Origin: Closterium sp. NIES-65
Taxonomy: Eukaryota; Streptophyta; Zygnematophyceae; Desmidiales; Closteriaceae
NCBI GenBank assembly: GCA_948144175.1
Contig: CANXME010002312.1
Coordinates: 62,001-126,000 of the forward strand
DNA: 64,000 bases
Reading direction: 5' to 3'
A model generated the notes under the pieces. It ran no database searches. It was given only the letters and a program-made list of their open reading frames with translations, and was not told the origin of the DNA. How positions within the stretch are numbered: the first letter of the stretch is position 1; the number at the start of each line of letters is the position of its first letter. This document shows, piece by piece, positions 1 through 64,000 of this stretch. The position numbers and the translations under genes are program-made.

Positions 1-3000
1 GTCCAGGAGTTGCCTGTTCCACGAGCGTGCCTGGTCCTGGAGCTTGCCTTGTCCAAGAGCTTTCTTGGTCCGTTAGCTTGCCTCGTCCAGGAGCTTGCCT
101 GGTCCAGGAGCGAGCATGGTCTACGAGCGTGCTTGGTCCAGGAGCTTGCCTAGTCCAGGAGCTTGCCTGGTCAAGGAGCTTGCCTGGTTCGGGAGCTTGC
201 CTGGTCCTGGAGCTTGCATGGTCCACAAGCCTGCCTGGTCCAAGAGCTTGCCTGGTTTAAGAGCGTGCATGGTCCACGAGTGTGCCTGGTCCAGGAGCTT
301 GCCTGGTCCAGGAGCTTGCCTATTCCAAAAGCTTGCTTGGTCCAGAAGCCTGCCTGGTCCAAGAGCTTGCCTGGTCAAGGAGCGTGCCTGGTCCAAGAGC
401 TTGCGTGGTCTAGGAGCTTGCGCGGTCCAGGAGCTTGCCTGGTCCACGAGCTTGCCTGATCCACGAGCTTGCCTGGTCCACGAGCTTGCCTGGTCCAGGA
501 GCTTGCCTGGTCCAGGAGCTTGCCTGGTCCATGAGCTTGCCTGTTCCACGAGCGTGCCTGGTCTACGAGCTTGCCTTGTCCAGGAGCTTTCTTGGTCCAA
601 GAGCTTGCCTGGTCCAGGAGCTTGCCTGGTCCAAGAGCTTGCCTGGTTCAGGAGCTTGCCTGGTCCAGGAGCTTGCCTGGTCTAGGAGCTTGCCTGGTCC
701 AAGAGCTTGCCTGGTCGAGGAGCTTGCCCGGTCCACGAGCTTGTCTGGTCCAGGAGCGTGTCGATCCACTAGCTTGCGTGGTCCAAGAGCGTGCCTGGTC
801 CAGGAGTGTGCCTGGTCTACGAGCGAGCCTGGTCCAGGAGCTTGCCTGGTCTAGGAGCTTGCCTGGTCAAGGAGCTTGCCTGGTCCGGGAGCTTGCCTGG
901 TCCAGGTGCTTGCTTGGTCCACGAGCCTGCCTGGTCCAAGAGCTTGCCTGGTCCAAGAGCGTGCATGGTCCACGAGCGTGCCTGGTCCAGGAGCTTGCCT
1001 AGTCCAAAAGCTTGCTTGGTCCAGAAGCCTGCCCGGTCCAAGAGCTTGCCAGGTCCAGGAGCGTGCCTGGTCCAAGAGCTTGCGTGGTCTAGGAGCTTGC
1101 GTGGTCCAGGAGCTTGCGTGGTCCAGGCAAGCTCCTGGACCTGGACCAGGCAAGCTCCTGGACCTGGTCCAGGTCGTGCCTGGTCCACGAGCCTGCCTGG
1201 TCCAAGAGCTTGCCTGGTCCAAGAGCGTGCATGGTCCACGAGCGTGCCTGGTCCAGGAGCTTGCCTGGTCCAAAAGCTTGCTTGGTCCAGAAGCCTGCCC
1301 GATCCAAGAGCTTGCCTGGTCCAGAAGCGTGCCTGGTCCAAGAGCTTGCGTGGTCTAGGAGCTTGCGTGGTCCAGGAGCTTGCCTGGTCCACGAGCTTGC
1401 CTGGTCCAAGAGCTTGCCTGGTCCAAGAGCTTGCCTGGTCTAGGAGCTTGCCTGGTCTAGGAGCTTGCCTGGTCTAGGAGCTTGCCTGGTCTAGGAGCTC
1501 TCCTGGTCTAGGAGCTTGCCTGGTCCAGGAGCGTGCCTGGTCCACGAGTTTGCCTGGTCCAGAAACTTGCTTGGTCTAGGAGCTTGCCTGGTCTAGGAGC
1601 TTGCATGGTCCAGGAGTGTGCCTGGTCCAGGAGCTTGCCTGGTCTAGGAGCTATCCTGGTCCAGGAGCTTGCCTGGTCCAGGAGCTTGCCTGGTCCAGGA
1701 GCTTGCCTTGTTCAAGAGCTTGCCTGTTCTAGGAGCTTGCCTGGTCCAGGAGCTTGCCTGGTCCAGGATCTTGCCTAGTCCAAGAGCTTGCCTGGTCGAG
1801 GAGCTTGCTTGGTCCACGAGCTTGCCTGGTCTAGGAGTGTGCCTGATCCACGAGCTTGCCTGGTCCAAGAGCGTGCCTTGTCCAGGAGCTTGCCTAGTCT
1901 ACGAGCGAGCCTAGTCCAGGAGCTTGCCCGGTCTAGGAGCTTGCCTGGTCAAGGAGCTTGTGTGGTCCAGGAGCTTGCCTGGTCCACGAGCCTGCCTGGT
2001 CCAAGAGCGTGCATAGTCCACGAGCGTGCGTGGTCCAGGAGCTTGCCTGGTCCAGGAGCTTGCCTGGTACAGGAGCTTGCCTGGTCCACGAGCCTGCCTG
2101 GTCCAAGAGCTTGCCTCGTTCAGGAGCGTGCATGGTCCACGACGTGCCTAGTCTTGGAGCTTGCCTGGTCTAGGACCTTGCCTGGTCCAAGAGCTTGCGT
2201 GGTCCAGGAGCGTGCCTAGTCCGAGAGCTTGCGTAGTCCAAGAGCTTGCATGGTCCAAGAGCTTGCCTGGTCCAGGAGCTTGCCTGGTCCAGGAGCTTGC
2301 CTCGTCCAAGAGCTTGCCTGGTCCAAGAGCTTGCGAGGTCCAGGAGCTTGCCTGGTCCAGGAGCTTGCCTGGTCTAGGAGCTTGTGTGGTCCAAGAGCTT
2401 GCCTGGTCCACGAGCCTGCCTGGTCCAAGAGCGTGCCTGGTCCGAGAGCTTGCGTAGTCCAGGAGCTTGCATGGTCCAAGAGCTTGCCTGGTCCAGGAGC
2501 TTGCCTGGTCCATGAGCTTGCCTCGTCCAAGAGCTTGCCTGGTCCAAGAGCTTGCGAGGTCCAGGAGCTTGCCTGGTCCAGGAGCTTGCCTGGTCTAGGA
2601 GCTTGCCTGGTCAAGGAGCTTCCTTGGTCCACGAGCGTGCCTGGTCTACGAGTTTGCCTGGTCCAGAAACTTGCCTGGTTCAGGAGCTTGCCTGGTCTAG
2701 GAGCTTGCATGGTCCAGGAGCGTGCCTGGTCTAGGAGCATGCCTGGTCGAGGAGCTATCCTGGTTGAGGAGCTTGCCTGGTCCAGGAGCTTGCCTTTTCA
2801 ACGAGTGTGCCTGGTCCAGGAGCTTGCCTTGTCCAGGAGCTTTCTTGGTCCGTGGGCTTGCCTGGTCCAGAAGCTTGCCTGGTCCAGGAGCTTGCCTGGT
2901 CCAAGAGCTTGCCTGGTCGAAGAGCTTGCGTGGTCCAGGAGCTTGCCTGGTCCAAGAGCTTGCCTGGTCTAGGAGCTTGCCTGGTCCAGGAGCTTGCCTT

Positions 3001-6000
3001 GTCTAGGAGCTTGCCTGGTCCAAGAGCTTGGGTAGTCTAGGAGCTTGGGTAGTCCAGAAGCTTGCCTGGTCTAGGAGCTTGCATGGTCCAGGAGCGTGCG
3101 TGGTCCAGGAGCTTGCCTGGTCCAGGAGCCATCCTGGTCCACGAGCTTGCCTGGTCCAGGAGCTTGCCTGGTCCAGGAGCTTGCCTATTCGAAGAGCGTG
3201 CTTGCCTGGTCCATGAACTTGCCTGGTCCAGGAGCTTGCCTAGTCAAGGAGCTTGCCTGGTCGAGGAGCTTGCCTAGTCCAGTAGCTTGCCTCGTTCAGG
3301 AGCTTGCGTGGTCTAGGAGCTTGCCTGGTCCAGGAGCTTGCCTGGTCCAGGTTTGTGCCTTGTCCACGAGTTTGCTTGGTCCAGAAGCTTGCCTGGTCCA
3401 AGAGCTTGCCTGGTCTAAGAGCTTGCATGGTCCAGGAGCGTGCGTGGTCCAAGAGCTTGCCTGGTCCAGGACCTATCCTTGTCCCGGAGCTTGCATGTTC
3501 CAGGAGCGTGCCTGGTCCAGGAGCTTGCCTGGTCCAGGAGCTTTCCTTTGTCCAGGAGCTATCCTGGTCCAGGAGCTTGCCTGGTCCAGGAGCTTGCCTG
3601 GTCCAGGAGCTTGCCTGTTCGAGGAGCGTGCCTGGTCCAAGAGCTTGCCTGGTCCAAGAGCGTGCATGGTTCACGAGCGTGCCTGGTCCATGAACTTGCC
3701 TGGTCAGGAGCTTGCCTAGTCAAGGAGCTTGCGTGGTCCAGGAGCTTGCCAGGTCCAAGAGCTTGCCTTGTTCAGGAGCTTGCCTGGTCTAGGAGCTTGC
3801 CTGGTCCAGGAGCTTGCCTGGTCCAGGTTCGTGCCTGGTCCACGAGTTTGCCTGGTCCAGAAGCTTGCCTGGTCCAGGAGCTTGCCTGGTCTAAGAGCTT
3901 GCATGGTCCAGGAGCGTGCCTGGTCCAAGAGCTTGCCTGGTCCAAGAGCTATCCTGGTCCAGGAGCTTGCCTGGTCCAGGAGATTGCCTGGTCCAAGAGC
4001 TTGCCTGTTCCAGGAGCGTGCCTGGTCGAAGAGCTTGCCTGGTCCAAGAGCGTGCATGGTCCACGAGCGTGCCTGGTCCAGGAGCTTGCCTGGTCCAGGA
4101 GCTTGCAGGGTCAAGGAGCTTGCCTGGTTTAGGAGCTTGCGTGAATCAGGAGCTTGCCTGGTCTAGGAGCTTGTCTGGTCCAGGTTCGTGCCTGGTCCAC
4201 GAGTTTGCCTGGTCCAGAAGCTTGCCTGGTCCAGGAGCTTGCCTGGTCTAAGAGCTTGCATGGTCCTGGAGCGTGCCTGGTCCAAGAGCTTGCCTGGTCC
4301 AAGAGCTATCCTGGTCCAGGAGCTTGCCTGGTCCAGGAGCTTGCCTGGTCCAGGAGCTTGCCTGTTCGAGGAGCGTGCCTGGTCCAAGAGCTTGCCTGGT
4401 CCAAGAGCGTGTATGGTCCACGAGCGTGCCTGGTCCATGAACTTGCCTGGTCAGGAGCTTGCCTAGTCAAGGAGCTTGCCTGTTCCAAGAGCTTGCGTGG
4501 TCCAGGAGCTTGCCTGGTCCAGGAGCTTGCTTGGTTCAAGAGCTTGCCTGGTCTAGGAGCTTGCCTGGTCCAGGAGCTTGCCTTGTCCAGGTTCGTGCCT
4601 GGTCCACGAGTTTGCTTGGTCGAGAAGCTTTCCTGGTCCAGGAGCTTGCCTGGTCTAAGAGCTTGCATGGTTCACGAGCGTGCGTGGTCCAAGAGCTTGC
4701 TTGGTCCAGGAGCTATCCTGGTCCAGGAGCTCGCCTGGTCCAGGAGATTGCCTGGTCCAAGAGCTTGCCTGTTCCAGGAGCGTGCCTGGTCCAAGAGCTT
4801 GCCTGGTCCAAGAGCGTGCATGGTCCACGAGCGTGCCTAGTCCAGGAGCTTGCTTGGTCTAGGAGCTTGCCTGGTCAAGGAGCTTGCCTGGTCCAGGAGC
4901 TTGCCTAGTCCAGGAGCTTGCCTTGTCCACGAGCCTGCCTGGTCCAAGAGCTTGCCTCGTCCGGGAGCGTGCACGGTCCACGAGCGTGCCTGGTCCAGGA
5001 GTTTGCCTGGTCCAGGAGCTTGCGTGGTACAATAGCTTGCTTGGTCCAGAAGCCTGCCTGGTCCAAGAGCTTGCCTGGTCTAAGAGCGTGCCAGGTCCAA
5101 GGGCTTGCGTGATCCAGGAGCTTGCGTGGTCGAGGAGCTTGCCTGGTCCAGGAGCTTCCCTGGTCCAGGAGCTTTCCTGGTCCAAGAGCTTGCCTGGTCC
5201 AAGAGCTTGCGTGGTCCAGGAGCTTGCCTGGTCCAGGAGCTTGTTTGGTCTTGGAGCTTGCCTGGTCCAGGAGCTTGCCAGGTCCAGGAGCTTGCCTGGT
5301 CAAAGAGCTTGCCTGGTCCAGGAGTTTGCCTGGTCCAGAAGCTTGCCTCGTCCAGGAGCTTGCCTGGTCTAGGAGATTGCATGGTCCAGGAGCGTGCCTG
5401 GTCCAGGAGCTTGCCTGGTCCACGAGCTATCCCGGTCCAGAAGCTTGCCTGGTCCAGGAGCTTGCCAGGTCCAGGAGCTTGCCTGTTCCACGAGCATTCC
5501 TGGTCCAGGAGCTTGCCTTGTCTAGGAGCTTTCTTGGTCCGTTAGCTTGCCTGGTCCAGGAGCTTGCCTTGTCCAGGAGCTTGCCTGGTCCAGGAGCTTG
5601 CGTGAACCAATAGCTTGCTTGATCCAGAAGCCTGCCTGGTCCAAGAGCTTGCCTAGTCCACGAGCGTGCCTGGTCCAAAAGCTTGCGTGGTCTAGGAGCT
5701 CGCGTGGTCCAGGAGCTTGCCTGGTCCAAGAGCTTGCCTGGTCTAGGAGCTTTGCCTGGTCCAAGAGCTTGCCTGGTCCAAGAGCTTGCGTGGTCCAGGA
5801 GCTTGCCTGGTCCAGGAGCTTGCCAGGTCTAGGAGCTTGCCTGGTCTAGGAGCTTGCCTGGTCCAGGAGCGTACCTGATCCACGAGTTTGCCTGGTCCAG
5901 AAGCTTGCCTGGTCCAGGAGCTTGCCTCGTCTAGGAGCTTGCATTGTCCAGGAGCTTGCCTGGTCCAGAAGCTTGCCTGGTCCAGGAGCTTGCCTGGTCC

Positions 6001-7020
6001 AGGAGCTTGCCTGTTTCACGAGCGTGCCTCGTCCACGAGCTTGCCTTGTCAAGGAGCTTTCTTGGTCCGTTAGCTTGCCTTGTCCACGAGCGTGCCTGAT
6101 CCACGAGCTTGCCTGGTCCGAGAGCATGCCTGGACCAGGAGTGTGCCTGGTCCACGAGCGAGCCTGGTCCAGGAGCTTGCCTGGTCCTGGAGCTTTCGTG
6201 GTCCAGGAGCTTGCCTGGTCCGGAAACTTGCCTGGTCCAGGAGCTTGCCTGGTCCTCGAGCCTGCCTGGTCCAAGAGCTTGCGTGGTCCAGGAGCTTTTG
6301 TGGTCCAGAAGCTTGCCTGGTCCAGGAGCTTGCCTGGTCCAAGAGCTTGCCTGGTCCAAGAGCTTGCGTGGTCTAGAAGCTTGCCTGGTCCACGAGCTTG
6401 CCTGGTCTAGGAGCTTGCCTGGTCCAGGAGCTTGCTTGGTCCAGGAGCGTGCTTGGTCCACGAGTTTGCCTGGTCTAGAAGCTTGCCTGGTCCAAGAGCT
6501 TGCCTGGTCTAGGAGCTTGCATGGTCTAGGAGCGTGCCTAGTCCAGGAGCTAGCCTGGTCGAGGAGCTATCCTGGTCCAGGAGCTTGCATGGTCCAGGAG
6601 CTTGCCTAGTCTAGGAGCTTGCCTGTTCCACGAGCATGCCTGGTCCAGGAGCTTGCCTTGTCCAGGAGCTTTCTTGGTCCGTTTGCTTGCCTGGTCCAGG
6701 AGCTTGCCTGGTCCAGGAGCTTGCCTGGTCCAGGAGCTTGCCTGGTCCACGAGCCTGCTTGGTCCGAGAGCTTGCCTGGTCTTTGAGCTTGTCTGGTCTT
6801 TGAGCTTGCCTGGTCCAGGAGCTTTCCTGGTCTAGGACCTTGCGTGGTCCAAGAGCTTGCTTGGTCCAGAAGCCTGCCTCGTCCACGAACTTGCCTGGTC
6901 CAAGAGCGTGCCTTGTCGAAAGCTTGCGTAGTCCAGGAGCTTGCCTCGTCCAAGAGCTTGCCTGGTCCAAGAGCTTGCGTGGTCCAGGAGCTTGCCTGGT
7001 CCAGGAGCTTGCCTGGTCCA
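1..7020. repeat. 17-bp minisatellite array
   Basis: The whole stretch is a tandem array of a 17-bp unit, consensus GAGCTTGCCTGGTCCAG, in roughly 410 imperfect copies. Common variants are GTCTAG, GTCCAAG and GTCCACG for the GTCCAG part and GCGTGC for GCTTGC. The array is already under way at base 1, so its left end lies outside the window. Longer-period order is visible: a block starting CAGGTTCGTGCC recurs near 3826, 4182 and 4589, at spacings close to multiples of 17. Because 17 is not a multiple of 3 and the unit lacks stops, long frames with a 17-residue cycle appear on both strands. I see no codon bias, start context or domain, so I do not call a gene here. Confidence 0.97.
1123..1172 (-). 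other. Inverted patch inside the 17-bp array
   Basis: About 50 bp of the minisatellite lie in the opposite orientation: the complement of the unit (AGGCAAGCTCCTGGACC) appears twice. Blocks on either side of it (about 918-1050 and 1186-1320) are near copies of each other. This suggests that a segmental duplication of the array and a small inversion arose together. It is the only clear strand switch I noticed in the 7-kb array. Confidence 0.85.
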
Positions 7021-9488
7021 CGAGCGTCCACGTCCATGTCCAAGTCCACGTCCTTGTCTACGTCCACGTCCACGTCCATGTCCACGTCCATGTCCACGTC
7101 CACGTCCACGTCCATGTCCACGTCCACGTCCACGTCCATGTCCACGTCCATGTCCACGTCCACGTCCACGTCCACGACCACGTCCACGTCTACGTCCACG
7201 TCCACGTCCACGTCTAAGTCCACGTCCACGTCCACGTCCACGTCCACATCCACGACCATGTCTTCGTCCACGTCCACGTCCACGTCCATGTCCACGTCCA
7301 AGTTCTCCACGTCCACGTCTACGTCCACGTCGACGTCCACGTACATGTCCACGTCCAGGTCCACGTCCACGTCCACGTCCATGTCCAGGTCCACGTCCAT
7401 GTCCACGTCCACGTCCACGTCCACGTCCACGCCTATCTCCACGTCCAAGTCCTCCACGTCCACGTCCACGTCCACGTCCATGTCCACGTCCACGTCCACG
7501 TCCATGTCCACGTCCACGTCCACGTCTTCGTCCACGTCCACGTCCACGTCCACGTCCATGTCCACGTCCATGTCCACGTCCACGTCCACGTCCACGTCCA
7601 TGTCCACGTCCATGTCCACGTCCACGTCGACGTCCACGTCCAGGTCCACGTCCACGTCCAGGTCCACGTCCACGTCCACGTCCACGTCGATGTCCAGGTC
7701 CACGTCCACGTCCACGTCCACGTCCACGTCGATGTCCAGGTCCACGTCCACGTCCACGTCCGCGTCCACGTCCACGTCCACGTCCGCGTCCGTCCACGTC
7801 CGCGTCCACGTCCACGTCCACGTCCGCGTCCGTCCACGTCCACGTCCGCGTCCGTCCACGTCCACGTCCACGTCCACGTCCGCGTCCGTCCATGTCCACG
7901 TCCACGTCCGCGTCCACGTCCACGTCCACGTCCACGTCCGCGTCCGTCCACGTCCACGTCCATGTCCACGCACGTCCACGTCCACGTCCACGTCCCCGTC
8001 CACGTCCACGTCCACGTCCACGTCCACGTCCACGTCCACGTCTACCTCGACGTCCACGTCCCCGTCCACGTCCACGTCCACGTCCACGTCCACGTCCACG
8101 TCCAAGTCTTCGTCCACGTCCATGTCCACGTCCACGTCCACGTCCACGTCCATGTCCACGTCCACGTCCACGTCCACGTCCATGTCCACCTCCACGTCAC
8201 GTCCACGTCCACGTCCATGTCCACGTCCACGTCCACGTCCACGTCCACGACCAAGTCCACGTCCACGTCCACGTCCACGACCAAGTCCACGTCCACGTCC
8301 ACGTCCACGTCCACGTCCACGTCCACTTCCACGTCCAGGTCCACGTCCACGTCCACGTCCACGTCCACGTCCAGGTCCACGTCCACGTCCACGTCCACGT
8401 CCACGTCCACGTCCACGTCCACGACCACGTCCACCTCCACGACCACGTCCACGTCCACGTCCACGTCCACGTCCACGTCCACGTCACGTCCACGTCCACG
8501 TCCAGGTCCACGTCCACGTCCACGTCCACGTCCACGACCAAGTCCACGTCCACGTCCACGACCAAGTCCACGTCCACGTCCACGTCCACGTCCACGTCCA
8601 TGTCCACGTCCACGTCCAGGTCCACGTCCATGTCCAGGTCCACGTCCACGTCCACGTCCACGACCACGTCCACGTCCACGTCCACGTCCACGTCCACGTC
8701 CACGTCCACGTCCACGTCCACGTCCAAGTCCACGTCCACGTCCACGACCACGTCCACGTCCACGTCCACGTCCACGACAATGTCTTCGTCCACGTCCACG
8801 TCCACGTCCACGTCCACGTCCACGTGCACGTCCACGTCCACGTCCACGTCCACGTCCACGTCCACGTCCACGTCCACGTCCAGGTCCACGTCCACGTCCA
8901 CGTCCACGTCCACGACCAAGTCCACGTCCACGTCCACGACCAAGTCCACGTCCACGTCCACGTCCACGTCCACGTCCATGTCCACGTCCACGTCCAGGTC
9001 CACGTCCATGTCCAGGTCCACGTCCACGTCCACGTCCACGACCACGTCCACGTCCACGTCCACGTCCACGTCCACGTCCACGTCCACGTCCAAGTCCACG
9101 TCCACGTCCACGACCACGTCCACGTCCACGTCCACGTCCACGACAATGTCTTCGTCCACGTCCACGTCCACGTCCACGTCCACGTCCACGTCCACGTCCA
9201 CGTGCACGTCCACGTCCACGTCCACGTCCACGTCCACGTCCACGTCCACGTCCACATCACGTCCACGTCCACGTCCACGTCCACGACCACGTCCACGTCC
9301 ACGTCCACGTCCACGTCCACGTCCATGTCCACGTCCACGTCCACGTCCATGTCCACGTCCAAGTCCTCCACGTCCACGTCCACGTCCACGTCCACGTCCA
9401 TGTCCACGTCCAAGTTCTCCACGTCCACGTCCACCTCCACGTCCACGTCCATGTCCACGTCCATGTCCATGTCCACGTCCACGTCCAC
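7021..9488. repeat. Hexanucleotide (TCCACG)n array
   Basis: A pure 6-bp tandem array of about 410 units with scattered single-base variants (TCCATG, TCCAAG, TCCAGG, TCTTCG, ACCACG). A few one-base phase slips occur, for example near 8197, 8484 and 9255, which is why translated frames switch between dipeptide patterns. All six frames are largely open: Thr-Ser, Pro-Arg and His-Val on one strand, Asp-Val, Trp-Thr and Gly-Arg on the other. A block of 366 bp (61 units), marked by GACAATGTCTTCG at 8776 and 9142, is duplicated in tandem. No gene is called. The unit resembles the TCCACGAGCGTG variant of the neighbouring 17-bp repeat. Confidence 0.97.
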
Positions 9489-10173
9489 CATTTTCTCTAC
9501 ATATTTGCGTTAGTTACCTTTCAAACCCTTACGTTCACTAGATGAATTTATTTCCTTCCTTCTATTTGAGTGAGACCACTAGATTTCGTGTACTATGCGA
9601 GATCTGAGCAGTTCCGTTCTCCCAGGCATTTGCACTCTAAGTTCCCATACTGACCGACCTGGCCAATGCACCATTTTCCATATACATACGCATTAGATTC
9701 CTTTCGAACCTTATTAGCTAACTAGATTTATATATTTCCCACCTTCTGATCGAGTGAGACCGCTAGATTCCCTTTACTTTTTGAGAAATGAGCGTTTCCG
9801 TTCTCCTTGGCCCTAGTTGCACTATAAGTGCGAAATGCCGGCCAGACTGGCCGATGCACAATTTTCTCTACACATGTACGTTAGTTACCTTTCAAACCCT
9901 TACGTTCACTAGATGAATATATTTCCTACTTTCTATTTGAGTGAGACCACTTGATTCCGTGTACTATGCGAGATCTGAGCGCTTCCGTTCTCCCTGGCAT
10001 TTGCATTTTAAGTTCCGATACGGACCGACCTGGCCAATGCACCATTTTCTCTATACATGTGCGTTGAATACATTTCAAACCTTTTTAGCTGACTAGATTT
10101 ATATATTTCCCACCTTCTGATCGAGTGAGACCGTTAGATTCCCTTTACTTTTTGAGAAACGAGCGTTTCCGTT
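9489..10173. repeat. 371-bp dimeric satellite, block 1
   Basis: First block of the window-wide satellite, beginning directly at the end of the hexamer array with a shared CACC at the joint. It holds slightly under two 371-bp dimers, including the variant half that reads GTGCGTTGAATACATTTC. It ends at the CCGTT target duplication of the first copia insertion. Confidence 0.93.
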
Positions 10174-10305
10174 TGTCAGAACTTATAGCTTACTTGTTTC
10201 TGTAGGCTATAGTGGGGTATCCCATAGGGGGTACAACCCAATTAGGGTTTCCTATTTGTACTCACTTCGTTCATAGTCATTTCATTCTCGTTCTTTGTTT
10301 CCACA
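10174..10305 (+). repeat. 5' LTR of copy 1
   Basis: 132 bp, starting TGTCAGAACTTATAG and ending TTTCCACA, so it has the usual TG...CA ends. It contains the block GTAGGCTATAGTGGGGTA that all copia LTRs in the window share. It differs from its partner at 17538-17669 at two positions. Confidence 0.96.
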
Positions 10306-10320
10306 TGGAATCAGAGCAGG
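10306..10320 (+). other. Primer-binding site, copy 1
   Basis: TGGAATCAGAGCAGG begins directly after the LTR. The plant initiator-Met tRNA complement is TGGTATCAGAGC, so this site differs by one base in the first twelve. First-strand cDNA synthesis would start here. Confidence 0.85.
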
Positions 10321-10339
10321 TTCCCTCCTAGGGACTGCT
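10315..10339 (+). other. Stem-loop after the primer site, copy 1
   Basis: AGCAG pairs with CTGCT, and inside it TCCCT pairs with AGGGA around a CCT loop. Every other copia copy here has a stem at the same place built from partly different bases, which suggests a conserved RNA structure. Confidence 0.6.
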
Positions 10340-10392
10340 TCTAGGGCCCACCGAACCGCGCCCCGAGGCGCGTTTTTTTTTAGCGACCCGTT

Positions 10393-10995
10393 GTGTCGCC
10401 CCTAGCGGACCGTTGCGCCGCCCTTCCCCTCGCGGCTCCGCCGCCCTTCCCTAGCGGCCCCGCCGCCCTTCGATCGCGGCCCCGCCGCCCTCTGCTACGC
10501 GGCCCCGCCGCCGCCCTTCGATCGCGGCCCCGCAGCCCTCAGCTACGCGGCCCCGCCGCCCTCTGCCTCGCGGCCCCGCCGCCCTCTGCTACGCGGCCCC
10601 GCCGCCCTCTGCTACGCGGCCCCGCCGCCCTCTGCTACGCGGCCCCGCCGCCCTTCGATCGCGGCCCCGCCGCCCTTTGCCACGCGGCCCCGCCGCCCTC
10701 TACTACGCGGCCCCGCCGCCCTCTGCTACGCGGCCCCGCCGCCCTTCGATCGCGGCCCCGCCGCCCTCTGCTACGCGGCCTCGCCGCCCTCTGCTACGCG
10801 GCCCCGCCGCCCCCTGCTACGCGGCCCCGCCGCTCTCTTCGGTCGCGGCCCCGCCGCCCTCTGCTACGCGGCCCCGCCGCCCTCTGCTACGCGGCCCCGC
10901 CGCCCTCTGCTACGCGGCCCCGCCGCCCTCTGCTACGCGGCCCCGCCGCTCTCTTCGGTCGCGGCCCCGCCGCCACTCTGCTACGCGGCCCCGCC
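10393..10995 (+). repeat. 23-bp minisatellite in the copy 1 leader
   Basis: A GC-rich tandem repeat of about 23 bp (GCCGCCCTCTGCTACGCGGCCCC and variants) fills the first half of the leader. It is followed to about 11290 by shorter GAGCCGCC-type repeats. The reading frame of gag-pol stays open through much of this, giving Ala-Pro-Arg-rich sequence. The first credible start is the conserved MATPN methionine at 11352, so I treat this stretch as untranslated leader. Confidence 0.9.
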
Positions 10996-11351
10996 GATCC
11001 GCCCAGCAGCAGCCGCCGCCGCCTGAGCCGCCGCCGAGCCGCCGCCGAGCCGTCGCCGAGCCGCCGCCGAGCCGCCGCCCGAGCCGCCGCCGAGCCGCCA
11101 GAGCCGCCGCCGAGCCGCCCGTGACGCCCGAGCCGCCCGCGCCGCCCAGCAGCAGCCGAGCCGCCGCCGAGCCGCCGCCGCCTGAGCCGCCGCCGAGCCG
11201 CCGCCGAGCCGCCGCCGATCCGCCGCCGAGCCGCCGCCCGGGCGCCGCCGAGCCGCCCGCGCCGCCCGAGCCGCCTGCGGAGCCGTGCTGCTGTTCCTCT
11301 GCTGCTGACCTACCCGCCTCTCCCAGCCCGGTGAGATTTTCAGCTGCTGTC

Positions 11352-14300
11352 ATGGCCACCCCCAATGTTCTTACCTTTGACGCTGAGGGGAGGGCCATTG
11401 ACTTTGCCGTCTGGATTGAAGACCTGCAGCTGTACTTACTGTGTGATGCGATAGATGAGGTCTCTCTCTTTGACTTTGTCTCTGGCGCTGTCCCTGCCCC
11501 ACCTGCTGATGCTGACTCTGCCGTTCGCTCCAAGTGGGCGACCCGCGATGCTGCTGCACGTCTTGCTGTGCGTCGCCACCTCCCTTCCTCTGAGCGTGCC
11601 CACTTTAGTCAGTGCAAGACCGCTCAGGCCTTGTACGACGCTGTAGTTGCACGCTACTCCTCCCCTTCCTCCGCTACCCTTAGCCGCCTCATGCTACCGT
11701 TTCTCTTCCCTGACCTCGCTTCCTTTCCCACTGTCGCTGACCTCGTTACCCACCTCCGTGCTAGTGACACCCGCTACCGCGCTGCCCTTCCTGCTGAGTT
11801 CCGCGCTGCGAACCCTCCTCCCATGTACATCACTCTCTACTTTCTCGTCACCCGTCTCCCTGAGTCCCTTCGTGTCGTTAGGGACCAGTTTCTCTCTGTC
11901 TGTCCCACCACTCTCACTGTCGACCTCCTTGAGGAGTCCCTGCTAGCGGCTGAGAAGAGTATTGTCGCTGTAGGGGCCTCTCGGGGTGACCCTCGCACCC
12001 CCATCTTTGAGGGGTGTGGTCCTTCCCCCCTGCTGCCCTCTGTCGCCTCTGCCGCTGCGGCCGACCTCACTAGTTTTGAGTCGGTCGGCGCGGCGTCTGC
12101 CCCCAGCGGCAGACGCCGCGCTGGCAAGGGCAAGGGGGGCAAGGGAGCGGGTGGAGCTAGAGGGGGCGGTGGAGGAGGCGGTGGGGGTGGCGGGGGGAGT
12201 GGGGGTGGCGGTGGGGGTGGTGGCGGGAGTGGAGGTACTGGTGGCGGCGGTGGAGGCGGAGGTGGCGGCGGAGGTGGTAGCGGAGGAGGCGGTGGGAGCG
12301 GTGGGAGCGACGGTCCTGGTGGGGGAGGTGGAGGTGGAGACGGGGGTGGCGGTGGAGGCGGGGGTGGCAGTGGAGGCGGGGGTCGGAGTGGCTCGTCCCA
12401 GCGGAGCAGCTCCGGGGGTGGTCAGCGCCAGCAGCAGCAGCAGCAGCAGCCGCAGCAGCAGCCACAGCAGCAGCAGCGCTCTCGCACGGTCCCTGCCCCT
12501 CAGCAGCTCCGTGAGTGGTATTCGCAGCGTCAGCGTGGTGGTGCGCTTGGTCCTTGCCCCTACGTTCTCCGCACCGGTGACCGTGCAGGGGAGAGGTGTG
12601 GAGGCGCCCACACTGCCCGCCGCTGCTTTGGCCGCCTGACTGACGCCTGGCGTCAGCAGTTTCCGGAGGCAGCTGAGATCCCCCGCTGGGGAGAGCTGTC
12701 TAGGGCTGGTGTAGCTATTTATGATCTTGATTTTGATGCTATTCTCTCTGCTATGTATGCTGCGATTGGTAGTGATGAGGATGACTGTTACCGGTGTTTC
12801 CCGCCCGACCCGGGCATTGGTACTGCCGCGTCAGGTACTAGTGAGGCTGCTGCTCTAGGTGCCAGTGCGTCTGTGCTCTCAGGTGCTGGTGAGTCTGCCC
12901 TCTCAGGTACTGTGTCGGCTTCGGCCTCTCACACCTTCACCCTTGACTCTGGAGCGTCTCGCTCCTTCTTTCGGGACCGCACCACTCTAACGCCGCTGAG
13001 TCGGCTGGTTGCGGTGTCCCTGGCTGACCCCTCTGGGGGGCCTGTCCTGTCTCGCTTCTCCACTGTCCTCCCATGTCCGGCGGCCCCCTCTGGCACCCTG
13101 ACTGGTCTTTACCTCCCCTCGTTCTCGACGAACTTGGTGAGTGGTGCTGACCTCCAGGATGCGGGTGTCCACCAGTTCACCCCTGCTCGTCAGCGGGTGA
13201 CCCACTGCACGGAGGCGGATACAGGTCGCCACCTGGCTACGTTTACACGTCGGCCAGGGTCGAGCCTGTACACTCTGACCACTGCTTCTCCTCCAGGTGC
13301 TGAGTCTGGTAGGGTCACTTCGTCTGGTCAGGTGTTTGCTGCAGCGTCCAGGTCTGGTCCTGAGTCTGCCCCCTGCTCGTGCCGTCGTTTGTCTCACGAG
13401 ACCCTCCTCTGGCACCACCGCCTTGGCCACCCCTCTCTGCTTCGGCTCAGAGGCATGGCCTCGCGAGTCCTTGTGTCTGGTCTTCCCCGGTCTCTCCCTC
13501 CCCTTCCTCCGGGCCCTGGCCCTACATGTGTCCCCTGTGTCGAGGGGCGCCAGCGTGCTGCCCCTCACTCCTCCCAGTTTCCTCCGACAGAGGCCCCGTT
13601 GCAGACGCTTCACATGGATGTGTGGGGCCCAGCCCGCGTCCGTGGACAGGGTCAGGAGCGCTACTTCCTGCTGGTGGTTGACGACTACTCGCGTTACACC
13701 ACAGTCTTCCCCTTGCGCAGCAAGGGTGAGGTCACTGCGGTGTTGATCGACTGGATCCGCGCAGCTCGTCTCCAGCTTCGGAGGAGCTTTGGCTCTGACT
13801 TCCCTGTTTTGCGTCTGCACTCGGACAGAGGCGGAGAGTTCTCCTCTGGCCTCCTGAGTGCCTACTGTCGTGCGCGAGGCATCCGTCAGACCTTCACGCT
13901 TCCGGACTCACCGCAGCAGAATGGGATTGCTGAGCGCCGCATTGGCATGGTCATGGACGTCGCTCGTACGTCCATGATGCATGCGGCTGCTCCCCATTTT
14001 CTGTGGCCGTTTGCGGTCAGGTACGCTGCGCACCAGATCAACCTCCACCCCAGGGTCTCTCGACCGGAGACCTCCCCAGCCCTGCTGTGGACGGGGAAGG
14101 TTGGCGATGCGTCGGCGTTCCGGGTCTGGGGATCTCGGGCGTTTGTTCGCGACCTGTCTGCGGACAAGCTATCCCCTCGTGCTTCTCCCTGCGTCTTCCT
14201 GGGGTTCCCCCCCGACGCCCCTGGGTGGCAGTTTTACCACCCCACCTCTCGACGTGTTCTGTCCTCCCAGGACGTCACGTTCGACGAGTCGGTACCCTAC

Positions 14301-17300
14301 TACCGCCTCTTCCCCTACCGCACTCCGTCCCTCCCCCCACCCCCGCTCTTCTTGGTACCAGGTCCCCCCCCGGTAGTCCCCCTCCCCCCTCAGGGTCCTG
14401 CCCCTTCAGGTGTGTCCCAGGTAGACGCGGTCGAGCCTGTCGAGGTCACTGGTGACTCTGGTGCTGCTGCGGGAGCTGAGCCTGGGGGTGCGGAGTCTGG
14501 GGGTGCTGAGCCTGGAGGTGCCGAGTCTGGGGGTGCTGAGCCTGGGGGTGCTGAGCCTGGGGGTGCTTTGCCTGGAGGTGCCGAGTCTGGGGGTGCTGTG
14601 CCTGGGGGTGCTGAGCCTGGGGGTGCTGAGCCTGGGGTTGCTGAGCCTGGGGGTGCTGAGCCTGGGGGTGACGTGCCTGGGGGTGCTGTGTCTAGGGGTG
14701 CTGAGCCTGGAGGTGCTGTGCCTGGGGGTGCTTCGTCTCGCCGGGAGCCACTCTCCCCACAGGAGCTGCGTGAGTGGTTTGCCGGGCGCTGGAGGCGTGC
14801 TGCTGGTGCTGGTGGTTCTTCGGCTGCAGAGGGTACTGCTGCTGCGCGCCCCGCCGGCGCTCGTACTGTGGGTGCTGGAGCTGCTGAGTCTGAGAGTTCT
14901 CCTGGAGCTGGTCCTGCTGAGGGTGTTGGTGCTGAGCCTGCCGTTGGCGGCCCGACTGACAGTGCTCCTGGTGCTGCGGCTGGAGGTTCTGGAGCTTCTG
15001 GTGGTGCTGCTAGAGGTGCTACTGGAGTGGGTGCTCCTGCCGGGGCTGCTGGTGCTGTTCCTGCTGTTTCTGGCGTCGCCGCGCGGCCCCGACCGTACTT
15101 CGTTCCGCTCCTGCAGCAGGTTCTTGGTCTTACACCTCCTCCTCCTCCCTTAGAGGGTCCGCAGCCTGTCCGGTCACAGCCACAGCTACAGCCTGCCTCC
15201 CCTTTGCCTGCTCCTTCTCCCTACGCTGGTCCGACTGGAGGTCTTACTGAGCGTCGTGAGCCTGCGTCTCGTCCTGTGTCGCCTGTTCGTACTGAGCGCG
15301 CTAGTGGTCGCGGGTCGCGTCAGCGTCCTCCTCCTGTCCCTGGCACGCACCGGATGTCCCTGCGTCCGTCCACTGCTCCTCTGCGTGCCCCTTTGCCTTC
15401 TCCTCCTGCTTCCTCTCTTCCTGCTCTTGCCGACCCGGAGTCGGACGCCCTTCGTGCTGCCAGTCCTACTGTCACGCGTCTCCTGGCTACTGCTGTCACT
15501 GACCCCTCCTTCGAGTCGTCTGCTGCGTCTGCCCTTGTCACTGAGCTTGTCGACTTTGCTGCGCGCTGTCGTCTAGACTACGCTGCTCGTCTTGTCACTG
15601 AGTCTGAGTCCGCCTGTCCTCCGTCCGTCGGGGGTGAGTGTGCCCTTGGCACGGACGTCCTTGAGGACAGGCAGGAGGAGTTCCAGTGTCTGGCCGCCGC
15701 TTCACCTCGTCTCGCGTCTGTACTGCTAGCCCCTGAGGGAGACCCGGATGCACCAGACATCCCGACTCCGCGCTCTTACGCGGAGGCGATAGAGGGTCCC
15801 TACTCCTCTCAGTGGCAGGCAGCTATGGATGCAGAGATGGCTTCCTGGAAGTCCACAGGCACCTACGTTGACGCGGTTCCCCCTCCTGGGGCGAACATCG
15901 TCAGTGGCATGTGGATTTTCAGGGTGAAGCGGCCGCCGGGTTCTCCGCCTGTCTTCAAGGCGCGTTACGTGGCTCGTGGCTTCAGTCAGCGGCAGGGGGT
16001 TGACTACTTTCAGACCTTCTCCCCCACCCCGAAGATGACCACTCTTCGGGTTCTACTACACGTTGCTGCTCACCGTGACTACGAGCTGCACTCTCTCGAC
16101 TTCAGCACAGCTTTCTTGCAGGGCAGCCTGCACGAGGAGATCTGGCTGCGTCGCCCACCTGGCTTCACTGGGTCTTTCCCTCCTGGTACCCAGTGGAGTC
16201 TCCGGCGTCCAGTTTACGGTCTCCGCCAGGCGCCACGTGAGTGGCACGACACACTGAGGACTACGCTCGCGGCACTTGAGTTTGCTCCTTCCACTGCCGA
16301 CCCGTCGCTGTTTCTGCGCACCGACACCTCTCTGCCGCCGTTCTACATCCTCGTGTACGTCGACGACTTGGTCTTTGCCACAGCTGACACTGCTGGACTC
16401 GCCTACGTGAAGTCCGAGCTGCAGAAGAGACACACGTGCACTGACCTGGGTGAACTGCGCAGCTACCTTGGCTTGCAGATCACCCGGGACAGAGCACGCC
16501 GCACCATTACCCTGACTCAGTCACACATGGTGCAGCAGGTCCTTCAGCGCTTCGGCTTCACGTACTCCTCGCCTCAGGCCACTCCTCTGCCTACTCGCCA
16601 CTCGCTCTCAGCTCTGCCTTCGGATGAGTCCGTAGAGTCGAGTGGCCCGTTTGCAGAGCTTGTTGGCTGCCTCATGTACCTGATGACCTGCACACGACCT
16701 GACCTCGCATACCCTCTTAGCATTCTCGCACGCTATGTTGCTCCTGGGAGACACCGACCAGAGCACATGGCTGCAGCGAAGAGGGTGTTGCGCTACTTGT
16801 GCAGTACGTCGGGCATGGGGCTAGTGCTTGGAGGGCGCAGTCCAGTGGTCCTCACTGGGCACGCAGACGCTTCTTGGGCTGACGACCAGGCTACGCAGCG
16901 GTCGTCACAGGGTTACACCTTCAGCCTTGGTTCCGGCTCTGTCTCGTGGCGGGCTACCCGCTCGTCTTCTGTTCTCGGCTCCAGTTGTGAGGCTGAGATC
17001 TACGCTGGGGCTATGGCTGCACAGGAGTTACGCTGGCTCACCTACCTGCTGACCGACCTTGGAGAGCAGCCTCGTTCTCCTCCAGTCCTGTACGTAGACA
17101 ACAAGGCCATGCTGGCCTTGTGTCGAGAGCAGCGACTGGAGCACAGAACGAAGCACATTGCTCTTCGTTACTTTCTTGCTCATGAGCTACAGCAGCGTGG
17201 ACAGCTGCGACTTGCGTACGTGGCCTCTGAGGCCAACACTGCTGATGTCTTCACCAAGGCACTTGCGCCTTGTGATCATCAGCGTTGCTGCACGCAGTTG

Positions 17301-17339
17301 GGTCTTGTGCCTGTCTTGCCTCACTTGCTCTCCTCTTGA
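11352..17339 (+). CDS. Copia gag-pol polyprotein, copy 1
   Basis: A single open frame of 1995 residues from the MATPN start, which all full copies share. Copia-type gag occupies about residues 1-250, followed by a Gly-rich stretch (about 270-347) and a Ser/Gln-rich stretch ending near 377. An unusual zinc motif follows: C402, C416, H420, C425. The aspartic protease has D532-S-G. The pre-integrase HHCC region has HH at 688-689 and C726/C729. The integrase triad D756, D825, E861 has exactly 35 residues between the last two. A hydrophilic 5-residue repeat (about 1043-1127) leads to reverse transcriptase (about 1486-1730, YVDD at 1669-1672). RNase H has Asp near 1839, Glu near 1880 and Asp near 1916. 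The protein would form the particle, cleave itself, copy the RNA and integrate the cDNA. No gag/pol frameshift is used. Confidence 0.95.
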   Translation: MATPNVLTFDAEGRAIDFAVWIEDLQLYLLCDAIDEVSLFDFVSGAVPAPPADADSAVRSKWATRDAAARLAVRRHLPSSERAHFSQCKTAQALYDAVVARYSSPSSATLSRLMLPFLFPDLASFPTVADLVTHLRASDTRYRAALPAEFRAANPPPMYITLYFLVTRLPESLRVVRDQFLSVCPTTLTVDLLEESLLAAEKSIVAVGASRGDPRTPIFEGCGPSPLLPSVASAAAADLTSFESVGAASAPSGRRRAGKGKGGKGAGGARGGGGGGGGGGGGSGGGGGGGGGSGGTGGGGGGGGGGGGGSGGGGGSGGSDGPGGGGGGGDGGGGGGGGGSGGGGRSGSSQRSSSGGGQRQQQQQQQPQQQPQQQQRSRTVPAPQQLREWYSQRQRGGALGPCPYVLRTGDRAGERCGGAHTARRCFGRLTDAWRQQFPEAAEIPRWGELSRAGVAIYDLDFDAILSAMYAAIGSDEDDCYRCFPPDPGIGTAASGTSEAAALGASASVLSGAGESALSGTVSASASHTFTLDSGASRSFFRDRTTLTPLSRLVAVSLADPSGGPVLSRFSTVLPCPAAPSGTLTGLYLPSFSTNLVSGADLQDAGVHQFTPARQRVTHCTEADTGRHLATFTRRPGSSLYTLTTASPPGAESGRVTSSGQVFAAASRSGPESAPCSCRRLSHETLLWHHRLGHPSLLRLRGMASRVLVSGLPRSLPPLPPGPGPTCVPCVEGRQRAAPHSSQFPPTEAPLQTLHMDVWGPARVRGQGQERYFLLVVDDYSRYTTVFPLRSKGEVTAVLIDWIRAARLQLRRSFGSDFPVLRLHSDRGGEFSSGLLSAYCRARGIRQTFTLPDSPQQNGIAERRIGMVMDVARTSMMHAAAPHFLWPFAVRYAAHQINLHPRVSRPETSPALLWTGKVGDASAFRVWGSRAFVRDLSADKLSPRASPCVFLGFPPDAPGWQFYHPTSRRVLSSQDVTFDESVPYYRLFPYRTPSLPPPPLFLVPGPPPVVPLPPQGPAPSGVSQVDAVEPVEVTGDSGAAAGAEPGGAESGGAEPGGAESGGAEPGGAEPGGALPGGAESGGAVPGGAEPGGAEPGVAEPGGAEPGGDVPGGAVSRGAEPGGAVPGGASSRREPLSPQELREWFAGRWRRAAGAGGSSAAEGTAAARPAGARTVGAGAAESESSPGAGPAEGVGAEPAVGGPTDSAPGAAAGGSGASGGAARGATGVGAPAGAAGAVPAVSGVAARPRPYFVPLLQQVLGLTPPPPPLEGPQPVRSQPQLQPASPLPAPSPYAGPTGGLTERREPASRPVSPVRTERASGRGSRQRPPPVPGTHRMSLRPSTAPLRAPLPSPPASSLPALADPESDALRAASPTVTRLLATAVTDPSFESSAASALVTELVDFAARCRLDYAARLVTESESACPPSVGGECALGTDVLEDRQEEFQCLAAASPRLASVLLAPEGDPDAPDIPTPRSYAEAIEGPYSSQWQAAMDAEMASWKSTGTYVDAVPPPGANIVSGMWIFRVKRPPGSPPVFKARYVARGFSQRQGVDYFQTFSPTPKMTTLRVLLHVAAHRDYELHSLDFSTAFLQGSLHEEIWLRRPPGFTGSFPPGTQWSLRRPVYGLRQAPREWHDTLRTTLAALEFAPSTADPSLFLRTDTSLPPFYILVYVDDLVFATADTAGLAYVKSELQKRHTCTDLGELRSYLGLQITRDRARRTITLTQSHMVQQVLQRFGFTYSSPQATPLPTRHSLSALPSDESVESSGPFAELVGCLMYLMTCTRPDLAYPLSILARYVAPGRHRPEHMAAAKRVLRYLCSTSGMGLVLGGRSPVVLTGHADASWADDQATQRSSQGYTFSLGSGSVSWRATRSSSVLGSSCEAEIYAGAMAAQELRWLTYLLTDLGEQPRSPPVLYVDNKAMLALCREQRLEHRTKHIALRYFLAHELQQRGQLRLAYVASEANTADVFTKALAPCDHQRCCTQLGLVPVLPHLLSS
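14474..14735 (+). repeat. 15-bp in-frame repeat between integrase and RT
   Basis: About 17 copies of a 15-bp unit, GAGCCTGGGGGTGCT and variants, encode a Gly-Gly-Ala-Glu-Pro/Ser repeat in the pol linker. The same block occurs in copy 2 (about 26361-26625), copy 3 (about 32150-32410, minus strand), copy 4 (about 42384-42620) and copy 5 (about 53845-54080), with differing order and number of variants. This fits slippage in a spacer under little length constraint. Confidence 0.9.
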
Positions 17340-17528
17340 CCTTGCTTGTACTTTCGCATATATATACTCTTGTTTTTTGTATATCTCTATATATGATCTT
17401 GCATGTGAACTGGCCTTGTGGCCTTTGAACTTGTGCTCGGAATGCGTGGTGACTTTGTGATCCACCCTGAGCTTTGCTTTGCTTTGCTTGACTGGTCTTG
17501 TGACCCCTTGTTCTCCCCCACTTTGCCT

Positions 17529-17537
17529 ATGGGGGTG
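17529..17537 (+). other. Polypurine tract, copy 1
   Basis: ATGGGGGTG directly precedes the 3' LTR and would prime plus-strand synthesis. It is conserved in copies 4 and 5 and, with one change, copy 3. The 3' UTR upstream of it (17340-17528) is conserved in sequence among copies. Confidence 0.75.
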
Positions 17538-17669
17538 TGTCAGAACTTATAACTTACTTGTTTCTGTAGGCTATAGTGGGGTATCCCATAGGGGGTACAA
17601 CCCAATTAGGGTTTCCTATTTGTACTCACTTCATTCATAGTCATTTCATTCTCGTTCTTTGTTTCCACA
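17538..17669 (+). repeat. 3' LTR of copy 1
   Basis: 132 bp matching the 5' LTR at all but two positions, again with TGTCAGAAC and TTTCCACA ends. It is followed by the CCGTT duplication. Confidence 0.96.
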
Positions 17670-17975
17670 CCGTTCTCCCTGACCCCACCTGCACTATGAG
17701 TGCGAAATGCCGGCCAGACTGGCCGATGCACCATTTTCTCTACACATGTGCGTTAGTTACGTTTCAAACCCTTACATTCACTAGATGAATATATTTCCTA
17801 CCTTATATTTGAGTGAGACCACTAGATTCCGTGTATTATGCGAGATATGAGCGGTTCCGTTCTCTGAGGCATTTGCACTCTAAGTTCCCATACTGACCGA
17901 CCTGGCCAATGCACCACTTTTCATATACATATGCATTAGATTCCTTCCGAACCTTATTAGCTCACTATATTTATA
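17670..17975. repeat. 371-bp dimeric satellite, block 2
   Basis: A short piece of satellite, less than one dimer, between copy 1 and the copy 6 fragment. It stops at TTATA. A 15-bp filler (17976-17990) containing CCTAAACCCT then joins it to the copy 6 gag sequence. Confidence 0.9.
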
Positions 17976-17990
17976 AGGGCCTAAACCCTG

Positions 17991-18170
17991 AGAGCGCACA
18001 GTGGGATCAGCATCAGCAGCAGGGGCAGGAGAGGCGCCAGAAGTGAGGTCAAAGAGAGAGAGGCCGTCTGCCCTATCGCACTGTAAAAACAACTGTAGGT
18101 CGTCGACCCAGACCTCAAAGTCAATGGCGCGACCCTCAGCGTCAAAAGCTAGGACACTAGGGGTAGCCAT
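17991..18170 (-). pseudogene. Gag N-terminal fragment, copy 6
   Basis: The minus-strand frame begins MATPSVLAFDAEGRAIDFEV, the same start as gag of the other copies but with different residues downstream (VDDLQLFLQC rather than IEDLQLYLLC). About 60 residues remain. It is a piece of a copia gag and cannot be functional alone. Confidence 0.85.
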
Positions 18171-18419
18171 GACGACGACAGCGAAGCAGTGCAAGCAGTA
18201 GGGGAAGAGCACGCAGTGACAGTGGGACTGTGCTCTCCAGGCAGGGCAGCGCTGCAGAAGGGCGGCTCGGCAACTCAGCGACTCCGCTACTGGGCGGCTC
18301 GGCTTCCGGGCGGCTCGGTGTCGGGCGGCTCGAGTGCAGGGCGGCTCGGCTCCCGGGCGGCTCGGCGGCAGGGCGGCTCGGCTGCACCGCTGCTCGGCTG
18401 CTGCAGGTAGGGTGACGGG

Positions 18420-19010
18420 GCCGTGAGGCCAGGGACGGCGGGGCCGGCAGGGGGGACGGCGGGGCCGCGTCTGAGCGGGCGGCGGGGCCGCGGCTGAGCA
18501 GGCGGCGGGGCCGCGTAGTAGTGGGCGGCGGGGCCGGGGCTGAGCAGGCGGCGGGGCCGCGTCAAAGCGGGCGGCGGGGCCGCGTCAAAGCAGGTGGCGG
18601 GGCCGCGTCGTAGTGGGCGGCGGGGCCAGGGCTGAGCAGGCGGCGGGGCCGCGTCAAAGCGGGCGGCGGGGCCGCGTCAAAGCATGCGGCGGGGCCGCGT
18701 CGAAGCAGGCGGCGGGGCCGCGTCAAAGCAGGCGGAGGGGCCGCGTCAGAGCAGACGGCGGGGCCGCGTCAAAGCGGGTGGCGGGGCCGCGTCGTAGCGG
18801 GCGGCGGGGCCGCGTCTGAGCAGGCGGCGGGGCCACGTCTGAGCGGGTGGCAGGGGCCGCGTCTGAGCGGGCGGCGGGGCCGCGTCGTAGCGGGCGGCGG
18901 GGCCGCAGCTGAGTAGGTGGCGGGGCCGCGTCTGAGCAGGCGGCGGAGCCGCGACCGAAATGGGCGGCGGGGCCACGTCTGAAGGGGCAGCAGGGCCGCG
19001 AGGGAAGGGC
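18420..19010 (-). repeat. 23-bp GC-rich leader repeat, copy 6
   Basis: A tandem array with plus-strand unit close to GGCGGCGGGGCCGCGTCAAAGC. Read on the minus strand it is homologous to the 23-bp leader repeat of copy 1. The leader between it and gag (18171-18420) holds looser GGGCGGCTCGG-type repeats. Confidence 0.85.
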
Positions 19011-19088
19011 GACACGGAGGGTCGCTCGAGCGAGAGGAAAAAAAAAGCTTGCGCGCCTCAAGGCGCGCTTCGGTGGGCCCTAGGCAAA

Positions 19089-19116
19089 GTTCCCACAGGG
19101 AACCCGCTCTATACCA
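19089..19116 (-). other. Primer-binding site and stem-loop, copy 6
   Basis: On the minus strand, TGGTATAGAGCGGG follows the LTR (19116 downwards), the same variant primer site as copy 4. It is followed by GTTCCC-TGT-GGGAAC (19103-19089), a perfect 6-bp stem. Confidence 0.75.
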
Positions 19117-19246
19117 TGTGAAACTTGTAAAACAGGAATGAATGACTAAGTCAAGTTTGGGTACAAATACAACCCTAGAAAGCTGTACCCCATATGTGCT
19201 ACCCCACTATAGCCTACAAACATGCATCAGCTATAGTAATCTGACA
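19117..19246 (-). repeat. 5' LTR of copy 6
   Basis: 130 bp; on the minus strand it starts TGTCAGATTACTATAGC and ends GTTTCACA. It is clearly related to the 131-bp LTR of copy 4 but differs at several positions. It shares the GTAGGCTATAGTGGGGTA block. Confidence 0.9.
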
Positions 19247-22086
19247 CTACCTTCTATTTGAGTGAGACCACTAGATTCCGTGTACTATGCGAGATCTGAG
19301 CGTTTCCGTTCTCCCAGGCATTTGTACTCTAAGTTCCCATACTGACCGACCTGGCCAATGCACCATTTTCTATATACATATGCATTATATTCCTTTCGAA
19401 CCTTATTAGCTCACTAGATTTATATATTTCCCACTTTCTGATCAAGTGAGACCGCTAGATTCCCTTTAGTTTTGAGAAATGAGCGTTTCCGTTCTCCTTG
19501 GCCCTACTTGCACTATAAGTGCGAAATGCCAGCCAGACTGGCCGATGCACCATTTTCTCTACACATGTGCGTTAGTTACCTTTCAAACCCTTACGTTCAC
19601 TAGATGAGTTTATTTCCTACCTTCTATTTGAGTGAGACCACTAGATTCCGTGTACTATGCGAGATCTGAGCGCTTCCGTTCTCCCTGGCATTTGTACTCT
19701 AAGTTCCCATACTGACCGACCTGGCCAATGCACCATTTTCTCTATACATGTGCGTTAGTTACCTTTCAAACCCTTACGTTCACTAGATGAGTTTATTTCC
19801 TACCTTCTATTTGAGTGAGACCACAAGATTCCGTGTACTATGCGAGATCCGAGCGCTTCCGTTCTCCCTGGCATTTGGAGTTTAAGTTCCGATACTGACC
19901 GACCTGGCCAATGCACAATTTTCTCTATACATGTGCGTTGAATACATTTCAAACCTTTTTAGCTGACTAGATTTATATATTTCCCACCTTCTGATCGAGT
20001 GAGACCGTTAGATTCCCTCTACTTTTTGAGAAACGAGCGTTTCCGTTCTCCCTGGCCCCACCTGCACTTTGAGTGCGAAATGCCGGCCAGACTCGCCGAT
20101 GCACCATTTTCTCTACACATGTGCGTTACTTACCTTTAAAACCCTTACGTTCACTAGATGAATATATTTCCTACCTTATATTTGAGTGAGACCGCTAGAT
20201 TCCCTTTACTTTTTAAGAAATGAGCGTTTCCGTTCTCCTTGGCCCTACTTGCACTATAAGTGCGAAATGCCGGCCAGACTGGCCGATGCACCATTTTCTC
20301 TACACATGTGCGTTAGTTACCTTTCAAACCCTTACGTTCACTAGATGAATTTATTTCCTACCTTCTATTTGAGTGAGACCACTAGATTCCGTGTACTATG
20401 CGAGATCTGAGCGCTTCCGTTCTCCCTGGCATTTGCACTCTAAGTTCCCATACTGACCGACCTGGCCAATGCACCATTTTCCATATACATATGCATTAGA
20501 TTCCTTTCGAACCTTATTAGCTCACTAGATTTATATATTTCCCACCTTCTGATCGAGTGAGACCGCTAGATTCCCTTTACTTTTTGAGAAATGAGCGTAG
20601 CCATTCTCCTTGGCCCTACTTGCACTATAAGTGCGAAATGCCGGCCAGACTGGCCAATGCACCATTTTCTCTACACACGTGCGTTAGTTACCTTTCAAAC
20701 CCTTACGTTCACTAGATGAATTTATTTCCTACCTTCTATTTGAGTGAGACCACTAGATTCCGTGTACTATGCGAGATCTGAGCGCTTCCGTTCTCCCTGG
20801 CATTTGCACTCTAAGTTCCCATACTGACCGACCTGGCCAATGCACCATTTTCCATATACATATGCATTAGATTCCTTTCGAACCTTATGAGCTCACTAGA
20901 TTTATATATTTTCCACCTTCTGATCGAGTGAGACCGCTAGATTCCCTTTACTTTTTGAGAAATGAGCGTTTCCGTTCTCCTTGGCCCTACTTGCACTAGA
21001 AGTGCGAAATGCCGGCCAGACTGGCCGATGCACCATTTTCTCTACACATGTGCGTTAGTTACCTTTCAAACCCTTACGTTCACTAGATGAATTTATTTCC
21101 TACCTTCTATTTGAGTGAGACCACTAGATTCCGTGTACTGTGCGAGATCTGAGCGCTTCCGTTCTCCCTGGCATTTGCACTCTAAGTTCCCATACTGACC
21201 GACCTGGCCAATGCACCATTTTCCATATACATATGCATTAGATTCCTTTCGAACCTTATTAGCTCACTAGATTTATATATTTCCCACCTTCTGATCGAGT
21301 GAGACCGCTAGATTCCCTTTACTTTTTGAGAAATGAGCGTTTCCGTTCTCCTTGGCCCTACTTGCACTATAAGTGTGAAATGACGGCCAGACTGGCCGAT
21401 GCACCATTTTCTCTACACATGTGCGTTAGTTACCTTTCAAACCCTTACGTTCACTAGATGAATTTATTTCCTACCTTCTATTTGAGTGAGACCACTAGAT
21501 TCTGTGTACTATGCGAGATCTGAGCGCTTCCATTCTCCCTGGCATTTGCACTCTAAGTTCCCATACTGACCGACCTGGCCAATGCACCACTTTCCATATA
21601 CATATGCATTAGATTCCTTTCAAACCTTATTAGCTCACTAGATTTATATATTTTCCACCTTCTGATCGAGTGAGACCGCTAGATTCCCTTTACTTTTTGA
21701 GAAATGAGCGTCTCCGTTCTCCTTGGCCCTACTTGCACTATAAGTGCGAAATGCCGGCCAGACTGGCCGATGCACCATTTTCTCTACACATGTGCGCTGG
21801 TTACCTTTCAAACCCTTACGTTCACTAGATGAATTTATTTCCTACCTTCTATTTGAGTGAGACCACTAGATTCCGTGTACTATGCGAGATCTGAGCGCTT
21901 CCATTCTCCCTGGCATTTGCACTCATGCGAGATCTGAGCACTTTCCATATACATATGCATTAGATTCCTTTCAAACCTTATTCGCTCACTAGATTTATAT
22001 ATTTCCCACCTTCTGATTGAGTGAGACCGCTAGATTCTCTCTACTTTTTGAGAAATGAGCGTTTCCGTTCTCCTTGGCCCTAGTTG
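19247..22086. repeat. 371-bp dimeric satellite, block 3
   Basis: About 7.6 dimers in regular order. Both ordinary a/b dimers and a variant dimer (near 19860-20100, with GTTGAATACATTTC and the CCCACCTGCAC form) are present. Near 21920-21945 one unit is shortened by an internal rearrangement. It ends at the insertion site of copy 2. No genes are seen. Confidence 0.95.
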
Positions 22087-22220
22087 TGTCAGAACATTAT
22101 AGCTTACTCATTTATGTAGGCTATAGTGGGGTATCCCATAGGGGGTACAACCCAGTTAGGGTTTCCTATTTGTACTCACTTCGTTCATAGTTCACCCATT
22201 CTCTCGTTCACTTCTTGTCA
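22087..22220 (+). repeat. 5' LTR of copy 2
   Basis: 134 bp, from TGTCAGAACATTATAGC to CACTTCTTGTCA. It differs from the 5' LTR of copy 3 at one position. Confidence 0.95.
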
Positions 22221-22250
22221 TGGAATCAGAGCAGGTTCCCCTGTGGGAAC
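22221..22250 (+). other. Primer-binding site and stem-loop, copy 2
   Basis: TGGAATCAGAGCAGG (22221-22235) is the initiator-Met-like primer site. GTTCCC-CTGT-GGGAAC (22235-22250) forms a perfect 6-bp stem immediately after it. Confidence 0.8.
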
Positions 22251-22269
22251 TGTGCTTCGGGCCCACCAC

Positions 22270-23200
22270 CTAGAACTTTTTTTTTTCTGCCCTGGCGCCC
22301 GCCCTAGCGCCCGCCCTAGCGCCCGCCCTTTCGAGCCGCCCGTTAGCGCCGCCCGTGCGGCCGCCTGTTAGCGCCGCCAGTGCGGCTGCCCGTTCGCGCC
22401 GCCCTTTGCGCAGCCAGTAGCGCCGCCCGTGCGGCCGCCCGTTAGCACCGCCCGTGCGGCCGCCCGTAGCGCCGCCCGTGAGCCGCCGCCCGTAGCGCCG
22501 CCCGTAAGCCGCCGCCCGTCGCGCCACCCTTTAGCGCCGCCCGTGCGCCGCCGCCCGTGAGCGCCGCCCGTGACGCCGCCGCCCGTGAGCGCCGCCCGTG
22601 ACGCAGCCGCCCGTGGACCGCTGCCCGTGACGCCGCCGCCCGTGACGCTGCCGCCCGTCCCGCCACCCGCCCGTCACGCCGCCCGCCCGTGAGCCGGCGC
22701 TGCCCGCGAACCGCCCACCCGTGGGCCTTCAGCCCGCCCGTAAGCTGCCGACGCCGCCCGTGAGCAGCCGACGCCGCCGACGCCACCCGTAAGCCGCCGA
22801 CGCCGCCGACGCCACCCGTGAGCCGCCGACACCGCCGACGCCGCCTGTGAGCCGCCGACGCCGCTGCCGCTGCCGTCGCCCGTGAGCCACCGACGCCGCC
22901 GCCGCCGCCCGTGAGCCGCCCTGGCCGCCCGCCCAGCCGCCCGTGAGCTCCCCGCGCGCCGTCCCAGCCGCCCGTGAGCCGCCACTGAGCCGCCCCAGCC
23001 GCCCGTGCCGCCGCCCGAGCCGCCTGAGCCGCCCGAGCCGCCCGGGCCGCCCGCGCCGCCCTAGCCACCCGAGCCGCCCGAGCCGCACGAGCCGCCCAAG
23101 CCGCCCGCGCCGCCCGAGCCGCCCGAGCCGCCCGAGCCGCCCGAGCTGCCCGAGCCGCCAGAGGAGCTGCACTCCTGCTCCGGTCGAGCTACTGCTGCTC
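22270..23200 (+). repeat. GC-rich repetitive leader, copy 2
   Basis: The leader is made of GCCGCCCGT(A/G)GC-type repeats, then GACGCCGCC repeats, then GAGCCGCC repeats up to about 23160. Long frames here are low-complexity and appear in several phases. I treat it as untranslated leader of gag-pol. Confidence 0.85.
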
Positions 23201-23268
23201 CTGGGCTGTGTACCTGCGCCGCTGACCTACCCGACTTTTCCTGCCCGGTGAGACTGTCAGCTGCTGTC

Positions 23269-24330
23269 ATGGCCACCCCCAATGTCCTAGCTTTTGACGC
23301 TGAGGGTAGAGCCATTGACTTTGCAGTCTGGATTGAGGACCTGCAGCTGTACTTACTGTGTGATGCGGTCGATGAGCTCTCTCTTTTTGACTTTGTCTCT
23401 GGCGCTGTCCCTGCCCCTCCTCCTGATGCTGATTCCGCCGTTCGCTCCAAGTGGGCGACCCGCGATGCTGCTGCACGTCTTGCTGTGCGTCGCCACCTCC
23501 CTTCCTCCGAGCGTGCCCACTTTAGTCAGTGCAAGACCCCTCAGGCCTTGTACGACGCTGTAGTTGCACGCTACTCCTCCCCTTCCTCCGCTACGCTGAG
23601 CCGCCTCATGCTACCTTTTCTCTTCCCTGACCTAGCTGCCTTTCCCACTGTCGCTGACCTCATTACCCACCTCCGCGCTAGTGACGCTCGCTACCGCGCT
23701 GCCCTTCCTGCTGAGTTCCGCGCCGCCAACCCTCCTCCCATGTACATCACTCTCTACTTTCTTGTCACCCGTCTCCCTGAGTCCCTTCGTGTCGTTAGGG
23801 ACCAGTTTCTCTCTGTCTGTCCCACCACCCTCACTGTCGACCTCCTTGAGGAGTCCCTGCTAGCGGCTGAGAAGAGCATAGTCGCTGTAGGGGCCTCTCG
23901 GGGTGACCCTCGCACCCCCATCTTTGAGGGGTGTTCTCCTTCCCCCATGCTGCCCTCTGTCGCCTCTGCCGCTGCGGCCGACCTCGCTGGTTTTGAGTCG
24001 GTCGATGCGGCGTCTGCCCCCAGCGGTAGACGCCGCTCTGGCAAGGGCAAGGGGGGCAAGGGAGCGGGTGGAGCTAGAGGAGGCAGTGGCGGAGGAGGTG
24101 GGGGTGGCGGGGGGAGTGGGGGTGGCGGTGGAGGTGGTGGCGGGAGTGGAGGTACTTGTGGAGGCGGTGGAGGCGGAGGTGGCGGCGAAGGCGGTGGCGG
24201 AGGAGGCGGGGGCGAGGGTACCAGTGGGGGCGGTGGCGGTGGAGACGGGGGCGGTGGTGGAGGCGGGAGTGGCGGTGGCGGCGGGGGTCGGAGTGTCTCG
24301 TCCCAGCGCAGTAGCTCTGGGGGTGGTCAG

Positions 24331-24365
<35 letters not shown>

Positions 24366-27300
24366 CTCTCGCACCGTCCCCGCCCCTCAGCAGCTCCGTG
24401 AGTGGTACTTGCAGCGTCAGCGTGGTGGTGCGTTTGGTCCCTGTCCCTACGTTCTTCGCACCGGCGACCGTGCGGGGGAGAGGTGTGGAGGCACCCACAC
24501 GGCCCGCCGCTGCTTTGGCCGCCTGACCGACGCCTGGCGTCAGCAGTTTCCGGAGGCCGCTGAGATCCCCCGCTGGGGGGAGCTGTCTAGGGCTGGTGTA
24601 GCCATTTATGATCTTGACTTTGATGCTATTCTTTCTGCTATGTATGTTGTGACTGGTAATGATGAGGATGACTGTTACCGGTGCTTCCCGCCCGACCCGG
24701 GCATTGGTACTGCTGCGTCAGGTACTAGTGAGGCTGCTGCTCTAGGTGCCAATGCGTCTGTGCTCTCAGGTACTGGTGAGTCTGCCCTCTCAGGTACTGT
24801 GTCGGCTTCGACCTCTCACACCTTCACACTTGACTCTGGAGCGTCTCGCTCCTTCTTTCGGGACCGCACTACTCTCACGCCGCTGAGTCGGCCGGTTGCG
24901 GTGTCCCTGGCTGACCCCTCTGGGGGGCCTGTCCTGTCTCGCTTCTCCACGGTACTTCCGTGTCCGGCGGCCCCCTCTGGCACCCTGTCTGGTCTCTACC
25001 TCCCCTCGTTCTCGACGAACCTGGTGAGTGGTGCTGACCTACAGGATGCGGGTGTCCACCAGTTCACTCCTGCTCGTCAGCGGGTGACCCACTGCACGGA
25101 GGCTAGCACGGGACGCCACCTGGCTACGTTTACACGTCGGCCAGGGTTGAGCCTGTACACACTGACCACTGCTTCTCCTCCAGGTACTGAGTCTGGTAGG
25201 GTCCCTTCGTCTGGTCAGGTGTTTGCCGCAGCGTCCAGGTCTGGTCCTGAGTCTTCCCCCTGTTCGTGTCGTCGTCTGTCTCACGAGACCCTCCTCTGGC
25301 ACCACCGCCTTGGCCACCCCTCTCTGCTTCGGCTCAGAGGCATGGCCTCCCGTCTTCTTGTGTCTGGTCTCCCCCGGTCTCTACCTCCCCTTCCTCAGGG
25401 CCCTGGCCCTGCCTGTGTCCCCTGTGTCGAGGGGCGCCAGCGTGCTGCCCCTCACTCCTCCCAGTTTCCTCCGACAGAGGCCCCGCTGCAGACGCTTCAC
25501 ATGGACGTGTGGGGCCCAGCCCGCGTCCTTGGACAGGGTCAGGAGCGCTACTTCCTACTCGTTGTTGACGACTACTCGCGTTACACCACAGTCTTCCCCT
25601 TGCGCAGCAAGGGTGAGGTTACTGAGGTGCTGATCGACTGGATCCGCGCAGCTCGTCTTCAGCTCAGGCAGAGCTTTGGCTCCGACTTTCCTGTGTTGCG
25701 TCTGCACTCTGACAGAGGCGGAGAGTTCTCCTCTGGCCTTCTACGTGCCTACTGTCGGGCGCGAGGCATCCGCCAGTCCTTCACGCTTCCGGACTCCCCA
25801 CAGCAAAATGGGATTGCTGAGCGCCGCATTGGCATGGTCATGGACGTCGCCCGTACGTCCATGATGCATGCGGCTGCCCCCCATTTTCTGTGGCCGTTTG
25901 CGGTCAGGTACGCAGCGCATCAGATCAACCTCCACCCCAGGGTCTCCAGACCGGAGACCTCCCCAGCCTTGCTGTGGACGGGGAAGGTTGGCGATGCGTC
26001 GGCGTTCCGGGTTTGGGGATCTCGGGCGTTTGTCCGCGACTTGTCTGCGGACAAGCTGTCCCCTCGCGCTGCTCCCTGCGTCTTCCTAGGGTTCCCCCCC
26101 GACGCCCCTGGGTGGCAATTCTACCACCCCTCCTCTCGACGTGTTCTGTCCTCCCAGGACGTCACGTTCGACGAGTCGGTACCCTACTACCGCCTCTTCC
26201 CCTACCGCACTCCGTCCCTCCCCCCACCCCCGCTCTTCTTGGTACCAGGTCCCCCCCCGGTAGTCCCCCTCCCCCCTCAGGGTCCTGCCCCTTCAGGTGT
26301 GTCCCACGTAGACGCGGTCGAGCCTGTCGAGGCCACTGGTGACTCTGGTGCTGCTGCGGGAGCTGAGCCTGGGGGTGCGGAGTCTGGGGGTGCTGAGCCT
26401 GGGGGTGCGGAGTCTGGGGGTGCTGAGCCTGGGGGTGCGGAGTCTGGGGGTCCTGAGTCTGGGGGTGCTGAGCCTGGGGGTGCTGAGCCTGGGGGTGCTG
26501 AGCCTGGAGGTGCTGAGCCTGGGGGTGCTGTGCCTGGGGGTGCTGAGCCTAGAGGTGCCGAGCCTGGGGGTGCTGTGCCTGGGAGTGCTGTGCCTAGGGG
26601 TGCTGAGCCTGGGGGTGCTTCGTCTCGCCGGGAGCCACTCTCCCCACAGGAGCTGCGTGAGTGGTTTGCCAGGCGCTGGAGGCGTGCTGCTGGTGCTGGT
26701 GGTTCTTCGGCTGCAGAGGGCACTGCTGCCGCGCGTCCCGGCGGTGCTCGTCCTGTGGGTGCTGGAGCTGCTGGGTCTGCGAGTTCTCCTGGAGCTGGTG
26801 CTGCTGAGGGTGTTGGCGCTGAGCCTGCTGCTGGCGGTCCGACTGACAGTGCTCCTGGTGCTGCTGCTGGAGGTTCTGGAGCTTCTGGTGGTGCTGCTGG
26901 AGGTGCTACTGGAGTGGGTGCTCCTGCCGAGGGTGCTGGTGCTGTTCCTGCTGTTTCTGGCGTCGCCGCGCGGCCCCGACCGTACTTCGTTCCGCTCCTG
27001 CAGCAGGTTCTTGGTCTTCCACTTTCTCCTCCTCTCTTAGAGGGTCCGCAGCCTGTCCGGTCACAGCCACAGCTACAGCCTGCCTCCCCTTTGCCTGCTC
27101 CTTCTCCCTACGCTGGTCCGACTGGAGGTCTTACTGAGCGTCGTGAGCCTGCGTCTCGTCCTGCGTCGCCTGTTCGTACTGAGCGCGCTAGTGGTCGCGG
27201 GTCGCGTCAGCGTCCTCCTCCTGTCCCTGGCACGCACCGGATGTCACTGCGTCCGTCCACTGCTCCTCTGCGTGCCCCTTTGCCTTCTCCTCCTGCTTCC

Positions 27301-29235
27301 TCTCTTCCTGCTCTGGCCGACCCGGAGTCGGACTCTCTTCGTGCTGCCAGTCCTACTGTCACGCGTCTCCTTGCTACTGCTGTCACTGACCCTTCCTTCG
27401 AGTCGTCTGCTGCGTCTGCCCTTGTCACTGAGCTTGTCGACTTTGCTGCGCGCTGTCGTCTAGACTACGCTGCCAGTCTTGTCGCTGAGTCTGAGTCTGC
27501 CTGTCCTCCGTCCGTCGGGGGTGAGTGTGCCCTCGGCACGGACGTCCTTGAGGACAGGCAGGAGGAGTTCCAGTGTCTGGCCGCTGCTTCACCCCATCTC
27601 GCGTCTGTACTGCTAGCCCCTGAGGGAGACCCGGATGCACCAGACATCCCGACTCCGCGCTCTTACGCGGAGGCGATAGAGGGTCCCTACTCCTCTCAGT
27701 GGCAGGCAGCTATAGATGCAGAGATGGCTTCCTGGAAGTCCACAGGCACCTACGTCGACGCTGTCCCCCCTCCTGGGGCGAACATCGTCAGTGGCATGTG
27801 GATTTTCAGGGTGAAGCGGCCGCCGGGTTCTCCGCCTGTCTTCAAGGCGCGTTACGTGGCTCGTGGCTTCAGTCAGCGGCAGGGGGTTGACTACTTTCAG
27901 ACCTTCTCCCCCACCCCGAAGATGACCACTCTTCGGGTTCTGCTGCACGTTGCTGCTCACCGTGACTACGAGCTGCACTCTCTTGACTTCAGCACAGCTT
28001 TCTTGCAGGGCAGTCTGCACGAGGAGATCTGGCTGCGCCGCCCACCTGGCTTCACTGGGTCTTTCCCTCCTGGTACCCAGTGGAGTCTCCGGCGTCTAGG
28101 GTACGGTCTCCGCCAGGCGCCACGTGAGTGGCACGACACACTGAGGACTACGCTCGCGGCACTTGGGTTTGCTCCGTCTACTGCCGACCCGTCGCTGTTT
28201 CTGCGCACCGACACCTCTTTGCCGCCGTTCTACATCCTCGTGTACGTCGACGACTTGGTCTATGCCACAGCTGACACTGCTGGACTCGCCTACGTGAAGT
28301 CCGAGCTGCAGAAGAGACATACGTGCACTGACCTGGGTGAACTGCGTAGCTACCTTGGCTTGCAGATCACCCGGGACAGAGCGCGCCGCACCATTACCCT
28401 GACTCAGTCACACATGGTGCAGCAGGTCCTTCAGCGCTTCGGCTTCACGTACTCCTCGCCTCAGGCCACTCCTCTGCCTACTCGCCACTCGCTCTCAGCT
28501 CTGCCTTCAGATGAGTCCGTAGAGTCGAGTGGCCCGTTTGCAGAGCTTGTTGGCTGCCTCATGTACCTGATGACCTGCACACGTCCTGACCTTGCATACC
28601 CTCTTAGCATTCTAGCACGCTATGTTGCTCCTGGGAGACACCGACCAGAGCACATGGCTGCAGCGAAGAGGGTGTTGCGTTACTTGTGCAGTACGTCGGG
28701 CATGGGGCTAGTGCTTGGAGGGCGCAGTCCAGTGGTCCTCACTGGGCACGCAGACGCTTCCTGGGCTGACGACCAGGCTACGCAGCGGTCGTCACAGGGT
28801 TACACCTTCAGCCTTGGTTCCGGCTCTGTTTCGTGGCGGGCTACTCGCTCGTCTTCTGTTCTGGGCTCCAGTTGTGAGGCTGAGATCTACGCTGGGGCTA
28901 TGGCTGCACAGGAGTTACGCTGGCTCACCTACTTGCTGACCGACCTTGGAGAGCAGCCTCGTTATCCTCCAGTCCTGTACGTAGACAACAAGGCCATGCT
29001 GGCCTTGTGTCGAGAGCAGCGACTGGAGCACAGAACGAAGCACATTGCCCTCCGCTACTTTCTTGCTCGTGAGCTGCAGCAGCGTGGACACTTGCGACTT
29101 GCGTACGTGGCCTCTGAGGCCAACACTGCTGATGTTTTCACTAAGGCACTTGCGCCTTGTGATCATCAGCGTTGTTGCACGCAGTTGGGTCTTGTGTCTG
29201 TCTTGCCTATGAACGAGAGAATGGGTGAACTATGA
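23269..29235 (+). CDS. Copia gag-pol polyprotein, copy 2
   Basis: One open frame from the MATPN methionine, with the same domain order as copy 1: gag, Gly-rich and poly-Gln stretches, the C-x13-C-x3-H-x4-C motif, protease DSG, HHCC, integrase D,D35E, the 15-bp-encoded repeat, reverse transcriptase (YVDD near residue 1659) and RNase H. An in-frame methionine seven codons upstream (23248) is possible, but MATPN is the start shared by all copies. The frame runs off the end of the element into the inverted LTR of copy 3, so the final residues are not native. The catalytic domains all lie inside the element. Confidence 0.9.
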
Positions 29236-29333
29236 ACGAAGTGAGTACAAATAGGAAACCCTAACTGGGTTGTACCCCCTATGGGATACCCCACTATAGC
29301 CTACATAAATGAGTAAGCTATAATGTTCTGACA
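29210..29333 (-). repeat. 3' LTR of copy 3
   Basis: 124 bp of the 134-bp LTR in minus orientation, lying directly against copy 2. Over this length it is identical to the 5' LTR of copy 2. Confidence 0.93.
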
Positions 29334-29343
29334 CATCCCCATA
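29334..29343 (-). other. Polypurine tract, copy 3
   Basis: On the minus strand, TATGGGGATG precedes the 3' LTR. It is the same tract as in copies 1, 4 and 5, with one changed base. Confidence 0.7.
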
Positions 29344-29546
29344 GGCAAAGTGGGGGAGAACAAGGGGTCACAAGACCAGTCAAGTAAAGCAAAGCAAAGC
29401 TCAGGGTGGATCACAAAGTCACCACACATTCCGAGCACAAGTTCAAAAGGCCAGAAGGCCAGTTCACATGCAAGATCATATATAAAGATATACAAGAGTC
29501 AAGCAAGTAAGAGCAAGAGTATATATAGGTGAAGGTACAAGCAAGG

Positions 29547-32500
29547 TCAAGAAGTGAGCAAGTGAGGCAAGACAGACACAAGACCCGACTGCGTGCAACA
29601 ACGCTGATGATCACAAGGCGCAAGTGCCTTAGTGAAGACATCAGCAGTGTTGGCCTCAGAGGCCACGTACGCAAGTCGCAACTGTCCACGCTGCTGCAGC
29701 TCACGAGCAAGAAAGTAGCGGAGGGCAATGTGCTTCGTTCTGTGCTCCAGTCGCTGCTCTCGACACAAGGCCAGCATGGCCTTGTTGTCTACGTACAGGA
29801 CTGGAGGAGAACGAGGCTGCTCTCCAAGGTCGGTCAGCAGGTAGGTGAGCCAGCGTAACTCCTGTGCAGCCATAGCCCCAGCGTAGATCTCAGCCTCACA
29901 ACTGGAGCCGAGAACAGAAGACGAGCGAGTAGCCAGCCACGAAATAGAGCCGGAACCAAGGCTGAAGGTGTAACCCTGTGACGACCGCTGCGTAGCCTGG
30001 TCGTCAGCCCAGGAAGCGTCTGCGTGCCCAGTGAGGACCACTGGACTGCGCCCTCCAAGCACTAGCCCCATGCCCGACGTACTGCACAAGTAACGCAACA
30101 CCCTCTTCGCTGCTGCCATGTGCTCTGGTCGGTGTCTCCCAGGAGCAACATAGCGTGCTAGAATGCTAAGAGGGTATGCAAGGTCAGGACGTGTGCAGGT
30201 CATCAGGTACATGAGGCAGCCAACAAGCTCTGCAAACGGGCCACTCGACTCTACGGACTCATCCGAAGGCAGAGCTGAGAGCGAGTGGCGAGTAGGCAGA
30301 GGAGTGGCCTGAGGCGAGGAGTACGTGAAGCCGAAGCGCTGAAGGACCTGCTGCACCATGTGTGACTGAGTCAGGGTAATGGTGCGGCGCGCTCTGTCCC
30401 GGGTGATCTGCAAGCCAAGGTAGCTACGCAGTTCACCCAGGTCAGTGCACGTATGTCTCTTCTGCAGCTCGGACTTCACGTAGGCGAGTCCAGCAGTGTC
30501 AGCTGTGGCATAGACCAAGTCGTCGACGTACACGAGGATGTAGAACGGCGGCAAAGAGGTGTCGGTGCGCAGAAACAGCGACGGGTCGGCAGTAGACGGA
30601 GCAAACCCAAGTGCCGCGAGCGTAGTCCTCAGTGTGTCGTGCCACTCACGTGGCGCCTGGCGGAGACCGTACCCTAGACGCCGGAGACTCCACTGGGTAC
30701 CAGGAGGGAAAGACCCAGTGAAGCCAGGTGGGCGGCGCAGCCAGATCTCCTCGTGCAGACTGCCCTGCAAGAAAGCTGTGCTGAAGTCAAGAGAGTGCAG
30801 CTCGTAGTCACGGTGAGCAGCAACGTGCAGCAGAACCCGAAGAGTGGTCATCTTCGGGGTGGGGGAGAAGGTCTGAAAGTAGTCAACCCCCTGCCGCTGA
30901 CTGAAGCCACGAGCCACGTAACGCGCCTTGAAGACAGGCGGAGAATCCGGCGGCCGCTTCACCCTGAAAATCCACATGCCACTGACGATGTTCGCCCCAG
31001 GAGGGGGGACAGCGTCGACGTAGGTGCCTGTGGACTTCCAGGAAGCCATCTCTGCATCCATAGCTGCCTGCCACTGAGAGGAGTAGGGACCCTCTATCGC
31101 CTCCGCGTAAGAGCGCGGAGTCGGGATGTCTGGTGCATCCGGGTCTCCCTCAGGGGCTAGCAGTACAGACGCGAGATGGGGTGAAGCGGCGGCCAGACAC
31201 TGGAACTCCTCCTGCCTGTCCTCAAGGACGTCCGTGCCGAGGGCACACTCACCCCCGACGGACGGAGGACAGGCAGACTCAGACTCAGCGACAAGACTGG
31301 CAGCGTAGTCTAGACGACAGCGCGCAGCAAAGTTGACAAGGTCAGTGACAAGGGCAGACGCAGCAGACGACTCGAAGGAAGGGTCAGTGACAGCAGTAGC
31401 AAGGAGACGCGTGACAGTAGGACTGGCAGCACGAAGAGAGTCCGACTCCGGGTCGGCCAGAGCAGGAAGAGAGGAAGCAGGAGGAGAAGGCAACGGGGCA
31501 CGCAGAGGAGCAGTGGACGGACGCAGTGACATCCGGTGCGTGCCAGGGACAGGAGGAGGACGCTGACGCGACCCGCGACCACTAGCGCGCTCAGTACGCT
31601 GACGCAGGACGAGACGCAGGCTCACGACGCTCAGTAAGACCTCCAGTCGGACCAGCGTAGGGAGAAGGAGCAGGCAAAGGGGAGGCAGGCTGTAGCTGTG
31701 GCTGTGACCGGACAGGCTGCGGACCCTCTAAGAGAGGAGGAGAAAGTGGAAGACCAAGAACCTGCTACAGGAGCGGAACGAAGTACGGTCGGGGCCGCGC
31801 GGCGACGCCAGAAACAGCAGGAACAGCACCAGCACCCTCAGCAGGAGCACCCACTCCAGTAGCACCTCCAGCAGCACCACCAGAAGCTCCAGAACCTCCA
31901 GCAGCAGCACCAGGAGCACTGTCAGTCGGACCGCCAGCAGCAGGCTCAGCGCCAACACCCTCAACAGCACCAGCTCCAGGAGAACTCGCAGACCCAGCAG
32001 CTCCAGCACCCACAGGACGAGCACCGCCGGGACGCGCGGCAGCAGTGCCCTCTGCAGCCGAAGAACCACCAGCACCAGCAGCACGCCTCCAGCGCCTGGC
32101 AAACCACTCACGCAGCTCCTGTGGGGAGAGTGGCTCCCGGCGAGACGAAGCACCCCCAGGCTCAGCACCCCTAGGCACAGCACTCCCAGGCACAGCACCC
32201 CCAGGCTCGGCACCTCCAGGCTCAGCACCCCCAGGCACAGCACCCCCAGGCTCAGCACCTCCAGGCTCAGCACCCCCAGGCTCAGCACCCCCAGGCTCAG
32301 CACCCCCAGACTCAGGACCCCCAGACTCCGCACCCCCAGGCTCAGCACCCCCAGACTCCGCACCCCCAGGCTCAGCACCCCCAGACTCCGCAACCCCAGG
32401 CTGAGCTCCCGCAGCAGCACCAGAGTCACCAGTGGCCTCGACAGGCTCGACCGCGTCTACCTGGGACACACCTGAAGGGGCAGGACCCTGAGGGGGGAGG

Positions 32501-34402
32501 GGGACTACCGGGGGGGGACCTGGTACCAAGAAGAGCGGGGGTGGGGGGAGGGACGGAGTGCGGTAGGGGAAGAGGCGGTAGTAGGGTACCGACTCGTCGA
32601 ACGTGACGTCCTGGGAGGACAGAACACGTCGAGAGGAGGGGTGGTAGAATTGCCACCCAGGGGCGTCGGGGGGGAACCCTAGGAAGACGCAGGGAGCAGC
32701 GCGAGGGGACAGCTTGTCCGCAGACAAGTCGCGGACAAACGCCCGAGATCCCCAGACCCGGAACGCTGACGCATCGCCAACCTTCCCCGTCCACAGCAGG
32801 GCTGGGGAGGTCTCCGGTCTGGAGACCCTGGGGTGGAGGTTGATCTGATGCGCTGCGTACCTGACCGCAAACGGCCACAGAAAATGGGGGGCAGCCGCAT
32901 GCATCATGGACGTACGGGCGACGTCCATGACCATGCCAATGCGGCGCTCAGCAATCCCATTTTGCTGTGGGGAGTCCGGAAGCGTGAAGGACTGGCGGAT
33001 GCCTCGCGCCCGACAGTAGGCACGTAGAAGGCCAGAGGAGAACTCTCCGCCTCTGTCAGAGTGCAGACGCAACACAGGAAAGTCGGAGCCAAAGCTCTGC
33101 CTGAGCTGAAGACGAGCTGCGCGGATCCAGTCGATCAGCACCTCAGTAACCTCACCCTTGCTGCGCAAGGGGAAGACTGTGGTGTAACGCGAGTAGTCGT
33201 CAACAACGAGTAGGAAGTAGCGCTCCTGACCCTGTCCAAGGACGCGGGCTGGGCCCCACACGTCCATGTGAAGCGTCTGCAGCGGGGCCTCTGTCGGAGG
33301 AAACTGGGAGGAGTGAGGGGCAGCACGCTGGCGCCCCTCGACACAGGGGACACAGGCAGGGCCAGGGCCCTGAGGAAGGGGAGGTAGAGACCGGGGGAGA
33401 CCAGACACAAGAAGACGGGAGGCCATGCCTCTGAGCCGAAGCAGAGAGGGGTGGCCAAGGCGGTGGTGCCAGAGGAGGGTCTCGTGAGACAGACGACGAC
33501 ACGAACAGGGGGAAGACTCAGGACCAGACCTGGACGCTGCGGCAAACACCTGACCAGACGAAGGGACCCTACCAGACTCAGTACCTGGAGGAGAAGCAGT
33601 GGTCAGTGTGTACAGGCTCAACCCTGGCCGACGTGTAAACGTAGCCAGGTGGCGTCCCGTGCTAGCCTCCGTGCAGTGGGTCACCCGCTGACGAGCAGGA
33701 GTGAACTGGTGGACACCCGCATCCTGTAGGTCAGCACCACTCACCAGGTTCGTCGAGAACAAGGGGAGGTAGAGACCAGACAGGGTGCCAGAGGGGGCCG
33801 CCGGACACGGAAGTACCGTGGAGAAGCGAGACAGGACAGGCCCCCCAGAGGGGTCAGCCAGGGACACTGCAACCGGCCGACTCAGCGGCGTGAGAGTAGT
33901 GCGGTCCCGAAAGAAGGAGCGAGACGCTCCAGAGTCAAGTGTGAAGGTGTGAGAGGTCGAAGCCGACACAGTACCTGAGAGGGCAGACTCACCAGTACCT
34001 GAGAGCACAGACGCATTGGCACCTAGAGCAGCAGCCTCACTAGTACCTGACGCAGCAGTACCAATGCCCGGGTCGGGCGGGAAGCACCGGTAACAGTCAT
34101 CCTCATCATTACCAGTCACAACATACATAGCAGAAAGAATAGCATCAAAGTCAAGATCATAAATGGCTACACCAGCCCTAGACAGCTCCCCCCAGCGGGG
34201 GATCTCAGCGGCCTCCGGAAACTGCTGACGCCAGGCGTCGGTCAGGCGGCCAAAGCAGCGGCGGGCCGCGTGGGTGCCTCCACACCTCTCCCCCGCACGG
34301 TCGCCGGTGCAAAGAACGTAGGGGCAGGGACCAAACGCACCACCACGCTGACGCTGCAAGTACCACTCACGGAGCTGCTGAGGGGCGGGGACGGTGCGAG
34401 AG

Positions 34403-34443
<41 letters not shown>

Positions 34444-35490
34444 CTGACCACCCCCAGAGCTGCTGCGCTGGGACGAGACACTCCGACCCCCGCCGCCACC
34501 GCCACTCCCGCCTCCACCACCGCCCCTGTCTCCACCGCCACCGCCCCCACTGGTACCCTCGCCCCCGCCTCCTCCGCCACCTCCGCCTCCACCGCCTCCA
34601 CAAGTACCTCCACTCCCGCCACCACCTCCACCGCCACCCCCACTCCCCCCGCCACCCCCACCTCCTCCGCCACTGCCTCCTCTAGCTCCACCCGCTCCCT
34701 TGCCCCCCTTGCCCTTGCCAGAGCGGCGTCTACCGCTGGGGGCAGACGCCGCACCGACCGACTCAAAACCAGCGAGGTCGGCCGCAGCGGCAGAGGCGAC
34801 AGAGGGCAGCATGGGGGAAGGAGAACACCCCTCAAAGATGGGGGTGCGAGGGTCACCCCGAGAGGCCCCTACAGCGACTATGCTCTTCTCAGCCGCTAGC
34901 AGGGACTCCTCAAGGAGGTCGACAGTGAGGGTGGTGGGACAGACAGAGAGAAACTGGTCCCTAACGACACGAAGGGACTCAGGGAGACGGGTGACAAGAA
35001 AGTAGAGAGTGATGTACATGGGAGGAGGGTTGGCGGCGCGGAACTCAGCAGGAAGGGCAGCGCGGTAGCGAGCGTCACTAGCGCGGAGGTGGGTAATGAG
35101 GTCAGCGACAGTGGGAAAGGCAGCTAGGTCAGGGAAGAGAAAAGGTAGCATGAGGCGGCTCAGCGTAGCAGAGGAAGGGGAGGAGTAGCGTGCAACTACA
35201 GCGTCGTACAAGGCCTGAGCGGTCTTGCAGTGACTAAAGTGGGCACGCTCGGAGGAAGGGAGGTGGCGACGCACAGCAAGACGTGCAGCAGCATCGCGGG
35301 TCGCCCACTTGGAGCGAACGGCGGAATCAGCATCAGGAGGAGGGGCAGGGACAGCGCCAGAGACAAAGTCAAAGAGAGAGACCTCATCGACCGCATCACA
35401 GAGTAAGTACAGCTGCAGGTCCTCAATCCAGACTGCAAAGTCAATGGCTCTACCCTCAGCGTCAAAAGCTAGGACATTGGGGGTGGCCAT
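29547..35490 (-). pseudogene. Broken copia gag-pol, copy 3
   Basis: Minus-strand coding region starting at the MATPN methionine and ending with the usual pol C-terminus. All domains of the family are recognisable in order: gag, Gly-rich and poly-Gln stretches, zinc motif, protease, integrase, linker repeat, reverse transcriptase and RNase H. Sequence is very close to copy 2. The frame is interrupted, with about two breaks, so it is a fossil of recent age. Confidence 0.9.
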
Positions 35491-35559
35491 GACAGCAGCT
35501 GACAGTCTCACCGGGCAGGAAAAGTCGGGTAGGTCAGCGGCGCAGGTACACAGCCCAGG

Positions 35560-36450
35560 AGCAGCAGTAGCCCGACAGGAGCAGGAGTGCAGCTCCTCTG
35601 GCGGCTCGGGCAGCTCGGGCGGCTCGGGCGGCTCGGGCGGCTCGGGCGGCGCGGGCGGCTTGGGCGGCTCGGGTGGCTAGGGCGGCGCGGGCGGCCCGGG
35701 CGGCTCGGGCGGCTCAGGCGGCTCGGGCGGCGGCACGGGCGGCTGGGGCGGCTCGGTGGCGGCTCACGGGCGGCTGGGACGGCGCGCGGGGAGCTCACGG
35801 GCGGCTGGGCGGGCGGCCAGGGCGGCTCACGGGCGGCGGCGGCGGCGTCGGCGGCTCACGGGCGACGGCAGCGGCAGCGGCCTCGGCGGCTCACGGGCGG
35901 CGTCGGCGGCTCACGGGTGGCGTCGGCGGCGTCGGCGGCTTACGGGTGGCGTCGGCGGCGTCGGCTGCTCATGGGCGGCGTCAGCAGCTTACGGGCGGGC
36001 TGAAGGCCCACGGGTGGGCGGTTCGCGGGCAGCGCCGGCTCACGGGCGGGCGGCGTGACGGGCGGGCGGCGGGACGGGCGGCAGCGTCACGGGTGGCGGC
36101 GTCACGGGCGGCGGTTCACGGGCGGCTGCGTCACGGGCGGCGCTCACGGGCGGCGGCGTCACGGGCGGCGCTCACGGGCGGCGGCGCACGGGCGGCGCTA
36201 AAGGGTGGCGCGACGGGCGGCGGCTTACGGGCGGCGCTACGGGCGGCGGCTCACGGGCGGCGCTACGGGCGGCCGCACGGGCAGCGCTAACGGGCGGCCG
36301 CACGGGCGGCGCTACTGGCTGCGCAAAGGGCGGCGCGAACGGGCAGCCGCACTGGCGGCGCTAACGGGCGGCCGCACGGGCGGCGCTAACGGGCGGCTCG
36401 AAAGGGCGGGCGCTAGGGCGGGCGCTAGGGCGGGCGCCAGGGCAGAAAAA
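35560..36450 (-). repeat. GC-rich repetitive leader, copy 3
   Basis: Minus-strand counterpart of the copy 2 leader, with the same succession of GAGCCGCC, GACGCCGCC and GCCGCCCGT-type repeats and small differences in repeat number. Confidence 0.85.
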
Positions 36451-36480
36451 AAAAGTTCTAGGTGGTGGGCCCGAAGCACA

Positions 36481-36510
36481 GTTCCCACAGGGGAACCTGC
36501 TCTGATTCCA
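36481..36510 (-). other. Primer-binding site and stem-loop, copy 3
   Basis: On the minus strand, TGGAATCAGAGCAGG (36510-36496) follows the 5' LTR, and GTTCCC-CTGT-GGGAAC (36496-36481) forms the stem-loop, as in copies 2 and 5. Confidence 0.8.
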
Positions 36511-36644
36511 TGACAAGAAGTGAACGAGAGAATGAGTGAACTATGAACGAAGTGAGTACAAATAGGAAACCCTAACTGGGTTGTACCCCCTATGGGATAC
36601 CCCACTATAGCCTACATAAATGAGTAAGCTATAATGTTCTGACA
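36511..36644 (-). repeat. 5' LTR of copy 3
   Basis: 134 bp in minus orientation, TGTCAGAAC to CTTCTTGTCA. It is complete and abuts satellite DNA at 36645. Confidence 0.95.
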
Positions 36645-38013
36645 AATGCACCATTTTCGATATACATATGCATTAGATTCCTTTCGAACCTTATTAGCTC
36701 ACTAGATGAATTTATTTCCTACCTTCTATTTGAGTGAGACCACTAGATTCCGTGTATTATGCGAGATCTGAGCGGTTCCGTTCTCCCAGGCATTTGCACT
36801 CTAAGTTCCCATACTGACCGACCTGGCCAATGCACCACTTTCCATAAACATATGCATTAGATTCCTTCCGAACCTTATTAGCTCACTAGATTTATATATT
36901 TCCCACCTTCTGATCGAGTGAGACCGCTAGATTCCCTCTACTTTTTGAGAAATGAGCGTTTCCGTTCTCCTTGGCCCTACTTGCACTATCAGTGCGAAAT
37001 GCCGGCCAGACTGGCCGATGCACCATTTTCTCTACACATGTGCGTTAGTTACCTTTCAAACCCTTACGTTCACTAGATGAATTTATTTACTACCTTCTAT
37101 TTGAGTGAGACCACTAGATTCCGTGTACTATGCGAGATCTGAGCGCTTCTGTTCTCCCTGGCATTTGCACTCTAAGTTCCCATACTGACCGACCTGGCCA
37201 ATGCACCATTTTCCATATACATATGCATTAGATTCCTTCCGAACCTTATTAGCTCACTAGATTTATATATTTCCCACCTTCTGATCGAGTGAGACCGCTA
37301 GATTCCCTCTACTTTTTGAGAAATGAGCGTTTCCGTTCTCCTTGGCCCTACTTGCACTATCAGTGCGAAATGCCGGCCAGACTGGCCGATGCACCATTTT
37401 CTCTACACATGTGCGTTAGTTACCTTTCAAACCCTTACGTTCACTAGATGAATTTATTTACTACCTTCTATTTGAGTGAGACCACTAGATTCCGTGTACT
37501 ATGCGAGATCTGAGCGCTTCTGTTCTCCCTGGCATTTGCACTCTAAGTTCCCATACTGACCGACCTGGCCAATGCACCATTTTCCATATACATATGCATT
37601 AGATTCCTTTCGAACCTTATTAGCTCACTAGATTTATATATTTCCCACCTTCTGATCGAGTGAGACCACTAGATTCCCTTTACTTTTTGAGAAATGAGCG
37701 TTTCCGTTCTCCTTGGCCCTAGTTGCACTATAAGTGCGAAATGCCGGCCAGACTGGCCGATGCACCATTTTCTCTACACATGTGCGTTACTTACCTTTCA
37801 AACCCTTACGTTCACTAGATGAATTTATTTCCTACCTTCTATTGGAGTGAGACCACTAGATTCCGTGTACTATGCGAGATCTGAGCGCTTCCATTCTCCC
37901 TGGCATTTGCACTCTAAGTTCCCATACTGACCGACCTGGCCAATGCACCACTTTCCATATACATATGCATTAGATTCCTTTCAAACCTTATTAGCTCACT
38001 AGATTTATATATT
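36645..38013. repeat. 371-bp dimeric satellite, block 4
   Basis: About 3.7 dimers. The first unit is a hybrid: it starts as a b half and switches to an a half within the shared CACTAGAT near 36700-36707. The rest is regular a/b order up to the ATATT target site of copy 4. Confidence 0.95.
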
Positions 38014-38144
38014 TGTCAGATTATTATGGCTGATGCATGTTTGTAGGCTATAGTGGGGTAGCACATATGGGGTACAGTTTGCTAGGGTTGTATTTGTACC
38101 CAACTCTGACTTAGTCAATTCATTCCTGTTCTGTTAGTTTCACA
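38014..38144 (+). repeat. 5' LTR of copy 4
   Basis: 131 bp, TGTCAGATTATTATGGC to GTTAGTTTCACA. It looks identical to the 3' LTR and contains the GTAGGCTATAGTGGGGTA block. Confidence 0.97.
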
Positions 38145-38173
38145 TGGTATAGAGCGGGTCCCTCCTAAGGACC
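38145..38173 (+). other. Primer-binding site and stem-loop, copy 4
   Basis: TGGTATAGAGCGGG (38145-38158) follows the LTR. It matches the start of the initiator-Met complement and then appears to skip one base, as in copy 6. GGTCC (38157-38161) pairs with GGACC (38169-38173), a stem at the same place as in the other copies but with different base pairs. Confidence 0.75.
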
Positions 38174-39259
38174 GTTCTTTGGGCCCACCCACGATTTTTT
38201 TTTTCCTGCCCGGAGCGCGCCCTATTCTCCCCGAGGCGCGCTCCCCCTAGTGCGCGTCGAGCTGCCCTTGTGGCGCCCCGAGAGTCGCGCGCGCGACTCA
38301 TTTTTTTTTCGCGCGCGCGGCCCAGGCCCCACTTCGCGCGGCCCTTACAGCCGCGCCGCGCCGCCCTCTCTGCTCTGCCGCGCCGCGCCGCCCTCCAGAC
38401 GGCCGCGCGGCCTCTTCGTCGCTGCAGCAGGCCCCCCCCCCCCCGCTGCACCTCTGTCGGCCCCGCAGCCGCCTTACCTGACGGCCGCCGCCTCACCTGA
38501 CGGCCCGCCGCCTCGACTTCTGGCCCGCCACCTCACCAGACGGCCCTGCCGCCTCACCTGACGGCCCACCGTCTCACCTGCTGGCCCGCCACCTTACCTG
38601 ACAGCCCCGCCGCCTCACCTGACGGCCCGCCGCCACCTTACCTGACGGCCCCGCCGCCTCACTTGACGGCCCGCCGCCTCACCTACTGGCCCGCCACCTG
38701 ACCTGACGGCCCCGCCGCCTCACCTGACGGCCCGCCGCCTGACCTGCTGGCCCGCCACCTCACCTGACGGCCCGCCGCCTCACCCGCTGGCCCGCCACCT
38801 GACCTGACGGCCCCGCCGCCTCACCTGCTGGCCCGCCACCTGACCTGACGGCCCCGCCGCCTCACCCGACGGCTCGCCACCTCACCTGCTGGCCCGCCAC
38901 CTGACGGCTCCGCCGTCCCCTGTCCCGGCCCCGCAGCTGCACCCTGACGGCCCCGCCGAGCCGCCCAGCAGCAGCCGAGCCGCCCAGCCGCAGCCGAGCC
39001 GCCCAGCAGCAGCTGAGCCGCCCAGCAGCTGCCGCGCCGCCCAGCAGCAGCCGAGCCGCCCAGCCGCAGCCGAGCCGCCCAGCAGCAGCTGAGCCGCACA
39101 GCAGCAGCCGAGCCGCCCAGCAGCAGCCGAGCCGCCCGGTACCCGAGCTACCCGAGCCGCCCGAGCCGCCCGAGCCGCCCGAGCCGCCCGACCCAGCCCG
39201 AGCTGCCTGCTGCTGTCCTACCCGACTCTCCTAGCCCGGTGAGACTTTCAGCTGCTGCC
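38174..39259 (+). repeat. GC-rich repetitive leader, copy 4
   Basis: About 1.1 kb. From about 38470 it consists of units close to CACCTGACGGCCCCGCCGC and CACCTGCTGGCCCGCCAC. From about 38950 it changes to GAGCCGCCCAGCAGCAGCC-like units, then GAGCCGCCC. These leader repeats differ from those of copies 1 and 6 and of copies 2, 3 and 5, although gag-pol is very similar. Confidence 0.85.
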
Positions 39260-40333
39260 ATGGCCACCCCCAATGTTCTTACTTTTGACGCTGAGGGGAG
39301 GGCCATTGACTTTGCCGTCTGGATTGAAGACCTGCAGCTGTACTTACTGTGTGATGCGATAGATGAGGTCTCTCTCTTTGACTTTGTCTCTGGCACTGTC
39401 CCTGCCCCGCCTGCTGATGCTGACTCTGCTGCTCGCTCCAAGTGGGCGACCCGCGATGCTGCTGCACGTCTTGCTGTGCGTCGCCACCTCCCTTCCTCTG
39501 AGCGTGCCCACTTTAGTCAGTGCAAGACCGCTCAGGCCTTGTACGACGCTGTAGTTGCACGCTACTCCTCCCCTTCCTCCGCTACCCTTAGCCGCCTCAT
39601 GCTACCGTTTCTCTTCCCTGACCTCGCTTCCTTTCCCACTGTTGCTGACCTCGTTACCCACCTCCGCGCTAGTGACACCCGCTACCGCGCTGCCCTTCCT
39701 GCTGAGTTCCGCGCTGCCAACCCTCCTCCCATGTACATCACTCTCTACTTTCTCGTCACCCGTCTCCCTGAGTCCCTTCGTGTCGTTAGGGACCAGTTTC
39801 TCTCTGTCTGTCCCACCACTCTCACTGTCGACCTCCTTGAGGAGTCCCTGCTAGCGGCTGAGAAGAGTATTGTCGCTGTAGGGGCCTCTCGGGGTGACCC
39901 TCGCACCCCCATCTTTGAGGGGTGTGGTCCTTCCCCCCTGCTGCCCTCTGTAGCCTCTGCCGCTGCGGCCGACCTCGCTGGTTTTGAGTCGGTCGGCGCG
40001 GCGTCTGCCCCCAGCGGCAGACGCCGCTCTGGCAAGGGCAAGGGGGGCAAGGGAGCGGGTGGAGCTAGAGGGGGCGGTGGAGGAGGCGGTGGGGGTGGAG
40101 GGGGGAGTGGGGGTGGCGGTGGGGGTGGTGGCGGGAGTGGAGGTACTGGTGGCGGCGGTGGAGGCGGAGGTGGCGGTGGAGGTGGTAGCGGAGGAGGCGG
40201 TGGGAGCGGTGGGAGCGACGGTCCTGGTGGGGGAGGTGGCGGTGGAGACGGGGGTGGCGGTGGAGGCGGGGGTGGCGGTGGAGGCGGGGGTCGGAGTGGC
40301 TCGTCCCAGCGGAGCAGCTCTGGGGGTGGTCAG

Positions 40334-40368
<35 letters not shown>

Positions 40369-43300
40369 CCAGCAGCCGCAGCAGCAGCAGCGCTCTCGCA
40401 CCGTCCCCAGCCCTCAGCAGCTCCGTGAGTGGTACTTGCAGCGTCAGCGCGGTGGTGCGCTTGGTCCCTGCCCCTACGTTCTTCGCACCAGTGACCGTGC
40501 AGGGGAGAGGTGTGGAGGCGCCCACACAGCCCGTCGCTGCTTTGGCCGCCTGACCGACGCCTGGCGTCAGCAGTTTCCGGAGGCCGCTGAGATCCCCCGC
40601 TGGGGAGAGCTGTCTAGGGCTGGAGTAGCTATTTATGATCTTGACTTTGATGCTATTCTCTCTGCTATGTATGCTGTGACTGGTAGTGATGAGGATGACT
40701 GTTACCGGTGTTTCCCGCCCGACCCGGGCATTGGTACTGCCGCGTCAGGTACTAGTGAGGCTGCTGCTCTAGGTGCCAGTACGTCTGTGCTCTCAGGTGC
40801 TGGTGAGTCCGCCCTCTCAGGTACTGTGTCGGCTTCGGCCTCTCACACCTTCACCCTTGACTCTGGAGCGTCTCGCTCCTTCTTTAGGGACCGCACCACT
40901 CTCACGCCGCTGAGTCGACCGGTTGCGGTGTCCCTGGCTGACCCCTCTGGGGGACCTGTCCTGTCTCGCTTCTCCACTGTCCTCCCGTGGCCGGCGGCCC
41001 CCTCTGGCACCCTGACTGGTCTCTACCTCCCCTCGTTCTCGACGAACTTGGTGAGTGGTGCTGACCTCCAGGATGCAGGTGTCCACCAGTTCACCCCTGC
41101 TCGTCAGCGGGTGACCCACTGTACGGAGGCGGATACAGGTCGTCACCTGGCTACGTTTACACGTCGGCCAGGGTCGAGCCTGTACACACTGACCACTGCT
41201 TCTCCTCCAGGTACTGCGTCTGGTAGGGTCCCCTCGTCTGGTCAGGTGTTTGCTGCAGCGTCCAGGTCTGGTCCTGAGTCTGCCCCCTGTTCGTGTCGTC
41301 GTCTGTCTCACGAGACCCTCCTCTGGCACCACCGCCTTGGCCACCCCTCTCTGCTCCGGCTCAGAGGCATGGCCTCGCGGGTACTTGTGTCTGGTCTTCC
41401 CCAGTCCCTCCCTCCCTTTCCTCCGGGCCCTGGCCCTGCCTGTGTCCCCTGTGTCGAGGGGCGCCAGCGTGCTGCCCCTCACTCCTCCCAGTTTCCTCCG
41501 ACAGAGGCCCCGTTGCAGACGCTTCACATGGACGTGTGGGGCCCAGCCCGCGTCCGTGGACAGGGTCAGGAGCGCTACTTCCTGCTGGTGGTTGACGACT
41601 ACTCGCGTTACACCACAGTCTTCCCTTTGCGCAGCAAGGGTGAGGTCACTGCGGTGTTGATCGACTGGATCCGCGCAGCTCGTCTCCAGCTTCGGAGGAG
41701 CTTTGGCTCTGACTTCCCTGTTTTGCGTCTGCACTCGGACAGAGGCGGAGAGTTCTCCTCTGGCCTCCTGAGTGCCTACTGTCGTGCGCGAGGCATCCGT
41801 CAGACCTTCACGCTTCCGGACTCACCACAGCAGAATGGGATTGCTGAGCGCCGCATTGGCATGGTCGTGGACGTCGCTCGTACGTCCATGATGCATGCGG
41901 CTGCTCCCCATTTTCTGTGGCCGTTTGCGGTCAGGTACGCTGCGCACCAGATCAACCTCCACCCCAGGGTCTCTCGACCGGAGACCTCCCCAGCCCTGCT
42001 GTGGACGGGGAAGGTTGGCGAGGCGTCGGCGTTCCGGGTCTGGGGATCTCGGGCGTTTGTTCGCGACCTGACTGCGGACAAGCTGTCCCCTCGTGCTTCT
42101 CCCTGCGTCTTCCTGGGGTTCCCCCCCGACGCCCCTGGGTGGCAGTTTTACCACCCCACCTCTCGACGTGTTCTGTCCTCCCAGGACGTCACGTTCGACG
42201 AGTCGGTACCCTACTACCGCCTCTTCCCCTACCGCACTCCGTCCCTCCCCCCTCCCCCGCTCTTCTTGGTACCAGGTCCCCCCCCGGTAGTCCCCCTCCC
42301 CCCTCAGGGTCCTGCCCCTTCAGGTGTGTCCCAGGTAGACGCGGTCGAGCCTGTCGAGGTCACTGGTGACTCTGGTGCTGCTGCGGGAGCTGAGCCTGGA
42401 GGTGCGGAGTCTGGGGGTGCTGAGCCTGGGGGTGCTGTGCCTGGGGGTGCTGAGTCTGGGGGTGCTGAGCCTGGGGGTGCTGTGCCTGGGGGTGCTGAGC
42501 CTGGGGGTGCTGAGCCTGGGGGTGCTGAGCCTAGGGGTGCTGAGCCTGGGGGTGCTGAGCCTGGGGGTGCTGAGCCTGGGGGTGCTGAGCCTGGGGGTAC
42601 TGTGCCTGGGGGTGCTTCGTCTCGCCGGGAGCCACTCTCCCCACAGGAGCTGCGTGAGTGGTTTACCAGGCGCTGGAGGCGTGCTGCTGGTGCTGGTGGT
42701 TCTTCGCCTGCAGTAGGTACTGCTGCCGCGCGTCCCGACGGTGCTCGTACTGTGGGTGCTGGAGCTGCTCGGTCTGAGGGTTCTCCTGGAGCTGGTGCTG
42801 CTGAGGGTGTTGGCGCTGAGCCTGCCGCTGGTGGTCCGACTGACAGTGCTCCTGGTGCTGCTACTGGGGGTTCTGGAGCTTCTGGAGGTGCTACTGGAGG
42901 TGCTGCTGGCGTGGGTGCTCCTGACGGGGGGGCTGGTGCTGTTCCTGCTGTTTCTGGTGTCGCCGTGCGGCCCCGACCGTACTTTGTTCCGCTCCTGCAG
43001 CAGGTTCTTAGTCTTGCACCTCCTCCTGCTCCCTTAGAGGGTCCACAGCCTGTTCGGTCACAGCCACAGCTACAGCCTGCCTCCCCTTTGCCTGCTCCTT
43101 CTCCCTACGCTGGTCCGACTGGAGGTCTTACTGAGCGTCGTGAGCCTGCGTCTCGTCCTGCGTCGCCTGTTCGTACTGAGCGCGCTAGTGGTCGCGGGTC
43201 GCGTCAGCGTCCTCCTCCTGTCCCTGGCACGCACCGGATGTCACTGCGTCCGTCCACTGCTCCTCTGCGTGCCCCTTTGCCTTCTCCTCCTGCTTCCTCT

Positions 43301-45223
43301 CTTCCTGCTCTGGCCGACCCGGAGTCGGACTCTCTTCGTGCTGCCAGTCCTACTGTCACGCGTCTCCTTGCTACTGCTGTCACTGACCCTTCCTTCGAGT
43401 CGTCTGCTGCGTCTGCCCTTGTCACTGAGCTTGTCGACTTTGCTGCGCGCTGTCGTCTAGACTACGCTGCTCGTCTTGTCGCTGAGTCTGAGTCCGCCTG
43501 TCCTCCGTCCGTCGGGGGTGAGTGTGCCCTTGGCACGGACGTCCTAGAGGACAGGCAGGAGGAGTTACAGTGTCTAGCGGCTGCTTCACCTCATCTCGCG
43601 TCTGTACTGCTTGCCCCTGAGGGAGACCCGGATGCACTAGACATCCCGACTCCGCGTTCTTACGCGGAGGCCGTAGAGGGTCCCTACTCCTCTCAGTGGC
43701 AGGCAGCTATGGATGCAGAGATGGCTTCCTGGAAGTCCACAGGCACCTACGTTGACGCGGTTCCCCCTCCTGGGGCGAACATCGTCAGTGGCATGTGGAT
43801 CTTCAGGGTGAAGCGGCCGCCGGGCTCCCCGCCTGTCTTCAAGGCGCGTTACGTGGCTCGTGGCTTCAGTCAGCGGCAGGGGGTTGACTACTTTCAGACC
43901 TTCTCCCCCACCCCGAAGATGACCACTCTTCGGGTGCTGCTGCACATTGCCGCTCAGCGCGACTACGAGCTTCACTCTCTCGACTTCAGCACTGCGTTCC
44001 TGCAGGGTAGCCTGCACGAGGAGATCTGGCTGCGCCGTCCGCCTGGCTTCACTGGGACTTTCCCTCCTGGCACCCAGTGGAGCCTCCGACGGCCAGTCTA
44101 CGGTCTCCGCCAGGCACCGCGTGAGTGGCACGACACACTGAGGACTACGCTTGCGGCTCTTGGGTTTGCTCCTTCTACTGCTGACCCGTCGCTGTTTCTT
44201 CGCACCGACACTTCCCTGCCGCCGTTCTACATCCTCGTGTACGTCGACGACTTGGTCTTTGCCACAGCGGACACTGCTGGACTCGCCTACGTGAAGTCCG
44301 AGCTGCTGAAGAGACACACGTGCACAGACCTGGGTGAACTGCGCAGCTACCTTGGCTTGCAGATCACTCGGGACAGAGCACGTCGCACCATTACCCTGAC
44401 TCAGTCACACATGGTGCAGCAGGTCCTTCAGCGCTTCGGCTTCACGTACTCCTCGCCTCAGGCCACTCCTCTGCCTACTCGCCACTCACTCTCAGCTCTG
44501 CCTTCGGATGAGTCCGTAGAGTCGAGTGGTCCGTATGAAGAGCTTGTTGGCTGCCTCATGTACCTGATGACCTGCACACGACCTGACCTTTCATACCCTC
44601 TGAGCATTCTTGCACGCTATGTTGCTCCTGGGAGACACAGACCGGAGCACATGGCTGCAGCGAAGAGGGTATTGCGCTACCTGTGCAGTACGTCGGGCAT
44701 GGGGCTAGTGCTTGGAGGGCGGAGTCCAGTGGTCCTTACCGGCCACGCGGACGCTTCTTGGGCTGACGACCAGGCTACGCAGCGGTCGTCACAGGGTTAC
44801 ACCTTCAGCCTTGGTTCCGGTTCTGTCTCGTGGCGGTCTACTCGCTCGTCTTCAGTTCTCGGCTCCAGTTGTGAGGCTGAGATCTACGCCGGGGCCATGG
44901 CTGCACAGGAGCTTCGCTGGCTCACCTACCTGCTGACTGACCTTGGAGAGCCGCCTCGTTCTCCTCCAGTGCTGTACGTAGACAACAAGGCCATGCTGGC
45001 CTTGTGTCGAGAGCAGCGCTTGGAGCACAGAACGAAGCACATTGCTCTCCGCTACTTCCTTGCTCGTGAGCTGCAGCAGCGTGGTCAGTTGCGACTTGCT
45101 TACGTGGCCTCTGAGGCCAACACTGCTGATGTGTTCACCAAGGCACTTGCGCCTTGTGACCATCAGCGCTTTTGTACCCAGCTGGGTCTTGTACCTGTCT
45201 TGCCTCACTTGCTCTCTTCTTGA
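39260..45223 (+). CDS. Copia gag-pol polyprotein, copy 4
   Basis: One uninterrupted frame of 1987 residues from the MATPN methionine; an in-frame methionine seven codons upstream is possible. Domain order is as in copy 1: gag, a long Gly-rich stretch, poly-Gln, the C-x13-C-x3-H-x4-C motif, protease LDSGAS, pre-integrase HHCC, integrase D,D35E (MDVWGP, HSDRGG, GIAERR), hydrophilic repeat linker, reverse transcriptase (YVDD near 1661-1664) and RNase H ending with the TADVFTKAL motif. All expected catalytic residues are visible. Together with identical LTRs this is the best candidate here for a copy that supplies proteins, possibly also to the miniature element at 48408-48754. That link is inference. 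Confidence 0.96.
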
Positions 45224-45390
45224 CTTTACTTGTACTTTGTTATATATATGTCTGTACTCCTGCATGTGAACTGGCCTCTGGCCCTGCTCTTGTGCTCGGA
45301 CTGTGTGGTGACTTTGTGATCCACCCTGAGCTTGCTTTGCTTTGCTTTGCTTGACTGGTCTTGTGACCCCTTGTTCTCCCCCACTTTGCC

Positions 45391-45400
45391 TATGGGGGTG
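45391..45400 (+). other. Polypurine tract, copy 4
   Basis: TATGGGGGTG immediately precedes the 3' LTR. The 3' UTR (45224-45390) contains TATATATA and the conserved stretch around GATCCACCCTGAGC. Confidence 0.75.
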
Positions 45401-45531
45401 TGTCAGATTATTATGGCTGATGCATGTTTGTAGGCTATAGTGGGGTAGCACATATGGGGTACAGTTTGCTAGGGTTGTATTTGTACCCAACTCTGACTTA
45501 GTCAATTCATTCCTGTTCTGTTAGTTTCACA
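45401..45531 (+). repeat. 3' LTR of copy 4
   Basis: 131 bp, no difference seen from the 5' LTR, followed directly by the ATATT duplication. Confidence 0.97.
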
Positions 45532-48407
45532 ATATTTTCCACCTTCTGATCGAGTGAGACCGCTAGATTCCCTTTCCTTTTTGAGAAATGAGCGTTTCCG
45601 TTCTCCTTGGCCCTAGTTGCACTATAAGTGCGAAATGCCGGCGAGACTGGCCGATGCACCATTTTCTCTACACATGTGCGTTAGTTACCTTTCAAACCCT
45701 TACGTTCACTAGATGAATTTATTTCCTACCTTCTATTTGAGTGAGACCACTAGATTCCGGGTACTATGCGAGATCTGAGCGGTTCCATTCTCCCTGGCAT
45801 TTGCACTCTAAGTTCCCATACTGACCGACCTGGCCAATGCACCATTTTCCATATACATATGCATTAGATTCCTTCCGAACCTTATTAGCTCACTAGGTTT
45901 ATATATTTCCCACCTTCTGATCGAGTGAGACCGCTAGATTCCCTTTACTTTTTGAGAAATGAGCGTTTCCGTTCTCCTTGGCCCTACTTGCACTATAAGT
46001 GCGAAATGCCGGTCAGACTAGCCGATGCACCATTTTCTCTACACATGTGCGTTAGTTACCTTTCAAACCCTTACGTTCACTAGATGAATTTATTTCCTAC
46101 CTTCTATTTGAGTGAGACCACTAGATTCCGTGTACTATGCGAGATCTGAGCGCTTCCGTTCTCCCTGGCATTTGCACTCTAAGTTCCCATACTGACCGAC
46201 CTGGCCAATGCACCATTTTCGATATACATATGCATTAGATTCCTTTCGAACCTTATTAGCTCACTAGATTTATATATTTCCCACCTTCTGATCGAGTGAA
46301 ACTGCTAGATTCCCTTTACTTTTTGAGAAATGAGCGTTTCCGTTCTCCTTGGCCCTACTTGCACTATAAGTGCGAAATGCCGGCCAGACTGGCCGATGCA
46401 CCATTTTCTCTACACATGTGCGTTAGTTACCTTTCAAACCCTTACGTTCACTAGATGAATTTATTTCCTACCTTCTATTTGAGTGAGACCACTAGATTCC
46501 GTGTACTATGCAAGATCTGAGCGCTTCCGTTCTCCCTGGCATTTGCACTCTAAGTTCCCATACTGACCGACCTGGCCAATGCACCATTTTCGATATACAT
46601 ATGCATTAGATTCCTTTCGAACCTTATTAGCTCACTAGATTTATATATTTCCCACCTTCTGATCGAGTGAAACCGCTAGATTCCCTTTACGTTTTGAGAA
46701 ATGAGCGTTTCCGTTCTCCTTGGCCCTACTTGCACTATAAGTGCGAAATGCCGGCCAGACTGGCCGATGCACAATTTTCTCTACACATGTGCGTTAGTTA
46801 CCTTTCAAACCCTTACATTCACTAGATGAATATATTTCCTACTTTCTATTTGAGTGAGACCCCTTGATTCCGTGTACTATGCGAGATCTGAGCGCTTCCG
46901 TTCTCCCTGGCATTTGCTTTTTGAGTTCCGATACTGACCGACCTGGCCAATGCACCATTTTCTCTATACATGTGCGTTGAATACATTTCAAACCTTATTA
47001 GCTGACTAGATTTATATATTTCCCACCTTCTGATCGAGTGAGACCGTTAGATTCCCTCTACTTTTTGAGAAACGAGCGTTTCCGTTCTCCCTGGCCAGAC
47101 TGGCCGATGCACCATTTTCTCTACACATGTGCGTTAGTTACCTTTCAAACCCTTACATTCACTAGATGAATATATTTCCTACTTTCTTTTTGAGTGAGAC
47201 CCCTTGATTCCGTGTACTATGCGAGATCTGAGCGCTTCCGTTCTCCCTGGCATTTGCTTTTTGAGTTCCGATACTGACCGACCTGGCCAATGCACCATTT
47301 TCTCTATACATATGCGTTGAATACATTTCAAACCTTTTTAGCTGACTAGATTTATATATTTCCCACCTTCTGATCGAGTGAGACCGTTAGATTCCCTCTA
47401 CTTTTTGAGAAACGAGCGTTTCCGTTCTCCCTGGCCAGACTGGCCGATGCACCATTTTCTCTACACATGTGCGTTAGTTACCTTTCAAACCCTTACGTTC
47501 ACTAGATGAATATATTTCCTACCTTATATTTGAGTGAGACCACTAGATTCCGTGTATTATGCGAGATCTGAGCGGTTCTGTTCTCCCTGGCATTTGCACT
47601 CTAAGTTCCCATACTGACCGACCTGGCCAATGCACGACTTTCCATATACATATGCATTAGATTCCTTCCAAACCTTATTAGCTCACTAGATTTATATATT
47701 TCCCACCTTCTGATCGAGTGAGACCGCTAGATTCCCTTTACTTTCTGAGAAATGAGCGTTTCCGTTCTCCTTGGCCCTACTTGCACTATAAATGTGAAAT
47801 GCCGGCCAGACTGGCCGATGCACCATTTTCTCTACACATGTGCGTTAGTTACCTTTCAAACCCTTACGTTCACTAGATGAATTTATTTCCTACCTTCTAT
47901 TTGAGTGAGACCACTAGATTCCGTGTACTATGCGAGATCTGAGCGCTTCCGTTCTCCTAGGCATTTGCACTCTAAGTTCCCATACTGACCGACCTGGCCA
48001 ATGCACCATTTTCCATATACATATGCATTAGATTCCGTTGGAACCTTATTAGCTCACTAGATTTATATATTTCCCACCTTCTGATCGAGTGAGACCGCTA
48101 GATTCCCTTTACTTTTTGAGAAATGAGCGTTTCCGTTTTCCTTGGCCCTACTTGCACTATAAGTGCGAAATGCCGGCCAGACTGGCCGATGCACCATTTT
48201 CTCTACACATGTGCGTTAGTTACCTTTCAAACCCTTACGTTCACTAGATGAATTTATTTCCTACCTTCTATTTGAGTGAGACCACTAGATTCCGTGTACT
48301 ATGCGAGATCTGAGCGCTTCCGTTCTCCTAGGCATTTGCACTCTAAGTTCCCATACTGACCGACCTGGCCAATGCACCATTTTCCATATACATATGCATT
48401 AGATTTC
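45532..48407. repeat. 371-bp dimeric satellite, block 5
   Basis: Nearly eight dimers. Ordinary a/b dimers occupy both ends. A variant pair (GAATATATTTCCTACTTTC with GTTGAATACATTTC) lies at about 46757-47436 and includes two shortened 340-bp units. The block ends with ATTTC, one side of the target duplication of the miniature LTR element. Confidence 0.95.
46757..47436. repeat. Two tandem 340-bp shortened satellite units
   Basis: Units 46757-47096 and 47097-47436 share private variants (ACATTCAC, CCCCTTGATTCC, GCTTTTTGAGTTCC). Each lacks the same 31 bp of the b half, between two GGCC motifs, and 371 minus 31 gives the observed 340. A short deletion, probably between the GGCC repeats, was then amplified as a new dimer. 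The lost piece contains one of the two dyads of the b half. Confidence 0.85.
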
Positions 48408-48546
48408 TGTCAGAGGTCCACTGGTGATCCCCGATCGATCCTAGGGAAGGGTTACAGGCACATTTGCCTGGGGGGTTATGGGCGCACTGACCCGCTACTG
48501 AAACACGCCCTTTTATCCCAATGGTCTAGTGGTTGGGATTCTGAGA
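48408..48546 (+). repeat. 5' LTR of the miniature element
   Basis: 139 bp from TGTCAGAGG to TTCTGAGA. It contains a T4 run (48511-48514) and, near its 3' end, a 7-bp perfect hairpin: ATCCCAA (48515-48521) and TTGGGAT (48533-48539) enclosing the A box. It ends in GA rather than the usual CA. Confidence 0.85.
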
Positions 48547-48579
48547 TGGTATCAGAGAAAAGGTCTCGGGTTCGAATCC
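48522..48579 (+). promoter_or_regulatory. Pol III A and B boxes split across the LTR edge
   Basis: A box TGGTCTAGTGG (48522-48532) fits the consensus TRGYNNANNNG and lies in the LTR. B box GGTTCGAATCC (48569-48579) fits GWTCRANNC and lies in the internal region, 47 bp downstream, a normal spacing. Three hairpins follow one another like a tRNA cloverleaf: ATCCCAA/TTGGGAT, TCTGA/TCAGA around a 7-nt loop at the LTR-primer-site edge, and TCGGG/CCCGG around TTCGAAT. The D-arm region resembles tRNA-Glu, but the acceptor ends do not pair and the variable region is long. It is therefore tRNA-derived rather than a working tRNA gene. The first T4 after the B box is at 48719-48722. Confidence 0.7.
48547..48558 (+). 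other. Primer-binding site of the miniature element
   Basis: TGGTATCAGAGA starts at the first base after the LTR and matches the initiator-Met complement better than the sites of the full-length copia copies do. Part of it forms the loop and 3' strand of the middle hairpin. Confidence 0.85.
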
Positions 48580-48604
48580 CGGTGTATGCACTTCGGGCAT
48601 CCCA

Positions 48605-48615
48605 GTGCGGGGGGG
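48605..48615 (+). other. Polypurine tract of the miniature element
   Basis: GTGCGGGGGGG directly precedes the second LTR, in the position and style of the G-rich tracts of the copia copies. Confidence 0.7.
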
Positions 48616-48754
48616 TGTCAGAGGTCCACTGGTGATCCCCGATCGATCCTAGGGAAGGGTTACAGGCACATTTGCCTGGGGGGTTATGGGCGCACTGACC
48701 CGCTACTGAAACACGCCCTTTTATCCCAATGGTCTAGTGGTTGGGATTCTGAGA
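48616..48754 (+). repeat. 3' LTR of the miniature element
   Basis: 139 bp with no difference seen from the 5' LTR. It carries the A box again but is followed by satellite, so it has no B box. Its T4 run (48719-48722) is the first possible Pol III stop after the B box. Confidence 0.85.
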
Positions 48755-49617
48755 ATTCCTTTCAAACCTTATTAGCTCACTAGATTTATATATTTCCCAC
48801 CTTCTGATTGAGTGAGACCGCTAGATTCCCTTTACTTTTTGAGAAATGAGCGTTTCCGTTCTCCTTGGCCCTACTTGCACTATAAGTGCGAAATGCAGGC
48901 TAGACTGGCCGATGCACAATTTTCTCTACACATGTGCGTTAGTTACCTTTCAAACCCTAATGTTCACTAGATGAATATATTTCCTACTTTCTATTTGAGT
49001 GAGACCACTTGATTCCGTGTACTATGCGAGATCTGAGCGCTTCCGTTCTCCATGGCATTTGCATTTTAAGTTCCGATACTGACCGACCTGGCCAATGCAC
49101 CATTTTCTCTATACATGTGCGGTAAATATATTTCAAACCTTTTTAGCTGACTAGATTTATATATTTCCCACCTTCTGATTGAGTGAGACCGTTAGATTCC
49201 CTCTACTTTTTGAGAGACGAGCGTTTCTGTTCTCCCTGGCCCCACCTGCACTATGAGTGCGAAATGCCGGCCAGACTGGCTGATGCACCATTTTCTCTAC
49301 ACATGTGCGTTAGTTACCTTGCAAACCCTTACGTTCACTAGATGAATATATTTCCTACCTTATATTTGAGTGAGACCACTAGATTCCGTGTATTATGCGA
49401 GATCTGAGCGGTTCCGTTCTCCCAGGCATTTGCACTCTAAGTTCCCATACTGACCGACCTGGCCAATGCACCACTTTCCATAAACATATGCATTAGATTC
49501 CTTCTGAACCTTATAAGCTCACTAGATTTATATATTTCCCACCTTCTGATCGAGTGAGACCGCTAGATTCCCTCTACTTTTTGAGAAATGAGCGTTTCCG
49601 TTCTCCTTGGCCCTACT
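48755..49617. repeat. 371-bp dimeric satellite, block 6
   Basis: About 2.3 dimers between the miniature element and copy 5. It begins with ATTCC, continuing the half-unit interrupted by the insertion, and ends with CTACT, the target site of copy 5. Confidence 0.95.
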
Positions 49618-49753
49618 TGTCAGAACATTATAGCTTATATATATTTGTGTAGGCTATAGTGGGGTATCCCATAAGGGGTACAACCCAATCAGGGTTTCCC
49701 ATATGTACTCACTTCATTCATAGTTGATCCATTCTCTCGTTCACTTCTTGTCA
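49618..49753 (+). repeat. 5' LTR of copy 5
   Basis: 136 bp, TGTCAGAACATTATAGC to CACTTCTTGTCA. It differs from the copy 2 LTR by a TATATATATTTGTG segment upstream of the shared GTAGGCTATAGTGGGGTA block. That segment could act as a TATA box, but it is not conserved in the other copies. Confidence 0.96.
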
Positions 49754-49783
49754 TGGAATCAGAGCAGGTTCCCCTGTGGGAAC
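49754..49783 (+). other. Primer-binding site and stem-loop, copy 5
   Basis: TGGAATCAGAGCAGG (49754-49768) and then GTTCCC-CTGT-GGGAAC (49768-49783), as in copies 2 and 3. Confidence 0.8.
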
Positions 49784-49799
49784 TGTGCTTCGGGCCCAC

Positions 49800-50740
49800 C
49801 ACCTAGAACTTTTTTTTTCTGCCCTGGCGCCCGCCCTAGGGCCCGCCCTTTCGAGCCGCCCGTTAGCGCCGCCCGTTAGCGCCGCCCGTGCGGCTGCCCG
49901 TTCGCGCCGCCCTTTGCGCAGCCAGTAGCGCCGCCCGTGCGGCCGCCCGTTAGCGCCGCCCGTGCCGCCGCCCGTAGCGCCGCCCGTGAGCCGCCGCCCG
50001 TAGCGCCGCCCGTGAGCCGCCGCCCGTAGCGCCGCCCGTGAGCCGCCGCCCGTCGCGCCACCCGTTAGCGCCGCCCGTGCGCCGCGGCCCGTGAGCGCCA
50101 CCCGTGACGCAGCCGCCCGTGAACCGCCGCCCGTGACGCCGCCGCCCGTGACGCCGCCGCCCGTCAAGTCGCCCCCCCCCCCCCCCCCCCCCCCCCCCCC
50201 GTGACGCCGCCGCCCGTCCCGCCGCCCCGCCCGTCACGCCGCCCTCCCGTGGGCCGGCGCTGCCCGCGAACCGCCCACCCGTGGGCCTTCAGCCCGCCCG
50301 TGAGCTGCCGACGCCGCCCGTGAGCAGCCGACGCCGCCGACGCCGCCCGTGAGCCGCTGACGCCGCCGACGCCACCCGTGAGCCGCCGACGCCGCCGACG
50401 CCGCCCGTGAGCCGCCGACGCAGCTGCCGCTGCCGTCGCCCGTGAGCCGCCGACGCCGCCGCCGCCGCCCGTGAGCCGCCCTGGCCGCCCGCCCAGCCGC
50501 CCGTGAGCTCCCCACGCGCCGTCCCAGCCGCCCGTGAGCCGCCACCGAGCCGCCCCAGCCGCCCGTGCCGCCGCCCGAGCCGCCTGAGCCGCCCGAGCCG
50601 CCCGGGCCGCCCGCGCCGCCCTAGCCACCCGAGCCGCCCGAGCCGCCCGAGCCGCCCGAGCCGCCCGCGCCGCCCGAGCCGCCCGCGCCGCCCGAGCCGC
50701 CCGAGCTGCCCGAGCTGCCCGAGCCGCCAGAGGAGCTGCA
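49800..50740 (+). repeat. GC-rich repetitive leader, copy 5
   Basis: The same succession of GCCGCCCGT, GACGCCGCC and GAGCCGCC repeats as in copies 2 and 3, with different repeat numbers. A run of about 29 C (50172-50200) occurs only in this copy. Confidence 0.85.
50172..50200 (+). repeat. Poly-C run of about 29
   Basis: A homopolymer within the copy 5 leader that is absent from copies 2 and 3. It may be true slippage in GC-rich repeats or a sequencing or assembly artefact. Confidence 0.8.
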
Positions 50741-50837
50741 CTCCTGCTCCTGTCGGACTACTGCTGCTCCTGGGTTGTGTACCTGCGCCGCTGACCTACT
50801 CGACTCTTCCTGCCCGGTGAGACTGTCAGCTGCTGTC

Positions 50838-51815
50838 ATGGCCACCCCCAATGTCGATGAGGTCTCTCTCTTTGACTTTGTCTCTGGCGCTGTCCCTGCC
50901 CCTCCTCCTGATGCTGATTCCGTCGTTCGCTCCAAGTGGGCGACCCGCGATGCTGCTGCACGTCTTGCTGTGCGTCGCCACCTCCCTTCCTCCGAGCGTT
51001 CCCACTTTAGTCAGTGCAAGACCGCTCAGGCCTTGTACGACGCTGTAGTTGCACGCTACTCCTCCCCTTCCTCCGCTACGCTAAGCCGCCTCATGCTACC
51101 TTTTCTCTTCCCTGACCTAGCTGCCTTTCCCACTGTCGCTGACCTCATTACCCACCTCCGCGCTAGTGACGCTCGCTACCGCGCTGCCCTTCCTGCTGAG
51201 TTCCGCGCCGCCAACCCTCCTCCCATGTACATCACTCTCTACTTTCTTGTCACCCGTCTCCCTGAGTCCCTTCGTGTCGTTAGGGACCAGTTTCTCTCTG
51301 TCTGTCCCACCACCCTCACTGTCGACCTCCTTGAGGAGTCCCTGCTAGCGGCTGAGAAGAGCATAGTCGCTGTAGGGGCCTCTCGGGGTGACCCTCGCAC
51401 CCCCATCTTTGAGGGGTGTTCTCCTTCCCCCATGCTGCCCTCTGTCGCCTCTGCCGATGCGGCCGACCTCGCTGGTTTTGAGTCGGTCGGTGCGGCGTCT
51501 GCCCCCAGCGGTAGACGCCGCTCTGGCAAGGACAAGGGGGGCAAGGGAGCGGGTGGAGCTAGAGGAGGCAGTGGCGGCGGAGGTGGGGGTGGCGGGGGGA
51601 GTGGGGGTGGCGGTGGAGGTGGTGGCGGGAGTGGAGGTACTGGTGGAGGCGGTGGAGGCGGAGGTGGCGGCGGAGGCGGTGGCGGAGGAGGCGGGGGCGA
51701 GGGTACCAGTGGGGGCGGTGGCGGTGGAGACGGGGGCGGTGGTGGAGGCGGGAGTGGCGGTGGCGGCGGGGGTCGGAGTGTCTCGTCCCAGCGCAGCAGC
51801 TCTGGGGGTGGTCAG

Positions 51816-51853
<38 letters not shown>

Positions 51854-54800
51854 CTCTCGCACCGTCCCCGCCCCTCAGCAGCTCCGTGAGTGGTACTTGC
51901 AGCGTCAGCGTGGTGGTGCGTTTGGTCCCTGCCCCTACGTTCTTCGCACCGGCGACCGTGCGGGGGAGAGGTGTGGAGGCACCCACACGGCCCGCCGCTG
52001 CTTTGGCCGCCTAACCGACGCCTGGCGTCAGCAGTTTCCGGAGGCCGCTGAGATCCCCCGCTGGGGGGAGCTGTCTAGGGCTGGTGTAGCCATTTATGAT
52101 CTTGACTTTGATGCTATTCTTTCTGCTATGTATGTTGTGACTGGTAGTGATGAGGATGACTGTTACCGGTGTTTCCCGCCCGACCCGGGCATTGGTACTG
52201 CTGCGTCAGGTACTAGTGAGGCTGCTGCTCTAGGTGCCAGTGAGTCTGTGCTCTCAGGTGCTGGTGAGTCTGCCCTCTCAGGTACTGTGTCGGCTTCGGC
52301 CTCTCACACCTTCACACTTGACTCTGGAGCGTCTCGCTCCTTCTTTCGGGACCGCACTACTCTCACGCCGCTGAGTCGGCCGGTTGCGGTGTCCCTGGCT
52401 GACCCCTCTGGGGGGCCTGTCCTGTCTCGCTTCTCCACGGTACTTCCGTGTCCGGCGGCCCCCTCTGGCACCCTGTCTGGTCTCTACCTCCCCTCGTTCT
52501 CGACGAACCTGGTGAGTGGTGCTGACCTACAGGATGCGGGTGTCCACCAGTTCACTCCTGCTCGTCAGCGGGTGACCCACTGCACAGAGGCTAGCATGGG
52601 ACGCCACCTGGCTACGTTTACACGTCGGCCAGGGTCGAGCCTGTACACACTGACCACTGCTTCTCCTCCAGGTACTGAGTCTGGTAGGGTCCCTTCGTCT
52701 GGTCAGGTGTTTGCCGCAGCGTCCAGGTCTGGTCCTGAGTCTTCCCCCTGTTCGTGTCGTCGTCTGTCTCACGAGACCCTCCTCTGGCACCACCGCCTTG
52801 GCCACCCCTCTCTGCTTCGGCTCAGAGGCATGGCCTCCCGTCTTCTTGTGTCTGGTCTCCCCCGGTCTCTACCTCCCCTTCCTCAGGGCCCCGGCCCTGC
52901 CTGTGTCCCCTGTGTCGAGGGGCGCCAGCGTGCTGCCCCTCACTCCTCCCAGTTTCCTCCGACAGAGGCCCCGCTGCAGACACTTCACATGGACGTGTGG
53001 GGCCCAGCCCGCGTCCGTGGACAGGGTCAGGAGCGCTACTTCCTGCTCGTTGTTGACGACTACTCGCGTTACACCACAGTCTTCCCCTTGCGCAGCAAGG
53101 GTGAGGTTACTGAGGTGCTGATCGACTGGATCCGCGCAGCTCGTCTTCAGCTCAGGCAGAGCTTTGGCTCCGACTTTCCTGTGTTGCGTCTGCACTCTGA
53201 CAGAGGCGGAGAGTTCTCCTCTGGCCTTCTCCGTGCCTACTGTCGGGCGCGAGGCATCCGCCAGTCCTTCACGCTTCTGGACTCTCCACAGCAAAATGGG
53301 ATTGCTGAGCGCCGCATTGGCATGGTCATGGACGTCGCCCGTACGTCCATGATGCATGCGGCTGCCCCCCATTTTCTGTGGCCGTTTGCGGTCAGGTACG
53401 CAGCGCATCAGATCAACCTCTACCCCAGGGTCTCCAGGCCGGAGACCTCCCCAGCCCTGCTGTGGACGGGGAAGGTTGGCGATGCGTCGGCGTTCCGGGT
53501 CTGGGGATCTCGGGCGTTTGTCCGCGACTTGTCTGCGGACAAGCTGTCCCCTCGCGCTGCTCCCTGCGTCTTCCTAGGGTTCCCCCCCGACGCCCCTGGG
53601 TGGCAGTTCTACCACCCCTCCTCTCGACGTGTTCTGTCCTCCCAGGACGTCACGTTCGACGAGTCGGTACCCTACTACCGCCTCTTCCCCTACCGCACTC
53701 CGTCCCTCCCCCCACCCCCGCTCTTCTTGGTACCAGGTCCCCCCCCGGTAGTCCCCCTCCCCCCTCAGGGTCCTGCCCCTTCAGGTGTGTCCCAGGTAGA
53801 CGCGGTCGAGCCTGTCGAGGTCACTGGTGACTCTGGTGTTGCTGCGGGAGCTGAGCCTAGGGGTGCGGAGTCTGGGGGTGCTGAGCCTGGGGGTGCGGAG
53901 TCTGGGGGTGCTGAGCCTGGGGGTGCGGAGTCTGGGGGTGCTGAGTCTGGGGGTGCTGAGCCTGGGGGTGCTGAGCCTGGGGGTGCTGAGCCTGGAGGTG
54001 CTGAGCCTGGGGGTGCTGTGCCTGGGAGTGCTGTGCCTAGGGGTGCTGAGCCTGGGGGTGCTGAGCCTGGGGGTGCTTCGTCTCGCCGGGAGCCACTCTC
54101 CCCACAGGAGCTGCGTGAGTGGTTTGCCAGGCGCTGGAGGCGTGCTGCTGGTGCTGGTGGTTCTTCGGCTGCAGAGGGCACTGCTGCCGCGCGTCCCGGC
54201 GGTGCTCGTCCTGTGGGTGCTGGAGCTGCTGGGTCTGCGAGTTCTCCTGGAGCTGGTGCTGCTGAGGGTGTTGGCGCTGAGCCTGCTGCTGGCGGTCCGA
54301 CTGACAGTGCTCCTGGTGCTGCTGCTGGAGGTTCTGGAGCTTCTGGTGGTACTGCTGGAGGTGCTACTGGAGTGGGTGCTCCTGCCGAGGGTGCTGGTGC
54401 TGTTCCTGCCGTTTTTGGCGTCGCCGCGCGGCCCCGACCGTACTTCGTTCCGCTCCTGCAGCAGGTTCTTGGTCTTCCACTTTCTCCTCCTCCCTTAGAG
54501 GGTCCGCAGCCTGTCCGGTCACAGCCACAGCTACAGCCTGCCTCCCCTTTGCCTGCTCCTTCTCCCTACGCTGGTCCGACGGGAGGTCTTACTGAGCGTC
54601 GTGAGCCTGCGTCTCGTCCTGCGTCGCCTGTTCGTACTGAGCGCGCTAGTGGTCGCGGGTCGCGTCAGCGTCCTCCTCCTGTCCCTGGCACGCACCGGAT
54701 GTCACTGCGTCCGTCCACTGCTCCTCTGCGTGCCCCGTTGCCTTCTCCTCCTGCTTCCTCTCTTCCTGCTCTTGCCGACCCGGAGTCGGACTCTATTCGT

Positions 54801-56684
54801 GCTGCCAGTCCTACTGTCACGCGTCTCCTTGCTACTGCTCTCACTGACCCTTCCTTCGAGTCGTCTGCTGCGTCTGCCCTTGTCACTGAGCATGTCGACT
54901 TTGCTGCGCGCTGTCGTCTAGACTACGCTGCCAGTCTTGTCGCTGAGTCCGAGTCTGCCTGTCCTCCGTCCGTCGGGGGTGAGTGTGCCCTCGGCACGGA
55001 CGTCCTTGAGGACAGGCAGGAGGAGTTCCAGTGTCTGGCCGCCGCTTCACCCCATCTCGCGTCTGTACTGCTAGCCCCTGAGGGAGACCCGGATGCACCA
55101 GACATCCCGACTCCGCGCTCTTACGCGGAGGCGATAGAGGGTCCCTACTCCTCTCAGTGGCAGGCAGCTATGGATGCAGAGATGGCTTCCTGGAAGTCCA
55201 CAGGCACCTACGTCGACGCTGTCCCCCCTCCTGGGGCAAACATCGTCAATGGCATGTGGATTTTCAGGGTGAAGCGGCCGCCGGGTTCTCCGCCTGTCTT
55301 CAAGGCGCGTTACGTGGCTCGTGGCTTCAGTCAGCGGCAGGGGGTTGACTACTTTCAGACCTTCTCCCCCACCCCGAAGATGACCACTCTTCGGGTTCTA
55401 CTGCACGTTGCTGCTCACCGTGACTACGAGCTGCACTCTCTCGACTTCAGCACAGCTTTCTTGCAGGGCAGTCTGCACGAGGAGATCAGGCTGCGCCGCC
55501 CACCTGGCTTCACTGGGTCTTTCCCTCCTGGTACCCAGTGGAGTCTCCGGCGTCCAGTCTACGGTCTCCGCCAGGCGCCACGTGAGTGTCACGACACACT
55601 GAGGACTACGCTCGCGGCACTTGGGTTTGCTCCGTCTACTGCCGACCCGTCGCGGTTTCTGCGCACCGACACCTCTCTGCCGCCGTTCTACATCCTCGTG
55701 TACGTCGACGACTTGGTCTTTGCCACAGCTGACACTGCTGGACTCGCCTACGTGAAGTCCGAGCTGCAGAAGAGACATACGTGCACTGACCTGGGTAAAC
55801 TGCGTAGCTACCTTGGCTTGCAGATCACCCGGGACAGAGCACGCCGCACCATTACCCTGACTCAGTCACACATGGTGCAGCAGTTCCTTCAGCGCTTCGG
55901 CTTCACGTACTCCTCGCCTCAGGCCACTCCTCTGCCTACTCGCCACTCGCTCTCAGCTCTGCCTTCGGATGAGTCCGTAGAGTCGAGTGGCCCGTATGCA
56001 GAGCTTGTTGGCTGCCTCATGTACCTGATGACCTGCACACGTCCTGACCTTGCATACCCTCTTAGCATTCTAGCACGCTATGTTGCTCCTGGGAGACACC
56101 GACCAGAGCACATGGCTGCAGCGAAGAGGGTGTTGCGTTACTTGTGCAGTACGTCGGGCATGGGGCTAGTGCTTGGAGGGCGCAGTCCAGTGGTCCTCAC
56201 TGGGCACGCAGACGCTTCCTGGGCTGACGACCAGGCTACGCAGCGGTCGTGACAGAGTTACACCTTCAGCCTTGGTTCCGGCTCTGTTTCGTGGCGGGCT
56301 ACTCGCTGGTCTTCTGTTCTCGGCTCCAGTTGTGAGGCTGAGATCTACGCTGGGGCTATGGCTGCACAGGAGTTACGCTGGCTCACCTACCTGCTGACCG
56401 ACCTTGGAGAGCAGCCTCGTTCTCCTCCAGTCCTGTACGTAGACAACAAGGCCATGCTGGCCTTGTGTCGAGAGCAGCGACTGGAGCACAGAACGAAGCA
56501 CATTGCCCTCCGCTACTTTCTTGCTCGTGAGCTGCAGCAGCGTGGACAGTTGCGACTTGCGTACGTGGCCTCTGAGGCCAACACTGCTGATGTCTTCACT
56601 AAGGCACTTGCGCCTTGTGATCATCAGCGTTGTTGCACGCAGTTGGGTCCTGTGCCTGTCTTGCCTCACTTGCTCACTTCTTGA
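50838..56684 (+). pseudogene. Broken copia gag-pol, copy 5
   Basis: Coding region from the MATPN methionine to the normal pol end, with the family's domains in order: gag, Gly-rich and poly-Gln stretches, C-x13-C-x3-H-x4-C motif, protease LDSGAS, HHCC, integrase D,D35E, linker repeat, reverse transcriptase with YVDD, and RNase H. Sequence is very close to copies 2 and 3. The region is disrupted (about two breaks), so I treat it as a fossil in spite of its identical LTRs. Confidence 0.9.
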
Positions 56685-56887
56685 CCTTGCTTGTACCTTC
56701 ACCTATATATACTCTTGCTCTTACTTGCTTGACTCTTGTATATCTTTATATATGATCTTGCATGTGAACTGGCCTTCTGGCCTTTGAACTTGTGCTCGGA
56801 ATGTGTGGTGACTTTGTGATCCACCCTGAGCTTTGCTTTGCTTTGCTTGACTGGTCTTGTGACCCCTTGTTCTCCCCCACTTTGCCT

Positions 56888-56896
56888 ATGGGGGTG
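56888..56896 (+). other. Polypurine tract, copy 5
   Basis: ATGGGGGTG immediately before the 3' LTR, identical to copy 1. Confidence 0.75.
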
Positions 56897-57032
56897 TGTC
56901 AGAACATTATAGCTTATATATATTTGTGTAGGCTATAGTGGGGTATCCCATAAGGGGTACAACCCAATCAGGGTTTCCCATATGTACTCACTTCATTCAT
57001 AGTTGATCCATTCTCTCGTTCACTTCTTGTCA
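56897..57032 (+). repeat. 3' LTR of copy 5
   Basis: 136 bp, no difference seen from the 5' LTR, followed by the CTACT duplication. Confidence 0.96.
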
Positions 57033-60000
57033 CTACTTGCACTATAAGTGCGAAATGCCAGCCAAACTGGCCGATGCACCATTTTCTCTACACATGTGCG
57101 TTAGTTACCTTTCAAACCCTTACGTTCACTAGATGAATTTATTTCCTACCTTCTATTTGAGTGAGACCACTAGATTCCGTGTACTATGCGAGATCTGAGC
57201 GCTTCCGTTCTCCCTGACATTTGCACTCTAAGTTCCGATACTGACCGACCTGGCCAATGCACCATTTTCTCTATACATGTGCGTTGAATACATTTCAAAC
57301 CTTTTTAGCTGACTAGATTTATATATTTCCCACCTTCTGATCGAGTGAGACCGCTAGATTCCCTTTACTTTTTGAGAAATGAGCGTTTCCGTTCTCCGTG
57401 GCCCTACTTGCACTATAAGTGCGAAATGCCGGCCAGACTGGCCGATGCACCATTTTCTCTACACATGTGCGTTAGTTACCTTTCAAACCCTTAGGTTCAC
57501 TAGATGAATATATTTCCTACCTTCTATTTGAGTGAGACCACTAGATTCCGTGTACTATGCGAGATCTGAGCGCTTCCGTTCTCCGTGGCATTTGCACTCT
57601 AAGTCCCCATACTGACCGACCTGGCCAATGCACCATTTTCCATATACATATGCATTAGATTCCTTTCGAACCTTATTAGCTCACTAGATTTATATATTTC
57701 CCACCTTCTGATCAAGTGAGACCGCTAGATTCCCTCTACTTTTTGAGAAATGAGCGTTTCCGTTCTCCTTGGCCCTAGTTGCACTATAAGTGCGAAATGC
57801 CGGCCAGACTGGCCGATGCACAATTTTCTCTACACATGTGCGTAAGTTACCTTTCAAACCCTTACGTTCACTAGATGAATATATTTCCTACTTTCTATTT
57901 GAGTGAGACCACTTGATTCCATGTACTATGCGAGATCCGAGCGCTTCCGTTCTCCCTGGCATTTGCATTTTAAGTTCCGATACTGACCGACCTGGCCAAT
58001 GCACCATTTTCTCTATACATGTGCGTTGAATACATTCCAAACCTTTTTAGCTGACTAGATTTATATATTTCCCACCTTCTGATCGAGTGAGACCGTTAGA
58101 TTCCCTCTACTTTTTGAGAAACGAGCGTTTCCGTTCTCCCTGGCCCCACCTGCACTATGAGTGCGAAATGCCGGCCAGACTGGCCGATGCACCATTTTCT
58201 CCACACATGTGCGTTAGTTACCTTTCAAACCCTTACGTTCACTAGATGAATATATTTCCTACCTTCTTTTTGAGTGAGACCACTAGATTGTGTGTATTAT
58301 GCGAGATCTGAGCGGTTCCGTTCTCCCAGGCATTTGCACTCTAAGTTCCCATACTGACCGACCTGGCCAATGCACCACTTTCCATATACATATGCATTAG
58401 ATTCCTTCGGAACCTTATTAGCTCACTAGATTTATATATTTCCCACCTTGTGAACGAGTGAGATCGCTAGATTCCCTTTACTTTTTGAGAAATGAGCGTT
58501 TCCGTTCTCCTTGGCCCTACTTGCACTATAAGTGCGAAATGCCGGCCAGACTGGCCGATGCACCATTTTCTCTACACATGTGCGTTAGTTACCTTTCAAA
58601 CCCTTACGTTCACTAGATGAATTTATTTCCTACCTTCTTTTTGAGTGAGACCACTAGATTGTGTGTATTATGCGAGATCTGAGCGGTTCCGTTCTCCCAG
58701 GCATTTGCACTCTAAGTTCCCATACTGACCGACCTGGCCAATGCACCACTTTCCATATACATATGCATTAGATTCCTTCGGAACCTTATTAGCTCACTAG
58801 ATTTATATATTTCCCACCTTGTGAACGAGTGAGATCGCTAGATTCCCTTTACTTTTTGAGAAATGAGCGTTTCCGTTCTCCTTGGCCCTACTTGCACTAT
58901 AAGTGCGAAATGCCGGCCAGACTGGCGGATGCACCATTTTCTCTACACATGTGCGTTAGTTACCTTTCAAACCCTTACGTTCACTAGATGAATTTATTTC
59001 CTACCTTCTATTTGAGTGAGACCACTAGATTCCGTGTACTATGCGAGATCTGAGCGCTTTCGTTCTCTCTGGCATTTGCACTCTAAGTTCCCATACTGAC
59101 CGACCTGGCCAATGCACCACTTTCCATATACATATGCATTAGATTCCTTTCGAACCTTATTAGCTCACTAGATTTATATATTTCCCACCTTCTGATCGAG
59201 TGAGACCGCTAGATTCCCTTTACTTTTTGAGAAATGAGCGTTTCCGTTCTCCTTGGCCCTACTTGCACTATAAGTGCGAAATGCCGGCCAGACTGGCCGA
59301 TGCACCATTTTCTCTACACATGTGCGTTAGTTACCTTTCAAACCCTTACGTTCACTAGATGAATTTATTTCCTACCTTCTATTTGAGTGAGACCACTAGA
59401 TTCCGTGTACTATGCGAGATCTGAGCGCTTCCGTTCTCCCTGGCATTTGCACTCTAAGTTCCCATACTGACCGACCTGGCCAATGCACCACTTTCCATAT
59501 ACATATGCATTAGATTCCTTTCGAACCTTATTAGCTCACTAGATTTATATATTTCCCACCTTCTGATCGAGTGAGACCGCTAGATTCCCTTTACTTTTTG
59601 AGAAATGAGCGTTTTCGTTCTCCGTGGCCCTACTTGCACTATTAGTGCAAAATGCCGGCCAGACTGGCCGATGCACCATTTTCTCTACGCATGTGCGTTA
59701 GTTACCTTTCAAACCCTTACGTTCACTAGATGAATTTATTTCCTACCTTCTATTTGAGTGAGACCACTAGATTCCGTGAACTATGCGAGATCTGAGCGCT
59801 TCCGTTCTCCCTGGCATTTGCACTCTAAGTTCCCATACTGACCGACCTGGCCAATGCACCATTTTCCATATACATATATATTAGATTCCTTTCGAACCTT
59901 ATTAGCTCACTAGATTTATATATTTCCCACCTTCTGATCGAGTGAGACCGCTAGATTCCCTCTACTTTTTGAGAAATGAGCGTTTCCGTTCTCCTTGGCC

Positions 60001-63000
60001 CTAGTTGCACTATCAGTGCGAAATGCCGGCCAGACTGGCCGATGCACAATTTTCTCTACACATGTGCGTTAGTTACCTTTCAAACCCTTACGTTCACTAG
60101 ATGAATATATTTCCTACTTTCTATTTGAGTGAGACCACTTGATTCTGTGTACTATGCGAGATCTGAGCGCTTCCGTTCTCCCAGGCATTTGCATTTTAAG
60201 TTCCGATACTGACCGACCTGGCCAATGCACCATTTTCTATATACATGTGCATTGAATACCATCAAACCTTTTTAGCTGACTAGATTTATATATTTCCCAC
60301 CTTCTGATCGAGTGAGACCGTTAGATTCCCTCTCCTTTTTGAGAAACGAGCGTTTCCGTTCTCCTTGGCCCCACCTGCACTATGAGTGCGAAATGCCGGC
60401 CAGACTGGCCGATACACCATTTTCTCTACACATGTGCGTTAGTTACCTTTCAATCCCTTACGTTCACTAGATGAATATATTTCCTACCTTATATTTGAGT
60501 GAGACCACTAGATTCTGTGTATTATGCGAGACCTGAGCGGTTCCGTTCTCCCAGGCATTTGCACTCTAAGTTCCCATACTGACCGACCTGGCCAATGCAC
60601 CACTTTCCATATACATATGCATTAGATTCCTTCCGAACCTTATTAGCTCGCTAGATTTATATATTTCCCACCTTCTGATCGAGTGAGACTGCTAGATTCC
60701 CTTTACTTTTTGAGAAATGAGCGTTTCCTTTCTCCTTGGCCCTACTTGCACTATAAGTGCGAAATGCCGGCCAGACTGGCTGATGCAAGATTTTCTCTAC
60801 ACATGTGCGTTAGTTACCTTTCAAACCCTTACGTTCACTAAATGAATTTATTTCCTACCTTCTATTTGAGTGAGACCACTAGATTCCGTGTACTATGCGA
60901 GATCTGAGCGCTTCCGTTCTCCCTGGCATTTGCACTCTAATTTCCCATACCGACCGACCTGGCCAATGCACCATTTTCCATATACATATGCACTAGATTC
61001 CTTTTGAACCTTATTAGCTCACTAGATTTATATATTTCCCACCTTCTGATTGAGTGAGACCGCTAGATTCCCTTTACTTTTTGAGAAATGAGCGTTTCCG
61101 TTCTCCTTGGCCCTACTTGCACTATAAGTGCGAAATGCCGGCCAGACTGGCCGATGCACCATTTTCTCTACACATGTGCCTTAGTTACCTTTCAAACCCT
61201 TACGTTCACTAGATGAATTTATTTCCTACCTTCTATTTGAGTGAGACCACTAGATTCCGTGTACTATGCGAGATCTGAGCGCTTCCGTTCTCCCTGGCAT
61301 TTGCACTCTAAGTTCCCATACTGACCGACCTGGCCAATACACCATGTTCCATATACATATGCAATAGATTCCTTTCGAACCTTATTAGCTCACTAGATTT
61401 ATATATTTCCCACCTTCTGATCGAGTGAGACCGCTAGATTCCCTTTACTTTTTGAGAAATGAGCGTTTCCGTTCTCCTTGGCCCTACTTGCACTATAAGT
61501 GCGAAATGCCGGCCAGACTGGCCGATGCACCATTTTCTCTACACATGTGCGTTAGTTACCTTTCAAACCCTTATGTTCACTAGATGAATTTATTTTCTAC
61601 CTTCTATTTGAGTGAGACCACTAGATTCCGTGTACTATGCGAGATCTGAGCGCTTCCGTTCTCCCTGGCATTGCACTCTAAGTTCCCATACTGACCGACC
61701 TGGCCAATGCACCATTTTCCATATACATATGCATTAGATTCCTTTCGAACCTTATTAGCTCACTAGATTTATATATTTCCCACCTTCTGATCGAGTGAGA
61801 CCGCTAGATTCCCTTTACTTTTTGAGAAATGAGCGTTTCCGTTCTCCTTGGCCCTACTTGCACTATAAGTGCGAAATGCCGGCCAGACTGGCCGATGCAC
61901 AATTTTCTCTACACATGTGCGTTAGTTACCTTTCAAACCCTTACGTTCACTAGATGAATTTATTTCCTCCCTTCCATTTGAGTGAGACCACTAGATTCCG
62001 TGTACTATGCGAGATCTGAGCGCTTCCGTTCTCCCTGGCATTTGCACTCTAAGTTCCCATACTGACCGACCTGGCCAATACACCATCTTCCATATAAATA
62101 TGCATTAGATTCCTTTCGAACCTTATTACCTCACTAGATTTATATATTTCCCACCTTCTGATCGAGTGAGACCGCTAGATTCCCTCTACTTTTTGAGAAA
62201 TGAGCGTTTCCGTTCTCCTTGGCCCTAGTTGCACTATAAGTGCGAAATGCCGGCCAGACTGGCCGATGCACAATTTTCTCTACACATGTGCGTTAGTTAC
62301 CTTTCAAACCCTTACGTTCACTAGATGAATTTATTTCCTACCTTCTATTTGAGTGAGACCACTAGATTCCGTGTACTATGCGAGATCTGAGCGCTTCCGT
62401 TCTCCCTGGCATTGCACTCTAAGTTCCCATACTGACCGACCTGGCCAATGCACCATTTTCCATATACATATGCATTAGATTCCTTTCGAACCTTATTAGC
62501 TTACTAGATTTATATATTTCCCACCTTCTGATCGAGTGAGATCGCTAGATTCCCTTTACTTTTTGAGAAATGAGCGTTTCCGTTCTCCTTGGCCCTACTT
62601 GCACTATAAGTGCGAAATGCCGGCCAGACTGGCCGATGCACCATTTTCTCTACACATGTGCGTTAGTTACCTTTCAAACCCTTACGTTCACTAAATGAAT
62701 TTATTTCCTACCTTCTATTTGAGTTAGACCACTAGATTCCGTGTACTATGCGAGATCTGAGCGCTTCCGTTCTCCCTGGCATTTGCACTCTAAGTTCCCA
62801 TACTGACCGACCTGGCCAATGCACCATTTTTCATATAAATATGCATTAGATTCCTTTCAAACCTTATTAGCTCACTAGATTTATATATTTCCCACCTTCT
62901 GATCGAGTGAGACCGCTAGATTCCCTCTACTTTTTGAGAAATGAGCGTTTCCGTTCTCATTGGCCCTAGTTGCACTATAAGTGCAAAATGCCGGCCAGAC

Positions 63001-64000
63001 TGGCCGATGCACAATTTTCTCTACACATGTGCGTTAGTAACCTTTCAAACCCTTACGTTCACTAGATGAATTTATTTCCTACCTTCTATTTGAGCGAGAC
63101 CACTAGATTCCGTGTACTATGCGAGATCTGAGCGCTTCCGTTCTCCAAGGCATTTGCACTCTAAGTTCCCATACTGACCGACCTGGCCAATGCACCATTT
63201 TCCATATACATATGCATTAGATTCCTTTCGAACCTTATTAGCTCACTAGATTTATATTTTTCCCACCTTTTGGTCGAGTGAGACCACTAGATTCCCTTTA
63301 CTTTTTGAGATATGAGCGTTTCCGTTCTCCTTGGCCCTACTTGCACTATAAGTGCGAAATGCCGGCCAGACTGGTCGATGCACCATTTTCTCTACACATG
63401 TGCGTTAGTTACCTTTCAAACCCTTACGTTTACTAGATGAACTTATTTCCTACCTTCTATTTGAGTTAGACCACTAGATTCCGTGTACTATGCGAGATCT
63501 GAGCGCTTCCGTTCTCCCTGGCATTTGCACTTTAAGTTCCCATACTGACCGACCTAGCCAATGCACCATTTTCCATATAAATATGCATTAGATTCCTTTC
63601 GAACCTTATTAGCTCACTAGATTTATATATTTCCCACCTTCTGATCGAGTGAGACCGCTAGATTCCCTCTACTTTTTGAGAAATGAGCGTTTCCGTTCTC
63701 ATTGGCCCTAGTTGCACTATAAGTGCAAAATGCCGGCCAGACTGGCCGATGCACAATTTTCTCTACACATGTGCGTTAGTTACCTTTCAAACCCTTACGT
63801 TCACTAGATGAATTTATTTCCTACCTTCTATTTGAGTGAGACCACTAGATTCCGTGTACTATGCGAGATCTGAGCGCTTTCGTTCTCCCTGGCATTTGCA
63901 CTCTAAGTTCCCATACTGACCGACCTGGCCAATGCACCACTTTCCATATACATATGCATTAGATTCCTTTCGAACCTTATTATCTCACTAGATTTATATA
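57033..64000. repeat. 371-bp dimeric satellite, block 7
   Basis: Nearly 19 dimers without any insertion, running past the right edge. Spacing measured at 61161-61532 and 63385-63756 is exactly 371 bp. The a half starts ATTTTCTCTACACATG and the b half ATTTTCCATATACATATG. Variant dimers (GTTGAATAC, ACTTTCTATTTG) recur near 57300, 57880-58140 and 60110-60370. The b half carries GCACTATAAGTGC and GGCCAGACTGGCC, both inverted repeats. No gene is seen. Confidence 0.96.

Follow-up and report, generated by a model that had tools for sequence, protein, structure and literature searches.

The window, a 64,000-nucleotide stretch of contig CANXME010002312.1 from Closterium sp. NIES-65, holds at 48408-48754 a miniature LTR retrotransposon (TRIM) of 347 bp that probably carries a tRNA-like RNA polymerase III (Pol III) promoter laid over the junction between LTR and interior. 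Of its two boxes, A is in the LTR and B in the interior, an order that recurs across the family. On balance, and with less assurance, the sequences also favor a fuller proposal, in which the promoter is bipartite and complete only in the intact element. The anticodon arm of a tRNA would have been swapped for the end of the LTR and the primer site, and a cassette of about 60 nt would serve both as a promoter in the DNA and as a U5/priming structure in the RNA. Solo LTRs and 3′ LTRs would be silent, and the life cycle would depend on a Pol III transcript, about 220 nt long, that is copied by Copia.

Anatomy and distribution of the element

The interval 48511-48722, to which the original prediction referred, spans the predicted transcript only. 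The whole element is larger and has the following parts.

48403-48407, + strand: left target site duplication (TSD), ATTTC; it reads ATTCC in 8/8 sister copies examined
48408-48546, + strand: 5′ LTR, 139 bp, TGTCAG...TCTGAGA, identical to 48616-48754
48547-48615: interior, 69 bp, opening with TGGTATCAGAG and closing with GTGCGGGGGGG
48547-48557, + strand: primer binding site (PBS), TGGTATCAGAG, directly adjoining the end of the 5′ LTR
48605-48615, + strand: polypurine tract (PPT) region, GTGCGGGGGGG, G-rich, at the closing end of the interior
48616-48754, + strand: 3′ LTR, 139 bp, identical to the 5′ LTR
48755-48759, + strand: right TSD, ATTCC

These are the attributes of a TRIM: a length of less than 1000 bp, two LTRs, a PBS and a PPT at the ends of the interior, and a TSD. 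The end points of the 5′ LTR recur in other copies of the family that are flanked by 5-bp TSDs. The 11-nt primer site has a single occurrence within the window, and we take it to be the PBS of plant LTR elements, of the initiator tRNA-Met type.

All copies and counts come from one genome of 874 Mb, and the pattern counts were controlled with reversed patterns, each of which gave 0 matches. With up to 3 mismatches allowed, the U3 motif has 11000 matches and the LTR end containing T4 and the A box has 9965; PBS plus B box is found 2239 times, and A box, PBS and B box in that order 2608 times.

Insertion was followed in a sample of 29 loci (L089-L117) with an exact 26-nt U3 match, hand-picked from 100 places listed among the 11000 counted; the U3 rate in this sample is biased. 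An exact 5-bp TSD flanks 23 of the 29 loci when shifts of at most 2 nt are allowed, and three of the other six (L097, L098 and L113) directly adjoin another PBS or purine tract. Five solo LTRs have TSDs (L089, L094, L096, L099 and L107). Tandem arrays also occur within single duplications: L109 is one insertion with the TSD TCGAC and four LTRs drawn from both of the subfamilies described below, and L028 has seven LTRs and the TSD AGCCC. The primer site bears an extra C (TGGTATCCAGAGC) in some copies (L028, L108 and L109), and in the seven-LTR array this form alternates with the normal one. The TRIM interior at L090 is interrupted by an insert that starts TGTCAGAATAATATATAG, ends TTTTGACA and is flanked by TGCAC at either end; it resembles a solo LTR from some other element, with its 5-bp duplication.

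A probable promoter across the LTR/interior junction

The features on which the promoter reading is built are listed here; the R region is putative.

48504-48514, + strand: R region, CACGCCCTTTT here and CAAGCCCTTTT in majority sequences, holding the predicted Pol III start and a T4 run
48511-48514, + strand: T4 run of the 5′ LTR
48515-48539, + strand: 7-bp hairpin, ATCCCAA/TTGGGAT, whose loop is the A box
48522-48532, + strand: A box, TGGTCTAGTGG, in the LTR (U5), with a second copy at 48730 in the 3′ LTR
48567-48581, + strand: T-arm-like hairpin CGGG/CCCG with a 7-nt loop, containing the B box
48569-48579, + strand: B box, GGTTCGAATCC, in the interior
48719-48722, + strand: T4 run of the 3′ LTR, the predicted Pol III terminator

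Both boxes stand where the original prediction had put them, and a check across 48401-48770 bears out its claim that T4 occurs only at 48511-48514 and 48719-48722. The primer site sits between the boxes, in the place that the anticodon arm has in a tRNA. It is hardly credible that the likeness to A and B boxes and T4 runs arose by chance. Absence of an inner T4 would by itself be expected on that view: shuffling the 204-nt stretch between the runs 5000 times left 84% of the products without one, and the figure was 85% for the 231-nt stretch in a subfamily-B copy; the absence, being at chance level, was dropped as promoter evidence. The pairing of the boxes is another matter. Of 20000 dinucleotide shuffles of the element, 0 had an A box with a strict B box at a distance of 30-70 nt, which refutes the chance reading for both boxes together; with a degenerate B box at 30-70 nt the count was 3/5000. 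The 2608 genome matches to the ordered boxes, against 0 for the control, also speak against chance.

Resemblance to a tRNA is partial. Over 48521-48583 the Rfam tRNA model reaches 15.8 bits, short of its 29-bit cut-off, and aligns the A-box and T-arm parts; a subfamily-B copy scores 16.4 bits, below the same cut-off. ARAGORN found no tRNA in the window. Two patterns modelled on tRNA-Glu, as a possible parent gene, had no match, and a tRNA family search returned 63 scored matches, many of them tied in score.

Two main subfamilies bear on the role of the cassette. Subfamily A, the type in the window, has an LTR of about 139 bp and an interior of about 69 bp; in subfamily B these measure about 142 and 93 bp. 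Their majority sequences are identical in 85/85 columns across LTR 55-139 and, apart from a 3-nt indel, agree again over PBS and B box as far as GTGTATGCAC. They diverge in LTR 1-54, where 43/55 columns match, and an interior insertion of 27 columns sets them apart. The A box and the B box are separated by 44 nt in 38 cassettes, 47 in 37, 48 in 4 and 46 in 1 (80 measured out of 93, with overlapping loci and L002-L010 left out). For a promoter predicted from sequence, retention of the whole cassette by both subfamilies is a stronger point than conservation among the copies.

Conservation among the copies lends weak support to a promoter. In addition to the U3-seeded loci, a sample of 30 (L029-L058) was seeded with exact PBS and B box, and its rates for those sites are biased. 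Per-site rates leave out L002-L008 and L010, which represent one amplified insertion, and the duplicate loci L033, L115, L116 and L117, which repeat L032, L051, L049 and L042. Loss of the T4 run or of the boxes from other copies had been foreseen as the outcome that would tell against the original prediction. The copies of this one genome did not refute it: in the U3-seeded loci, T4 is kept in 51/53 full LTRs, and the A box is exact in 42/53 and present in degenerate form in 45/53. A degenerate B box is present in 19/24 interiors, but in these loci it varies as much as the rest of the interior. The same 24 interiors contain the exact PBS in 14 cases, GGTTCGAWTCC in 16 and the G tract in all 24. 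Both T4 runs are present in 20/23 full units, 19 of these 20 having no T4 between them. The PBS/B-box-seeded LTRs contain T4 in 52/54 and an exact A box in 44/54.

Mean mismatch per site in subfamilies A/B is 0.010/0.015 for T4, 0.028/0.011 for the A box, 0.023/0.014 for the U3 core and 0.051/0.065 for the rest of the LTR. T4 and the A box fall below the mean of the rest of the LTR, yet the support that they give is weak because a few variable columns drive that mean; the median LTR column stands at 0-0.036 as well, and that of the rest of the LTR at 0.021/0.020 in A/B. In the U3-seeded loci neither the B box (0.056/0.041) nor the PBS (0.035/0.066) has clearly fewer mismatches than the remaining interior (0.046/0.043).

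The same data could be read as those of an ordinary TRIM transcribed by Pol II from a TATA-less start in U3, the boxes being old tRNA or SINE remains or having been kept for some other reason. We regard this as unlikely, though it is the account with which ours has most seriously to reckon. It is favored by the extent of the LTR 55-139 block, which is common to both subfamilies and wider than the boxes, by the chance level of the T4-free stretch, and by the ordinary conservation of the B box among U3-seeded copies. Against it, none of the five TATA and poly(A) motifs searched (AATAAA, ATTAAA, TATAAA, TATATA and AATGAA) occurs in the element, and box order and tRNA-like spacing are held in both subfamilies and in variants.

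In the mechanism that the split promoter suggests, TFIIIC would bind the A box of the LTR together with the B box of the interior, and transcription by Pol III would begin at about LTR position 97 (48504), some 18 nt upstream of the A box. The polymerase would pass the first T4 about 11 nt after the start, continue through U5, the primer site, the interior and U3, and stop at 48719-48722. The predicted RNA would measure about 219 nt, end in UUUU and have a terminal repeat of 11 nt. Host initiator tRNA-Met would prime this RNA, and resident Copia elements would supply the reverse transcriptase and integrase that copy and insert it. A solo LTR or 3′ LTR would represent half a promoter and is expected to be silent, because the B box lies in the interior only; in tandem arrays every LTR would form a full promoter with the interior that follows it. 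The low tRNA scores, the lack of a tRNA call or parent match, the chance level of the T4-free stretch and the weak conservation signal all count against the split-promoter reading, as do the reach of the common block beyond the boxes and the T4 run that Pol III must cross about 11 nt past its start.

The start is placed upstream of T4 because reverse transcription requires a terminal repeat on the RNA. A chimeric LTR found at L035 and L118 follows the TRIM up to about LTR position 96 and then has a Copia-type LTR end; at L032, a complex locus, a second TRIM fragment starts at about LTR position 94. The CAA of the majority sequences at LTR 97-99 is 18 nt upstream of the A box. These two breakpoint events, on which the division rests, point to U3 at 1-96, R at 97-107 and U5 at 108-139. 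They agree with the minimal terminal repeat of the original prediction; its start at 48510-48515 and its length of about 210 nt are revised to about 48504 and 219 nt.

It is also possible, if improbable, that the A-box stretch serves as the loop of a U5 RNA hairpin beside the primer site, acting in packaging or priming and not in transcription. The A box does form the loop of a 7-bp stem, and the variants ATCCCAG/CTGGGAT and ATCCTAG/CTAGGAT still pair. Among 34 distinct variants, 6 cells are changed on both sides; shuffles average 1.5, and 1/500 of them reaches 6. Slid versions of the stem gave 0-2. These both-side changes fall in only 2 of the 7 pairs, which 56/500 shuffles also reach, and kinship among the copies is uncontrolled. 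A hairpin of this kind would leave the B box at tRNA spacing and the T4 run unexplained, and the predicted RNA taken as a whole is no more stably folded than its shuffles (z -0.64). The hairpin and promoter roles of the stretch could coexist. The fold predicted for the window RNA joins UCUGA from the end of the LTR to UCAGA within the PBS, closing a 7-nt loop, and shows the B box as a T-arm-like hairpin. As we interpret it, the cassette resembles a tRNA that has lost its acceptor stem and has the LTR/PBS junction as its anticodon arm.

Relation to known miniature elements

The comparisons below extend as far as the accessible parts of the cited papers. TRIMs with a tRNA promoter are already published, as Helenus (Kojima 2024, PMC10886601), whose defining feature is a tRNA-like sequence within the LTR; TRIMp3 is the name proposed there for Pol III TRIMs. 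The original prediction knew of no tRNA-type family that uses a split arrangement. The tRNA type itself has been described, with its tRNA piece placed inside the LTR. The split layout was not met in the open-licence literature searched, which is not proof of its absence in print.

Helenus, an LTR element, resembles the Closterium family in being small and non-autonomous and in having tRNA-like A and B boxes, a PBS and a PPT, with 5-bp TSDs in its plant and fungal members and with tandem arrays in at least one family (PMC10886601). Its sole plant member, from Selaginella moellendorffii, is close in size to the window element, its LTR being 120 bp and its interior 85 bp long. The window family also makes 5-bp TSDs, and its boxes keep a tRNA-like spacing in both subfamilies, with a B box conserved no better than its surroundings and a tRNA score below cut-off. 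It differs, as judged from the published description, in having only the A-box half in the LTR, the PBS at the position of the anticodon arm and the B box in the interior. Its tRNA-like sequence is not contained in the LTR: the B box at 48569-48579 is interior, and the order is the same in the 2608 matches.

Cassandra is comparable in its TRIM-borne Pol III promoter, its RNA running from LTR to LTR with a repeat of only 18 bp (PMC10886601), its Met PBS, and tandem arrays of LTRs and interiors (PMC7215508, PMC10853983, PMC10886601); Met PBSs are stated for Cassandra and for plant TRIMs in the accessible text of PMC10853983 and PMC3532108. Its promoter, in contrast, is that of 5S rRNA and lies inside the LTR, and it is 565-860 bp long (PMC10886601). 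Membership in Cassandra was rejected: an Rfam scan of 48380-48780 at E <=5 gave only weak tRNA and weak plastid ycf2 matches. SMART/FRetro129 (Gao 2012, PMC3281118) is similar in size (292 bp), in its 5-bp TSD and in having a Copia helper candidate, whereas its 85-bp LTRs carry a TATA motif; neither "tRNA" nor "polymerase" appears in the main text of that paper as accessible. Membership was dropped because LTR length and ends differ, a comparison with the published description only. PbTRIM of the harvester ant (PMC3532108) is a TRIM with PBS and PPT but has a TATA-box U3, an R of 68-70 bp, a Leu PBS and a 4-bp TSD. The accessible text of a survey of plant TRIMs (PMC4717578) contains none of the words tRNA, polymerase III, promoter and PBS.

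If the reading is correct, the Closterium family would represent a second, structurally different Pol III route for LTR elements, in a plant-type genome; one plant TRIM with a tRNA promoter is known to PMC10886601, as far as its accessible text goes. A half promoter in solo LTRs is also predicted to keep many genomic scars silent.

Copia chimeras and genomic setting

Chimeras with Copia elements are direct features of the copies. A Copia-type LTR, assigned by eye from shared motifs, is fused exactly at the PBS to a TRIM interior in 5 of the 30 PBS/B-box-seeded loci (L034, L047, L052, L055 and L057), a set in which L032 and L033 are one place. A later listing gave 22 places with PBS and B box and no canonical A box, of which L110 was already included, one was omitted and 20 were examined. 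A Copia-type LTR was found at 7/20 (L119, L120, L125, L126, L129, L132 and L133, with L126 repeating L125 and L133 repeating L055), a TRIM LTR whose A box or A-box spacing is altered at 11/20, and other sequence at 2/20. The locus L063, with the TSD GCCGA, starts with a Copia LTR, continues with the interior and then an LTR of the TRIM, and goes on with the PBS and coding region of Copia to a second Copia LTR. A scan of its frame in three pieces found GAG-pre-integrase, integrase core, SH3 and RVT_2, the order of Copia.

Template switching between TRIM and Copia nucleic acids packaged together would be the best explanation of the joints, and recombination of DNA copies is a further possible source. 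Joined at the PBS, the chimeras point to Copia elements as the candidate helper of the TRIM. They would record which helper is copied along with a TRIM of Pol III type; the helper of Cassandra is called an open question in the accessible text of PMC10886601. A search with one pattern for an LTR with Copia U3 and TRIM U5 had no match, and TRIM U3 with Copia U5 gave the 2 matches L035 and L118, which by common structure and flank look like a single event. In L119, L129 and L047 the last 10-12 nt of the Copia-type LTR, beside the primer site, resemble the TRIM LTR end and read GATTCTGACA or GATTCTGAGA, as if from an early template switch of first-strand cDNA.

The window itself contains four pairs of Copia-type LTRs and two single LTRs, all of the candidate-helper kind, in a satellite region.

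10210/17574, 38051/45438 and 49657/56936, + strand: Copia-type LTR pairs, window motifs, long frames between
36607/29296, − strand: Copia-type LTR pair, window motif, long frames between
near 22124 (+ strand) and near 19209 (− strand): single Copia-type LTRs
9486-10173, 19247-22079, 36645-38014, 45532-49613 and 57026-64000: 371-bp satellite

Pieces of three frames in the window score for RVT_2 (15555-17339, 43415-45223 and 54225-56252). The TRIM copy sits inside the 371-bp satellite, which consists of two diverged halves of about 185 bp each, is broken up by Copia insertions and the TRIM, and is possibly centromeric. Since the junction and flanks of the window copy recur in all of L002-L008 and L010, these loci represent one insertion amplified with the satellite; ATTCC is found on both sides in 7/8, and L007 differs by one change on the right side. 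L011 is a separate insertion site. Long tandem arrays occupy 1-7025 of the window, with the 17-bp unit GTCCAGGAGCTTGCCTG, and 7025-9488, with the 6-bp unit CGTCCA. Elsewhere in the genome, L059 has a full-length rbcL-like frame that matches Rubisco large chains, of plant type in our reading, and occurs 20 times on several contigs, in both orientations on some.
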